Below are positions 1-64,000 of a stretch of 64,000 bases of DNA, one piece after another. The notes below the pieces were generated by a model, which did no database searches, was not told the DNA's origin, and worked only from the letters and a program-made list of their open reading frames with translations. Position 1 is the stretch's first letter. Every line of letters starts with the position of its first letter. This DNA is from Clytia hemisphaerica (taxonomy: Eukaryota; Cnidaria; Hydrozoa; Leptothecata; Clytiidae), in the NCBI GenBank assembly GCA_902728285.1, contig CACVBU010000887.1, positions 65,296 to 129,295 of the forward strand, in the 5' to 3' direction. The translations under genes and the position numbers were made by a program.

Positions 1-371
1 CACCAGCAGAGAGAATCTTACAAACAGCATTTTCTAACTTTTCTTCAAACCCGTTTTCCCCGTTTGGGTAATAATATGATTGACCTTTGCTTAAAAATCA
101 AGGAAAGTAGGGTCATCTTGGTCGCCAAATTGGACCTTTGCCCACCTCCATATTCATTTTTCACGAAAGCTTCTTCCCCTCTCTTTTGCCACCTGATTTG
201 AATCATTATTGATTTAAAAGTCACTTGATTTGTTCTTAGACTTGTCTCCTTTTGAATTAACAGTAGCAAGTAATTTACTCAGTCTATTTAATGTACACTG
301 CTTTTTCTTGGGTTGGGCTGGCTTAAGTTGAGCTCGTCATCGTGTCAATTACACTATTGTAAGAAACAGAG
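1..371. other. no recognisable gene
   Basis: I see no coding signal, RNA gene or clear repeat in this stretch. The LINE similarity begins just after it, so the right part may be the decayed 5' portion of that LINE. Confidence 0.4.
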
Positions 372-958
372 TTAATCGTTTGATGTCAAAGGCCCACAGG
401 ATTTATGAAAAAAACATTTGTAATAAATCCAAGGAAAAGCCAAAGATATTTTGGTCACATGTAAGATCTAAACTTAGTCAAAAAACACGACGATCTGGAC
501 AAGGCTAACATCCTACAAAAACAGTTTTGCAGCGTCTTTACCAATGAGCCCCCACGAACGATTTCCGACTTTCCTACACGAACGGAGAATCAAGTTGAGA
601 ACATCATCATAACAGAAGATATGATGAGAAAACAGATAAAATTGCTTTGACGTGAGTAAATCCTTCAGTCCGGATGATATACACCCGAAAATGTTAGACT
701 GTGACTCCAATTTATATAAACAAGGGTGCCCAAAACCTTGCGATAAATTATAGACCTGTTAGTTTGACTTCAGTAGTCTGTAAGTTAATGGAATCATTTA
801 TAAGAAAGCACACTTTGAAGCATCTAGCTAACAAAAAGCTTCTAACCAACAAGCAATATGGTTTCATTACTCGCCGCTCCACCATCACACAACTCCTAAA
901 TTATTTGGACAAGTGCTGTGAAAGTATAGCTAACGGAAGTGTTGTTGTCATTTTCTCA
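372..958 (+). pseudogene. decayed LINE (CR1/jockey-type) reverse transcriptase fragment
   Basis: Fragment of the second ORF of a non-LTR retrotransposon, whose reverse transcriptase copies element RNA into the genome. Three reading frames of the plus strand carry successive blocks of one LINE protein. First comes a pre-RT segment with a KPKIFWSHVRSKLS-like stretch (about 410-490). Next is a block containing KANILQKQFCSVFTNE (about 500-545) and, after a frame change, SPDDIHPKML (about 668-697). Last is an open frame (701-1036) beginning with RT motifs NYRPVSLTSVVCKLMESF and LLTNKQYGFITRRST. Normal order is kept, but at least two frameshifts separate the blocks. Similarity ends near 958, before the catalytic Y/FxDD box, so the copy is inactive and 3'-truncated. 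A MITE begins about 90 bases downstream. The family assignment rests on remembered consensus and could be another jockey-superfamily clade. Confidence 0.8.
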
Positions 959-1046
959 AGATTTCCGGGTTTGTTTATTCGACCCGTCCGTCTTCCGTTG
1001 CGCCCGTTAGTTTTTTTCATTAGCCTACAGCACTAAGGATCAGGTA

Positions 1047-1215
1047 GCCTGGGTATCCAGACTCAAAATTTCAGAAAAAAACACTCTTACCTCAACATAC
1101 AAAGTTTCTAAAATTTTAGAGTCTAGTGCAACTAAAAAAGTTGGGTACAGTTTGTTTGATACAGCCTGTGAGTGAACCCTTGTTGACAGACTATCAAAAC
1201 TTTGTAAACCCAGGC
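1047..1215. mobile_element. short MITE-like element with hairpin
   Basis: The ends are inverted (GCCTGGGT at 1047-1054, ACCCAGGC at 1208-1215). Inside is a hairpin with arms GACTCAAAATTTCAG (from about 1060) and CTAAAATTTTAGAGTC (to about 1127). A related sequence with the same TGGGxATCCA start and an equivalent compensated hairpin lies at 43430-43530, so this is a small dispersed family. I see no coding capacity. Confidence 0.6.
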
Positions 1216-1261
1216 AGACACACATAATTAACTTACAAACTCAAAAAACTTTCAAAACTAC

Positions 1262-2100
1262 TTTAAGCTACATCAAAAATTCACAACCAAAGGTTTTTCA
1301 CGTTTAAAATTCACGTGGAAGAAAATACAACCAAATTAACAGCAAACATTTTCACGTTTTATACGCACGTAAAAAAATGTCTAAATTCACAACCAAAAGT
1401 TTTCCACGTTTTAATGTTTAAATGCATGTGGAAGAAAATGTCAAGTTTACAACAAAAGTGAAAGCTTTACACATTTTAAACGCACGTGGAAGAAAATGTC
1501 CAAATTCACGACCAAAAGTTTTCCATGTTTAAAATGCATTTTAAAATACCAAGGGAAATTCAATCATTAATCAGTAATTTCCACTCCGGGTTTAAATTTT
1601 TACTTCAAAGCTAACCAGTTCTTATCCAACAATTTGGTGCATCTACCATTCTGACAACCATCATTAAAAAGTGAGTTCAAACTTTTTTGATGTTGCAAGT
1701 ATTTAATTTTTCAAATATACCTACCATGATCAGATTTATCCACAAATATTGCGTCCTTGTTAGAATTTGTGTAAATATACGGCCAAAATTAAGATAATTT
1801 TGTTGTGAAAGTTGATAAAATATCCTGTTTTTCAAGAATACAAGAGATTGCATCTCCCATGCCAAAGCAAACGAAGCATCAAATCGAGGAAAGAATAATA
1901 ATAAAACTTCATCATCAACCATTTCTTGTAACAATCACACAAACATCAAATCAATTCAACTCATTAAAGCATAAAAACCAAAGAAAAATAGCAAGAGCAT
2001 TAGCAACCAGTTGTTTATTTTTACCGCCATCTATATTTTGACTGTTAGAAAGCAGTATGGTCCGATCATAAATACGCTTCCGAACCGGACGACGTTTCCC
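1262..2100 (+). repeat. dispersed repeat copy A with internal minisatellite
   Basis: About five imperfect 50-60 bp units (1275-1555) repeat a core close to CCACGTTTTAAACGCACGTG, which is partly palindromic, followed by GAAGAAAATGTCC. The unit array is followed by about 500 bp that aligns, by eye at roughly 80% identity, with 50330-50800 in the same orientation. Shared landmarks include CAGATTTATCCACAAATATT, CTTCATCATCAACCATTTCT and AGAAAGCAGTATGGTCCGAT. Similarity stops just after the last landmark (about 2070). This is the layout of a non-autonomous element with a minisatellite core. Termini and superfamily are not determined. Open frames here are short and appear fortuitous. Confidence 0.8.
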
Positions 2101-2249
2101 GATCGGCAAGGAGAATTGAGTACCGTACAAAAGAAACCCTTGCTGCTGAATCTTTGCCAAAAACGCTGGAGCGCCATATTGAGGTGGAAAATGAGGAGGG
2201 GCAGCATCAAGTAATTCAAGTACTGAAATAAATTGTGGTATATGTGGGG

Positions 2250-2555
2250 TCACCGAAAACACGTCATTCTGGATTGGGAGTCACTTGTTCTTTGTTCAAA
2301 GTTGATAGGCTCTTGGAGACGTTTTTGATACACTCTGAAATTTGTGTCTAAAGATCCAGAATTTTTACACATTGCTTTTTCTGATTGAAACATAATTGAG
2401 CAATTTGGGTGCTTGACTACATTAAAATTTTCCTTACGAAATTCAATGCTACTTTTATCAGAAACCACAACTGCTGAGATAGTGCCTGTTGACAACAATA
2501 CGGCTCTGCACGACTTCAGGGTATTTTCTGTTTCCATAACTAATCTTATGATCAT
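2250..2555 (-). pseudogene. degenerate Cys/His block downstream of the zinc-domain exons
   Basis: A 101-codon frame on the minus strand directly follows the two zinc-domain exons. It contains VVKHPNCSIM, then an incomplete C..C pattern (AMCKNSGSLD, where the second Cys appears to be replaced by Ser), and RTSDSQSRM. I recall a similar H-x2-C ... CxxC ... RTS arrangement in transposon-derived proteins of cnidarians, but I cannot name the family. It is not in frame with the preceding exon as read, so an unrecognised intron or frameshift separates them. It could be the next exon of the same decayed gene or chance similarity. Confidence 0.35.
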
Positions 2556-2567
2556 TCAGTTCTCCAA

Positions 2568-3144
2568 TCAAGGGAGAAAAACAGGTGGAATTTTAGTTCT
2601 ATTTGCTCTGGCATCTCTTGGCAATTTCCAGCAGCAGTTTTTGCACAATAACTTTGGATATACGTTTTGGTCCTCGTTGAAGCACGTGATTCCATACACA
2701 GATAAAATTTCCTGAAATGTAAAAGCAAAATGGTCAAAATGGTAAAATGTCATGCATATATCAAGGCCTGAAACTCATCTTGATAATCAAAAAAAAATAT
2801 GGTACAGTAATGCATGATTTATTTATCACAGATCTTTTTTCAATATTTGGCTAGTCGAGTAAATGTTTCGAAACAGTGGTAGTAAAAGAATATGCCTGGT
2901 TTCGAGGATTGAATGTGGCAATAATCTATACCTGCAGTCCAAAGGAAGGCGAGGGGATGTACCAGGATAGTCTGATAGTGTTTAGATTTATGTTCTGCTT
3001 AAAGTAATGAAAATAACTTACATCTTTAAAATTTTCACATGCTTTGAATTTAGGATATGCTGCATCTCTTTTGATTTTGATTTTACACAGCCTGCAATAT
3101 TTTTCCAACTCTTTCAAATGACCTATGGTTTTAGAACAACCCAC
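2568..3144 (-). CDS. two exons encoding a RAG1-type CxxC...CxxC zinc module (partial gene)
   Basis: Exon A (about 3144-3022) ends at a textbook donor (GTAAGT, 3021-3016). Exon B (2711-2568) follows a strong acceptor (pyrimidine tract then CAG at 2714-2712). The exons join in phase. The joined frame reads YCRLCKIKIKRD, a spacer, then YGITCFNEDQNVYPK and LLCKNCCWKL, so two CxxC knuckles flank about 45 residues. The order CRxC, short hydrophobic helix, D...YP.LC..CW resembles the zinc-binding region upstream of the RAG1 core and the related N-RAG sequences known from invertebrate mobile elements. It could equally be a ZAD-like or other transposon zinc domain. The frame stops shortly after the second knuckle, and the true 5' end is unknown because exon A opens after a stop. 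It lies on the same strand as the transposon copy that begins 0.8 kb away. Confidence 0.55.
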
Positions 3145-3678
3145 GACAAAGAATTTTTATACACTTATTTTTATTTCTAACTAACAATATTTCTAAAAAA
3201 GGAAAGAAAATTGTTTCATATTCCAACAACAAAAAAACACATTTAACAAAAATGTTATCTGTCTGTCTATGTTTACAAGTGCAAGCTTCTATGATTTGAA
3301 AAACAAAACCGCGAACGAAAAAATTATAACTCTGAATATTTTCAAAAGTTTTATGCTTTAGCCTTAGGGTGGTGACTGCTAACTCCAAGGAAAGATCGAT
3401 TCTTGCTTGACTCTATACCAAACACCCTTCCCAATTCTAAATAGTAAACGAAATATTTCAAATCCAAAACACCACATACAAAACAAGTCTTTTTTTACTG
3501 TCGACTTTGAAAAATGTGATATTTTCAAAATAAAAAAAGCTTTTGAATCCATTTTCTTTCTATGGTGTAAAAGAGGCCTTCTAGAATCTTTTCTAGTCGA
3601 TTTCTTTCTAGTATTCAGCATAATTAAGCTGTAAAGCATTGTGTAGATTACAAGAAATCGTCGGTTTCTTTACATCAA

Positions 3679-3708
3679 ATTGTCGGTAATTGTCGTTCTA
3701 CCGACAAT
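3679..3708. other. perfect 10-bp hairpin
   Basis: ATTGTCGGTA (3679-3688) and TACCGACAAT (3699-3708) form a perfect stem around a 10-base loop. A nearby ATCGTCGGTTTCTT (from about 3657) resembles one arm. No gene context explains it. Confidence 0.5.
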
Positions 3709-3974
3709 CGCACAGAAAGAGGAGAAAATCATAACAAGCTCTAAACGGCTAAAATAACAATCGCAAGTGAATAGGGAATATGTGGTCAGCGGTTTGTTGT
3801 TTTTCCTTCTCTCTACTTCTATTTCTTTGTTTAGACTAGAAGCCTGAAAACTTTAAGGGAAAGTGATAAATAGACGATATCGGCTTAACGAAATTCTCCC
3901 CGAATGATTAACCATGATGCATTGAACAAAAAAAATCAGTAAGTCAATATTGTTTGTGAATGGTTTTCTCTTGA

Positions 3975-4751
3975 CAGGTGATTCTGGTTTCTTTGAACAA
4001 GAACTGAAGGATCTTCCTTTCTTTGTAGGTGGATCTGGATAGGATTTATCTGGAGAAAAAATAACATGAAATCATTTCTTAAAATACTCTTATGACCAAT
4101 AACCAGAAAGAGTCATAAATCAAGTAGAAATTCTAAATACTTCTTAATACTTATGTAGTTAAGAGGGGGAAATCAAAACACTGCTTACAAGTTGTTGTCT
4201 TTTGCTGTGGATTATTTTTCCTTTTCACAGGTGATTCATCCTGTCCACTTGAAGTGCTGTACTCAAACCAATATTGTTGGCATAGTTCGTGGCCTAAAAT
4301 GGAAAAACAAATCAATAAATATAAATATAAATTTTTGATATAAGATGCGATGTGAAAAGTGACAACAAAGGAAAGGTTTTCATATTTTGTTACAAGTCTT
4401 AAATTTTGCAGCATAGACAGGCGGAGACTCTTTTTGTTATGACAGTGTAAAGGTTGAAAAGTAATTTCAACTTACTTCCTTCGACTAACTTTTTAACCAA
4501 TGGATATGTTGGCCAAACTCTTGTCTTGCGTGGATCGTTGATGACCAATAGACTAGTTTATTTTCCTCATCAATCCAATTGAAAGGAACAACAATTTGAG
4601 ATTCATCTCCATTTTTTTCTATACACACAACACATGCAAAGTTACCTGATGGATTTTTACCAATAGGTTCCATTGTTTTTAATCTAATTTTGCTATCAGA
4701 AGTCAATGCAAAGGAAAATATCAATAAGACTAGATATACACTATGTGACAA
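3975..4751 (-). pseudogene. accessory gene of two-gene transposon, copy 1 (three exons seen)
   Basis: Three exons parallel the start of the accessory gene at 24999-19368. Exon 1 (4751-4476) contains FACVVCIEKNGDESQ, VVPFNWIDEENKLVYW and, after a one-frame shift, YPLVKKLVEG. It ends at a GTAAGT donor in phase 1. Exon 2 (4293-4189) reads HELCQQYWFEYSTSSGQDES and ends at GTAAGC in phase 1. Exon 3 (from 4049) follows a TTTTTTCTCCAG acceptor and reads SYPDPPTKKGRSF and PESPVKRKP. Exon 1 and exon 2 phases match those of copy 2. The exon 1 frameshift and the absence of the DUF4806-like C-terminal exons downstream mark it as broken. It follows the copy-1 transposase on the same strand, as in copy 2. 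Confidence 0.65.
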
Positions 4752-5049
4752 GCCTTATCATCTTTCTGCAAGGTTTACAGATAGAAAGTTGGACATTTTG
4801 ATAGCCTATTTAACAACAGAGTATGCACAGAAGTGAGTCAGGAAAAATAGTGGGACAGAATCTACGAATAAAATCGATATAAAATCCTTACAGCCTAAGC
4901 AATTTTTTAAATTTAATTATCCAGTCTCTTGAATTTCTCTTTAAGAAACCTGATTAACAATTTATTAGGAATTACAAAAACTATTAAAATAGTCCTCCTC
5001 TGGATATTGACTTCCATACAAAAAAACATGAGAAGTATATCTATTTAAA

Positions 5050-6765
5050 TCATTTATTCAACATTTATTTGACAACATTTCTCACTGATCAAAAAATCAT
5101 TCAGCAAGCTTATCAAAACATTGCCGGTTTCCACCGCAAGACAGACAATTTTACGTTTTTTTCCAGCACTCTCTATTTCCGCTATTCGCTTAACAGTGGA
5201 GACAAGTGGGTTCGTTGCATTGCGTATTTATCTCTTCAAAATTTGAAGGTGGTTTTCAAATGGAAAACAAGAAACTTTATCCAAGCATACGTTAAATCTA
5301 CGAGTGTCATCTGGCAAATGGATTAAGCTGTGGACATTGTAGACAGTAAAGGTTTCAGTGTAATAAATAGATGCATTATCAGAAAAAAAATCTAAAAGTT
5401 CCTTTGCAAAGTTTAGATGGTATTGCGATGATCATCATTCTCATCAAGCAAAATTCGAAGTGCTGTGACTAATGAGAGAAAATGTTTGTACGCTGGTTGT
5501 GGAAGTATGTCTCTTAGTACAACACATCCATAATACAAAAGAAAAGATCTGAACTCTGTTGCTTTAAATCTGCTCAAGTGGTCAAGTCCTCTGGGTTGTC
5601 TTGAAAATTCTGATGGCATTTTTCCTCGATAGTTTTGCAATAGCTGAGAAATGCGTGTCAACTGACCTTGTGACAAGCGACAAGTACGAAGACCTTCTTT
5701 TAAATACTGAAGAAGTCTTTTCATTACACCAAGGCAAACAAGATGCATGAAATCTGAGCAAAATCCTCTACACACTTTATTCCTGAACCGATCAATGGGC
5801 TCGAGAAATGTTGGTGGTCTCCTTCATATTCAAAATTGTCAAAACTTCTATCAGTTCTTCTGGGTTCGTCGGTTGAAAGGAATACAGTCCTATTTTCAAC
5901 TCTTTGTCCTTTGATAGTGCATCTCTCGCATGCAAAGTATCCTCCATGACCTATAATACATTTCAGAAATTGCCGAGCTGGAGCATCACATGTCATACAC
6001 CATAAAACTACACTGAAATGCCTATTGTCTTCAGTAAAAAAAAACATTTTCTTTTAAATCCCTGTACTCATTCAAAAAATCCTCTAAAAACTCCTCTGGG
6101 CTATCTGGCTTCCCTTGGCCAGTAAATAATGAAAATACAAATGGACGGGGATACACAAACATACCCAGAATAGGCCAAAGGTCAAGCCCTGTTGATTTGA
6201 ACAAAGGTATGCCGTCAGCATTTACAATTAATTTGATGGTTGGTGAATTATAATTTGGATTATCTTCCAAACATCTCGAAATTCCCCTTTTTATTCCAAG
6301 ATAGATATAGCTGCCTCCACATTTTTCTTCTACAGCAACCTCCCTAGGGGTTTTCAACAGTGTACGTGAATCTTTTGGTAGATCATCGTGACCATTAAGA
6401 CGCAATATTTTCAATAACTCTGTCACTCCACCGCGTCTGCAATCATTTTTAACAGCCCATTTTCTCAGCTGCTCAGAAAAAGGTGGCTAATCATTGAAAA
6501 CAAAATTCATTTCATCCTCTGAACTGCTTTGACAATCTGCACTACTTGCAGCTTCATCTTCGTCCAAAATAGAAATATCAGATTCGTTTCCTGATACATT
6601 ATCTATGTTCTGGTCAATTTGATCGTAATCATAATCACTTTGGTCCATATTGCTCGAGATTTCGTCATCACTTTCATCATCACTGGTTTTCAAAAACTTT
6701 TCTTCGTAATTAGCAGTTGTCATTTCATTTGTGAAGGCCTCCAGCAGAATAATTAAAGATTTCAA
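5050..6765 (-). pseudogene. tnp2-like (CACTA/EnSpm-related) transposase, copy 1, frameshifted
   Basis: This is a decayed homologue of the intact transposase at 27571-25649. Blocks in order: an acidic N-terminus (6765-6487); CGGSYIYLGIKRGIS, then NADGIPLFKSTGLDLWPIL (6426-6031); CDAPARQFLKCIIGHGGYF and CERC (6047-5790); DFMHLVCLGVMKRLL, then MPSEFSRQPRGL and ATEFRSFLLYYG (5775-5413). A further block in shifted frames to about 5050 contains VYNVHSLIHLPDD and FENHLQILK. The DG..P, zinc-ligand C/H, DxMH and FEN boxes of the family are all traceable, so the decay is recent enough to read. At least three frame breaks (near 6450, 6040 and 5770) and a stop near 5200 prevent expression. The protein diverges clearly from copy 2, so the two are separate lineages rather than a recent duplicate. 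Confidence 0.85.
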
Positions 6766-6789
6766 AATATCTGAAAAAAAAAATTATTC

Positions 6790-8272
6790 TAAAACTTTAG
6801 GGACTGTCCACATAAGATGTTACTTCTTTTAACAGCTTCAGAACGAAAAAGGCTCAAACTCCTCCCTCTCTACTCTATATCTTATCGGCCAAAAAATTCT
6901 TCACAGATTACACTTTTAAAGCCTTTTTTTTTCAATCTTACTTTTTTTGTTTGTTTTTTATTAATTTTACAAGTAGTCAAGCCTTGGACATATAGACATA
7001 TTTTCCAAAATGGTACTCCATGCCTCTCTGCTTAATGCTCAGCAATTAAAAAGAAGGATCAAGAGGGTAAGTGGAACAATCCAGGAAGAAAGAGTGGCGC
7101 CCTACCCTACCTTACGATAGACAGCTATCGAAAGAGGAGCCTTCGGGAGCCTTATAGACTGTATACAATCCTTAGCAAATAAAGATTTTTAACTAATTCT
7201 AGTAGTACTAGTACATTTGTTGGTCCTAGTTGGTCAGTATATTGGAGCTTATATGCATGTTACCCTCCTCATGGTGCCTAATTCCAGTCTGAATTACCCA
7301 AATTTGGTGTAACCAAAAGTTGCATACATTTAAATGATTTTGCCATATCCAAAGCAAACAGTGTCAATCAAACGATTTGAACGCCAAATAAATTGAACGC
7401 AATCGAATAATTGCAATTGCACTTCCATTGTTTAGCGCAATTGAATATTATCGTCGTTATTATTGTTGTTAAATTGCTTCTAGGATGATTGCATTAATTT
7501 ATGTTTGATTGGGTTCAATTACATTAAATTTTATTCAAAGAAAAACCAGATCTTTCTGTTAACTCATTGTGAAAAGGTTTCCGACCACTTGCTTGGTTCA
7601 GACATTCAGTTCTCAAAGAAAGAGAGCAATACATCGATCCAAGTCACGTTACCTTAATGCAAACTAAGATAACGCAGGTCAGGACACACATTTGTCAAAA
7701 CTCAACACATATAATACCCATATTTTATTCGTTCAAAAGCACAAAAGTGGGGTTGTTAATACAGTAGTCCAGATATGAATTGAACAGTACTGATCTGATT
7801 TAACTTTATTAGCTATTAGCTATATTTTTCCAGTTTTATTAAAATTTTGCAAAATAATAACATATTGAACACTTAATTTGAAAACATTCAAGTGGGAAAT
7901 TATGTAATAGTTCTTACCATAAAAAGGTTGGCACCCTTGGTATGTTAAATGATGTTCGTTGAGATTAAGTTCAAATAGAATGAAAATACCACAAAATAGC
8001 ATTAAAAAAACACGGAATTTCCTCTCACATGCTTCTTCTTGTTGGCGGACATGTGACTGATAGCGATACAGCCAGGAGATTGGTACCGTGATTTATAAGG
8101 GCTTGTCTACATTATGGTCGTAGAAAAAAATTGTTATTATACTTTGTTCTGCTTTCAAGATGTAAAGTGGTCTTTAAGGTTTTCCGGACACACTTACGCG
8201 CGACGTTAATCTGAAAAATATTGATTCTTCACTCTAGTAAGTGTAACAACGCCGCCGAGAATCTAACCAAAA
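6790..8272. other. intergenic, no gene recognised
   Basis: I find no convincing exon. The part at 7340-7560 is rich in AATTGAA/TTCAATT words and CAATTG, giving many short inverted matches. A similar texture occurs at 54510-54780. The rest is unremarkable A+T-rich DNA. A short out-of-frame ATG frame at 8273 (ATGGCGGATGC) precedes the kinase-gene start. Confidence 0.4.
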
Positions 8273-8304
8273 ATGGCGGATGCTGTAGTAAACTACTTGT
8301 ATTT

Positions 8305-10168
8305 ATGATGGAAAATTCTGAAGCCTCAATCAAGGATCAAGATCAAAATGTTCAAAGTAAAATTATACATAAAAAAGGTAGGTTATTTCGAAATTAAAGG
8401 ATAAAATACTTCATTGATATATTCCTTCAACTCTATATTCCTCAAAATTCCCCTTACAGTAAAAAGGGAAAAATGTATGCTTATTTTCTTATTTCTGTTT
8501 TTGAGTCGTCATAATACATAGCTTTATTGATAGTTGTTCAACCACGGCAGAACACAACATGTATGTCAGTGCATTAAGAAAGTTTGTGGGCAGAGGGCCA
8601 AACACTCCAGTTGTTTTTTTTTAACTTTGGCAGGCCCATTCAGAGCATTTTGACAACCATTTCTATGCTATGACCCCTTCATTATTGTCCGGTGTTCAAA
8701 GTATTCGATCTTGACACCGGACATTTGGCACCGGACATTTGGCACCGGACATTTTCTGTGTCCAGTGTATAGGCGTCCCTTTCTCTCATTTACCCCACAA
8801 GTACCACCATTAATACTACAATATATTTGAAGCCTGACGTCTCAGTTGCAGAGATTTCATCTAATTTGTGATTGTTAAATGCTGAGAGATCTTATCTTAG
8901 AAGTTAAAATACTGCTCTGTTCTCGGCTGTACAATCACACCAGACATCTTGTCACACACCAGACTTTTAGATGTCTGGTGCGTCCTAATAAAGAGAAAAT
9001 TTGCTTATGCCACTAAAATTCCTGATTGAATATAGTTGGACAGAATTCTTCTTAGAATTTACATATTTATATATTTTATTGTTTATTATATTAAAAATTC
9101 TTATTTCCTAACATTAAAATATTTTTCTTTTCGTTTTCAGAAAGAAGAGACACAGAAGAAGTGAGGCTGGCAGAAAGAAACAGAATGCCAAAACCAAGGT
9201 CAGACAAAAAGTCAGCAAAGCAAAATTCAAACCGAAATTGGACCTTGGCAAAAAAATGATACTATCACAAAATTGCAGGAGAGATCAATGAAATTTTGCC
9301 ACAAAACACTGCCAAACTTATCCTCTGTCCGCACAAAAACAGTCATTGCAACAAATGTTAAGAGCCATATAAATACTACGAACTCTAGGGATTTCATAAT
9401 ACGCAAACTGGAAGGCATTCCAATAGTGACTTCATTGATTACAATGTTGGATCTGGAGTTTTTCGGTCTGTGAAGCTTGGGCAAATAAAAACTTTGAACT
9501 GCACAATTGCAGCCAAAGTGTTGGATGAAAAGACATCAAGCAAAAGTCTTCTGGCTGAGGTTGTTACTCTTCTTACGTTATCTGGAAGTCAATATTTTCC
9601 CTTTTGTTATGGGTTATTGGATGATATCGACAAACCTAAGGAACCATCAAATAAATGGATCCTTATGGAGTTTTTAGGCCAAGTTAATGTATATATGTAT
9701 TCCCCTTATCCAACCTTGGCAAAGATGGCATCTTCACGGTTGTTAAATCACAAAAATATAAGACATATTTTCTCCTTAATTCTTGAAGGTGTTCAATTTC
9801 TCCACTTGAAAGGTATTTTGCATAATGATATAAAGGCTGACAATATTGTAGTATGCAAGGAACGTGTTGTTCTTATTGATTTTGGCAAAGCAACAATGAT
9901 AAAATGTCCAGTGACATATAATATCAAGAAGGCAGACCAAGTGACTTATAACCTATACCACAGACATCTGGCACATGAATTGCGCAACAAAACAAATTCA
10001 AAACAAACAAAACTTACAGACATTTATTCCATCGGTTATATGTTCAAACACGTGGCAGCTACTCTACCGTACAAGCCCCTCATTGAACTAGGTAGGCACA
10101 TGAAGGTGCCAGAGCCTTCACAAAGACTGAGCATAGAATCAGCATTGATTGTTTTGAGTTTAGAGTAG
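8305..10168 (+). pseudogene. protein-kinase-like gene, two exons, two frame breaks
   Basis: Exon 1 (8305-8377) starts at tandem ATGs, encodes 24 residues and ends in phase 1 at GTAGGT. Exon 2 starts at 9141 after a strong TTTTCTTTTCGTTTTCAG acceptor and joins in frame, giving a basic, charged linker. The frame then stops at an A7 run (TGA at about 9257). Coding resumes one frame over (about 9258-9420), then shifts again into the kinase domain at about 9420-10168. The domain has a glycine loop (VGSGVFRSVKLG), the VAIK-like lysine (CTIAAKVLDE), catalytic loop HNDIKADNIVV, DFG (LIDFGKA) and the subdomain IX aspartate (LTDIYSIGYMF). HND in place of HRD and a weak APE match a kinase-like family I recall as expanded in cnidarians. 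All catalytic residues (K, D, N, D) are present, so the enzyme would be active if the two breaks are assembly or homopolymer errors. If not, it is a young pseudogene. Substrate unknown. Confidence 0.75.
8715..8755. repeat. 14-bp tandem repeat, three units
   Basis: CACCGGACATTTGG occurs twice, followed by CACCGGACATTTT, inside the kinase gene intron. The inverse word GTCCGGTG lies just upstream (about 8688). A perfect 12-bp hairpin (CACCAGACATCT at 8938-8949, AGATGTCTGGTG at 8969-8980) lies 180 bp further on. Confidence 0.8.
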
Positions 10169-10577
10169 TACTGATACATTTATGTACTTGGGGAGGTGTA
10201 CTTCGTAAAAAGGGGTATGACAGGGGATGTTTCACTGGTCAGGTTACCTTCCTTCACAGTCCCAGGTAGATTACAAATACATCAAATTAGATCAATCCCT
10301 AAAAGCCTAAAAGGGTGCTTTTTATGAACAACTTTGAAAAGTGCAGCAAATTATTTTGAGTAAACTTTGGAATTTCAGTCCCATTCAGGGTTAGTTTTTT
10401 CGCAACCTTGTCGGTCCCCAGGGGTAGTAGCCTGGATTATTACAGTGTGTCCGTCAAAAAAGGAGATGGAAAATGTTTTAATGATATAAAATGTAAAAGA
10501 AAAGTATAGAGAAACTTCAAAACATCAATCTTTTTGAATGGCTTTTTATTAACATATGTAATCACATATTAATTATA

Positions 10578-10961
10578 GATAGATAGATAGATATGCCCTC
10601 CGATGCATCGGAATGGGTCCTACCCACGATGGAGTAGGAATCACAGCGCAAGCAGACATTGCAACCCTGCAGATGCGAGCTGCCGAGCCATGGTGTATAC
10701 TATGACACTCGAACTACACGGGAGAACGGATGTTCCCGCAGGTATAGAGCCTCCTAAGTGTCTCAGCACACCACAATGTCTGGAATATCTACCCATACTC
10801 TTGTATCAGAGTTATGGTACCCAATTCCCCTCACATGGCATGGGTTGACCCAGGCGAAGGAGCATTCACTTGCCAAGTGAATCGTAGTGCCACTGTGGGT
10901 ATCGAACTCGAGCCTCCTGGACAGAAGTCAAGCACGATAACCACTATACAACTACTCCTTA
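10578..10961 (-). mobile_element. tRNA-derived SINE with perfect target-site duplication
   Basis: Read on the minus strand, the element starts at about 10961 with a tRNA-like head. A box-A-like TAGTGGTTATCGTGCTTG is followed by a box-B-like GAGTTCGATACCC, the internal RNA polymerase III promoter. About 300 bp of unrelated body follows, and the 3' end is a (TATC)n tract (plus-strand AGAT repeats from 10578). It is flanked on both sides by the identical 12-mer ATATTAATTATA (10566-10577 and 10962-10973), the signature of target-primed insertion. Total length is 384 bp. The partner LINE supplying reverse transcriptase would be expected to share the 3' end; none is seen in this window. Overlapping open frames are not genes. 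Confidence 0.9.
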
Positions 10962-11238
10962 ATATTAATTATATCCCATATAAAATGATTTATGAGGATC
11001 TTTTTTCATTTGATGACCTAAACAAGTACCGTACATTTGGGGGTTTTCTACTTTAACATTATATTCCTGGACCTCCGTTTTAAATCATTTTATCTTCATG
11101 TACCAGATTAGCATTTTACATAGAGGTTTTCTTCTGTAATGGAACTTTTTATTAGTTTTTACTATTTTATTTTTTATCATAAACAAAATATTTAGGGAAA
11201 ATCTTTACAATCAGTTTACCTATTTTTTTCATTTTTAT

Positions 11239-11280
11239 TAACCAACTTTGGTTAATGCATAACCAACTTTGGTTAATGCA
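11239..11280. repeat. 21-bp tandem duplication of a palindrome
   Basis: TAACCAACTTTGGTTAATGCA occurs twice in tandem. Each unit is a near-perfect palindrome (TTAACCAA, two bases, TTGGTTAA). Confidence 0.8.
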
Positions 11281-11569
11281 ATGGATTATTTATGAGGGCA
11301 AACACTTTGTATTTTTTTATTTAAATATCAGCTCCTATTTTACATTTTAAGCAGAACAAGAATACATTATGATGCTGATCTAGAATAATTAAATTGAACA
11401 GTCTTACTAATTCAATGAGTTTAAAGTTATTCATGAGTGGTAGGCCCTTTGAAAGAACTAGCTACATAATGCTTTGGTGAGTTTTCATGGTCAACTCTTA
11501 TTTATATTTCGACTGTCAATACTTTTCTACTATTTAAAATGTCTGGTTTGGATTTTTATAATAAGTTCC

Positions 11570-11800
11570 CAGATACGTCTCAAAGGTGTCGCTTTTCGAG
11601 ACGTCATACTTTCGTAACGTCTCGTGAGACGTCGCTATTCGAGACGTCGTACTTCCATGTCGTCTCGTAAGACGTCACATGAAACGACGTCCCATCCCCG
11701 ATGTGTAAATGATTTAATTTCGACGTCTCAATAACATCTTTAACGTGACGTCGGGCCGATGATCTGAATTCGATTTATAACCGACGTCCCAAAAACAGCT
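11570..11800. repeat. GACGTC-rich palindromic cluster
   Basis: At least ten GACGTC or ACGTCTC words fall in 230 bp, many as CGAGACGTC facing its complement. Two units of about 43 bp (from 11595 and 11638) share TTCGAGACGTC...CTCG...AGACGTC. The cluster abuts the truncated 3' end of the Ty3/gypsy element. CpG density is far above the surroundings. Function is unknown. It may be the palindromic end of another element. Confidence 0.6.
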
Positions 11801-11829
11801 CGTGCCCACTGGGACTCGGTGAAAGGTTT

Positions 11830-12516
11830 GTTGTTAAAATACGCTTCATGGCTTTGACAGCGCTCCATTACTTTGTGGGAAATATGCCGATGAAATTCGG
11901 TGACGAATTCCCCACGTCTTTAGATATGTCTCAAAATCTGAAAAGGGTACTCAGGGTGCGGGCCTTCGATCGGTTTCTCCTTCGGTTGGGATGGCGCAAT
12001 TTCATTACACCGCTGACAGTTTTGTCTGATTTGGATGATCTGTTTGTGCATGCCCGGCCAAAAAAATCGTTGCCGTGCATTTGCTTTCATTGAGTTTATA
12101 CCCTGATGCCCAATGTGTAATTCCTCGAGCATTTGGTTCCTCAAACTCTTGGGTATTAGTGGTCGTCCTGCTGCGAAGATGATGTCCTTGATTACGTAAA
12201 GCTCATCTCGCATTGGCCAGAAAGTCAATAAGTTTTCTGGGGTGTCTTTTCGGTTGGCTGTAAAACCACTGTTTGTAAGAAGGTCTAAAAGTTCTTTGTA
12301 TTCGTCGTCGTTGGTGGCGTGTTGACGAATTCTCTTCAATTGAAAATTTTCGTTGTTTTCCATTTCCTCTAGCACACCGTATATTGAAAACTCGATATCA
12401 TCATGGTCGTTCGTTTCATTGATAGGCGATAAGGTTACTCTTGGAATTCTGGATAGTGTGTTCGAACCACATTTCTTTTCACCTGGAATAGCTATCGTCT
12501 TGAATTTGAACGGCAA
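11830..12516 (-). pseudogene. Ty3/gypsy integrase region, internally deleted
   Basis: This is the 3' part of the pol polyprotein, whose integrase would insert element cDNA. The frame carries the HHCC zinc-binding domain (LHIGHQGINSMKANARQRFF, then NCQRC) with all four ligands. Right after the domain the frame shifts and jumps to a late core segment (YLKTWGIRHRISSAYFPQSN). The first catalytic Asp region is therefore missing, and the protein could not integrate. Similarity fades at about 11830, beside the GACGTC-rich cluster. No chromodomain or 3' LTR was found. Confidence 0.8.
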
Positions 12517-12565
12517 CGTACGTTCGCGGAATGCTTGAACTCTCGGATTTTCAATTCTATCAAGT

Positions 12566-13080
12566 TCACGACCATTGAAAATGGGGACTTGGCTTGTGGT
12601 CGACTGTGACTATCAATTTCGGGCAGCCAAGAACAAACATACGACAATTGGTAAGGCCAAACCATAAAGCTAATGCCTCGCCTTCAATGGGTGCATAACG
12701 AGATTCTGAATCTTTAGTAAAACGTGATCCAACGTAGTTTGTCCGCCAATGGTTTTCACCACAAAAGAGATTGTCTATCTCGATACAGTCGCAATGTTTT
12801 TGAGCAAGGGTGAATCCAACAGCGGTTTTGCTCCAGTCCGTTGCGAGCCATGTGGGACGGTTAACTTCGAATGTCCGAACACCCTCCTCGATAGAATCAA
12901 TTATTTTGCGTTTGGACTCCTGGAAAATAGAGTCTAGGGTATCGTCCCAATAGAATCTGCCTCGTTTATTTAAAAGTTCTCGAAAGGGTGTCATAGTAGG
13001 GGCTTGGGCGAAAGCATACGCGACTTGGTTAACTAAGCCAAACCATGACCTCACCCCGGTTATGCTAGTGGGTGATGAAA
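12566..13080 (-). pseudogene. Ty3/gypsy RT-connection and RNase H region
   Basis: This continues the pol polyprotein. It opens with RSWFGLVNQVAYAFAQA (RT thumb/connection) and proceeds into an RNase H-type fold with PTWLATDWSKTAVGFTLAQK (first Asp), ESRYAPIEGEALALWFGL (Glu) and LIVTVDHKP (second Asp). The RNase H acidic residues are intact. The frame is separated from the integrase by a small gap and from the RT core by the 758-bp insertion at 13081-13838. The segment reading SPTSITG continues the host pol right up to the insertion edge. Confidence 0.85.
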
Positions 13081-13838
13081 CTCAGTTGCTTTAAGTGCTT
13101 TTTCATCTTCTTCAGAATGGCGTTTTATCATCTTAGTTCAAACGAGTATAAATTTCCTTCTAGTTATAATTTCAATGAAAAATTTTTTTGGTTAGAAAGA
13201 TTAAAGATAAAAATTATTAATAAAAAAAATCATTAGTTCATTAAATTGGCATGATTAATGACAAAAATCCAAGAAAATGGGTGCTTTTTCAATATATAGC
13301 TCCTTCCGGCTATCTAAAAATAGTCAAGTTGTATTGAAATTTCGAGCACAGCACTCTAAGTGGTCCCGATCTTAAATCCATCGAGCCAAATTAAGAAATA
13401 TTAGATTCCAGGAAGATATGACGGGTTAAAGGACACAAATGTGCGATATTTCTCCCTTCAAATGTAATTTATTGTTCCTTGAATTTTTCTTTTTTTATAT
13501 GGCTCGATGGTTCCAAAAAGATCAATCTTTTAGCTATCATAATCTATAAAGAAAATTTGGAAACTCTAAAAATTAGACTGCCGGAGAGCCAATGTACCAC
13601 CTTTTTGAGTGGTCATTTCATATAATCTCTCTTTCCATGTTTGAAAATACGTTTTGTGATTTTCTCTTTACAGTATGCAGCACTAATTGAATTTAATACA
13701 AAAGACTTGTTTAACAAATTTAGTAGTAAACATCTCTAGTAAACAAAAAGAGAACTTCCAATATACAAAATCGAGAAACGTCTTCTTGCAAAGTAAAAAG
13801 TTACTGAGGCGTGACAACACGCACTTAAAAAAACTGAG
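13081..13838. mobile_element. 758-bp TIR element inserted into gypsy pol
   Basis: The insertion interrupts pol between the RT palm/fingers part (ending at IDNIKNF) and the SPTSITGVRSWFG segment. Its termini are inverted: CTCAGTTGCTTTAAGTGC (13081-13098) against GCACTTAAAAAAACTGAG (13821-13838), 16 of 18 positions pairing. AAA flanks both sides, a possible 3-bp target duplication. Internally, CCATCGAGCCA (about 13379-13389) pairs with TGGCTCGATGG (about 13498-13508). No transposase is encoded, so it is non-autonomous. The 3-bp duplication is compatible with CACTA/EnSpm-like or PIF/Harbinger transposases, but this is inference. Confidence 0.75.
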
Positions 13839-13844
13839 AAAGTT

Positions 13845-14406
13845 CTTTATGTTGTCGATGAGTCTTCCCGCCGGTTTAAATCCAACGGTTGTTATGTCGA
13901 ATCCGGCGTATTCTACAGTATCCTTGCAGAAATGGAACTTCTTTGGGTTGAATACTACACCGTTTCGACTACATAGTTCAATGTACGAGATTGTGTGCCA
14001 GAATGACTTGGATATATCATCATCCCAGAGCAACGAATCGTCTATACATCGTGCCACCCGAGGAAAACCAGTTGTAATGTCGTCGAATCGCTTGGCCGTC
14101 GCTCGATGCATGGAAACCTTGCGGGGCTCGCAAATAGCGATATCGACCCCATTCAGTAATAAAGGTGGTTGCGTTTCGAGCTTCTGGCGACAGTGGCACA
14201 CTATGGTAACCGTTCCATGCGTCTAGTACTGTCTTTTTCTTTTCCGACGGTATACCACTAACAATATTGAACAGTGAGGGTGTGTGATGGGTTTTGCGAT
14301 GTGTGACCTTGTTTAATTTTTGGAGGTCTACAGTTCTTCGAGGGGCGCCATCTTTCTTTAATCCTCTGTCGCTGGGAAGGGGATTTTCTCTGGCGTAGGT
14401 GAGCAT
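13845..14406 (-). pseudogene. Ty3/gypsy reverse transcriptase core
   Basis: Two overlapping frames together give the RT palm and fingers. The first reads RRTVDLQKLN, VLDAWNGYHSVPLSPEARNA and ITEWGRYRYLRAPQGF (14406-14150). After a frameshift the second reads FPRVARCIDDSLLWDDD and AGFDITTVGFKPAGRLIDNI (about 14110-13845). CIDD is the catalytic YxDD equivalent with both Asp present. The N-terminal part of RT and the whole protease are absent: gag ends about 10 bases upstream of the first RT residues, so an internal deletion joined them. Family: Ty3/gypsy by motif order. Confidence 0.85.
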
Positions 14407-14415
14407 TGCGATCTT

Positions 14416-15060
14416 TTAGATGAGTTGAGATTTCACCATGTCCTCTGCGAAGGATGCCGTGCAAGTGTTTTGGTTACATGACCCTTTGGTGGTGAATGCA
14501 CATAACATAGTCTGGGCCTTTAGTCGAGAGATAAAGTTAGTAATACTCTCACAGTCTGTTTGGCGAAGCGTGAAGAACTGCTGACGATACACCTCAGGAT
14601 GTATGGTTTTCACCGCGACAGATTTTATAAAGTCCATTAGGTCTTTCTCAGAACAGGTATTCAAAGTGTCTGGTCCGACAAAGTTGAAAAGCATCTCGTT
14701 GATTTTTGGAGAACAATTTCGAAGCTCATTTCGTATTTCGGTAGCGGACGTTAGCGATGCCATCTCCTTGTAGCGGGACCAAGCATCACAGAAAATTATC
14801 CAGCGGTTGTCGGTGCAGTCCGCCCCGATTGTAGGGCGTTCGAGCTTGGCGCGGCCTGGGCGGTTCGGCGAGTTTGTTGCGGATGGCGTTAACTGGGAAA
14901 TGAGGGCGGCCATTTGTTGTTGCATGGCCATGTGTTGTTGCTGCATGTTTGCTATAAGTAATAGTTGGTCGCCCGATGGCGGTTGCGTTGGGGCGGTGGT
15001 TGCGTCGGAAGATTCGTCTTGGTACATAATGGCGGTTTGACCACGGATTGTTATGATCAA
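14416..15060 (-). pseudogene. Ty3/gypsy gag-like protein, truncated
   Basis: A 214-codon frame. The more likely start is the internal Met of MYQDESSDATTAPTQ, which sits 33 bases in. The N-terminus is Gln-rich (MQQQHMAMQQQMAALISQL), followed by a conserved gag core (ERPTIGADCTDNRWIIFCDA, then YRQQFFTLRQTDCESITNFI). This capsid-like segment would package element RNA. The frame ends at SFAEDMVKSQLI, well short of a usual gag because of the deletion that removes the C-terminus, zinc knuckle, protease and RT N-terminus. It lies downstream of a recognisable primer-binding site at 15386-15371. Confidence 0.8.
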
Positions 15061-15370
15061 AGTGTTCTATGTTCGTAAATGTGGTGCAAATATCGAAGGT
15101 ATAAGATGTTCACCTGCGATTTGTCGAGTTAATAAATGTGAGATACGTAATGTGATTGTTATTTATACGTAACGTGAGTTCGATAAACCACTCGCTGTAA
15201 GAGATACGTTTGTGTATCGAAGAAGGTTTGTTGAAGGTATATAGAGAGAAAAAATGGGATGTTGAATGTTTGTAAAATATTGTTTTGATTGACCAAGAGC
15301 GATACGGAACGTTGAACAGTGTTCGTAGAACAAAATTTGACTTGTATTGGCTTACCAGCGTGAGTCTTTT

Positions 15371-15462
15371 ACAACTTCTGACACCATGTATAAGATGAAT
15401 AAACTAAGACAGTCACTCGTGTACAAGTTGAGTGCTAATGTTGTTCTTTCCGTGGTCTAACA
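15371..15462 (-). promoter_or_regulatory. primer-binding site and putative short 5' LTR of the gypsy element
   Basis: On the minus strand, TGGTGTCAGAAGTTGT (15386-15371) is a tRNA-3'-end-complementary primer-binding site of the TGGTGTCAGAAG type. It directly follows a segment ending TATACA. A TG...CA bounded block (TGTTAGACCACGG from 15462 to TATACA at 15387) is the best LTR candidate but is only 76 bp. No matching 3' LTR exists at the truncated end, so the LTR limits are unproven. Confidence 0.55.
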
Positions 15463-15829
15463 TACTAATATATGATATCCCGTAATACAAAATGGTATCC
15501 TAGCTATGATAATATAGAAATACAAGATGGACGAAAATTCACTCTTGGCGTTTTAAAAGTTATGACTCTTTTTTGACGAACAAAAAACATACAATTTTCA
15601 TCTAATTGGCGACCAATAATTACATGAAATGTGAGGCTAACACTTCAACTGTAATCATCAGTAATTTCAAGAGTTTTTCATCATTGATTACAAAGATATC
15701 CATGGATTACCTCTTCCGAATACCAAACCAACCAACTTAAAGATTTCAGAGACATTTGCTTGACACGAAGAAAACGCTACATCCCCATAACTTTGGACAT
15801 TAAATGGTTGGCAAAATGGTATTAATATT

Positions 15830-16130
15830 GGGCCATTCCAGTTTTTATTCGTTACCCCCCAATGGACGACATGGAATTTCCGTAGCAAATTGCTTTCAAG
15901 AAAGTCCGGAATTTCTGTAACAAATTTACAAAATACCTATCAAAACCGTGGAATTCTGTTACTGTAACCTAAAAAAATCATGGAATTCCAATACTTTAAT
16001 GCAAAATTAAGTAAAATTCATGGAATTCCGATACTTTCTCTTAAAAGTTTGCCTGCAATTCCGTGCCAAAATTTAATTCAAAAATTGATGTAATCCATAA
16101 GGGGGTAATGTTTTTTTTCTGGAATGGCCC
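15830..16130. mobile_element. 301-bp MITE with GGGCCATTCCAG termini
   Basis: Ends are perfectly inverted for 12 bp (GGGCCATTCCAG at 15830-15841, CTGGAATGGCCC at 16119-16130). Similarity continues imperfectly inward (TTACCCCC...ATGGA against TCCATAAGGGGGTAA). ATT flanks both sides as a possible 3-bp duplication. The interior repeats CATGGAATTCC with CGATACTTT-like tails. No coding capacity. Confidence 0.8.
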
Positions 16131-17142
16131 ATTCTATTGAGATGTGAAACTGGTTCAAGTTGAAGAATTGATGAGAAAAATGGGCAGTACGAGAAATATT
16201 TTTGCTTTGAAATACAAACTCTTATATGGACAATATCTCTGGAACAAGTTATATGAGATTTGTTTACCGAGTGACCCCAAAACAAAGTCTTTAATGCTTG
16301 GTTCTTACATTCATGAGGTCAGAGGTTTTGTGGATATTCTAAACTTTTGAAACTTGTGTGATTGTTTTGGTTGTTTTCCTGACTAAAGACACTTTTGAAT
16401 GTGTGATTATTTTCCCTGACTAGAGATACCGTGAGCGTGTATTTAATAAACATATTGAATCTTGGCTTGGAGTATATTTTTGAATGTTTTAACGGCGATG
16501 TCATTTCTTGTTTGGGTTGTTGTAGTGTTATCTTTTAGTGCTCCAATTACGGTTATTTCAATTTCATTTTTTATCAATTAATTCGTGTTTATTTCATAGA
16601 ATTTCAGTAGTGTTTATTTGATAGGTTGTCCACGAAAGCATTGTTTCGAGGTTTCCATGTTTCGTCAAAGCCTGTCAAAGAGATTTATAAGTATTTTCTT
16701 TCCTTAACTTTATATAATTTTAAAGAGAAGACATAGGAGCCTTTGTTTTTGGTGCTATTATTACAAAGCTTTGAGGAACCTTTTTTGGACTAAAAATTCT
16801 AAAATTTTCATGTTTCAATAAAAAATAACATCTTTACATCTACTTATAAAAATTATCCTGTGCTCTTTGTTTTTCAAACCATTTCTCTTTTACCTATAAA
16901 TCAAATCATATTGAGTTGCTACTGCCAAGGGAGATTTAGATAATTTGAGATAACTAGGAGTAATTATAAAAATCTTATATATTTCAGCTGAAACAAAATG
17001 ATAGCTTTTTTCTGAGAAAGGAAGATAATTTTTTGTGCCTTCATCAGTTCTCATAAGTTTGTTTTGATTTTTTTCCCGTCAAAAGTCACGTGATATTATT
17101 ATCTCGATCACTCCGCCTCAACTGGAAATTCCCCTGTGCACC
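16131..17142. other. no gene recognised
   Basis: A 68-codon plus-strand frame at 16144-16350 lacks recognisable motifs and may be fortuitous. At 16351-16430 a TGTGTGATTxTTTT plus CCTGACTA segment is duplicated at about 50 bp spacing. The rest is A+T-rich without signal. Confidence 0.4.
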
Positions 17143-18470
17143 CTAAAAGTAATCGAGTTTTAGAAAAACAATAACAAACCGTGTTATGTGGTGGCGGATT
17201 GCCCCTTTAATAGGGTTAATTTCATTTAGAGAAGTAATAGGCATGAAAGGAAGGAAATTTTTGTCTGAAAAAGCTCGGAAAAAGGTTTCAACAAAATGAA
17301 AATATCCATTGCTCCAGTCACACATTAATGTCGTAAAAAAAGACCTTTCAGCTAAAACTTTTGCCTCGAGGAACGAAGTCTTCTTTAGCAAGACTGAAAA
17401 TCTCATCAAATAATTCAAACCATATTCCCATTTGAAAACATATGACCACCTTACTTGCGAGAAATGAAGAACACTTACCATGAAAGTGCCTTGTTTTTCT
17501 TGTTCAATTTTAGCTTTTCGTTTGTTCAAAGATTGTTCATAATAGAATTCACACTCTTTGACCTTTTGTTGAATTTCCTCACCATAAGTGATCTGAAGCC
17601 CCGTAAAGTTTGCTGTAGCCATGTCGGAGACAAACCCTATTGGATTGAATTTGTTGTCCGCTTTGTTGAATGTGGACCAGAAGCGACCCACGTTTTCTTT
17701 TCTTCGCTCTTGCACTCCATCGTTGCAAGTGGTAGTTGTCTTTGTAAGAGTGGATGGTACGTGCTTGCCGTAAGGGTGGTAAAGTTTTTGGTTCGTTTTT
17801 CTTTGCCATCAAAGAAACAGTACTCATCTTCTAGCATGTCACCCTCTTTTGTCATTTCATTTGCTACTTTCATTTTGTTGGTCGAGCTCTTAAAAACGTA
17901 TTGTTCTTCTTCATTTATTTCATAGATCAGAAGTCTGTCTTTCTCATCAGTGTACGTTTTATACTCCCTCGCGTGCTCGTAGGAATCTTTGGCACAGGCT
18001 CGAAACTTTTTCGTTTGTTTTATCTTTTCATTAGATATTGTATTTTTATCACAAAATCGCTTGACAGTTTTATCCACTTCATCCCACGACTTTCTATTCC
18101 TAAGTGCTGATAGCGGATGGTTTGGCTTTTGGGTCGATTGATAGCGCTTCTCTTACAGCAGTCTCTGGTCTTTCAGAAACTACAATAGCAGAACATGTGT
18201 GTATACCCCGATGAAAGATTGCTGCCCGTGTCTTAGCCTCGAAAGCAGTGTATTTGGTGGCAGGACAAGTGAATTCCTCACCAATCGCTCCACAAATCGA
18301 GCAAGAATTGTCATTGTCAAAACGTACTTTGTTTTGTGTTTGAAATTTTTCGAGATAAGCACAAGATTTGGGCAGCGCAATCCACCTTTACAGTGTTTAT
18401 ATCTTACTGTTAAACATCCGGTCCATTTGGTCGATGAATCAGGGTATTTCCATACGTTTTTCAAAACGTC
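17143..18470 (-). pseudogene. MULE-type (Mutator-like) transposase, decayed
   Basis: Blocks in order on the minus strand: a zinc-rich N-terminal part (ERPETAVREALSIDPKAKP preceded by DNDNSCSICGAIGEEFTCPA, about 18330-18130); a lysine-rich linker (18077 onward); then the MULE-like catalytic segment with HPLLQRQLPLATMECKSEEK and, after a frameshift near 17700, NPIGFVSDMATANFTGLQ and VKECEFYYEQS. The P.GF.sD.A..N..GL and C.F pattern fits MULE transposases of cnidarians as I remember them. It ends at a plausible donor (GTAAGTGTTC, about 17478), beyond which a further exon-like stretch (CDWSNGYFHF) continues to 17143. At least three frame breaks make it non-functional. Cys-rich N-terminal zinc motifs suggest a FLYWCH or related DNA-binding domain. 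Confidence 0.7.
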
Positions 18471-18612
18471 GAAAATACGTTTCTATTTGGTCGTATTTGT
18501 CGCTTTTTAAAACGTTTTTTTCCAACGTTCATAGAACGTAATATGAACGTAGATTAAAACGTTTTCAAAAATACGTATTAAAAACGTTGGAGATACGTTT
18601 TTTCCATACTAT
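18440..18612. repeat. ACGTTTT/AAAACGT palindrome cluster
   Basis: Fourteen or so ACGT words occur, most as AAACGTTTT, ATACGTTT or GAACGT, in both orientations. They lie just 5' of the MULE coding remnant. The arrangement could be that element's terminal region or a separate palindromic repeat. Confidence 0.5.
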
Positions 18613-19367
18613 GTATGTATAAATTTCCTTCATCCACACTTTAGTTCAATTATTATTGCTCATAAAAAATCATAGTTATATTTGTTTGACTTTTTTACAA
18701 AATTATCTGATTAACAGGACAATTTACTGGTTTTTCAATGTGCAGCCAAAAGAAATAATCAAGAACTTTCAATTTGAAATTCGCGAAGAGAATAAATAAT
18801 ATTTTACATATCTTACATATCTTACATATGATATTGTATTCCATATATTACATATTCAAAAGTTTATACAACATGGAAATTTGAAATATACACACTTATT
18901 TTATGTGGAAAAATATTATAAAAGAATGGCAAGAATTTCACAAAAATATATATATCCAACGAACGAACGAACTTTAACTTGGCTTTCTCATAGAAACAAG
19001 CATACGCTTTTTATAAGAACCATGTAATTCAACTTTATAATATGGATATTCCTGATGTTTTGATCGAATTTATACCCAACTATCCCCAAGGATATTCTTA
19101 AGAAAGAACCCTCATTTTTCAACATCAACAAAAGATTTTTGAGAGGTAGTTATCGAGTAAAATAGGGATAGAAAAATAATCGGAGGGAATGATAGTACTA
19201 ACAATCCCCCTTGATGCCCCTTAGTAATAATTTCAATTTAGTTTGCCAAATCCTAAATAGTGATAGGTGCTAGGCAGTTCTGGTATAAAAGAGCGTGTGA
19301 CACAAAAGTGAACTTGACAATCGTATCAATCATCAACTTAAGAATAAAGAAAATTAGAAATAAATAA
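18613..19367. other. downstream flank of accessory gene, no gene
   Basis: A+T-rich sequence with AACGAACGAAC and short ATAT runs. On the minus strand it is the 3' side of the DUF4806-like gene. A left terminus of the two-gene transposon would be expected here or a little further left, but I found no CACTA-like end. Confidence 0.35.
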
Positions 19368-22300
19368 TTAGTTCTTCTTCTGCCGACCGCTTCCACCTTT
19401 TTTGTCAGGGGCTCCTTTGATGTGGTCGCCGATGGAAAGACGTTTATGTTTCTCGTCCGAGTCTTTGAACACTTCAGAAACGGCAGCTGAAAAGAAATTC
19501 AAGCAAAATCATGTAATCAGAAGACAACGATTGGATAGCATGAAACACTGTGTTGCAATTTCAAGTTAGTTGATTATCTCAAAATATTATTCCCTGTCAT
19601 AAAAACAGAACTTCATCTCCATCAAAATTCAATCCTTACTTTTTGTACTACTTGTTGCAAATCGAGGAAAATCCTACCGGGTATTTGAGAAGATATGGAT
19701 GATATTTTACGCGAGATAAAGAAATAGAATATCCAATCAAAGTTAGTCGAGATCAATGGCATCAAAAATGAACTGAAATTTACTCTTGAGGAGGAAAAAG
19801 AATTCTTGACATGAAGATAACCCGTTCAAATTGCTGCTTAACGTCAACTTGGTACAATAAACCAACTGATACTGGACTAATGATGAACTATTATGCCTTA
19901 TCTCCTATGAGGTACAAGCGCTCTAATGTTATTGGTTTAGTGCATCGTATTTACCGTTCTTGTAGCACAAGAGAAGACTTTTTAACTTCGCTACAGAGAG
20001 CGCTAGTTTTGTTGATTAAGAACCAGTATCCAAAATCGTTTTTTGAACCTTTGATCCAAAAAACAATCAGGAAAATAGATCATCCAGAGGAAAAGGAGTC
20101 TGAAGATGAAGTCGACCGCGTTGAAAAGATGAAAGTTTACGTTGAGTATCGAGGCAAAATAAGTGAAAAGTTTTCGAATGCTCTACGAAAATGTAACGCG
20201 CCCTGCAGCATTGTGTTTACAACGAGAAAACTGAGATCATGTTTATTGCCCTTAAAGCCCACTATTGAGAAAGAGATGAGAAGCTTCGTAGTTTACCAAA
20301 TTTGTTGTCCTCGCTGTAACGCGAGCTATGTCGGTCAGACGATGCGACATTTACTAAGTCGTTTCAAAGAACATCGCTATGTTTTAAGTCCCGTGGGATC
20401 ACATTTTATTAGATGCAATAAAACTCTAACAATAGATGACGTTTCCATTGTTGATTCATCTATGCGTTCCGTAGAGGTTGAGTTAATGACCCTAGAGGCT
20501 ATCAAGATAAAAGAAATTAAACCGTTGTTAAACACTAAAAACGAATACAAGAGCAAGGCGCTTGTGATTGATTTGGCTTGAAATAGAATTTTTTTTTTTC
20601 AGTTATGTTTTGAAATTGTAAGGGTAAGATGTATGTTTGATATGATGTGTTTGTTACAACAAATATTATATAGATTTCTATATATTTTTACATATTTTTT
20701 CTTCTTTCTTAGACTTGAAAATGAAACACAGTTTTCGAAATATATTGTCAAATCAAATTAAATTGTTGGCTACAGATTTTTATATATATAATATATTTGA
20801 GAAGAGGTGTAACAAACGTATTTACTTTTTATGGTCTTGTAGAGATTGGTTTCACCAAACGCAATTTTTCCAAATCGACCACACAAATTCAAACCGGACT
20901 GGAACTGCACGGTCATTAATCTATAAAAAAAGTAATAATAATAATAAAAGTTACCAATATTTTTGGACGCTTTATCAAAAAGATGCCGAAGAAATTTCAC
21001 ATGTCTGAAACGCTATGCTATGCTTAGCTTGTCAAAAGGCTAACTATGTATCATAAAAAAGGTAAGAGATCGAAATGTAAAGGGATTATTGAAATTTTAT
21101 TTGAAAGATTTGTTCAGAAGTTTTACCAAAAATGCCACAACATTTTGTAGTTTCAAAACCTTGAAAGATGTTTAAAATAATGATTTTTATGGGAACAGGT
21201 TATTTTGAAGAGATTACAGATTCATAAGGGATAGAATGAAAGAAATTTTGGGTTTAAAAAAGATCAGAGAAGATGAGATTAGAAGAGCTAAAAGTAATCA
21301 CCTGTTCAAAATAATGTTGACCATATCGACATATGTGGATCCACCAAATCGTTTGATGTTTGAAATCTAGTATATCAAGAATGAAACACTCACTTAGGAA
21401 AACAATAAGAATCTTTTTTAAATACATAACTACAGATTTAACTACATCTCTTTTTCAAGTGTTATATTAAACGTGCTAAAACTTAAGCAATAAATAACTT
21501 AGATATAAGTAGACTAAGAAACCCAAATGAGGTTACTAGAAATCAAAAAGTATGTGATGTATTTTACAAGGTCTAGGAAATTATAAACAACTCTTACAAG
21601 TTTTCTTTTCGTCGCTTCATCAAGTAAAGCTTCTTCCACCGATTCCAAATCGTCTGTGCTTTCAATTTGAGGGATGTCATCCTCATTCATTTGGGTTGTG
21701 TCCCAAAACTTCAACAATTCGTGCACCTTTACGATCATTTTCATAAGTTTCCCTTGCCTACTTTTAACTTCATCAAGGTTTGCTGAAATACAAAACACAA
21801 AGATTATATAACAATTACATCATCTATACGCTCGTATCACTAAAACTGCAACCATCATCGAAATGCCTGACAATTGCATAGCACGAAACACTGTATAGAT
21901 ATTCCTAGTTAGTTGATTGTTTCAAAATATTATACATATAGGTATGATTATAAGTAAATTGAAATTATTTTGCAAAAAAAAAAACGATAAACTTATTCGT
22001 CTTAAAACATTTATCATCCTTACTTTCGATCTTATCAAGGCGATCACTCAGGCGCCTGGAGACGGTTATGTCGTAAGAAGGTGAGTTGTTTTCTTCATCA
22101 ACTTCTTCTGCTTCTTCTCCATGCAATGTTTGGCTTCTAAAAGATAAAAAATAAACTAAAGTCTGCCCCAGAAGTATGTGGACACAGCATTTAGCATTTA
22201 CTCAGCAACCACACTATATTCAAAAGTGCTTAGAAAATTTTAAATCTATATCTTCCTTGAATTTATTTCCTGTCAACGGTACATAATTTTATGGGCCATT

Positions 22301-24999
22301 GATTTTCAACTTTCAAATCATATGTAACAAAAAGAATCTATCGTGGTGGTTATTTTCAGTGAATAAGAAAAAGGATTCCAACCTCGCTTGACATATATTT
22401 CTGACCCCGAAAACAAAAACTAACAGAATCTGCAAAACTTCCGCCAAAAATGACCGTTAAATCAATTTTATTAAATCTTTTCTGCTAAATTAACAACTTT
22501 TATCATAAATAATTAAAATTAATTCAATTCCTTACGTCTTTTTAGAAGCTTCTCTATAAGAATAGTTTAAAGACTTCTTTGAAGGAAAAGGCGACTGGAA
22601 TGATGATGCAGCAGAAAGGAAACTAGAAATATAATTGTTGGATAAATTATTCATTATTAAAGTCTCTATCTACTCTATCTCTAATTAATTTCGCTACAGA
22701 AGTTCTAATAAAAACGCTCAAAAACTAATTTTAATATCTTATTTTTTTCCTACTAATTCCGCCAACTATGACAACCTAATATCCAGAGTGTTTGGAAAAC
22801 TGAACTGGCCTGAAATTCTCATAATGCATTTAATAACGAGATTCGGCACATGCACCACCAGACATTGTTGGTATTCCAACAAGACTAAAAATGTAAGATT
22901 AGATGTAAGTGAATAGGAAAGAAATCTAGATTCCTTTGCAAATTTTCCAAGGGCCTCGTGGAAAGTTTATGGAAAATGATTAGGGGATGCTCAAGAATTA
23001 AATACTAAGTTTTATTAGGGGAAGAAATAAACCTCGAACAAGAATTTACTTTGATGCAAGTAACAAAAATTAGAAAAAGAAACGCAAATATTTACCTTCT
23101 CTTTTGAGCTGGTGACCTATAACGAGGTTCGGCACATGCACCACCAGACATTGTTGATATTCCAACAAGACTAAAAATGCACCAGTAAGATTAGATGTAA
23201 GTGAATAGGAAAGAAATGTAGCTTCCTTTGCAAACGTCCCAGGGTCTCGTGGAAAGTTTATGGAAAAGTTATTAGGCGATGCTCAAGAATTAAATATCAA
23301 GATTTTGTTAGAAAGAAATCTAGTTTCCTTTACAAATGTCCCATCCCAGGGCCTTAATTTATCTTGGTGGCTATAAGGTTTTTCCTCGAATTACTTTAAT
23401 TTTCAAAGAATAAGACATTCTGTTAGAAAGAAGGTATCATAGTTTGCTTTCAAGAATATTATGAAAGGGATACCATGATTTTGATATAGGTTTAGTTTGG
23501 AACTACTCAATAAAAACACCCCTGTGTCACTGACCCGTTGGAAAATTTAGTGCAAATTTCGTCATCTGTGGGAAAATGAACCACTAGAAAACTGAATTTG
23601 ATTTAATCCCCATTTGAAATTAAAGGGAAAACTACTCAGTACAAAGCAATCCACACTAGATTTTTCGCCTCAGGAACAACAAATTTTTTTTTCCATTAAA
23701 ATTTCGATAGGAAGTTTCAACATGGGCTGCGAGACAGGGCTGTATAGAAATAGATGGCGATAAAATAGATAAGCTTCCACAGGAAAGAACATTTATTTAA
23801 AATCTCCTTTCCTATGGAAACAAATCGCAACTTTTTGACTGGAACATGTTGCTCACTAACACTAAGTTTTCGTTCAATAGGGAACAGCTCTCTTTGTCGT
23901 TGCTGTTGGCGACAAGTTTTCTTTCACAACATCTACAATGAAAACAAAAGCTACTATCATTTACATTATCTTTTAGGTAAAATGTTTATTAGAAACAAAG
24001 CTTGGAAAAAAGTTGTGTGTACAAAATAACTAGTTGTAGTCATTAGATAAATACTGTAGAACCATACCACAAGAACATTTCTTTGAGAAGAATATTCTTT
24101 TCTGCAAAAACTTGAAAAAAAATGGCTGCTGTAAGATTGCATGAGTGACGATCAATAGAATAAAAGCCATTACTTATTAAAAAGCAAAACGCTTACCAAA
24201 ATATATGGCTCAGGCTCAGATCCGCAGTTTTTTTCAAACAAAATATTGTCAACATGAAATCCTGCAAATCAGTTGAGATTATCTTTCGAAAATAGGGTCT
24301 CAGATAATATTTTCGAATTGATCAAATGAAAAAGCTTTTTGATTGTTTTGAAATAAACTGGAGTTTTATCGAAAATAATAAGTACCTGTTTTGTTCCGGT
24401 GTCGATGTCGGTGAAAAGTTTACTTTTTCCTCTTCAAAGGCGTCAAACGATCTATTGAAAATGATAATTGGATAATTGATTCTCATGACGTTGTAACTAA
24501 TAATTGATAAAAATTAATAACAACTAATGAAGAATTCTGAAGAATTTATAGAATTTCAAAATAGGAAATAAAATAAAAAATACTCACTTTCTCTTTCTTT
24601 TCGTCCTCTTGATTGGTGAATCTTGTGATTCTTCTGGCTCAGTTTCATATTCTGTACCACTTTTGATTGCGTCGCATTGTTCCTTTGTACCTGTAAAAAT
24701 AAATAAATTTTTGTGGGTCATAAAAATACCAAAAAGTTGGTACGACATCTAAATATTGTTGCCTTTTTAAGCCCTTAAATTAGAATTGTTTTAAGTAACT
24801 TACAATTTCGCAATACTTCGCTCTCGATCGAGATTTCTTTCCAGTTCTCGTGAGGATCAGCATTCAATTTGGACAGCTTTTGTTCCATAAACTTGTCTCT
24901 TGGAAAATAACACTTGTCTCCAAGCACCCATTTAGATGGTACAGACATCATTTTCTTTTTGTTGTTTTCTGTAAGCTTTGCCACACTATAATGAGACAT
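19368..24999 (-). CDS. DUF4806-like accessory gene of two-gene transposon, nine exons, intact frame
   Basis: Exons on the minus strand: 24999-24804, 24690-24588, 24451-24386, 23170-23096, 22622-22536, 22136-22024, 21782-21598, 21012-20826 and 19486-19368. They total 1131 nt (376 codons plus TAA) and keep one frame through every junction, with GT donors and AG acceptors throughout. The N-terminus (YSVAKLTENNKKKMMSVPSK, KCYFPRD, NWKEI) is the domain that commonly precedes DUF4806. The middle is Ser/charged with IKRTKRKRK as a likely nuclear signal. Exons 7-9 give DIPQIESTDDLESVEEALLD, LNLCGRFGKIAFGETNLYKT and HIKGAPDKKGG, matching the DUF4806 pattern (Glu-rich entry, G..GK..F, basic tail). A TTA microsatellite adds a tyrosine run in exon 8. 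The gene follows the intact transposase by 650 bp on the same strand. Its role in transposition is unknown. The last intron holds a Penelope fragment. Confidence 0.75.
19740..20590 (+). mobile_element. Penelope-like retroelement, 3' fragment with GIY-YIG endonuclease
   Basis: A 256-codon frame (19811-20581) encodes the end of an RT (WYNKPTDTGLMMNYYALSPM, YKRSNVIGLVHRIYRSCST), a connector, and a C-terminal GIY-YIG nuclease. The nuclease reads FVVYQICCPRCNASYVGQT with RHLLSRFKEHR, and the late acidic helix is TLEAIKIKEIKPLLNTK. The CxxC after the GIY-like strand is typical of Penelope-like elements. Upstream (19740-19810) the RT similarity continues in another frame (LEEEKEFL, then DMKITRS), so one frameshift lies near 19805. 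Most of the RT is missing, consistent with 5' truncation at insertion. It is antisense within the last intron of the accessory gene. Endonuclease residues look intact. Confidence 0.9.
22833..23355. repeat. local tandem duplication spanning exon 4 of the accessory gene
   Basis: About 195 bp at 22833-23030 is repeated at about 23120-23312 (offset about 287 bp). A third partial copy of GAAAGAAATCTAG plus TTCCTTT follows at about 23310-23345. The right copy contains the used exon (23170-23096). The left copy retains the exon start and its acceptor but runs into TAA after CGTTAT, so it is a dead duplicate exon. Confidence 0.8.
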
Positions 25000-25648
25000 G
25001 TTGACCTGAAAAACAAATAACGATGAAATTTATAATTATTCTTTAAAATTGAGGGTTGAAATGACCAATAGATAAAAGACCAATAGATAAAAGACAGTCT
25101 TAGGGCAAGGGTTAGTGGTGGAAAATTTTAAATGAAAAAACAAGTAATGGTTGAACCCCATGTTACAATACTAAGGAAAGGGAGAAAATAAAAAAAATTG
25201 CCCTTTTGTACCCTTGTTACAATTACATTTTTCGTCTTTCAGAATAAAAAATTCCATTAATTCTTAATTTCTCAATAACAAACTTTAGCAAATAACAAGA
25301 TAAGGTTACTTTAAAAATGTTTAAAACCTTTTGAAAAAAGTAAAGCTTTATCCTAGTTCAAATAATTTATAACTTCATCTAACCACACTCAAAAAATCTA
25401 TCACAACTATCACGACTACTTTTCTAGAAAGAAAATGATGATCAAGATAATTGAGGAGGTTTTTAAAAGTGCCCAAAAACTGTACTTGTGTGATTTCAGA
25501 AAAAGAATCATAACTTGAAAATATAATGAAAATGCAAATAATTATATTTCTACTGAATTGAAAAATATGCATTGTCAATTATGATCAAATACTTTCTTCC
25601 TAAGTTCACAGCTAGAATATGCTCGGAAAGTTTTTTCATAAAATACAA

Positions 25649-27571
25649 CTAATATTTATTTTCACCAAAGAAATGTAGCAATGGCAGAAAAATAAAGCCA
25701 TCTTTATAAGAAAGTCTTATTGCCTTCTTAGATACATTTTCATAATTGATTAATCTTCTTTCTGAACCCAAATTGGAAAAGTTTTTGGCATAATAGATTC
25801 CAAGGCGCTTGGAGTCAACAGGACTGTTGTAAAAAGACTCCATTTGACGTGTGCTTATGATTTTGCAGTCTAAATAAGTTGGGCTAACGTACTGAACAAT
25901 GCACAAATCACCATTTACATCAAAGAAGAGCCCGTTCTTGCCATGTGCTTTCATGTTGGTTCTGCATTTATTTTTCATCTTGTTACCAGAGCCAGCTGTA
26001 TTCCTCTCAGAAATTATCTTAACAAGTTGAGCAACTGGGTTTCTACTACTTCTGATGTTCTTCTTTAACTCTTGCATAAAATTTTCAAATTTAAAGGCGC
26101 TGATTTCGTTCAAAGATCCATAATTTAAGGCATCATCAACAATATGTGGAAGCGAATGAACGTTATAAACATCGAAAGTGTTTCCATAAAATCTTTTTGA
26201 AGTATTAACTAACTTCTGTAAAAGTGTCCTGGCCTCGCTAGCATCATCATTAGAAACGGAGCTTTGTAATAAAAGAGAAATTGCAACATGCAACAAAAGA
26301 AAGTGCTCATAAAAACCTGGATCAACTATTCCTCTGAGTACAATTGGACCATGATATAAAATGAATTGTCTAAATTCGGTAGACTTCCAATAACATAGGT
26401 CAGACAGGGGCCTTGGCTGGCGATTGAATTCAGAAGGCATCTGTCGATTGTGGAGACATAATCTGTCTGAAATTTGTCCGATTAAATTCTGAGATAATCT
26501 GCATATGGGTGGGCCTTTCATGATGAAGATTAAAACACGCTTAACAACGCCTAAACATACTAGGTGCATATAATCTAGGGGAAATTGATTCACACAGTCT
26601 ATTCCAAGTTGTATCAATGGGCTCAGATCTTTCTGATGATCTGGCAAATATTTTCCCTCTTCAAAATCTACACCTGTTCGAAGGCTTTCCTGATATGTTG
26701 CTTTATTGAATACGGTACGATTGTCAACTCTCTCACCAACAAAATTGCACCTTTCACAGACATGATATCCTGCATGCCCAATGGTACATTTCAAAAACGA
26801 CCTTGCAGGAGCGTCACAAATGAAACACTTAAGAGAAAATCGATAGCTTTGGTCCTTTAATGTCAAACCGTTCTGAAGAATATCCCTAGCTTCTGTAATA
26901 AAATCATACACATATTCCTCAACTGGTTTCGAGTACCCATGGAATATTGCAATGACAAAAACATAATCAGATGAATTTATTGAATCTAAAATAGGCCATA
27001 GTTGAGAATTGGTTGATTTTTCAAGAGGAAAACCATCTACATTTACAGACAACTTTATAAAGGGATATAATTCATTGCTATGGTCAATTGAAGAGGAAAT
27101 TCCATTACGTATACCAAAGTAAAAGTACGACCCTCCACATTTGCTATGAACATCTATATTACGTGGTGTACTTAATAGAGTCGTGGAATCCTTAGGTACA
27201 TCCATACCATATTTTCGCAGAATCCCAAGAACTTCATTAGTATAGTCTCTGGATAAACGCGTTTTAGTTGCCCAAGCTGCAAGGTGTGATCTCAAAGTAT
27301 CTTCTACTCTCAAAGGCAAGTCAGCTGCAATCTCATCTTCTGAGAAAACATAATCAAGCTCGGAAAAATTTGATATTTCATCATATTCTGTATGCAAAGG
27401 TTCCTCTAGTGTACTGTCACATCTAAGAACATCGTCTATAGATACACTGTCAATGTCACTGGTCGAGCTATCCAGACTGTCAAAGTCAGTTTCATTATCA
27501 CTGATGGTTTTGTCATTAAACATTTCTTCAGCAAGTTTGTTGACTGTTCTTTGTCTTTTCCGTGACGACAT
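25649..27571 (-). CDS. tnp2-like (CACTA/EnSpm-related) transposase, intact 640 aa
   Basis: A single uninterrupted 640-codon frame, probably a DNA transposase acting in the nucleus on element termini. Residues 1-90 are basic then acidic/Ser-rich. About 145-160: CGGSYFYFGIRNGIS. About 175-196: NVDGFPLEKS...LWPIL (candidate catalytic D179). 249-275: CFICDAPARSFLKC...HAGYHVCERC, a zinc-ligand cluster. 330-342: FPLDYMHLVCLGV (candidate D333, H336). 379-405: PSEFNRQPR...STEFRQFILYH. 469-500: YNVHSLPH...FKFENFMQEL (candidate E496). This box order matches tnp2-family proteins of animals. The assignment to CACTA/EnSpm is by that pattern; the catalytic residues are inferred. It lacks the terminal DUF4806-type domain, which is encoded by the next gene on the same strand. 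A broken relative lies at 6765-5050. The start at 27571 is the first Met in an open frame, with a short out-of-frame ATG 11 bases upstream. Confidence 0.88.
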   Translation of the reverse strand: MSSRKRQRTVNKLAEEMFNDKTISDNETDFDSLDSSTSDIDSVSIDDVLRCDSTLEEPLHTEYDEISNFSELDYVFSEDEIAADLPLRVEDTLRSHLAAWATKTRLSRDYTNEVLGILRKYGMDVPKDSTTLLSTPRNIDVHSKCGGSYFYFGIRNGISSSIDHSNELYPFIKLSVNVDGFPLEKSTNSQLWPILDSINSSDYVFVIAIFHGYSKPVEEYVYDFITEARDILQNGLTLKDQSYRFSLKCFICDAPARSFLKCTIGHAGYHVCERCNFVGERVDNRTVFNKATYQESLRTGVDFEEGKYLPDHQKDLSPLIQLGIDCVNQFPLDYMHLVCLGVVKRVLIFIMKGPPICRLSQNLIGQISDRLCLHNRQMPSEFNRQPRPLSDLCYWKSTEFRQFILYHGPIVLRGIVDPGFYEHFLLLHVAISLLLQSSVSNDDASEARTLLQKLVNTSKRFYGNTFDVYNVHSLPHIVDDALNYGSLNEISAFKFENFMQELKKNIRSSRNPVAQLVKIISERNTAGSGNKMKNKCRTNMKAHGKNGLFFDVNGDLCIVQYVSPTYLDCKIISTRQMESFYNSPVDSKRLGIYYAKNFSNLGSERRLINYENVSKKAIRLSYKDGFIFLPLLHFFGENKY

Positions 27572-28750
27572 TCTCTCTTCATTTTGTAGACAATAATTAC
27601 AATAGTTGTAAGTAATGAAGGGTTTTATTCAAAATCATAGTCTATTTAGTAAGAACTCACTGAAGAAACTATCCCTTTTGTGAATCCTGTTTAAATAAAG
27701 TAAACCTTGTGATCTAACTTATCTTCATTAAGCTAATTAGCCACATTTAATCAAAATATTAGATAAATGGTTTTGGTTATCAAAATAATAGTTTTTTGCT
27801 AGTTTCATTGGACAAAGTCTTGTAGGTATCTACTATCTAAAGATCTAAAAGAATTTCTATTCATGTATTAATATTCATTCATTAATGAATATTTTTTAGC
27901 TATTTTAGGGAATATTTTAAAATTCTACAGTACATTTATTCTTGATTGCCACTTTCCATCACCTCTTTAGTGTGAAACAGGTAATGTTATATATCTCTAT
28001 TTAGTCATAGATGAATTCTTAATGGGTTATTTTCAATTTATTGACTTGCGTGAAGGAATGGGGCTCTAAATACTTCTTCTTAAAATATCCCTCCTTTTTA
28101 TTTGCCACAAAACATCACAAAAGGACTTTAGACATAGATCATAGTCAATTCATGCAAAAGTATAGTCTTCTTAGGTTAGATTCCCCTTAAAATCACATCT
28201 TAAAACAGGCTGGTGTTTTTTTGTGGATATAAATTGTAAAGTGTGAGAAATTGCTTTAAATTGACATAATCAGCCACTAATTTTCACACATGTGAAAATA
28301 TCAGTTTTTTTACATATCATCGAAATTCTAAGCTATCATTTGAGCTTGAACTTATATGAATTGTAAAACAATTGTTATTAGCATTTCTATTTTCACTTTA
28401 AAAATAATTTCAGCTTACTTCGGACCACACAAGTTCACTCATTTCTTTCAAATTTCCATCACATTTTCTTTACAAAATATTCATCAGCATTTCAACAAGC
28501 TAATCTACATATCCTTTTTTAAACAAAAAGTCAAAGTGAAACTTTGAGCCTGCGCTGAAAAGACACAAAAAAAAAAATATTATAAATATTAACAGCAATA
28601 ATTCAAAAAAAGGTTTTTCAAACTACTTAGGACTTACCATTTAGTGAATTATATATAATGGTTTTTTCTAAAAAGACCACTTTTTGTAAAATTCTAAAAT
28701 GTCCTTTCCTGTTGAAACTCGTCTAACGCTTAATTGGTACTGCTGATTCG
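27572..28750. other. upstream flank of transposase, no gene
   Basis: A+T-rich DNA that should contain the transposase promoter and the right end of its transposon. I could not identify a TAGTG-type terminus matching a left end. A 63-codon frame at 28356-28547 has no recognisable features. Confidence 0.35.
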
Positions 28751-29733
28751 TTAACCCTTTGACTCCGCTCTCATTCCTACCTACAGCGAGGATGGATTTT
28801 TTCTAAATTTGACGTTTTAAGAGAATAGTCATAAATTTTTAATAAGTCATAATCTGAACAAAAGTTATACATTTTTGGAGAGCTAATTGAATCTATTTTC
28901 TTGTTATGTTATAAATATTTTCTTCAAAAACCTCACAAAATTTCCCAATCTTTCCATAAACTTTCCAAGTCAAAAAATGTCACAGATTGTTGCATGTCAC
29001 TGCATTTTTACAAAAAAATGGTGCGACGAAATACGATAAAGATTATTTCCATCAAAACTTGTTTCTTATATAGTTTGGCTTCAAATAAGACCAAAATCAG
29101 TCAAATAGCATGATTACTTTTTGAAATGTTATATACATGCGAAAAATCAAAACTTTGACCCTTTTTCGAAAGGGTGAAAAAATTTGGGTTTTAGTTGGTG
29201 ATTTTCAGCTACTAAATCTTCTATCCAGCCAAAAATTTTACTCAATGTTACCAGACAAACTATCAAAGGGACACTTGAATAAGTTTTAGTCAGCAAAATA
29301 TATCCAAGTTCAAGGTTATAAGCCAAAAGTGCCAGCTGTAGGTTGTTACCGGGGAGGTGGGAGAGGTACTAAAATCCATAAAAACTAAAGTGAAATAATA
29401 AATCGAAAGGTAAAAACTTACAGGGTGGTTAAAAGATAACTTTGTTGCCAAGAAAAATCAAAAGAAAAGCTTGAAAAATACTTTAAAACACTCCTTACTT
29501 TTAATCACATAACAGAACCTTCCTTGCCACCATTTTTACTGTTTTCAACCGTTTGCTTTGAAATTTCTTTACATCCAAGTCCTATGACAGCTATACTTTT
29601 CGGAAAGGATTTTTTATTCACTCTCCGAAAATTTTAACCTGATCCTTTCAGTACCAAAACATAGTGTAGAATCTGAGCTCGAAGAAGACTCTCTCTCAGG
29701 ACGGGTATACGTCCCTTATAAGCTAAGCGTTAA
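28751..29733. mobile_element. TTAA-bounded non-coding element (candidate)
   Basis: The left edge TTAACCCTTTGACTCC (28751) resembles piggyBac-like termini, and the right edge ends TAAGCGTTAA (29724-29733). Just outside the left edge lies TAACGCTTA (28723-28731), the complement of the right-hand end, so the true left end may be there instead. No transposase is seen inside. Boundaries are tentative. Confidence 0.4.
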
Positions 29734-30299
29734 TCCTTCTTTCTAGAAATATTTTATTACCAAAATTAATTAATTCCAACATTCACATTAATCAGGTATC
29801 TTTACTTACTCAAAAGCAGATAAACACAACAATTTATAAAAATGTAAAAAAGAACAAAACAGGGTCTGTGAAATATTTCTTTTACAAGTGCTTTGCCTCA
29901 ATCAAAAAGAAACTTTTGCAATTTTTAACCAGAAGATTTTACACAAGTATATAAAAAACCATGAAGATATCTGATTTTAAAACCACTGACTTCTTCTAAA
30001 CTCTGCGTCGCCATCTTGAATTTCAATGTTTTTATAAACGTTCATAAATAAGTCCTTTTGCCTAAGCGCCTTTGACATACACTTTTCTGAAAGAAAATCT
30101 CATCAGCTTTTCCTATATATATCTAAACCTTTTAGATATCAAAACAAACCAAATAACAAAATAGCATGCTTTAAAACCAGCCACTTCAAAGCAGGAGGTG
30201 AATATCTACCATGTATTAGCTATGAATTCACTTTCCTTAAAAAAACAAACAAAATGTACACAAAAATTCCATGAATAACCAACATAAAAAAAAATTCGA

Positions 30300-30600
30300 C
30301 CGACTGCATAGGTGCCAACTCTCACGCATTGGACGTGAGACTCACGCATTCCAACACTGTCTCACACAATTTTTCAAAAGTTTGATTTCTCACGCATTTT
30401 TGATATTTGTAAGAAATTTCCCCGATTTTCCGATTTTTGGAAAAAAAAATTTTCCGATTTTCCGATTTTCGGAATAAATTTCCCCGATTTTCCGATTTTT
30501 CGGCAAATTTTTCCCGTTTTCCGAAGTCGGAAAATCGGAAAAATCGGGCTAAGATTTCGGATTTTCCTTCGAAATTTTTATCTCACGCTAAATGAACATC
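30300..30600. repeat. TCACGCAT / CCGATTTTCC repeat block
   Basis: It begins GGTGCCAACTCTCACGCATT, with TCTCACGCAT recurring four times, then repeats of CCCCGATTTTCCGATTTTT in several phases (30418-30575). It also contains the complementary form GTCGGAAAATCGGAAAAATC, giving hairpin potential. Non-coding. Confidence 0.7.
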
Positions 30601-30762
30601 TTAAGTCGGACTAACCCACCTCAAAAATTTAGAGTTGGGTGATGGCAAAACAAGAATTTTTAAGTCCAGTCCACCAGCCTACACACTTACACATTTCGTA
30701 CAATTTTTTTAACCCTGACCGCCACCGACCATCTTTTTCAAAGTTGGGTGGATGATAGGAAC

Positions 30763-31790
30763 CAATCAATTGTAAAAGGGGTTACGCACGATACCAAAGT
30801 CTCGTGTTCGCAAGCGAAAGGTTTTTTAAACACTACCGTAGGAAGCTTTCTCATTCCCGGGGAATTCCCATTGCCAGTTTACAACAGAAAAGGACCGAAA
30901 TTAACCCAATTTTTGTTAACTTGTTTGAAAATAAGGCAACATCCGAATTTTGCGATTTTGGCGCTTTCAATTATTAGGGGTACGTACGGCAAAATTCAAA
31001 CTAAGGGACCCCAGCCGTTTGCGTCATTCGTGATCGCGGGAAATAATTTGAGGCATCATTGTGCGTGATTTGTGCTATTTTCGTCATATTTGCATGATGT
31101 ATCAACCACTTTTGGTGATTTGCATGGTATTGTCACGAGAGCAAGATAGATTTCTATAGATGTAATTTAAGCATATACAAACTCTGGTGAACAAAAACTT
31201 GATTTTGGGACATTGAGCCTCTTTCGCGAAGTTAACGTATTTTTGAAAATTTGTGAAACTATATAATATCCCTGTAATAAAACACTGAACATTTTTCTGA
31301 AAACACCGACCAACCACAAATTACATACTGCTATATGATAGACTGACCCTCCCCCAGCTCCACCGGCTGATTGGTTATAAAATCATCAAATGTTAATGTT
31401 ATGGTGAATTTTAATGGAAAGGAAACTCGTTAACTACACAAAATGTCAGAATGTTCACTCTAAAACCTAATTAATGAAAAACTTGGAAAATCCTGATGGA
31501 ATACAAGATAGAATGACATATTTCTTTATAAGAACGATTTCATGAGAGTCGAGGATCAAATCGCCAGGGTATAAAAACAACTTTAAATGGCTGAATCACA
31601 AGAATTTGAATTGCAAGAGTTCTTACAAAATATTAACAATTGAGGTGAAATAAGCAAAAATCGTATGCTTTTTTATTATAAAATTCAATAAATACAATTA
31701 ATGGAACAAAGATAGTCTCAAATAACTTAAAATTTCGATCTAAAATAAGAAAGTCATAACGATTGTTTGGTATAAAAAAAATAAAAACAT
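30763..31790 (+). repeat. dispersed repeat family, copy 1
   Basis: It starts CAATTGTAAAAGGGGTTACG and aligns along most of its length to 47497-48080. Shared words include CAAGCGAAAGGTTTTTTA, CCCAGCCGTTTGCGT, TCACGAGAGCAAG, ACAAACTCTGGTGAAC and, near the end, CTTAAAATTTCGA with TTTTGGTATAAAAAA. This copy is about 450 bp longer in the middle. A 106-codon frame (30748-31068) exists only here and is disrupted in the other copy, so it is probably not a gene. Confidence 0.75.
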
Positions 31791-32227
31791 CCTAGGCTCA
31801 ACAAAGAGTTTTGGAAGAAAATATGAGTAACTCGAGCATGTGGTAAACAATAAAATTGTAATCAAATAAAGGATTTATTGATTTATTATCTTATTGAAAC
31901 TCGGAATTATAGAAATAAAAATGAGAACAGCAAGTTCTCAACAAAAAATTACTGGTTCAAATAAACGAGACTGTAAAACCGAGAGGTCTTAGAAAAATCC
32001 GCAAAATCTCCAAGAGTCCTAAAATTTCCTAAAAGTAAAAAAAAAACAGAAAAGTCAAAAATCATAAAATATATAAATCTATTTCTTTTGTTAGAAATGG
32101 TCCTTCCAGAAAACTCATTCATTTGGGTTGGACAGTGAAAGATATATTATTTTTTCCATAATTTTACTTAGGATAGGACTGTTTTTTTGCAATTTTTTCA
32201 AGAACTGGGCGGGATGGTTGGTATTTT

Positions 32228-32322
32228 AAAGGTAAATTGGGTGTGTCAAGTATGTGCAAAATTCATTCTCTCACAGGGTCAATTTTCAATTTTTGGCTTG
32301 GACATACCCATCACCTACCGTG
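32228..32322. mobile_element. degenerate, shortened relative of the nested hAT-type MITE
   Basis: AGGTAAATTGGGTGTGTCAA with GTATGTGC on the left and TTGGCTTGGACATACCCATC on the right parallel the arms of the MITE at 63214-63571. The G-rich outermost termini are lost. Confidence 0.55.
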
Positions 32323-32332
32323 AAGTCGGGTG

Positions 32333-32489
32333 CATGCATAGCCCTCAAATGAATGACCTGGCTGGTCCTTAAAATACAAAGTTAAATTAAAACAAAAATG
32401 GTAGAGTAAAGCTGTGAGCGGAGCTGCGTAGTTCATTTGTTTTGAAATTTTGCTGCTTTGATTGGTCAGTCATTTGAGGGCTATGCATG
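32333..32489. repeat. 26-bp inverted repeat around 105-bp loop
   Basis: CATGCATAGCCCTCAAATGA continuing to ATGACC (32333-32358) pairs with 32464-32489 at 25 of 26 positions. It could be a miniature element or a hairpin RNA source. No target duplication is evident. Confidence 0.7.
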
Positions 32490-32499
32490 TTAGCCTCCA

Positions 32500-34530
32500 C
32501 TGATGCAAGTTACACGGTAGTTACCCCTGGTGCCTGGAAAAATCACCCAAGCCAGATGAAGAGTTTTTTCTGGCACAGCACAGTCCTTTATACCGTCAAC
32601 TGCTCTAATTTGGGACTACATGACAAAACATATGACAGCAATTCGGCCACCATTTCACCAAACCTCCAAAGTCATTTGATTTGAGTTAATGAACGGCGTA
32701 TTAAAAAATACACGATTTCTCTTTTGCACCGAGTAGGCTTTTAAATTGAAATATGAAAAAAAATTGTAGTGAAATGCATGCAAGTGTCTGGAATGAAGAA
32801 GAACAAATTAGTGGCAAAACGATGGAGCAATTGACAAGTTAATCCCATCAGGTGATACCTAGGAGGTTAGGCGGCGGGCATTCTCTAATTCTCCAATCTG
32901 CGCCCGGTCATTTTGAATGAAAACAAAAAAGTTAAAAAGGGCGCGTTATCAGTGAAAGTTGTCGTGACATGCTATGACAGAAAGTAAGATTGATAAACTT
33001 GGTGGAGTTATCAAAGCAAATTTGTTGTCAAAGAGATTTAACACTAAGTGAAAATACAGGCCAGATTGTCAACAGTCCCATGCTTCAACCAATTGTCCCA
33101 AGTTAGAACTTGACAGTAATATACAGCTTTTAGAGAAGAAAAAGATCCAAGAATTATCCATTAACAAGTTTATATTGAAGCAAACAAATCCCATTTGATT
33201 CGCTTTAAATCAGGCTGTCAGTCATCATCCATTCAACTGTCAGTTACCGTCCGTCAAACATCAATAATAATCATATCCAGATATCATAACATAACTTATT
33301 AGAATCAAGCATATGCATGCACACTATGCATGGTGCAGCACACGCACGTATTACGTGATTATTGTACTTGATCATCAAGCCGTTGTTCCCTTGTTTCTTT
33401 CATCCACTTGATTAAGCTGATATTTCTAGTCTTTACCAGCTGTGACTGTTCCATGCAATTTCCAGAAGAATTGTGAATTTAGGAAAATCAAATCTTCCAG
33501 TACTCGCTCCTCAACAAAGCAACACCAACAAGTGAATAGGTAGAGCTACAGTTCCAAAAATTGAAGAATAAGGTACAAAACTGAACCATCATAGTTCCTA
33601 GATATATTTGTTCTGTTTAACTGTTTTTGACAGCTGCAATGCAAGCAGGCAAGTCACAACCAATTCTGCTCTGATCAACAAAAAAGTGATGCTGGAGCTA
33701 GCCATTTTGAATATTCTGCCTTGACATTTGCCAGTTTTTGTTGGATAGAAAAAACACCAGGATAAAAAACAGCAGTACTTTTAATGTTGTTGATAATTTT
33801 AAAGCAAATTGAATCAATTCAATCTTCTAGTCAAAGCAAGACAAACCCAGCAAACCATATATGTCGCCAAAAGTTTTCAGGTTTTTGGTTTTGTTGACAA
33901 AAATGTTTTGTTTACTTTCTTGTTGTCGGGGGGAAACCCGATTTGCCGATTACTGACTTTCCCGCCTATTTCCCGATTTCTTATAGTTGGTTGCACTTAC
34001 CATGTTAAAATACAAATTCGTAAATCTAAAGTTATCTTAGTGAGTTTGTCCGTAGAACATTCGAATCGTTCGAAAAGTTGTAAAAAAGTTGAAGATTTGA
34101 AAAATGCAACACGCATAGTATAGATTTTCGGGTTAATTTCGGTTTCTTTTCGCACGCCCGCCCGCCGTTGGAAAAAGGAACGCACTCGCTCGCTGCGCTC
34201 GCTCGTGCGTAACCAGGCTTTTTTTTGACAAAAGGCCACAATGTTTAGGTTTTATGATACAAAAGAACATATTATCAACCAGTCGCTTCCTACTACAGTC
34301 AGGTAAATCCTTCAATTGCGGTAGTAATTTTTTACTGCAATTGTGGTATAAACGTCACTTTTACATTTTTCATATACTGCAATATTGCGGTAAATTCAAG
34401 AAACATAATTCAAGATTTAAGGAGAAAACAGGCAATTTTTACACATAATTGATCATATCTTTCTAACACAGATCCAGAGACCAGATTCTTTTAATAAAGA
34501 AAAGCTTTCTTCCATATATAACTCAATCTT
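32500..34530. other. no gene recognised
   Basis: I found no exon set. Notable words are ATGCAT clusters near 33310-33345, and a palindrome CGCACTCGCTCGCTGCGCTC continuing to GCTCGTGCG near 34181-34209. Short plus- and minus-strand frames here lack motifs. Confidence 0.35.
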
Positions 34531-34533
34531 AGG

Positions 34534-34806
34534 ACGCGTGAAAAATATAGGCGCGTGAAAATTTAAGGGCGCGTGAAAAAATAGGGGCGCGTGAAAAACA
34601 TAGGCGCATGAAAATTTAAGGGCGCGTGAAAAAAATTAAGGCACGTGAAAAATATGGGCGCGTGAAAAGTTAAGGGCGCGTGAAAAAATTTTGGGCGCGT
34701 GAAAAATTTGGGTGCGTGAAAAAGCAAGGCGCGCAAGGGGCGTGGGCACTAAGGCGCGTGAGGGGCTTGGGCACTAAGGCGCGTGAGGCGCTTGGGCACT
34801 AAGGCG
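34534..34806 (+). repeat. GGCGCGTGAAAA minisatellite
   Basis: About a dozen units of 17-19 bp carry GGCGCGTGAAAAATATA or GGGCGCGTGAAAATTTAA, grading into ACTAAGGCGCGTGAGG and CTTGGGC units. A second block of the same words lies at 35122-35190. The GCGCGTG motif is strand-biased, unlike its A+T-rich surroundings. Confidence 0.85.
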
Positions 34807-35239
34807 CTTATCTGATATTCCGATGGTGTATTGGCGGCCGCCCACGCTAAATCTCTGAAGGAGCGGGCCAATATCACTATCGGAGACCTATAGTAGTCAT
34901 CGTTTGATGTACCGCATCACAGTCGTGTCTAGCTGTCCTTACACTTTTTGCTTGACTATCACTTGCATCCGACTGAATTTAGCATGAAAATCTCTGCTGC
35001 CTGAGAAACATTCCTGAAAAATGAAAAATGGTAACCCAAAGATTCCAGATTTTAAAATTTTCCCGACCTTCAGAGCTTTAGCGTGTCGGAAGAAAATTTC
35101 TACATCGAGTACCAGATAACTAAGGCGCGTGAGGCGCACGAGGCGCGTGGGCGCGTTCAAAATATAGGGCGTGTGAGGCGCGTGATTTAGCAGACTCGTG
35201 CACTCACATGCGACCATAACAGCAAGTGATTGATTCAAA

Positions 35240-36437
35240 ATGGCAGTTGCTGTGGAATGGAAGTTTAATGAGCAATTGAAGGCAGATCTTTTAAAGTATG
35301 TCGAGCAGAATCTTAAGAGGTCTGAAATAGTTGATTACATGAAGAGGGATTATCATCACTACCCATTGACTGTTCCAACCCTTGCCAGAAGGTTGGATCA
35401 TTTTCAAATTGGTTACATTGATAAAAACCTCAATATTGATAATGTCATTGGAGTCATTAGGACTGAGCTAGAAGGACCAGGTAAAAGCTTGGGCGGGCCA
35501 TGCACCTGAAAGTTCGTACCGAATATCACTTGTGCGTTCCCAGACAATTGGTTTCTGATGTGATGTATGATCTGGATCCAGAGGGTGTGGGGTCAAGAAA
35601 CGTTAAAAAGAAGAAGAAAAAAAATAAAACTTTTGTTTCTGAAGGGCCAGGCTGGACGTACTCCCTTGACGGGCATGATAAACTGATGGGATTTCAAAAT
35701 TCAACCTTCCCTGTTGCAATCTATGGTTGTCTTGATACTTGTTCAAGAAAAATTATTTTCCAGAGAGTTTGGACCTCGAACTCTGACCCTAACTTGATTG
35801 GCAGATTTTATATGGAATATTTGCTGGATTCAAAACAAATTCCTACATATCTCAGAGTAGATAGTACAGTACAGCAATTGGAACTATGGGGACAATTCAA
35901 GCCTTCCTTACTGATGAATTTGGAAATATGGAAGATCCTTTGAACTCTGTCGAAATTGGTCCATCAACTTCAAACAAGATAAAACGTCGGTGGAAAGAAC
36001 TTCATGAACGCATGGAACGTTATATCAAAGAACAATTTAATTTTCTTCTACGATCTCATGCATATAATCCCAACAGTGAAATCGACAAAAAAATAATGGC
36101 TTATATTTTTGTCCCAGTTGTCCAACGTGAGTGCGACATTTTTGCAAGAGGCTGGAATGCTCATCGCGTTAGACATCAAGCAGGCGTTATTCTACCAGCA
36201 GGTGTCCCTAATCATATCTTCAATTTTCCAGAGAAATACAATGCTGAGGACCAGCATATTCCGATCACTGAAAACTCCCTGTTAGAAGTTAGCGCCCTTG
36301 CCAAGCTTGATGAAGGACCATCACACTATATATCAACGAAGAAGATCAGCAATTCTTTTTCAAACCATTTGGCACACCCTCAAGATATTTTATGTAAGGA
36401 TTTAGTGGATACATACTTAAAAAGCTGTGTCACTTAG
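35240..36437 (+). pseudogene. integrase-core (rve-type) transposase, frameshifted
   Basis: Three overlapping frames form one protein. The N-terminus (35240-35495) has a helix-turn-helix-like stretch (KRSEIVDYMKRD, VPTLARRLDHFQIGY). The second (35500-35870) gives VPRQLVSDVMYDLDPEGVGS, then the core with WTYSLDGHDKLMGF (first catalytic Asp) and GCLDTCSRKIIFQRVWTSNS. The third (35886-36437) resumes at GTIQAFLTDEF, EIGPSTSNKIKRRWKELHER and ARGWNAHRVRHQ. The family resembles the animal integrase-domain proteins that read VDGYDKLKP...DNDP...GTENG...RIE.WW. Frame breaks lie near 35495 and 35870. The second removes the D-GTE segment, and the expected third acidic residue appears as Lys in NKIKRRW. 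Catalysis is therefore doubly lost. The exact superfamily is uncertain. Confidence 0.75.
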
Positions 36438-36568
36438 AACTTGAAATCTAAAGATAACCGAATGTTGACTTCAAACTCCTTTTAAAAGTTTCTGTAATTG
36501 TACCAGAAAGCATATAGCAGACATTTTAAATTTTTATTTTATTTATTGTAACTGTTTTTGAGAGATAT

Positions 36569-37539
36569 TTAACCCTATCTGCCTGAGGGTTTCGGGGACT
36601 TGTGCTGCTCCGAAGTGGCACATTTAGATTTCACATTTAGTGATTCAGATTTCATGAAACTTTGCACACTTATATTAAGAACAAATCACGAAAAATGGGA
36701 TGAAACTTTCAAACAGTATAAATACCATTCACAAAAAGTTTTTTGACTCATTTTTTCTGGTATTGCTCACAAGTAGGTGGTACATTAAAACCTGATTACC
36801 AAAAAGCTGGTGCTAAAACCGAAAAAGTGATTAAATCGCAGATTTCTATTTTTTTTGAAAAAAACATTTTCCCATAACTCCTGATAGAATTTTTCTTTTG
36901 CCATGAAATTTGGTACAGAAGTAATTTATAATGAATACATCAAGATGGACTACAAAAAGATTGCATTAGAAATGGAAATTTTTCATAATAGCAGCATAAA
37001 TATGGAAAAAGGCGAAAACGGCCATCAGCCTACCCTGAAAAATCGGGCACGTGATATAGGCGTTTTTAATGAAATCTTTTTATGCAATCTTAATCTACAT
37101 CATGTACTGAATCGTTGTACAAAATTTCAGGTTATTTGGACAACTGGTTCGGATTCTATTGCTATTTATTAATTTTCCGATTTAGCAGTTCTGGGGTTAC
37201 TGCTGAACAAGGATGAGCCGCCTTGGGGGTCATCTATATAATATATAGTACGTACGCAAGATTTTCCAAATATTTGACACCCTCTCCTTTCTTGTACGCA
37301 GAGAACAATATAAATGACATCATTCAAACAATAGACATGCGCTTTTGCTAAACCCCCTCTCTCCCCCCTTCACTGCGTACGTACTATATGGATGGCCCCT
37401 TGGCGGATTTTTTAAATAATTTTTTTTCGTAATTTTTTGTTTAAATGAATTAGTAAAGAAGTCAAAAACTTTCAGAAAGTTTGTTTATAAAGTGGATAAA
37501 AAGATATGGAGAAAATCTAATAGGGGCAGATAGGGTTAA
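36569..37539. mobile_element. TTAA-bounded element with 15-bp TIRs
   Basis: TTAACCCTATCTGCC at the left (36569) is matched by GGCAGATAGGGTTAA at the right (ending 37539). TTAA at each edge is the duplication expected of piggyBac- or Kolobok-type transposases. No transposase is encoded. The interior word GCCATGAAATTTGGTACA (about 36900) recurs in the element at 44468-45229, tying the two together as a family. A smaller MITE is nested at 37227-37398. Confidence 0.85.
37227..37398. mobile_element. 172-bp MITE nested in the TTAA element
   Basis: The ends GGGTCATC...TATAGTACGTACGCA and TGCGTACGTACTATATGGAT with GGCCC are inverted. CTTGG flanks both sides (37222-37226 and 37399-37403), giving a 5-bp target duplication. 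No coding capacity. Confidence 0.8.
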
Positions 37540-37549
37540 GGTACCTTAA

Positions 37550-37890
37550 GGGAGCTAATTTTTCGGAATTAATTTTTGCGGTCAGCTATCCATGAAATAA
37601 AAATTTTTATGAACCAAAATTCTGTTGATACGTTTTATACAAAAATAGCAGACATCAATATTAGTGTGCTTAGAAAGAAATTCATTTAAATAGGTCTAAA
37701 ATTCTATTTAATCTGTTAAAAACTTCTTGTAGTTATGCTTATTTATTAGCAAAAAGAGCTTTGAAATGAAAATTTATCGGATTTATTTAGCGGATGACCA
37801 ATTTTGAAAATTTTTGCGGGAATTAATTTTTGCGATCCGTATGTCAACAAAATTTGCGGGAACTAAATTTTGCGGTTTGTACTTCGAGAG
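37550..37890 (+). repeat. AATTTTTGCGG repeat block
   Basis: GGAATTAATTTTTGCGG, GCGGGAATTAATTTTTGCGA and GCGGGAACTAAATTTTGCGG recur at the two ends of a 340-bp stretch, all in one orientation. Non-coding. Confidence 0.6.
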
Positions 37891-38498
37891 TGGTTACTTT
37901 TGTTTATTTTTATTTGTATAGCTTTCTTCTTTCCCATAATGAATATTGTTTCATTTTTTTGCTCTAGCTTCTAGGTGGATCTCTTTATTTTTTAGGTAAT
38001 TGCATTTATTCAGGAAAAATCGGGCTTTCGACGTCTACCGTCGATGAACAACGACTAAACAACGCAAATGTCCCCGAGCGACGGATAATGGGTTAGCAGT
38101 GTAATACAGTTTAGCAGTAATAATACAAAAGAAATGGCTAAAATTGAAAAAAAATTGATATTAAAGGAAAATTCGCAAGGTAATATGCACGCAGACGTAG
38201 ATTGAAGTATAAAAAACGAAAAAATCGACTAGAACTCCCTTCTGGGTATTTCAGAGAAATAGTCTAAAATAAATAACACAGTAGATCACCTAAATTGTAT
38301 AAAATAAGCAAAAATGTCTTAAAATACAACCCCCAAAGGGTAGCCCCCTAAGGAGATCAACACAGTTAAGTGTTGCGAAAGGCGCTCGATACATAATGAG
38401 ACTAATTAAATGTGTTCATGGCTGCCTCAAAATGTTACCTTCATGGCTCCCCTAGATTTTTGTAAGGCATTTGCGAAAAAGAAAAGAAAACAAATTTA

Positions 38499-39004
38499 TT
38501 AGCTATCAAGCGGTGGTCTTTCAACTATAACATCTGAATGTCCTCTAATCTTTCGAAGTATGTCGTCTACGTTCGGACAGCAGAGGCAAAAGCATTTGAT
38601 GTCAAAACCTTCTCTGACTACTCCTTTGACCAATAAGCACCAAGCATCGATTGTAGGTTTTGGTATGCGACTTTTTATGCCACCTTTTCCTTCAAAGTGA
38701 TCATCAAAAGTTAGGTAGGATGCAAAAGCCGTCTTCCCATGTTGGTTCATATTATTGTCCGCACTTTTTTCCAATATAAGAATGAATTAATATCTTCGAA
38801 TGAATATTTGTTCTTGTTAAGACGAAACTGGAGCAATTCTTCCTTATTGAGTGGACTGGCAGCGATTCGATGGGTGGAACGTATTTTGTTTGAAAAGTCA
38901 AGGAGCTTATTCTCGGTGGCGGAATCAACGTCGGCTTCAGTTTCTAGAAGTTTGGAAACATGTTCATGTTCACTATAGTTAATGATATGAGAACATATGC
39001 ACAT
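38499..39004 (-). pseudogene. unrecognised protein fragment in two frames
   Basis: Frame 1 (39004-38747) includes LDFSNKIRSTHRIAASPLNK and FRLNKNKYSFEDINSFLYWK. Frame 2 (38774-38499) includes KTAFASYLTFDDHFEGKGGI and a Cys-rich FDIKCFCLCCPNVDDI. Codon content looks protein-like and the frames abut, suggesting a single protein with one frameshift near 38760. I do not recognise the family. The CFCLCC cluster could be a metal site. It is probably an element remnant, given the repeat array beside it. Confidence 0.4.
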
Positions 39005-40100
39005 GTCTCGTTCCTAAATACTCGTTTCTGTTCTCCTATTTTCAACATGACGTCATATTAATAATAGAATAATGGGGTCGAGAATTTAAAAAGGAGACAT
39101 GAGCACTTTATAGACATGGGGACTATTAATTTCCGAGTGACGTCATACAAAAAATAGGAGAATAGGATCGAGAATTTGAGAATGAGATATGCGCACTTGA
39201 TGGACAAAGGAACTTCGTTGTTTTTTATTGAAAAATTCTTAAATGGGCTACTTTGAAGTTAGCCCACTCGTAGTCAGCTGGTAGCCCACCACTTTTTGCT
39301 TAATATTGCTTGGTAGCCCATAACCCGTTCAAATATACCAAAATTATGATTTCCCAATGATGTAATATCAATATTAAGAGAATGGGAACGAATATTAAAG
39401 AATGAGACATATGCACTTAATTGAAATTTGTACTTTGTCGTTTTTAGTGAAAAATTCTTAAATGGGCTACTTTGAAGTTAGCCCACTCGTAGTCAGCTGG
39501 TAGCCCACCACTTTTTGCTTAATATTGCTTGGTAGCCCATAACCCGTTCAAATATGCCAAAATTATGATTTCCTAATGATGTAATATCAATATTAAGAGA
39601 ATGAGAACGAATATTAGAGAATGAGACATAAGCACTTAATTGAAATTTGTATTTTGTCGTTTTTCAGTAAAAAATTCTTAAATGGGCTGCTTTGAAGGTA
39701 GCCCACTCATTGCCAGCTGGTAGCCCACCATTTTTAGTTTAACATTACACGGTAGCCGGTAGCCCGTTCAAATATGCCAAAATATTAATTTCCACGTGAC
39801 GTCATATAAATAATAGGAGAATGGGATGGATAATTTAAGAAGGAGACATGTCTTCTTCTTGAATACTCGATTCCATTCTCCTATTTCTAGTATAACGTCA
39901 ACCAAAAAATATATTTTGCCATAATTGGATTGGTTACGGGCTACCAAGCAACTTCATAAAATGGGCTACAATCAAAGTAGCCCATTGCAGAAAAAAAAAT
40001 ATAAAAATCAACGAAGTCCACATTTTCATGAAGTGCGCATGTCTCGTTCTTAGATACATTCTCCTAATTTTAACACGACGTCACTCTAAAAAAGATATTA
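39000..40100. repeat. 220-bp tandem array with GGGCTA hairpins and TGACGTCA-type palindromes
   Basis: Three consecutive units start at about 39241, 39460 and 39680 (AAATGGGCTACTTTGAAG), each containing TAGCCCACTCG, GTCAGCTGGTAGCCCACC and a GAGAATGxGAACGA tail. Flanking segments carry TGACGTCAT with AATAGGAGAATGGGATCGAG in one orientation and ATTCTCCTATTTT with GACGTCA in the other (39000-39060, 39850-39900, 40040-40090). The array is thus bracketed by inverted copies. GGGCTA and TAGCCC form short hairpins in each unit, and a lone hairpin of this type recurs at about 41248. Confidence 0.85.
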
Positions 40101-40222
40101 AAAAAAATTCTTCCTCGTTGTGATGAAATTGCCTCATTTTGATTTTGTTGTTCCTTAAAAGGTGTCTTTACAGTTAGTCAGTCACCTTTCTTTTATAATT
40201 TGGTGTTCAGTAAGAACAGAAC

Positions 40223-40459
40223 ATGCCAAAACGCAAGGTTGACGATGGTGTATATCTTGACTCGGCTGATTCCATTGGAGTCGAAACAGAATACGAGACA
40301 ACCGTGTACCAAGTTGATGGCATACCTTGCCTAAAGAGGAAAAGGCTATACAAAGTGCGGTACCAGCGAAGTTTGCCACAATGGCTCGTCACGAAAGAAA
40401 AAGAAAAAAAAGAGGAATTGAAGGAAGTAAAGAAAAACAAAGAAGCAAAACAGAAATAA
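40223..40459 (+). CDS. small basic protein, hypothetical (78 aa)
   Basis: The ATG lies in an acceptable context (AGAACATGCC). The frame encodes PKRKVDDGVYLDSADSIGVE, a tyrosine-containing middle, LKRKRLYKVRYQR, and a Lys/Glu-rich tail (KEKEKKEELKEVKKNKEAK). The tail predicts a short coiled coil, and the two basic clusters could be nuclear signals. AATAAA follows immediately after the stop. No family is recognised and no intron is evident. It sits just outside the tandem array, so it may be an element-encoded or chance frame. Codon texture is better than that of nearby frames. Confidence 0.4.
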   Translation: MPKRKVDDGVYLDSADSIGVETEYETTVYQVDGIPCLKRKRLYKVRYQRSLPQWLVTKEKEKKEELKEVKKNKEAKQK

Positions 40460-42742
40460 ATATTTCAAGCTCTTGGCAATTTTAGAATGATTTAGATTTT
40501 TATTCAGAATAATTTTCTTTATATCGTTATCTATACTAGGTGGTCCAACGAAATCGGCAACAGCGCAAAAAATATTCATAGAAAGAATGCCAAATTTTAT
40601 TCACTTAATATTTAGATTATTCACTGCATATATGCTGCAAATCAGAAATGCGAAACATTTTTAGAAAGAGTTGTTGTATTATAGAAAAAGTCCGCCATTT
40701 TTAATTTGTGTAATTAGTTTTTTTAATAGATTTTTTCAGCTTTATCTTATTTGCGCTTAAACTTGCATTATTTCCAATTTTGATATAAAGGTGTTCGCGA
40801 CGTGAATTCAAATTTTCAACGCAAAAATGTTTTTTTCTGTTGAGGATAAAGCAGTGATGATTAACATCATCATACATGATTACGAGGAGAGAGGATGGAA
40901 TGCATACTGCATATGGAAAGAGCATCCAATGAACAAATGGAATGGAACATCAGTCCATAGACTTCTTGAAAGGAATAAAATGAATAACAAATAACACTAT
41001 GAACTGCCAGCCAGGTTCTGGTTGCACTAGGGCGGTTTCGACAGAGGAATTTATTTTCGATGCTGTATTGGTATGTCGTGCAAAGAGTACTGAAATATAA
41101 GTAAAATATCATACTGAAAGCTCAAAACCTTGTTTTTTATTCTTGAATGCAACAACTTAGAAACTCAAAATCTTTCTTATTTGAATAGACAACGGCCTAC
41201 CAAAATATTTCAAGCTAAATTTAACGGGGTACTAGTTGACTCCAAGCGGGCTATTATAAAAGTAGCCCATCTCACAATCGTTTAATACAAAAACAATAAC
41301 CTTTTGACGCAATTATCCGTGTTCAAGTACAAAATTTTAATAAAATTTGACACTAAAAAACCGAGTAAGATAAAAATAAATTGAAATATTGAGACAAAAA
41401 AAAGTTTAAACACCTTACTTGTAGAATGAAGTACCTATGTAGTGCATCTTCAACATCATCACTTGTTAAAGATTTAGCTATATATGAAGACATCTAACAC
41501 ACTCCTTGTGCAACAGAGAGTTCACACAGTTTGAATTTTTTCTTGCAAATTTATATTCCTTTTCAAAAACGTTGCAATTCGCGAAGAGAATAGAATCAAA
41601 TCAAATGGTGAAGGCTTACAAACCTTCGCGATTTTTGGGAATTTTGGCCTTTTTCGAGAAAGTAAATGTCTTTGAAAATTCTTAACAGGGCAAATCGTGA
41701 AAGTTTATGCTCGCAAAAAATTCTAAAAAAATATTGAAAATCTATAAAGCCTCGAAATTTTAATAAATATATCAAATTTTCGGAATATTATTATCCTTTA
41801 ATGCCTTTTTAAAGTCGAAGAGCAACCGTCCTTGGCGGATTTAAGGAAAATTTTTCTCTTTTAAGGCAATTTTTATTTGAAAGTTATCATTTTTATCCAA
41901 CGATTTGCAATTATCGTTTATCTTTTATGCTCTGTCACAAATTTCGCGATTTTTCGACCTCGCAAAAGTTTGTACGCCTAATAAAGTATAATCTTTCAGT
42001 TTGTTTTGGATAAGCTCTCATACAGAATATGCACATACTACAGCAATGATATCTCTTTGGGAAACAGTCATGCAGTAACCGATGTCTTGGGTAGTCACTA
42101 TTATAAGATAGAGGAATTCTATGTAAGTAGACCTTTTTGGACCTACCTCGGAGGTCCTTTAAATTAACCTTTGTCCGTCTGTCTGTCCTGTTACCAGCTT
42201 TTTTAGAGACTGGCTAATTAGTTTTTTCTGATTTTTTCGAAATGTGACGAAGCCCAGTTTTTTTGAAATTTTCTCGAGATTTCATCATTAGTTTTTTCCG
42301 ATTTTTTGCACAAAGATGCGTAATAGCAATGCCCAAAACTTAGCCGAGTCCAATTTTCGAGAATTTTTTTTCCCGCCAAAACTGCTGGAAATATGCCGGA
42401 AATCGCCAATTTTCATTGCAGATTTTCTTGATATTTCTTCGTTTTTTTTTTCACACAACATTTTTCCAAGCTTGTCAATAATTCTATTTCTTTTTTCTCT
42501 ACTCCCCCATAACAACCAATGATGAAATTTAATGCGTTATGCATTTTTGCTAAACGCTATGTTTTCTGACTAATTGTTTTCATTTTTCTCTTTATTGCTA
42601 TCTAACTTTCATCATCAGGTAGGTCCATTCAGCATGTAGGTTATTTGAATCCTTTCTTTTTTCAATTTTTGGTGTGGAGTTAGTTGACAAATAGCAGTTG
42701 ACAAATAGCGCAGCAATAATTTTGCTACATATGTCACATCAC
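40460..42742. other. no gene recognised
   Basis: I see only isolated signals: a GGGCTA...TAGCCC hairpin (41248-41270) like that of the array to the left, and a repeat-like block at 42125-42640 between two GTAGGTCC/GTAGACC words. The block is rich in TTTTTCCGATTTTTT and includes TTTGTCCGTCTGTCTGTCC. Frames on both strands are short and A+T-driven. Confidence 0.35.
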
Positions 42743-43220
42743 TCATGCATTATCTCTTGAGATAATGGGCGATGAGAGAAAAGTCAATAATAATATTTTC
42801 CTCCTACACTTAGTTTCGTTTGAGATGTAGTTCTTTAGGTAATTGTCCTCATTGGTAAGTGCATGGTCGCATGCTCGCACTAATAGCACACACTCGTTTC
42901 CTTTGCCATCCCTTTCAGCTCGACCCATACCTTGCACACAACTCTCCATATCAGAGCAGACACCGTAACATATAATACTCCTGATGTCTGGGATGTTGAT
43001 ACCCAGGTATTAACAGGTGCCAATGACTAGACGTATTGAGCCATTTACTCTAACAAACTCTTCCACAACAGCTTTTCTACGTTTCCTTGATATATTTGCC
43101 TGGTACATAGCAAAGGGCAACATGTCATCAAAATCTCCAAATGTCTCTTTCCTATCTCTTTTGCTTTTTAGATGATTCTACAATAGATTATAGCGTTGTC
43201 AAAGTGTTTTGTTTCACTAT
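42743..43220 (-). pseudogene. RecQ-like helicase C-terminal fragment
   Basis: The minus strand shows the second RecA-like lobe of a RecQ-family DNA helicase: DNAIIYCR (about 43205-43180), then in another frame MYQANISRKRRKAVVEEFVR and IRLVIGT. After a stop come LGINIPDIRSIICYGV (motif V position), QGMGRAERDGKG (motif VI, arginine finger present) and KNYISNETKCRR-ILLLTF, like the start of the RecQ zinc-binding domain. There are stops after CRII and after IGTC, plus a frame change. No helicase motifs I-III were found upstream, so this is a decayed fragment, perhaps of a RecQ-like gene amplified by an element. Confidence 0.7.
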
Positions 43221-43429
43221 ATTGGATGTTTCACATGGTTTGAAATACTGGCTCTAGTTCATATCCAGGGAATTTCAGAGAAAAAGTGACATTTTTGTCT
43301 TGGTTTCATAACATTTAACCGTACAAAATACAGTGTAGATGTAAGTAATATGTGCATTCTTACTATAGCAAATTAACAAATTAACAATTGAGATCATTGT
43401 CTCATATGCAATTAACAAAACTTATAGTC

Positions 43430-43535
43430 TGGGAATCCAAGCTCATAATCTTAGAAAAAATACCTCACCTCATAAGATTATAGAGCTTGGTGCAGGTGGA
43501 TTAGTCTGACACAGAATGTTGTAAACAGGCTACAA
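43430..43535. repeat. hairpin repeat related to the 1047-1215 MITE
   Basis: TCTGGGAATCCAAGCTC starts the block. AAGCTCATAATCTTA (43439-43453) pairs with TAAGATTATAGAGCTT (43473-43488) with one bulge. ATGTTGTAAACAGGCTAC closes it, paralleling the TTTGTAAACCCAGGC end of the other copy. Confidence 0.6.
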
Positions 43536-44467
43536 AACTTATAAAACAGTCTAATCTAATATTTTGGGTTAGTCATGGTTTGAACAAGGTTTCAAAGAGA
43601 ATTCCAATTTTTATTTACAGCGAATACTTGTCGGATAAAATCATATAAAATGTAGTGTAAACACCCATTTAAAACGCGTAAATTCAAAACGAGATAATAA
43701 AAAATAACTGAGATCAACTTAGGACAAATAGCCTACAACGAAAGTCCAGTAATCAATACCAACATAAATAACGATAGTTTTTCAATAAAAATGAAACAGT
43801 GTTTAAACCATTTTGATTCTACTAGTTCTTTATTTCTTTTTAATAGCCTTTTGAAGTTTTAGATCCAATTTTCTCCTGTTCTTATGTCCCATTTCTACCT
43901 GCTGTTGTCCATCAAGAAAAACTCCATGGTTTATTTTCTTAACGCATGTTTTTAATAATTTGCTTTTTTCCTCTACCAGTCTCTCTACTGAATCCATTCT
44001 TTCTTTTATTGATGAGATGGAGTCGTCAACTTTCTTTAATTGGGATTCTTAGCGGGGGTAGACAGTTAAAGGGCATTGCTTTGTAAGAAGGGGGTCTTCA
44101 TAAAACATGTAAAGAAAATTCAGAAATATTTCTCTTTGAAAAGAAGTTGCCTGCGGTGCTATAAAATTGTCTTTTAATAGTTTAATTGATGGATCGAAGT
44201 CAATGCAAGAGTATATTTTTTACTAAGTGGGGGCTGAAACTGCTAGAGAATTTCTCAAGGGGGATCTAAAACTTCAAATGAATTTCTTGAGCGGTTACCA
44301 CTTAAGGGGGGCGTCTTCCAACCTAAAGAGGCAGGGGAAATTCTCCCTGTACTCAAACCATGACTAGCTATTTTTTTTAATCACGCATAAGGAGTGTGCT
44401 AAATCAAGCACCTCACAACATAATGCTGCGTTAGATTTTCTATGTGCCTTAGTATTTTCACACGTCT
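43536..44467. other. no gene recognised
   Basis: Mixed sequence. A GGGGG-containing stretch (44050-44340) has words such as AAGGGGGGCGTCTTCC and CAAGGGGGATCTAAAAC. This may be a decayed repeat. Open frames are short. Confidence 0.3.
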
Positions 44468-45229
44468 TTAACCCTATTAGCCCCAAGCTTTTTTGACTTT
44501 TGTATCCCCAGGGGGGGGGGGTAGAATCTACCACCCTCGATTATTTTCGATCTAGAAGAGCTATGGCCATGAAATTTGGTACATATGTTCTCCATCATGA
44601 TACAATTTTCCAGGAAGAAAAAAAAAATTGATGACGTCATTCAAAAACTGATGAAGTCATCACAAAATTTCCACCTGTCGGAAAAAAGCCCAAAGATATG
44701 GTGTACAAAAATGTCAATTACAGTCGAACCAATAAAAATATTTCAATTCTGTTTAAAGATTCTGAAAGGTAAAAGACTGCTCTTTAACATAATTGCCGGT
44801 TTTGCAATTTCCATGAAGACTTTTTCTTAAAATCCATGCTGAAGATGAGTAAACTTTTCAAAATTTGATGACGTCATAAATGATGACGTCATCATTTTCA
44901 AAAATTTTCTTTTGATTTTTAAATTTGTATTGTCAATATCTATCACGTGTCAAAATTTGAAAATGATTGAATTAATAGTTTAGAAGTTATCAGCACTTTA
45001 AATTTTGAGTTTTATGCGATTTTAGCTGGGTTTTATGTCATGTTTCACAATAAAGTCATAAAACCTGATCTGTACACACTATGACCCTAAAATTTTGCAC
45101 AAGTACTCTTAATAAGATTTTATTAAAAGTCAGAAAGTTTCAAGTCGTTTAAAAAATTTTTCTCCGAGATATAAACAAAAGAACTCCAGCGTGGTAGATT
45201 CTACCCCCCCCTGGGGCTAATAGGGTTAA
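44468..45229. mobile_element. TTAA-bounded element with composite TIRs
   Basis: The left end TTAACCCTATTAGCCCC pairs with GGGGCTAATAGGGTTAA at the right, and TTAA marks both edges. A second inverted block, GGGGTAGAATCTACCAC at left and GTGGTAGATTCTACCCC at right, is separated from the tip by about 25 extra bases only on the left, as if a small insertion or replication slip lengthened that arm. The interior shares GCCATGAAATTTGGTACA with the element at 36569-37539. Several TGATGACGTCAT palindromes lie inside (about 44630 and 44865-44890). No coding capacity. Confidence 0.85.
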
Positions 45230-45777
45230 ATTTCACGCGTTGCCATTACATTAAGATTTTGGGACCAGCTGGACGTTTTACAAGCTTTTTCATTTTAAAA
45301 GTCTTTTAAGTTTTAATCTATAGAGCATTGGTCCATTAGGAGGCAAATCACGTTATCACGAGTTTAATTTCCTTTCTATCACAATCACGTTGGTTCCTCC
45401 AATCACGCAATCACGCATTTTAAAATCTTGAATGACAAACTACAAGCTCACCAAGTCTATTCATCTAAGATTCTTCTTTTAAAACTGTCTTTCCATTCAT
45501 TTGTATGTGGCACACAGAGTATAACGAAAGGATATGCTTGAATTTGGTGGCAATAGCAATCGCTTTCTGATGAATGTTACATCTGACAAAACCTAAATCG
45601 TAAACATATTTTGGAATTCGATTGCAAAGTTTCACGATGGACGTAGTCTGTAAGGAAAGGGTAAATTTTTTTCACTCTTTCAACTTTTACATGTTTGAAC
45701 TGTAGACTGTTCTTGAAGGCTGGGCTGTATTTGATCAAATAACTGAACTGCATGAATGTTTTACAAAAAATTCTCAC

Positions 45778-46114
45778 CTTCAAGATAGTATGGACACGGT
45801 TTCCTACAAAGCTCTTCCCGTGGTAGTTCTGGCGACAAACATTGAGTGATTTGATAACAAGATCTAACTCCTTTGAAAGGGAACTTTTTGCCTCGTTCCC
45901 AAGCTTTTTTAAACTTTTGTACCTTTTCCTCCTTTTTGTTCCTGAAAAAGTTTTCTCGGGGTGAGTAAACCTTTTTGGTATGCTCATCGTTCTCTGTGTT
46001 TTTTGTTATCTCCCTGCGTATCGCACTATTTATCATTTCAATCATCTCGTTTTGAGTCTCAATGGAGTCTTCCAGCTTTCTCTTATCATAAATGTATCTT
46101 TTGATTTCTGCCAT
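45778..46114 (-). CDS. unrecognised first exon, coiled-coil then Cys-rich (hypothetical)
   Basis: A minus-strand frame from ATG at 46114 begins AEIKRYIYDKRKLEDSIETQ and continues through a helical, charged segment likely to form a coiled coil. It then has SPRENFFRNKKEEKVQKFK and a Cys-containing end (CYQITQCLSPELPREELCRK, PCPYYLEG). It stops at a good donor (GTGAGA after GAAG at 45778), so it reads as an exon of a multi-exon gene. I cannot place the next exon. An overlapping frame at 45987-45577 is a shadow. The family is not recognised; the four spaced Cys could bind metal. Confidence 0.45.
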
Positions 46115-46762
46115 ACTTTTTCTTTTTAGTTTCTCGCTGGATCCCTCGAAGAGATCTCAGCACCAAGAATGCAACGTTCATCTTCCAACATGTTGAATAA
46201 TTTTAGGCAAGATCCTAGGGAGATATGCAAGCCAGGTATTGCAATCTAAGATGAAAATAATTTTAATTGGTAGAATGTTTTGAATTATAGTCAAATTCTC
46301 TTAAAGGGAAATAAAATTGCTTTCGAAATTTGTAAACAAACCGTATGTAGCATATGTCGAAATAAAAAATCAAAACAAATGTGGCAGATTTTGATTGCTT
46401 TGGACACGTGATTCACGTGATTCACGCAATTTTACTACTTTTATGTCCATTTAAGAGATTAAATATTAGTAAGAGATTACTAAATGATTTAAAGAATATT
46501 TACCTGTTCAATTGGAATTAATAAAAGGGGATCACCAATAACATTTCGAAACTACTTTGCTCTTTTCAGGTCGCTTCCTGCGTTTCGGAAATCTTGAAGA
46601 TCATTTTTCATTTGTTCCAAAGGCTGACAAGACCGCTGATCTGGATGCGAATGAATGAAAAAGAATGGTAACAATCGATGAAATATTCACTGAAACTAAG
46701 CTGAAAAACATAGATCCTATACCATCAATAAATGCTTCACGATATAGATAAAGGATAACGAC

Positions 46763-47460
46763 ATGTTACAATGCAGAAAATGCCAGCGATTCGTTCATCA
46801 TGCTTGTTCGGAGCTTCCCGCATACCAAATTCAGCTTTCTATGCAATACAAAAGCCGACGCTTCGAATGTAAAAAATGTGTTATAGTCACGCCAATACTT
46901 TTGAAAAAATCAAAAAAAGTAAGCAAAGAGTCAGAAGTAACCAAATAACGCAAACAATAGCGGAAACAGAATGTCAAGATGGAGGTCAGGTGCACAATCT
47001 AGAGAAGAAAATGGAGGAACTTATGGCTATAAACAAAGCAGGCGTCGCTAAAGAACCAAAACGGGCAACATACGCAGATATCACGAAGGAAGAGGTGAAG
47101 AAAGAACAGGTTATCATTAAGAAATTTACCAAAAATGTAAAAGAAGAAAGAGAAGAAGATCGTTGGAAGAACTTAACTAGATGTAGCATCATTTTCCATC
47201 ATTTAGATGAAAAAAAAAGATGAGAAAAAAGAGGAACAGCGGGTCGGTGACAAAGATTACGTGGAGGAAGATGTAGGAAATCGTATGGGATTAAAGATAA
47301 ACGTTGTCACCGCAGAACGAATTGTTGCTCGAAAGGGTGATATGTTCAAGACGAAAAGATGGCGGCCATTGAAAGTAACGTTGGGCAATTAAGAAAACAA
47401 GAAAACAATTTTTACCTCAGTCCATAAACTAAAGGAAAATAATTTCAGTGTAACGGATGA
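46763..47460 (+). pseudogene. LINE ORF1-like protein (PHD-like finger, coiled coil, RRM-like part)
   Basis: Three abutting frames read as one ORF1 protein of a CR1-like retrotransposon, an RNA chaperone. The N-terminus has a PHD-like finger (LQCRKCQRFVHHACSELPAY, then CKKC). A Lys/Glu-rich coiled coil follows (VHNLEKKMEELMAINKAGV, TKEEVKKEQVIIKKF). Then comes an RRM-like strand (TRCSIIFHHLDEKKR) with ERIVARKGDMFKTKRWRPLK. Frameshifts lie near 46900 and 47215, and a stop near 47392. Similarity continues (SVHKLKENNFSVTDDFFKKE) until 47496, where a dispersed repeat begins, so ORF1 is cut by that repeat. No ORF2 follows. Confidence 0.65.
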
Positions 47461-47496
47461 CTTCTTCAAGAAAGAACGTGAAATCATTAAAGAATG

Positions 47497-48080
47497 GCAT
47501 CAATTGTAAAAGGGGTTACACACGATACGAAAATCTCGTGTTTGCAAGCGAAAGGTTTTTTACACTACATATCGTAGGATTGCTAAACTTCCTTATTCCC
47601 AGCGAAACTTTCCGATTGCTAGTGTACAACGGAAGAGGAACAAAACGCCACAAAAGTACATTTAACACCGATTTTTGCTGGAGACGCCTAGAAACGAACA
47701 GATCCCGGAGATGGGACAGGTATGTTTTCCCGGGAATGAGAAAGTTAGCCATTTTATGATACAATTTTAAAAAGTTGTACCCAGCCGTTTGCGTGATGCG
47801 TGTTCGGGAAATATTTCAAGGCATGATTTGGGATATTTTCGCGATACTTGCATGGTGAACAAACTTTTTTGGTAATTTTCATGATCGTCACGAGAGCAAG
47901 GAAAATTTCTATCAATGCATTTTAAACATGTACAAACTCTGGTGAACCAAAAGAAAGTTGATATTCTATTTTCAAAACAAACTGCTTTTTTGAAGTTTTT
48001 TTAACTCAAATATCTTAAAATTTCGACCTAAAAAAAGAAAAAAAAATAAGGATTTTTTGGTATAAAAAATATCTTATAAT
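47497..48080 (+). repeat. dispersed repeat family, copy 2, inserted in LINE remnant
   Basis: It begins CAATTGTAAAAGGGGTTACA immediately after the LINE ORF1 similarity ends and aligns with 30763-31790, with an internal gap. It ends near TTTTTTGGTATAAAAAAT. A GGGGGTAATG word just after it (about 48112) resembles the inner arm of the MITE at 15830-16130. No inverted ends were found, so the element class is unknown. Confidence 0.7.
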
Positions 48081-48745
48081 TTTGCGCAAAGTAACGGAAT
48101 TTCGTCAGGGGGTAATGTATATCTACAAAAATTGATCTTATTCATCAAAAATTGAGAATAGGGTATTTTACAATAAGAAAACCAAAGGAAAAACTATGTC
48201 TGAAAATTTGATAATAAAAAGTTACAAGCTTCCGAAGTTTTGATGACGTCATATTTACACTTTCTTTAGGATCGATTTTCTCGAGTTAGGTTGAGAAATC
48301 ATATATATCCACTTAAAAGTCTTCTATATCGATTTTTGAGAGCTTTCGAATGGCGGTCTTAGATTTCAATTTTGATAAGTTTGAATTTTTGATTTTTTTT
48401 TCGTCTCGGACAGGTAAAATTGACGTTACGGACATAAAGGAAAAGCGTTCTAACTTTTTATAGCAAAATTTTCAGATATGGTTACTGACCATTTTCTTAA
48501 TCTACGTTAAAAAACGCTTCGATCGGTATATAATATGTCTATGTTGGTTCTCAAAATTTTTTCAGTTAGCCTATGGGCACGCATGACGTCATCAGGTACT
48601 AAAATATTACCGGACACGTCCGGTAAGTAATTTCAACAACTCCGGTTGATGGTTTCTAGATATTTAGGTTGTATATTTTCAATTAAAAGTGGTTTGGGAT
48701 TGTTCCTACCCCGTCCAATTTTTTTGTGACCTCAGCTGCCTGTCT

Positions 48746-48830
48746 AATATATAATATTGGAAAAAAGGTTTAATATATAAAATATTGGAGAAAAGATAAA
48801 ATATATAAAATATTGAAAAAAAGGTAAAAA
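48746..48830. repeat. 28-bp A+T tandem repeat, three units
   Basis: TAATATATAATATTGG, TAATATATAAAATATTGG and AATATATAAAATATTG recur with AAAAAAGGT or GAAAAGAT spacers. It lies in an otherwise featureless A+T-rich stretch (48081-49419). Confidence 0.75.
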
Positions 48831-49419
48831 ATTATAGCATCCAAAAGTTATACTTTTTGAAATGCATGTCAAAAAGTAAAAAAACTTTCAAAACAGGGAA
48901 ACAATTTCATAATTTCAAACATACACTTTTTTTAATATAAGAACAATATTATAAGAAGGCTCAAAATCGCCAAAAAATAAGAACAATTTGAGAACAATGC
49001 TGAGCCTTTCAAGCAATTTAGGGCTCAAAGTAATAAAAATTGGGTATAATGCCTAAAATACCTCACTTACATCCTATTAATAAGAACATGATAGAGGCTT
49101 AAAGTGCAAAAAAAATAAGATAAGAACAGTCAAGGCTCAGAAGATTTTTACTCATGGTTCTTATATAAAAAAAAAGTGTAATGCAAAAGAAGAAGAAAGA
49201 AATATCATATATACTGGGAAACATTTTTTCATAATCTGAAAGAACGTCGAAGGGAAAAAAATTCCCCTAGCAGAAGGCATTTTATAATTTTCAAAAGCAT
49301 GCTGCAAAAGCAAAAAATGTCACATAATTGGCAATCATAATTTCCAAATTTTCCAAAAAGAAAAAAAGTCTTCATGCCAGGATATTGCTTGAAAAAATTT
49401 TCAATTGCGGCGAAAATAA

Positions 49420-49769
49420 AAAAAATGTAGCGTTTCCGGAAACCAACCGGGTGAAAAATAATAATTTTCTGATCTGGCCACAGACTATGGGTTCATCTAT
49501 AGGTATAGTTCATTCTAAAAAAAAATCAAGTTGGAGCATTTAAGCTATCAAAGTAGTTTGGTTAGATAGTCCCACTTGTAAATCAAGATTTGTTTGTTAG
49601 TTAGTAGTTGATACATTAGTATATTCAGGGCTTACTTCATACTATTTGTACATAAAAGTTATCTTTAAAGTTCTAATTCAATGATCTTATTACTTAAGTC
49701 GAAAAAATCAAATAAATCAAATAAAAAAATTTTTCCTGCCGGCCGCATTCCGGAAACACTACATTTTTT
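49420..49769. mobile_element. 350-bp element with 22-bp inverted ends (candidate)
   Basis: AAAAAATGTAGCGTTTCCGG plus AA (49420-49441) pairs with 49748-49769 at 21 of 22 positions. The right end abuts the second copy of the minisatellite repeat. Interior is non-coding. No target duplication recognised. Confidence 0.6.
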
Positions 49770-49784
49770 GATTCTTGCCTGACA

Positions 49785-50800
49785 GCAAAACTTTTTTACA
49801 TTTTCTAAATGCAATAGGAAGAAAATATCAATTTCATGACAAAAGTTTTCCACATTTTAAACACAAGGGGGAAGAAAATGTCCAAATTCACAGCAAAAAT
49901 TTCCACGTTTTAAAAGCACGTAGAAGAAAATGTCCAAATTCACAGCAAAAATTTACACGTTTTAAACTCACGTGGAAGAAAATGTCCGAATTCACAGCAA
50001 AAATTTCCACGTTTTAAACGCACATGGAAGAAAATGTCCAAATTCACAACCAAAAATTTTCCATGTTTTAAACGCGCGTGGAAGAAAATGTCCAAATTAA
50101 CAACCAAAGGTTTTCAACGTTTAAAATGCATGTGGAAGAAAATGTCCAAATTCACAACCAAAAGTTTTCCACGTTTTAAACGCACGTGGAAGAAAATGTC
50201 CAAATTCACAGCCAAAAGTTTTCCACGTTTTAAACGCACGTGGAAGAAAATGTCCAAATTCACAGCAAAAATTTTCCACGTTGCATTTTTAAAACACCAA
50301 GGAAAATTCAATCATCAATCAGTAAATTTTGCTCCGGGTTTAAATTTTTACATTAAAGCTAACCAGTCCATATCCAACCACAACCATTTCCTTCAGTCCT
50401 TGGGTGCCGCATCTACCATCTGACCATCATAAAAAAGTGGTATAAAGTATAGCATGGTCAGATTTATCCACAAATATTCAGTCACCTGCCTAGTTAGAAT
50501 TTGTGTAAATATTATAGGGGCAAAATTGAAGTTAATTTGTTGTGAAAGTTGCGTCATATGTCCTATTTCTCAAGAGATTGCATCAATCTCTCATGCCAAA
50601 CCAAACGAAAAAAAAGAAAGAAAACTTCATCATCAACCATTTCTTGTAACAATCACATAAAAATCATGATCTAATTCAACTCATTAAAGCATAAAAACTA
50701 AAGAAAAATAGCAAAAGAGCAGTAGCAACCAGTTGTTTATTTTTGCCACCATCTTTGTTTTGACTGTTAGAAAGCAGTATGGTCCGATCAACAATACGCA
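49785..50800 (+). repeat. dispersed repeat copy B with nine-unit minisatellite
   Basis: About nine units of 52-57 bp (49826-50290) share TCCACGTTTTAAACGCACGTG and GAAGAAAATGTCCAAATTCA. Five units or so keep a length divisible by three, leaving a fortuitous frame (50034-50423) of repeated SKFT.KSFPRFKRTWKKM. After the array the sequence aligns with copy A (1560-2070). Copy A has only about five units, so the array length varies between copies. Confidence 0.85.
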
Positions 50801-50804
50801 AACC

Positions 50805-50964
50805 GAGAAGGATACTTATATTTCCCCCGACGTTTCTCGAAGAAATGATGTCTTCATTAAGAACAGTAGGTTGTTTTTTATACGACGATGAAGACGTCAT
50901 TTCTTCGAAAAAGGTCGGGGGAAATATAAGTATCCTTCTCGATCGGGAACCCTACTGTTCTTAA
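50805..50964. repeat. long hairpin at the end of repeat copy B
   Basis: GAGAAGGATACTTATATTTC continuing to CCCCGAC (50805-50831) is perfectly complementary to 50914-50940. Pairing extends inward through TCGAAGAAATGA and GTCTTCAT with few mismatches, for about 53 bp. A second pair, TTAAGAACAGTAGG (about 50857) and CCTACTGTTCTTAA (about 50950), crosses it. Copy A lacks this hairpin. Confidence 0.85.
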
Positions 50965-51679
50965 TTTGGAAAAAATCTATTACGTAATGCTTCCAACAGA
51001 CCGTCGGGTACAGGTGACAATTCTCCATATTGGGACTTAAGACAGTTACACGCGACGACGAAAGTCTGAATGGAAACGAGGCTGAAAAAGGGTAAAATTT
51101 GATTTTATTACCCCGCATATCAGCTTTTTTTCCCGCGCTTTTGCCTAAAGAATAATGAAAAAGCTAAAGAGAAAACGAATAATGAAAAGGATAAATGTTG
51201 TGTATGGAAAGTGAGAGGTATCCCTCGGGCTAAGCTCTACTTCAACAAAATATGTAAAAAGACCGTCATTGATAAACTGTAAATTTAAGTGAGATTGTTT
51301 CATAGAGGTCAATAGACCTATATACTTCTATAATAATAATGGATGAAGTTTTTTTTGTTGCAATGCAGAATAAATATGGATGCGCCCTGAAGAAAAAATT
51401 GCTGACTGCATTAAGGTTCAATTCTTTTTCTCTTTTACCTCTTAAACACCTAACTTACCGCTTGCTCCTGTAATACCATAGATCTTGCATAAGTATTCAT
51501 AGTCACTGCACATAAACACTCTGATGCAACGATTCCTGTATAGAAAAGTCAATATTAAGTTCTTTGTCATTTTAGCAAGTATACTAAGTGAATGTTTTGC
51601 AATTTGCTATCATTACTAATTTGAAATAAATCAATTTTTAAGTACTTTAATCATATGTTACATCGTTAAATGGAGGGGG
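50965..51679. other. no gene recognised
   Basis: Unremarkable A+T-rich sequence with no exon-like signal strong enough to annotate. Confidence 0.3.
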
Positions 51680-52290
51680 TCTAATGATGAAGCATCAAAC
51701 ATACAAATGCTGAACTATTATTGATCAAACAATTATACCCTACCTTTGCCATGTTCAAACTATTGACTTCCTTCGATAATTGCATTGTTGTTATCTCCAG
51801 ATTGTTTCTGATGTCCTTTGCCTCGAAGGTGTTAGGCTTTAGAAGATTTGCAATTTGGTATGCATATGCAAACTTGAAAGAAGGACCATCGTGGTCACTT
51901 GTAGTCATGAATTTCATGTTCCATGGGCTCTGTATGGTTTTCCAACATTTCGGCCCTGAAAAAGTAAATGATTAATTTTACCATTTTGTTTCCACTTTAG
52001 ATCTACTCTGACATCAAAGGTTATTGAGCTGGAATTAATAACACCCTTGAGGTTAAACTCCTCCGATGAGATGGTCTAAACCACCAAGCAGATGATACTT
52101 GAAGTCTTCCATAAATCCCCAGCCAGATGAATCCACAGTGAACTTTTCTTTCTCCTCTTCACATGGAAAGGTGAAAAGTGTCCGAATTCCTTTGACAACA
52201 GCATTTTTAATTTGTTTCATCGCCTGACAATGCTTTGCTTCGCTTTCTGGCTTGATGTTGAAACTTCTCAGCCAGGTAAATGTTAAATAT
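51680..52290 (-). other. exon-like segments, unrecognised
   Basis: Two coding-looking segments lie 3' of the following gene on the same strand. One (about 52290-52053) reads LRSFNIKPESEAKHCQAMKQ, GIRTLFTFPCEEEKEKF and SSGWGFMEDFKYHLLGGLDH before TAA. The other follows a TTTTTCAG acceptor (about 51960) and reads WNMKFMTTSDHDGPSFKFAY and ANLLKPNTFEAKDIRNNLEI, ending at 51681. They may be 3' exons of the gene at 53647, but I could not chain them in phase. Confidence 0.35.
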
Positions 52291-52761
52291 AGACAGAAAC
52301 TTGTTTTAATTTATTTAATTTTTTATCATTTCTATTGTTACGATCAATTTCTTATATAAACAGTTACCGACAAGAAATAATAATTATTTTACGAGTTATT
52401 GGTTAGTTTCTTATAAAAGCAGTTCTTATAAAAAATAAATATGTTCATGTTATTCTTCGTACCTTGTTTACTTCGGGATAAACAATTACAGACAAGAAAT
52501 AATTTTTATTTTACGAGTTATTGATTAGTTTCTTATAAAAGCAGTTCTTATAAAAAATTATGTCCGTGCTATTCTCATAAACAATTTTTATATTACCAGA
52601 TAAATTTCTTATAAAAGCACTACTATTTATTCGATGTGCTCAACAATCACAACTTTATTTGGGTATTATTTTCTAAGTCTTTTTAATGCATTTTGTTCGC
52701 AGAATAGAATTTGGTTACCAATGAAAATATCAATTCCAAAATACAAATGTGCGCAGAGAAG

Positions 52762-52863
52762 TATTACATTTCTGCGCAGCTCAAGTATTACAAATTTGCG
52801 CAAAGTTTATTACAAATCTGCGCAGGTATTACAAATCTGCGCAAGTATTACAAATCTGCGCAC
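52762..52863. repeat. TATTACAAATCTGCGCA tandem repeat, about five units
   Basis: Units of 17-20 bp (GTATTACAAATCTGCGCA) are repeated, with TTTCTGCGCAG and TTTGCGCAAA variants. Each TGCGCA is itself palindromic. The array overlaps the end of the minus-strand reading frame that follows. Confidence 0.85.
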
Positions 52864-52904
52864 AACACCATCATTGTTTGATTGTGAAAGAACATTCGAG
52901 TGAT

Positions 52905-53647
52905 ATTAACAATAGTAGGATGTCTCACACGTACCATTACATGGTCATCGTGAGGGTCATCAGCTTCAGGTTTTACTAGTTGTCTTCTGTTTTCCATTAT
53001 TTTATCGATTTTTGCTGGCTTTTCTGTTTCAGCAGCGTGTTCTCTTTGTTGTATTATTTCCCATTGCTGTCCATTCTCTCTTTGATGCTCTCGCTCAGCG
53101 TCTCTTTTGCAATTAGCAATCATTGTTTCTAGAACTGCTTTTTCTCTTTGGATTCTGAGAGCATCACATTCCTCACTTGATCCTATCAGCATTCCTCCAT
53201 TTGAAATTGTCTGTCTTAGTGCTGCAGCTTGGGTAGGGCTATTTTCAGGGGTAAAATCTAAAATTGAATTTACTTGTCTTGAAGTAGGAGTAGGAGTGTT
53301 GACAGGAGTAAGGTGTTCACTTGGATTCACTGTTCTTGGAGTCGATTGATGGACAGGAGATGTAATAACAGGGTCAAAGTTAATTTGTTCACATCACTGT
53401 CATTAAACCAGAATGGCTTGAAATCTTTTGTTGATTCGACTACTTTTCCTTTGTTAATAGATTTTTCTTTTTGTCTCGGAAGGTTGAATAGTTTTACAAA
53501 ACATAATACTGTGAAAGGAACTTTACTGTTATTTGGATAAGTTAGAACGTCTGGTATTTGTTGATCATGTTCATCAACAAGATGGAAAGAATTATCATCT
53601 TTAGCATAATCTGCGACTTTAGCTACCTTGAGTTTCCAGAACGGCAT
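52905..53647 (-). pseudogene. unrecognised minus-strand protein, one frame break
   Basis: Starts at ATG 53647 with PFWKLKVAKVADYAKDDNSF and continues VDEHDQQIPDVLTYPNNSK, LFNLPRQKEKSINKGKVVES and DFKPFWFNDSDVN. Near 53390 the frame must shift (FDPVITSPVHQSTPRTVNP) to continue into a Pro/Thr-rich segment (TPVNTPTPTSRQVNSILDF) and a Gln/Glu-rich coiled coil (NCKRDAEREHQRENGQQWEI). It ends at a possible donor (GTACGT after GATGACCATGTAATG, about 52940). I recognise no domain. The layout (structured N-terminus, disordered linker, coiled coil) is that of a BEN- or SPOT-like accessory protein, but this is only an impression. The frame break makes a decayed element gene more likely than a host gene. 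Confidence 0.45.
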
Positions 53648-53709
53648 GTTCAAAATGAATATTGCATAATACATAATGCATAGTAGTTGAAAATGTCTGA
53701 TACGCAAGA

Positions 53710-54820
53710 TGTGGGCTGGATCCCCGGCCGGGTCATATCATCCTTGATTTCTCTCAGCTTAAAGGGAATCCTGGGTTGTTGCTCCAAGTAAGTCACTTAC
53801 CCCAATATCACATAAAAACGAAAATCCTGAAATTTTAGCATCCATTGGTCTTAACTTGATTTCCAAGAATTTAAAATGATCACGCAGTGAAATGTTTCTC
53901 TCGAGGATACACCAACCAAAATATAAAAAAAGACTACAAAGCCTGCAAGTTGACACTGTTTTCTTTAGCCCGATAAGATGAACACGAGAAAAAATAATGT
54001 TCTCAGCATTTTCTAACGCGTGTTGTTAAAATATTAATATATTTTTTCTCTTTCTGTTATTAGGTAACAAGGCCCTGGACAGATCTCAGTAAAGTTAGGG
54101 ATTTGTTTTGGCTAACCTGTCCTATCTCCCAAGCCGATTTTCTCTACAAGATTGATAACTTTCCAATTAGACATTTTGGCAGGCAAACCAGGTTGATTTT
54201 AGGGAGAAAAAATCCAGAAAGCGGTACAAATGGCTTGGACAGTCTGAAAGGCTGCAAGTGAAAATTAAACCACAGCACAGGACTCAGTTGTAAGTCTTAT
54301 ACTTTTTCATCACAATTCTTGGGGTTTTTGGATCAATATGATATCATGCCCAGAAAAGCTCCAACGACCCTTTAATGCTCAACAAGTAAGAGAAGGATCA
54401 AGAAGTTATTTTATTGCAAAATTTTCTATTTTCCAAGGAGTGACGGTTATTTTTACAAATATTAAATAGATTATACCTATATTTTGATTTTTATATTTTT
54501 ATTTTTCTCTCCAAACAACTGAATCATGATTCAAACAAATAATTTGACGTTGTTAATTTGTTTGAATCTCGACTTTTCGAGCCTGCATTGATTCAAATAA
54601 ATTGATTATTCGAAGTGAGATAGCATTCCCCTTGGTTCTGCTTCTCCTAACTCAGGCGAAAGCACTCTCAATTGTTCAAACTTAATTTATTCGAACTTTC
54701 AGTTACTTTATTTACGCTAAATCACCTTCAGTCATTCGAATTTTTCTTTTAGGGAGACTGAAATGTCGAGTGAAAACATTTTTCAAATTTATTCTTCTCA
54801 GTCAAGTTCCTAATTCTTTA
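53710..54820. other. no gene recognised
   Basis: Short frames only. At 54510-54780 many AATTTGTTTGAA/TTCAAATAAATT and ATTCGAA words give weak inverted pairs, similar in style to 7340-7560. Confidence 0.3.
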
Positions 54821-56781
54821 AATACATTTCCAATTGTACTTTTTCTCGACATCATTTTTTTTCTCAAAACTGATAATGAAGATATTGTCCTATAGAATCA
54901 GGTTTTTCCCCCTGAAAAAAAGACATGTAAAGTTTGTTTGGGACACCCGGTACTGTATGTGACTGAAATTTCGCACAGTGGTTCTTTTTTGATCCTAGAA
55001 CTCTCGAAAACAACCTGCAACAAATTTAGACACAAAATCATGAAAATTAGATGACGAAAATGGGGCTGTTTTTAAAATTTCTTCAATTAATAAGACCCCC
55101 TAAAATGGTCCAAAATCCGTCACATTTCTTGGTGACATCACCAACTCCCAGTTAAGATTTGCATTTTCAAACAAGAACAACAAAATGGCACTTTAGTACT
55201 AGCTGAAGATGATATGGTTTGAAGAGTTTCGATAGCTAGATAACAAGATATTTAGGTTAAAAATTTTGCTGAAACTGCTGTAAGATTGTAAAATTGATTA
55301 AAAATTTATGATTTAAAAAACTAGATATCTTTTGCTCTTTCGAAAACGACTGCATTTTCGTCAACTTCTTTTCATGATCTTTCAGATGAAATTGACGAAG
55401 GTAAAAGAGTCCAAAACTGTTCGATTCGTTTAGTTTGATTGCAGTCTTTTTCTTGTGAGTCTAGGACCCAACATGGACCTGAGCCAAATTTTAGCCATAT
55501 ATTATTATTTTTCAAGGTTAGGCAATTTTTTACCAGACTAATGCCAATTGCGGGTTAGTAATTCTGTTGGCTGTTAAAATCACGTGATCTTTTTGTTACA
55601 CATAGATTTTGATAGAAAATCTTCGAGCTGGCTATCTTTACGAACCATTAAAATTAAAAACTAATGCAAATGGATCATTAACTTCATTCTTTCGCTTAGT
55701 ATCCTCTGATTTTTTAAATATGAGTTGTATCTTAATTAGAGAGTATGATTTTCAAGACTAAATTTAAAACTAAATCGATAGAGGGATGCAAAATTCATAT
55801 CCAGCGAAGCGAGAAATAAATAGTTGAAAAAAAGTCTCGGACGACTCCGGTACTGCATGTTTTGCAATAATAACAAATAACAAAACATGTGTTTGCCTAT
55901 TTTGTAGGGTTTGCGCATCTGTTACATACTTTTTTCTATTAAATTTAAAGGGGAAAATGCACAAATCTGTGCAGATTTCCCTTTGAGAAAACGGTTGAAA
56001 AATTGATTTTCTGTCATCAATCAATGAATTGGGAATTCATGAATTCTTTTCTATTGTTGTTGTCTTTGTAAAACTTATATTCTCATTAGGGCACAAGTTT
56101 TGCATTTTTAACCGCAGGATCCGCCGGAAATTAAACTCTTTTCGAATCATTGCAATTGTATATCCATTCTGTGGAATTTGCAGTTCCGCGGCAGTCCTGC
56201 GGATCTCCTTGAACTTATTAAACATCAATTTAAAACATTTTCCGCCGCCTGCGGAACTGCAGAAGGTCTGAAATTGAAGGTCACTTTAGAATTTTCAGCC
56301 TCCAGTAGAATAATGTGATTTTGAGTTAGGAGATACTCGACCAGATCAACGTGCGGCGGCGATTCCGCAGGCGGCGGCTGAACTGTGTTTTAAAAGATAC
56401 CAAATTTCAGAAATGCGGAACTACGCAGGATATCCGCTAGCATTCACAGGCGGCGGCGATGGCAGGCAGGCGATGGCAGAGAATTTTTGTCAAAACAGGA
56501 TTTACCAGAACCAACATTAATATCGGCGTTCAAAGAAGTTTTTGCAGCAGTTTTTCCAGGGTGAAGACCTCCTACAGACAAAACAATTAGAAAATTTATG
56601 CACAAATTTCAAGGCCAAGCAGGCAAGCAAGCAAGTGAGGCAAGCAAGGCAAGCAAATACTGGGTGTTCCGAAAAACTTAACATGTCTTTTTTCAGGGGA
56701 AAACCCTGATTCTATCGGACAATATCTTCATCAGTTTTGGAAAAAAATGATGCCGAGAAAAAGTACACATGGAAATGTATT
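54821..56781. mobile_element. 1.96-kb element with about 130-bp terminal inverted repeats (candidate)
   Basis: The left block (54821-54957) runs AATACATTTCC...GTACTTTTTCTCGACATCAT...GATATTGTCCTATAGAATCA...GGGACACCCGGTA. The right block (56656-56781) is its reverse complement with scattered differences (GATATTGTCCGATAGAATCA). Between them are short frames without motifs and the GC-rich cluster at 56118-56475. Either this is one element with long TIRs, or two copies of a repeat inserted in opposite orientation. No target duplication distinguishes these. Confidence 0.65.
56118..56475. repeat. GC-rich GCGGCGG / CCGCAGG cluster
   Basis: Words such as TTCCGCAGGCGGCGG, TTTTCCGCCGCCTGCGGAAC, AGTTCCGCGGCAGTCC and ATGCGGAACTACGCAGG recur in both orientations across 360 bp, in sharp contrast with the A+T-rich flanks. 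An adjacent (GCAAG)n tract lies at 56617-56655. Confidence 0.7.
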
Positions 56782-59261
56782 AGCCTCCGTCTCGAAACGC
56801 GGTCATAGAATTTTGTGGATAATTTCACAGCGAAAATGCATCCAGTGAAATGGGAGTAATGAATCATGATTCAAGTCGACTGATATAATTGCCACCGCAG
56901 GCAGCCTAAAGCGACCGAGGATGACATAAGGAAGTTGGGCAAACATCTCATAATTTTGCGTTTGCGTTTGCGCGTTTTTCAGTATTTTAGTTCCGCTTAA
57001 CGGTAGCATTCTTATCTTACGGTCTCTCTATTGTTTTATCATCATTAAAAAGACTTTACCGGATTCTTTTTGATCTGATTTCTCATTTTGAAATCTCTGT
57101 TTGTCTTTTTCTTATCCCTGGAGAGTTAATGAATCTAAGGAAATTCCCTTTTCTGGGAAATTCCCTTTTTATACCACAAGTAGTTATTATGCGCTCGTTA
57201 TTACTATACACAAAGTATTCGAATAGTTATGTTGCTAAACGTGTAAATTAGTAAAGTAACATATGAAGAGCAGTATCTTCAGATATACGTTTATAGGAAA
57301 AACCAGTAAGTCATATGATTCTGGCTGGGCTGCTCTTAATTTTAAATGAGTTTTTCAGGCTTAAATGTCAATATTAATGAAAACGGAAACATGTACTTCT
57401 CAGTGATTTCTGAAATCTGAGGCTCAGATTATTCTTAATTAGTTTTTAGATTTTGGCCAAATTTCAGCCTCGTATTCTTATGAAATGGTTCTTATAACAA
57501 ACGTGTAAAACAAGGCACGGACGTCACTCTAAGTAGACTGTAAATCACTCCCTTGACACATTTGTTAGCATTTGAAAGAATTTTCTCTCAGATGAGAGGT
57601 CACTCTTAACAAAAGTTTTTGTAGGGCTAAGATCATTCCTTTTGAACGAAAAATTTAACTCTTATGTGTTCGTTTTGCTGCGGTGGCACCTTAATGAAAG
57701 TTAAGGCTAGTTATATACTTAATATATGTAACAAGTTCCGTACGGATTCTCAAGCTTGGTTATAATATAACTATTACATGTTAGTAGCAGACCCGAATGA
57801 CAATTGTTATGTAACAGGTTGAAACATGAGTTTCTGCTGGAAGGATACAGTTTGCTTTCAAGTTAAATCTTTAAAATAAAACAAACTTTGTGGGTTTTTT
57901 TACTTACAAACAACCTACCAATAGTTCTGGAACACTTCATAATAAAGGAAGATGGTTGTTCTTGTGGATTGATTTTCTAGTTACCCCATATAAACACGAT
58001 GTGACATGAAAGTGTTGGTTTTTGTTTGATTTGTTGACTCATGGCAAATGGGATAGCAAATGACTTTTCATGTATTACTTGGCTCTACATATGATACCAC
58101 CAACTTTGAACACCTCCAGAATGTTGAAAAGAAGCATTTTACGAGATACGTTTTGGCTTGGCGTCAGTTTCGTTTGGTTGATAAATCTTTAGCTACACCA
58201 TTTCATGGGATGATAAACTTTTGTTGTTATACAATGAATTTTTATGTCTGGCTTGATTACGACAGAACAGTATTTGATCTTATGTATGTGCACGTGAAAT
58301 GAATCTTTGGGTGAACACAAGTTTGTGTATGACAGAAAAATTCCATTTTTGCAACCAGAAGTTATGGAGATTAGCTGATGTGAGATGATGCAAAACATTT
58401 TAAGCAACAAGTATCATAATCATTAAAAGCATTGAAATGCCACACAGTCACTCTTCACATGATATGCCTCCAGAATATTGCAAAAAAACATTTTACGAGA
58501 AATTCTTGATAGAAATTATATTGACTTATTTTTATAATTTTGGCAGTGTGGATTTTGTAGGTTGATAATGTTTACACCATGGGTGGTTTTCAAAAAACTG
58601 TTACACGTTGTTTTTTTTGTCACCGAGCGGAGCGTAGGTGGCGTAATAGTTTCGCGATGAGTGAGAGGGGAGTGAAAAATTTTGTCTGTTTTTTTTTTTA
58701 TCGTCTTTCAGTTTCCAAATGTTTGACGTTCTGTAGTTTATCCGGGCAATACTTTTGGGGCGCAAATTATGGTGTGGGTGTTTGGCTGCGGGCGTACTAC
58801 GGCCAATATTCTAAAGGTGGACTCACTCACAAAGATAAAAAACAGCGCTTTTCTTAATAATTCAAATACGCTAGTGTAAGAAGTGTAACCAAGCCTTTGT
58901 AAACATTCATTGTGAGAAATTTTTAATGGCTGCTCCTTGATTACACATGCTTTTGAAACTTGCTGCTGTTCTATAAATTTTATCATGTGTTTTCTGGTCT
59001 TTTGTAGAGTATTTAAAGAGGTTTATTATTCGGTTACTACTAAGTATTTTATGTTTGTGTAGTTAGTGAATGCACCAATAAATTGATAATGTTCAGTAAG
59101 TAGTACATAAAGAGTTAATTTCCCAAGGAGGTGGAGGGAGAGGGGGCCGTTCAATTGTTCCAGCTTAGTTATGGCGCACTCCCCCGTTGCATAAATTAGA
59201 CACAAAAATAAGTGTTTTTCCGGGAAAACGAAAGTGATTTCTTTAAAAAAATACAAACAAA
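56782..59261. other. no gene recognised
   Basis: Frames of 70-90 codons exist (58060-58302, 58579-58857) but show no motif. A segment at 58075-58150 (CACCTCCAGAATGTTGAAAA, ATTTTACGAGA) is partly repeated at 58460-58505, indicating a local duplication. GAAATTCCCTTTT is doubled at about 57140-57170. The G-rich stretch at 59125-59150 lies upstream of the candidate gene that follows. Confidence 0.3.
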
Positions 59262-60628
59262 ATGGCTTCCTCAAGTGAGGATGTTAGAGTCGAAAATGAA
59301 GAGAGTAAGTATTTTGATGATGATCTGGATGCTATAGTCTTATTATTTATTCCAGACCAGCTTGTTGTCAGAGATACACTCTGTACCACCATTATCGTAG
59401 CGTAGGTCACTATGTGCGCATTGTCTATTTGATAAAAGTTTTTCCGTACGGGAGACCTCTGCGATGAAGTATAATTTCAAAATAAAATGGCCGCCAAAGT
59501 ACGACAATTGTAAACAAAGGGATGGGGTCTATGATTGAGGGTCACTTTCTAAGCATGTTTTGGCTGCTTTTTTAATGTTTTTGAGCCAAACTAAAAGCTG
59601 AAAAGTAACGAAGACATATTCAAAATTGTCTAACAGAAAATTATTTTCCAATTACCCTATTTTTCCATGTAGTCCACCAAAGAAAAATAAATATAAACAT
59701 TTTAATTACAAAAGTTATGCCAACAAAACAAACTATAGCCACTCTATATAGATCAAAAGTCGTAAAAGTAATACTGAATTTGAACATAAAAACATGCAGA
59801 AATACTCTGAGTATATTCTTTTGCAAAGAACTGAAGTTAAAACCACTTTAAAAACAAGATTCCAATCAAACAACTTCTCTCTCATGTTTGTGAACTCAAA
59901 GATCCAAAATCTAAAATGTAAATAAACAAGAGCCGCAAAGATGCAGATAAATATTTCCCTTGAAAAAATTGTAGTGAAACAACGAGTCTAGAGTCACTTC
60001 AAACAAAAATTAGATTTTTACTCAATGTGATGTTTGAAATTTAAATGGATATGAATTGACAGTTAGAAGATAGCTTTCGACTCGAGTTGTCTAAGGACGT
60101 AATTTTTCGAAAAATTTTGTTTTTCTCCGCGCGCGAGTTTAAATAGAGCCTTGTTTCAATTTTTCTCTTTTTTCGCCATGTAAACTATCTTTTTAAGATT
60201 CGAATGTTGATCATCGAACACACGCGCGTGACTGTTTTTCGAATGTTTTTATTCGATTTTAATTTGGTATGTGTGAGCAATCTGGACGGTCTTGGAAATA
60301 TTTTATATGGAAACTTCGAGACTTTTCTTAGCAGGTCACTCAAAGTTTCTTTGTTTGAAAGATGCCTTTGTATTTAATCGAAGTTATGGTTTATCATTCA
60401 ATCTATGGATATGTTATTCACCTTAACAAACCAAAAGCATTTCTGCTGCAAGATTTCATTCAAAATATCTCTCAATAATGAGAAAGAGAAAGACTTCGTA
60501 ACCTCAGTTTTCTGCGTTCAAATTTTTCTTATCTGTTCAAATGAGTTTTAGGTGGAGCTCTGCAGCTCGATATAGATTCTTTCGATATTTGGCTTGCTAC
60601 TCAAGCAAGGAAAAAAGAAGTAAAATAA
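59262..60628 (+). CDS. candidate two-exon short gene, hypothetical
   Basis: Exon 1 (59262-59304) starts ATGGCTTCC in a strong animal initiation context (AACAAAATGG), encodes ASSSEDVRVENEE and ends in phase 1 at GTAAGT. Exon 2 starts at 60552 after a pyrimidine-rich tract and TTTTAG, and the phase fits. It gives SGALQLDIDSFDIWLATQAR, then KKEVK and TAA at 60626-60628, a product of about 39 residues. Alternatively a donor at GTAAAA (60620) leads to further exons that I could not find. Continuity of phase and both good splice sites are the only evidence. No family is recognised. A host gene's 5' end is possible. Confidence 0.4.
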
Positions 60629-62837
60629 GAAATTCAAGCCACATAAACGAATCAAGACTGTTGGAAAAGGAAGAAATGATTGTAATGGTGCCCTTTGGTT
60701 TGGAATTATTTTGTCGATACAAGAAGGTAACCAATGCTTTATAAAATATATAGTCTCAGTTTCTTTGCATTTTTTGCTCTATTGTTTTTCTCGAAAATTT
60801 CGTGAACCCTTTTTATGGTTGCTATCATCAGAGTACTGAGAGTATTCTTTTGTTTTACAGAAAGTTATCTTTATGTCTATTATTCTCCTACTTCCTTTCC
60901 AATAAATCTTTGAGGTGGAAAAAGGAAAAACCGATTGATTGCTGTCCAGTTCACATCAAAATCCTCCTTTAAAGATTGACAATATTTCAATGGGAAAACT
61001 TTTTTCCAGAAATATTGCTAGAAACCAACCAACCACCCCTGTCTTCTCTCTGGTTACCCTCCTCTTTGTAGAGTTCTTCTCACTTGAGCCTTTCTCAGCG
61101 TTTATAACTGTTCACAGGAAGAGATCTGTCAAGCTGAACATTCTTGGATTGATTTTCCTTTGTTTCATTTTTAGGCTTACAAACTGAGATGTGACACGAT
61201 GTGACTTGGTGACCCACCTTTAGGATTTTTGATGAATATAATTCATAAAATTGTTTGTTTTGTTTTAATTTTGACTCCATCCCTTACCACAATTATTATT
61301 GCATGTCTTAGTCTTAGTCTGAGCCCTAAGATGAATATTTCTTTGCTTGGAAAAAGGATTTTGAGGGGATTTTTTATCAAAAAGTGGAAAGATTCTCTCA
61401 AAATTTGTATTTTCATTTCACCGCCTCCTTTTTTCTAAGCCAATCAGAATCGTCGATTTATTGCGAATAAGCCAATCACGGCAAGTTTTCAGCAATTTTG
61501 GTCTGGTCTGTAATATTAACAAATTATTCGAAGAAAGCTTCTATTGGTTGGCCAGGTAGGGGGTTTCACTAAATTCAAAACTGCACCGATTATACTCGAT
61601 AGGGATATTCCCATTTGGGTTGTCCTGAAAGCCAGATAAATTGCGGACCCAACCATAGGTCGGGGCTAAATCTTGCAAGCTTGACCTATGCGGCTTCAAA
61701 GTTGAAAGTTGAGATTTTTGTGACACTTCTTAGGATTTTTCTGCTTTCCGAAGTAATGCTGAGTTATTTCAAGAAAAATAAACTTTCAAAAGTTGCTCAA
61801 ACCCGTGAAGATTTCGAAAAACGATTTTAGGACATAACTTTAAATGCATCCCACAGTCTTTCGCTTACATTTATGATGCTAATTTTTCTTTTATATGAAA
61901 AAGAAAAAGTTCAAATTTTATTCATAGTTGAAACTAAATGAATAAAAATCGATAATTGATCGAAATTAAAGAATGAGGACACGAATTTTTCAATGCCCGA
62001 AAAACTAGCTATTTTGCAGACCACGGTTTTCCGGCCCCTTAGCTAAGTCGAGGATACTCTCAGCGCACGTGTTTAAGGGAAATGGGCATATTATACAGGT
62101 GTTATGTATTATACATGTTATAATGTGTTATATATTACTCTCATATTACATTTACGTACTTTTGATGGATGTTATTATTTCTCGGTGGCACCTGTAATTC
62201 TTCAACTCCCCAACTCGCGCTTTCAACTTCCCAACTCACGACTAGAATAGTTTCCACACTCAAAAAAAATTGTCCACTAATTGAAAATTTTTAAAATTTC
62301 AAGTAGCAATTCTGTGCATGCATCTCTCCAAATGTTGACAGAATTAAAACAGAATTACTGTATAACGATATTATGATGGTAGAACGAGAACTAACGGGAG
62401 CTTTTTACATATAAAATATAAACAAGTATTTACAGGATTGCCTACAGCCCTAATGTTGATTTATCATTATTTTTTTGATAAATTGACTTAACTTGGCAGT
62501 ATTTAACTTTAACTAATAAGGAGGACTAGCCCAAAATAAATGGTGTTTTTGCTCTCCTAGAATTAGAAGTTTAGGTAAAAACATAAAGAACTCAAAAAAT
62601 CAATATTGACTATTTAGTAAGAGGATCAGGTGCAGTTAGCGTGGTCACTGGTTGGATTCTTTAGTAGTGGAGAGCACTGTTAAAGAATATAACCTAATGT
62701 CGTTTAACCTAATAATGTTATAAAATACAGACCAGAAAGTATTTCACTGTTTAACAATTTAACCTATAGTCATGTCCGGTTCACTGTTAAACAATCTGAC
62801 CTAGTCCACTGTTAAACAATCCAACCTAGTCCTATCC
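60629..62837. other. no gene recognised
   Basis: I see no exon set. At 62690-62830 a GTTAAACAATxxxACCTAGTC unit is repeated two to three times in variant form (TTAACCTAAT, AACAATCTGACCTAGTCCAC, AACAATCCAACCTAGTCC), directly beside the TIR element that follows. Confidence 0.35.
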
Positions 62838-63788
62838 CTTGTCACGAGAAGACAACCTAACCTTGTTTCATTCCTGGTCACTGGGCTCTTAAAGAAAGAA
62901 GAGACTCTCAGCTATCCAACGTGCTATAAAAAAACTCTGGTTCAGGAAGTATTGGCATTTTTATATTCTCCTAGCTCATTGTTACAAAAAAGGCACGGAA
63001 CGGCTTGGTGGAAATACACTGCATGGTATGATTTGCGTTGTTACTAAAAGAGGTAACGAGTGGTAACGAGGTGGTAACGAGGTGACCAGTTAAAAACGGT
63101 GGTCCTAAAGGCTCTAATTTTGAATAACTCGATACTGGTGAATGTAGAGCAGGACTTAATGTTTCTAGTGAATGTGATAGTGGAGTTGGTGTTTCTGTTG
63201 AATGTGCAGCAGGCCCGGGGGGGGGGGGGGTACTTAGGCAAAATGGGTGTCAGGTATGTGCGAGCCATAAGGGTACCTTTTCTCATTCCTCAAAAGTCTC
63301 TCAAAGGGGTACAAATTCAAAAGTTAGTCTCTGAAAGGGTCCCAAAATCACGAAAGTCAAAAATTTCTATCTCAAAGGGTCACGATTTCCAAAAATTTTG
63401 ACCAAAAATTGGTGAAAATCAAACCAAGATTTGGAAAAAATGGACCAAAATTTAGGAAAAAGTCTCTCAAAGGGTCCCAAAATCACCAAAATTTTGTCTC
63501 TCAAAGGGTCGATTTTCGATTTTCGGCTCGGACATACCCGTCACCTTGCAAACCTAGTACTCCCCCCCGGGGCAGCAGGGGTTGGTGCTTCTGGTGAATG
63601 TGCCGCTGAAGTTGGTGGTTTTGATGATTGTGCAGCAGGAGTTGGTGGTTCTGGTGAATGTGATCATGGACCTGAACCAGAAAGATTTAGAGTTTTTTTT
63701 ATAGCTCGTTGGATAGCTGAGTCTCTTCTTTCTTTAAGAACCCAGTGACCAGGAATGAAACTAGGTTAGGTTGTCTATTCGTGACAAG
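62838..63788. mobile_element. TIR element (about 110-bp arms) with minisatellite core
   Basis: Left arm CTTGTCACGAGAAGACAACC...GGTCACTGGGCTCTTAAAGA...AGCTATCCAACG...CTATAAAAAAACTC (62838-62948) and right arm (63673-63788) are reverse complements at roughly 90% by eye. The core holds 30-bp units near GTGAATGTGCAGCAGGAGTT plus GGTGTTTCTG, about six in all (63137-63664), interrupted by the nested MITE at 63214-63571. The minisatellite reads as CAAGVGGSGE repeats on the plus strand, but no start supports a gene. Without the MITE the element is about 585 bp and non-autonomous. No outer target duplication was found. Confidence 0.8.
63214..63571. mobile_element. hAT-type MITE, 358 bp, with perfect 8-bp target duplication
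   Basis: GCAGCAGG occurs at 63206-63213 and 63572-63579, directly flanking CCCGGGGGG...CCCCCCGGG termini. About 48 bp of arm is inverted (AGTACTAGGTTTGCAAGGTG on one arm, TACTTAGGCAAAATGGGTGT on the other, then GGGTATGT and CGAGCC). The interior repeats TCTCAAAGGGTCCCAAAATC several times. The 8-bp duplication points to a hAT-superfamily transposase acting in trans. A degenerate relative lies at 32228-32322. The long G and C runs at the tips are prone to assembly error. Confidence 0.9.
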
Positions 63789-64000
63789 TAGTAGTAGTGT
63801 TTATTTATTTGTCTATAACAAGACTAGCGACCACACTCATAGAAAAAAATCTAAACTAAGGAGGTTGTCGCAAAATTGTTAAGTTACAAGAAATAAATCT
63901 ACAAAAAATTTTATAAACATAAGTACCTATCACAGGAACAAGTCATCAGTTCCCACGGGTGGGAAAGTCAAATTAAAAGGGTGGGAAAGTACATGTTTCC
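63789..64000. other. window end, no gene
   Basis: A short (TAG)n run followed by A+T-rich sequence. A GGGTGGGAAAGT word is doubled near the end (about 63957-63990). Confidence 0.4.

Follow-up and report, generated by a model that had tools for sequence, protein, structure and literature searches.

A truncated and interrupted TRC-like locus of Clytia hemisphaerica pairs a transposase gene with a DUF4806-like accessory gene

The CACTA elements of animals (TRC, 'EnSpm') have been characterised by their transposase and by ends that begin with CCC, and the motifs of TRC transposases, including a motif A for eumetazoan and fungal members, have been defined (PMC1636069). The portions of SmTRC1 outside Transposase_21 appear, in the same account, not to be detectably conserved. 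The wider CMC/CMCT clade, which includes EnSpm, Mirage, Chapaev, Transib and RAG1, is described by the residues D, D and E with C(2)C and H(3-4)H located between the second D and the E (PMC12730594). In the maize element En/Spm, TNPA binds the subterminal repeats and is required together with TNPD (PMC2613891).

The locus analysed here lies in a stretch of 64,000 nucleotides of the Clytia hemisphaerica genome, called the window below, and contains two genes on the same strand:

25649..27571, minus strand: transposase ORF, single exon, 640 codons plus stop
24804..24999, minus strand: accessory exon 1, with the ATG at 24999
24588..24690, minus strand: accessory exon 2, from the spliced model and the C504 alignment
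24386..24451, minus strand: accessory exon 3, from the spliced model and the C504 alignment
23096..23170, minus strand: accessory exon 4, 25 codons, phase 2-2
22536..22622, minus strand: accessory exon 5, from the spliced model and the comparison with C504 and C421
22024..22136, minus strand: accessory exon 6, from the spliced model and the comparison with C504 and C421
21598..21782, minus strand: accessory exon 7, where the DUF4806-like domain begins
21302..21366, minus strand: accessory exon 8, with the RFGG motif of the DUF4806-like domain
20826..20920, minus strand: accessory exon 9, where the DUF4806-like domain ends
19368..19486, minus strand: accessory exon 10, including the stop codon

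The locus is probably a truncated and interrupted two-gene TRC element whose accessory protein binds an array of sites near the element ends and recruits the transposase. The placement in TRC is based on CCC ends, 2-bp target duplications, the LDxMHxxxLG motif and the D/D/CxxC/HxxxH/E residues. The transposase frame, which the initial annotation had described as 640 codons without a break, indeed runs unbroken from its start at 27571 to the stop at 25649-25651, the count being made up of 638 translated residues and two more from the stop-to-stop ORF. In an alignment of 21 members, D179, D253, C272xxC275, H472xxxH476 and E496 are invariant and correspond to the CMC/CMCT pattern; by analogy, D179, D253 and E496 would be catalytic and the Cys/His pairs would be zinc ligands. 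The LDYMHLVCLG at residues 332-341 of the window transposase (P0001) is TRC motif A, and this motif ([LVI]-D-x-[LM]-H-x3-L-G) is present in 20 of the 21 members. Motif I (F/Y followed by WP[ILV]) is matched strictly by 13 of them and by 18 under a looser rule that drops the F/Y, a position at which P0001 has E. In the Pfam check that had been proposed for both proteins, P0001 matched no family at E up to 10, and the accessory protein had DUF4806 as its best match, below the cut-off. Thirteen Pfam families were matched by any of the 21 transposases at E up to 1; PF02992 (Transposase_21) was not among them. In favour of kinship with CACTA, DUF4218 was matched by 13 members (best E 3.7e-4), and a profile-profile comparison of the transposase family with the genome's own PF02992 proteins gave E 1.6e-4 and a probability of 51%. 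Sequence searches of PDB gave nothing relevant, a search of IMG/VR returned no locus, and an AlphaFold model of the transposase was discarded as too poor for use (mean pLDDT 39).

The accessory gene lies downstream of the transposase as a spliced ORF that ends at 19368. The nine exons and 377 codons first proposed were replaced by ten coding exons with 367 codons plus stop, in which all nine introns are GT-AG. Spliced alignment with the related locus C504 showed 225 of 358 residues identical (63%), with eight introns located after the same residue and one displaced by two residues. A broken tandem duplicate of exon 4 is found at about 22833-22893, and the close copy C421 has three exon-4-like units. 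Upstream of the window ATG there is a pyrimidine tract and a CAG that ends six bases 5′ of it. Of 24 loci, 13 have acceptor-like sequence of this kind in front of the accessory start codon, compared with 394 of 5424 control ATGs; the other 11 lack it by the rule used. Since a 3′ splice-site-like sequence thus lies just before the start codon in roughly half of these loci, splicing of the accessory mRNA from an upstream leader, perhaps a shared one, is probable.

The genome-wide search for the pair strongly supports that both genes belong to one element. Of the 30 transposase loci examined (L012 being counted through the longer L041), 23 have accessory exon 1, located with a profile of this exon, downstream of the transposase and in the same orientation, with E about 1e-9 or better at the paired loci and a best match elsewhere of E 0.095; the remaining 7 loci lacked it in the stretch examined. 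In the converse search, 14 accessory clusters reached E 1e-3 or better, and 8 of these have a transposase match in the same orientation no more than 1.7 kb upstream, where the chance expectation is roughly 0.6% per cluster; four weaker clusters (C680, C612, C594 and C370; E 0.01-0.11) are also near transposase matches. Further, the distances of the two proteins are correlated over 20 loci (Mantel r 0.795, p 1e-4), and between the window and C504 both genes are under purifying selection (dN/dS 0.09 for the transposase and 0.10 for the accessory gene, with dS above 2). Between the window and the close copy C421, exons are not significantly better conserved than introns (2.87% against 4.20%, p 0.15).

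Three complete relatives, all with both genes in the same order between inverted termini (CCCAGCYGGCA), provided the shared termini that had been asked for beforehand:

C504: 17,866 bp, perfect TIR of 11 bp, target duplication GT/GT
C820: 13,095 bp, perfect TIR of 11 bp, target duplication AA/AA
C522: 8,819 bp, perfect TIR of 12 bp, target duplication TA/TA

All three thus have inverted repeats that begin with CCC and a 2-bp target duplication, as in TRC. A genome search gave 57 occurrences of CCCAGCCGGCAAAAA and none of its reversed control. These termini bear on the alternative of an unrelated host gene that lies beside transposases by chance or duplication. Six of the 14 accessory clusters have no transposase match within 20 kb, as a host gene might; however, three of these six (C421, C430 and C200) adjoin element termini, both genes lie within the TIRs of the complete elements, and the same-strand downstream placement recurs in the 23 paired loci. 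The shared termini refute the host-gene explanation, which retains practically no probability. The claim that both proteins serve one element is strongly supported by the pairing, the complete elements, the correlated distances and the low dN/dS.

ACGT sites recur at the ends of these elements, usually at intervals of 11-12 bp, about one helical turn. The terminal 180 bp of the complete elements contain 8-12 ACGT at one end and 4-9 at the other, compared with 0.29-0.39 per 180 bp inside, and at the transposase-side end of C522 the count only equals the shuffle maximum. The spacing register 11,11,12,11,35,13,11,11 is common to C504, C430, C781, C412 and C421. Wide gaps occur in the arrays, of 90 bp at the transposase-side end of C522 and of 61 bp at that of C421. 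Comparison with C421, to which the window element is homologous with gaps from 18452 to 34512, extended it beyond the 19368..27571 first stated. Further features of the window are:

18452..18602, no strand assigned: accessory-side subterminal array of 11 ACGT sites, spacing 11-14 bp, with one 35-bp gap
19693..20793, plus strand: insertion in the last accessory intron, with a GIY-YIG fragment, absent from C421
28431..34512, no strand assigned: transposase-side arm, homologous to C421 at 28431-30306, 30609-30765 and 34208-34512
3833..7367, minus strand: decayed relative, of another family in the same clade

The window copy is not the intact transposon that had been proposed. Neither terminal sequence was found in the window at up to five mismatches: the outer CCCAGC of the relatives was not found beside the accessory-side array, and no CCC terminus was found in the transposase-side arm. 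Searching the window copy by itself for TIRs had given candidates at chance level only, and the termini were taken from relatives; the segment 34208-34512 was dropped as a terminus since C421 runs on beyond it to a CCC end. Three segments are extra relative to C421. The first, flanked by TATTTGAGAAG repeats at 19682-19692 and 20794-20804, holds an ORF at 19790-20581 with a GIY-YIG match just below the curated cut-off (Pfam E 4.7e-4), which we take to be Penelope-like. The other two interrupt the transposase-side arm and consist of a short genomic repeat at 30307-30608 and of 3.4 kb at 30766-34207.

The open transposase ORF and accessory exons in a copy where no CCC terminus was found could point to a pair recruited by the host. 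Between the window and C421, pN (0.021) is below pS (0.057) over exons 5-10 (Fisher p 0.04), which favours such a domestication. However, C421, where neither a transposase nor exons 1-3 are matched, also keeps exons 4-10 open, so that open frames may simply reflect youth. In addition, the deep dN/dS is silent on the window branch and the copy has acquired insertions, and a domesticated pair is therefore very improbable.

The decayed relative in the window had been put forward as a diverged second copy. It does have the same gene order and strand, with the transposase broken over frames at about 6570-5117 and accessory exon 1 at 4754-4488, and its pieces show 41-49% amino acid identity. However, long segments of its DNA match C832:2169420 at 95.5-97.8% identity, and the transposase of that locus has about 40% identity to P0001; the decayed relative therefore belongs to another family.

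In the accessory protein, a conserved module at the N terminus and a variable middle part precede the DUF4806-like C-terminal domain, which spans residues 247-320 in the window protein. DUF4806 is a domain of unknown function that is widespread in animals. Its match to the window protein (E 0.0027) reaches 18.4 bits against a curated cut-off of 25 bits, and the relatives C820 (21.3 bits) and C522 (22.9 bits, partial protein) also remain under this gathering cut-off for PF16064. It was the best Pfam family in three of the four accessory proteins tested, aligning over 73-76 residues; the fourth, C504, had no DUF4806 match. Pfam searches with rough unspliced concatenations missed the domain, which the properly spliced protein revealed, and a genome search for PF16064 by single exons gave three weak matches only, presumably owing to its division among several exons. 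DUF4806 has been described as a subtype of the BEN DNA-binding domain (PMC11075544, citing Pan et al. 2023) and is listed in the Hydra genome paper as enriched alongside transposase and DNA-binding domains; none of the published mentions retrieved ties it to a transposon.

We infer that the accessory protein binds DNA and brings the element ends into synapsis. At both ends it would line one face of the phased ACGT array, and it would draw the ends together and recruit the transposase, which would cut at CCC. It is rather unlikely that, in the same two-gene TRC element, reading the ACGT arrays is a task of the transposase and the accessory protein has another function, such as countering silencing, marking chromatin or repression. 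Many DDE enzymes bind to subterminal repeats of their own elements, and for the conserved N-terminal module of the accessory protein the searches gave no known DNA-binding family, only ANG-1-like (E 0.19). Some fungal DNA transposons, EnSpm included, also carry TET/JBP genes that are thought to act against silencing by methylation (PMC12730594). On the other hand, plant CACTA elements divide the tasks between two proteins (PMC2613891), and the description of DUF4806 as a BEN subtype argues against another role for the accessory protein. A broader and more tentative proposal is that DUF4806 is in essence the subunit that binds the ends of TRC/CACTA transposons, polymerising on a phased array of CpG-containing ACGT sites and perhaps acting as a methylation-sensitive switch of transposition, and that the orphan DUF4806 genes of animals are domesticated derivatives. 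Since shared termini, co-inheritance and selection tie the DUF4806-like domain to transposition, and the helically phased ACGT array offers a candidate binding site, what this orphan domain family does can now be tested directly.

Compared with described systems, the elements share with SmTRC1/TRC (DeMarco et al. 2006, PMC1636069) the CCC termini, the 2-bp duplication, a large transposase ORF with LDxMHxxxLG and further spliced products. In contrast to SmTRC1, the second gene is here conserved across families and has a DUF4806-like domain, and nothing in the Results section of that paper refers to phased ACGT arrays. The Hydra element Spongebob_HMa / EnSpm-4N1_HM, assigned to TRC and with a 2-bp duplication, has a TIR (CCCAGCCAACATTGAC) that resembles CCCAGCCGGCA here, but its transposase could not be defined and the passages describing it mention no second gene (PMC4298943). 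With DUF4806/BEN-domain factors the likeness lies in the C-terminal domain that aligns to PF16064; the scores are sub-threshold here and the domain is joined to a transposon-borne N-terminal module. The maize element En/Spm resembles the present elements in its large transposase ORF (TNPD), its multi-exon second gene (TNPA), its subterminal repeats and its deletion derivatives that keep the ends. Its TIR is CACTA and its target duplication is 3 bp, whereas the ends here are CCCAGC with a 2-bp duplication, and TNPA is not known to be a sequence relative of the accessory protein. The role of TNPA would be filled here by an unrelated domain, and the two-protein architecture would be convergent with that of maize En/Spm.

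The transposase gene of the element and its multi-exon DUF4806-like accessory gene are both read from the minus strand of the window, which is C613:65296-129295 in the genome searched. The transposase frame is open from 27571 for 640 codons, as the initial annotation had described it. For the accessory gene, earlier drawn with nine exons that total 377 codons, a new model based on splice sites and reading phases predicts ten exons, 1104 nt including the stop and 367 aa, with GT-AG borders at 9/9 introns.

Features of the window copy (transposase from translation, accessory exons from splice sites and phases)
27571 (start), minus: transposase ORF, 640 codons, no break
24999-24804, minus: accessory exon 1
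24690-24588, minus: accessory exon 2
24451-24386, minus: accessory exon 3
23170-23096, minus: accessory exon 4
22622-22536, minus: accessory exon 5
22136-22024, minus: accessory exon 6
21782-21598, minus: accessory exon 7
21366-21302, minus: accessory exon 8
20920-20826, minus: accessory exon 9
19486-19368, minus: accessory exon 10, with stop
19693-20793: GIY-YIG-domain fragment in the last accessory intron (Pfam E 4.7e-4, below cut-off)

Judged by related copies on other contigs of the genome, the predicted accessory model stands. Introns interrupt the window gene after residues 65, 99, 121, 146, 175, 213, 275, 296 and 328; spliced alignment with the window protein as query recovered in C504 a full-length open model (225/358 aligned residues identical) with introns after the same query residues, save 101 in place of 99, and C820 (173/362 identical) keeps those after 65, 213, 275, 296 and 328. 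The C27 model (136/351 identical, one stop) and those of C522 are only partly reliable. At window 22833-23305 the region containing exon 4, a symmetric exon of 25 codons, is tandemly duplicated, and the three exon-4-like units of the C421 copy suggest that elements may differ in how many times they carry this exon, with the frame kept.

That both proteins serve one element, as first proposed, is upheld by the recurrence of the pair in the genome and by its position inside the terminal inverted repeats (TIRs) of three complete elements. With a profile built up from its own sequence, accessory exon 1 was found downstream of the transposase and on the same strand in 23 of 30 loci (22 within L009-L038, and L012 through the longer locus L041; the 30 loci cover part of 74 transposase places), in all cases with E of about 1e-9 or better, and the best exon-1 match upstream or on the opposite strand had E 0.095. 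The profile search did not find exon 1 at L013, L017, L019, L030, L031, L032 and L035, several of which are fragments. Seen from the accessory side, 8 of the 14 clusters detected at E 1e-3 or better have a transposase match just upstream on the same strand, for a chance expectation of about 0.6% per cluster, calculated with the number of transposase places taken roughly as 66; 35 of the 74 places entered this test, among them every one that shares a contig with an accessory cluster. No transposase match lies near the clusters of C421, C928, C430, C691, C605 and C200. C421 represents a copy of the element that has suffered deletion, and the C430 and C200 clusters adjoin a terminus CCCAGCCGGCAAAAA. 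The matches at C691:785091-786222 and C605:464509-464676, with neither a transposase match nor a known terminus alongside, are either broken copies or free-standing relatives. Transposase and accessory distances are correlated across 20 loci, a set that includes two near-identical pairs (Mantel r 0.795, p 1e-4), and nearest neighbours agree between the two proteins in 16 of the 20.

The 417-Mb genome has 57 occurrences of the terminus CCCAGCCGGCAAAAA and 0 of its reversed control. At their accessory-side end, relatives carry CCCAGCCGGCAAAAAAACGT, or variants close to it, and after it an array of ACGT sites. The check for shared termini named in the initial annotation was run on the only three elements available with both ends intact, and each encloses both genes, in the same order, between matching TIRs; the C522 accessory gene was recognised from exon 1 and a DUF4806 part.

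Complete elements
C504, 1055209-1073074: 17,866 bp, TIR CCCAGCCGGCA, duplication GT/GT
C820, 296085-309179: 13,095 bp, TIR CCCAGCCGGCA, duplication AA/AA
C522, 551003-559821: 8,819 bp, TIR CCCAGCTGGCAC, duplication TA/TA

Neither terminus was found in the window at up to five mismatches, so the earlier description of an intact transposon holds for the reading frames only. The close copy C421:1482641-1495961 matches window 18452-19693, 20794-23865, 28431-30306, 30609-30765 and 34208-34512, and the accessory-side arm begins to match at 18452 in C421, C928 and C74 alike. In C421:1483947-1492806 the accessory-side end starts at CGGC; assuming that CCCAGC was lost, the flank is TT, equal to the TT past the opposite end, as would follow from a slight erosion of the terminus.

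The window has 3.4 kb without counterpart in C421, through either gain in the window or loss in C421. The GIY-YIG fragment, presumably Penelope-like, lies between two copies of the 11-bp repeat TATTTGAGAAG where C421 has an empty site, which indicates an insertion. A 302-bp short repeat (30307-30608) absent from C421 occurs at many other genomic places and so is likewise an insertion. A further repeat, some 990 bp long (27731-28720) and located directly upstream of the transposase, may be an older insertion in the element, since both its boundaries recur in no fewer than two further copies in the genome (L048, L049). Elsewhere in the window there are a single-exon protein kinase-like ORF (9389-10168, plus; Pfam Pkinase E 1.2e-19), integrase zinc-binding and reverse-transcriptase RNase H domains that are probably the remains of an LTR-type retroelement (11923-13081, minus) and a pair of ORFs that overlap in different frames and each match the PF24764 integrase core (35485-36437, plus; E 0.0019 and 1.2e-10).

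The accessory gene gave dN/dS 0.10 and the transposase 0.09 when the window was compared with C504, rough ratios given that dS exceeds 2; comparisons with C820 were saturated. C421 keeps exons 4-10 without frameshift, with one 3-bp deletion in exon 6; no stop occurs in the 219 of its codons compared within exons 5-10, which differ from the window with pN 0.021 vs pS 0.057 (Fisher p 0.04). Exons were not significantly more conserved than introns in this comparison (p 0.15).

In the outermost 180 bp of each end, the three complete elements contain 12, 9 and 8 ACGT sites at the accessory end and 8, 9 and 4 at the transposase end, vs an internal density of 0.29-0.39 per 180 bp. Most neighbouring sites lie 11-14 bp apart or at roughly a multiple of that distance (22-26, 34-35), with the register 11,11,12,11,35,13,11,11 common to C504, C430, C781, C412 and C421; intervals of 6, 39 and 90 bp in C522 and, on the transposase side of C421, of 29 and 61 bp depart from this pattern. 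In 300 dinucleotide shuffles per end, the ACGT count always stayed below the real one at 10 of the 11 ends tested, and at the C522 transposase side the shuffle maximum equals it. The array is retained at further terminal matches scattered in the genome (26 matches, 16 stretches inspected), as expected of a cis-acting site. At window 11575-11687, seven irregularly spaced ACGT sites without the CCCAGC end are probably unrelated to the element. We infer that the array would be bound by the accessory protein. The 28 nt that precede the accessory ATG include a pyrimidine tract with YAG in 13/24 loci, which are not independent, vs 394/5424 control ATGs; the accessory mRNA may accordingly begin with a leader spliced on from upstream, which could be joined by cis-splicing over the transposase or as a trans-spliced leader.

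DUF4806 is the best Pfam match of the accessory protein (window E 0.0027, C820 3.4e-4, C522 part 1.1e-4), in every case below the curated cut-off, and the Pfam search gave no DUF4806 match for C504. A zebrafish chromosome 4 paper (PMC11075544), citing Pan et al. 2023, classes DUF4806 as a BEN subtype. In the open-access literature searched on TRC/EnSpm elements and on BEN domains with transposons, titles and abstracts gave no link between DUF4806 and a transposon, nor did the passages of papers found to name the domain.

DUF4218, a domain that accompanies Transposase_21 in CACTA proteins of plants, matches 13 of the 21 aligned transposase relatives (Pfam, E up to 1; best 3.7e-4). PF02992 has no Pfam match in the window transposase or any of the 21, and the transposase profile aligns to PF02992 proteins of the same genome with E 1.6e-4 and probability 51%. 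TRC motif A, as defined in PMC1636069, is present in 20/21 members; together with the introns and the GIY-YIG element, the TRC motif suggests an animal host. D179, D253, C272, C275, H472, H476 and E496 (window numbering) are invariant in the alignment and match the D, D, C(2)C, H(3-4)H, E pattern of the EnSpm-Mirage-Chapaev-Transib clade, as given in a 2025 paper (PMC12730594). CCC ends and 2-bp duplications, found in relatives of the window element, are shared with SmTRC1 (PMC1636069) and with the Hydra element Spongebob (PMC4298943), whereas plant CACTA elements differ in both their ends and duplication length. In maize, TNPA is encoded by several exons and binds the subterminal repeats, TNPA and TNPD being both required (PMC2613891), and the layout of that system is the same as here: a large transposase ORF, a multi-exon gene and repeated end sites.
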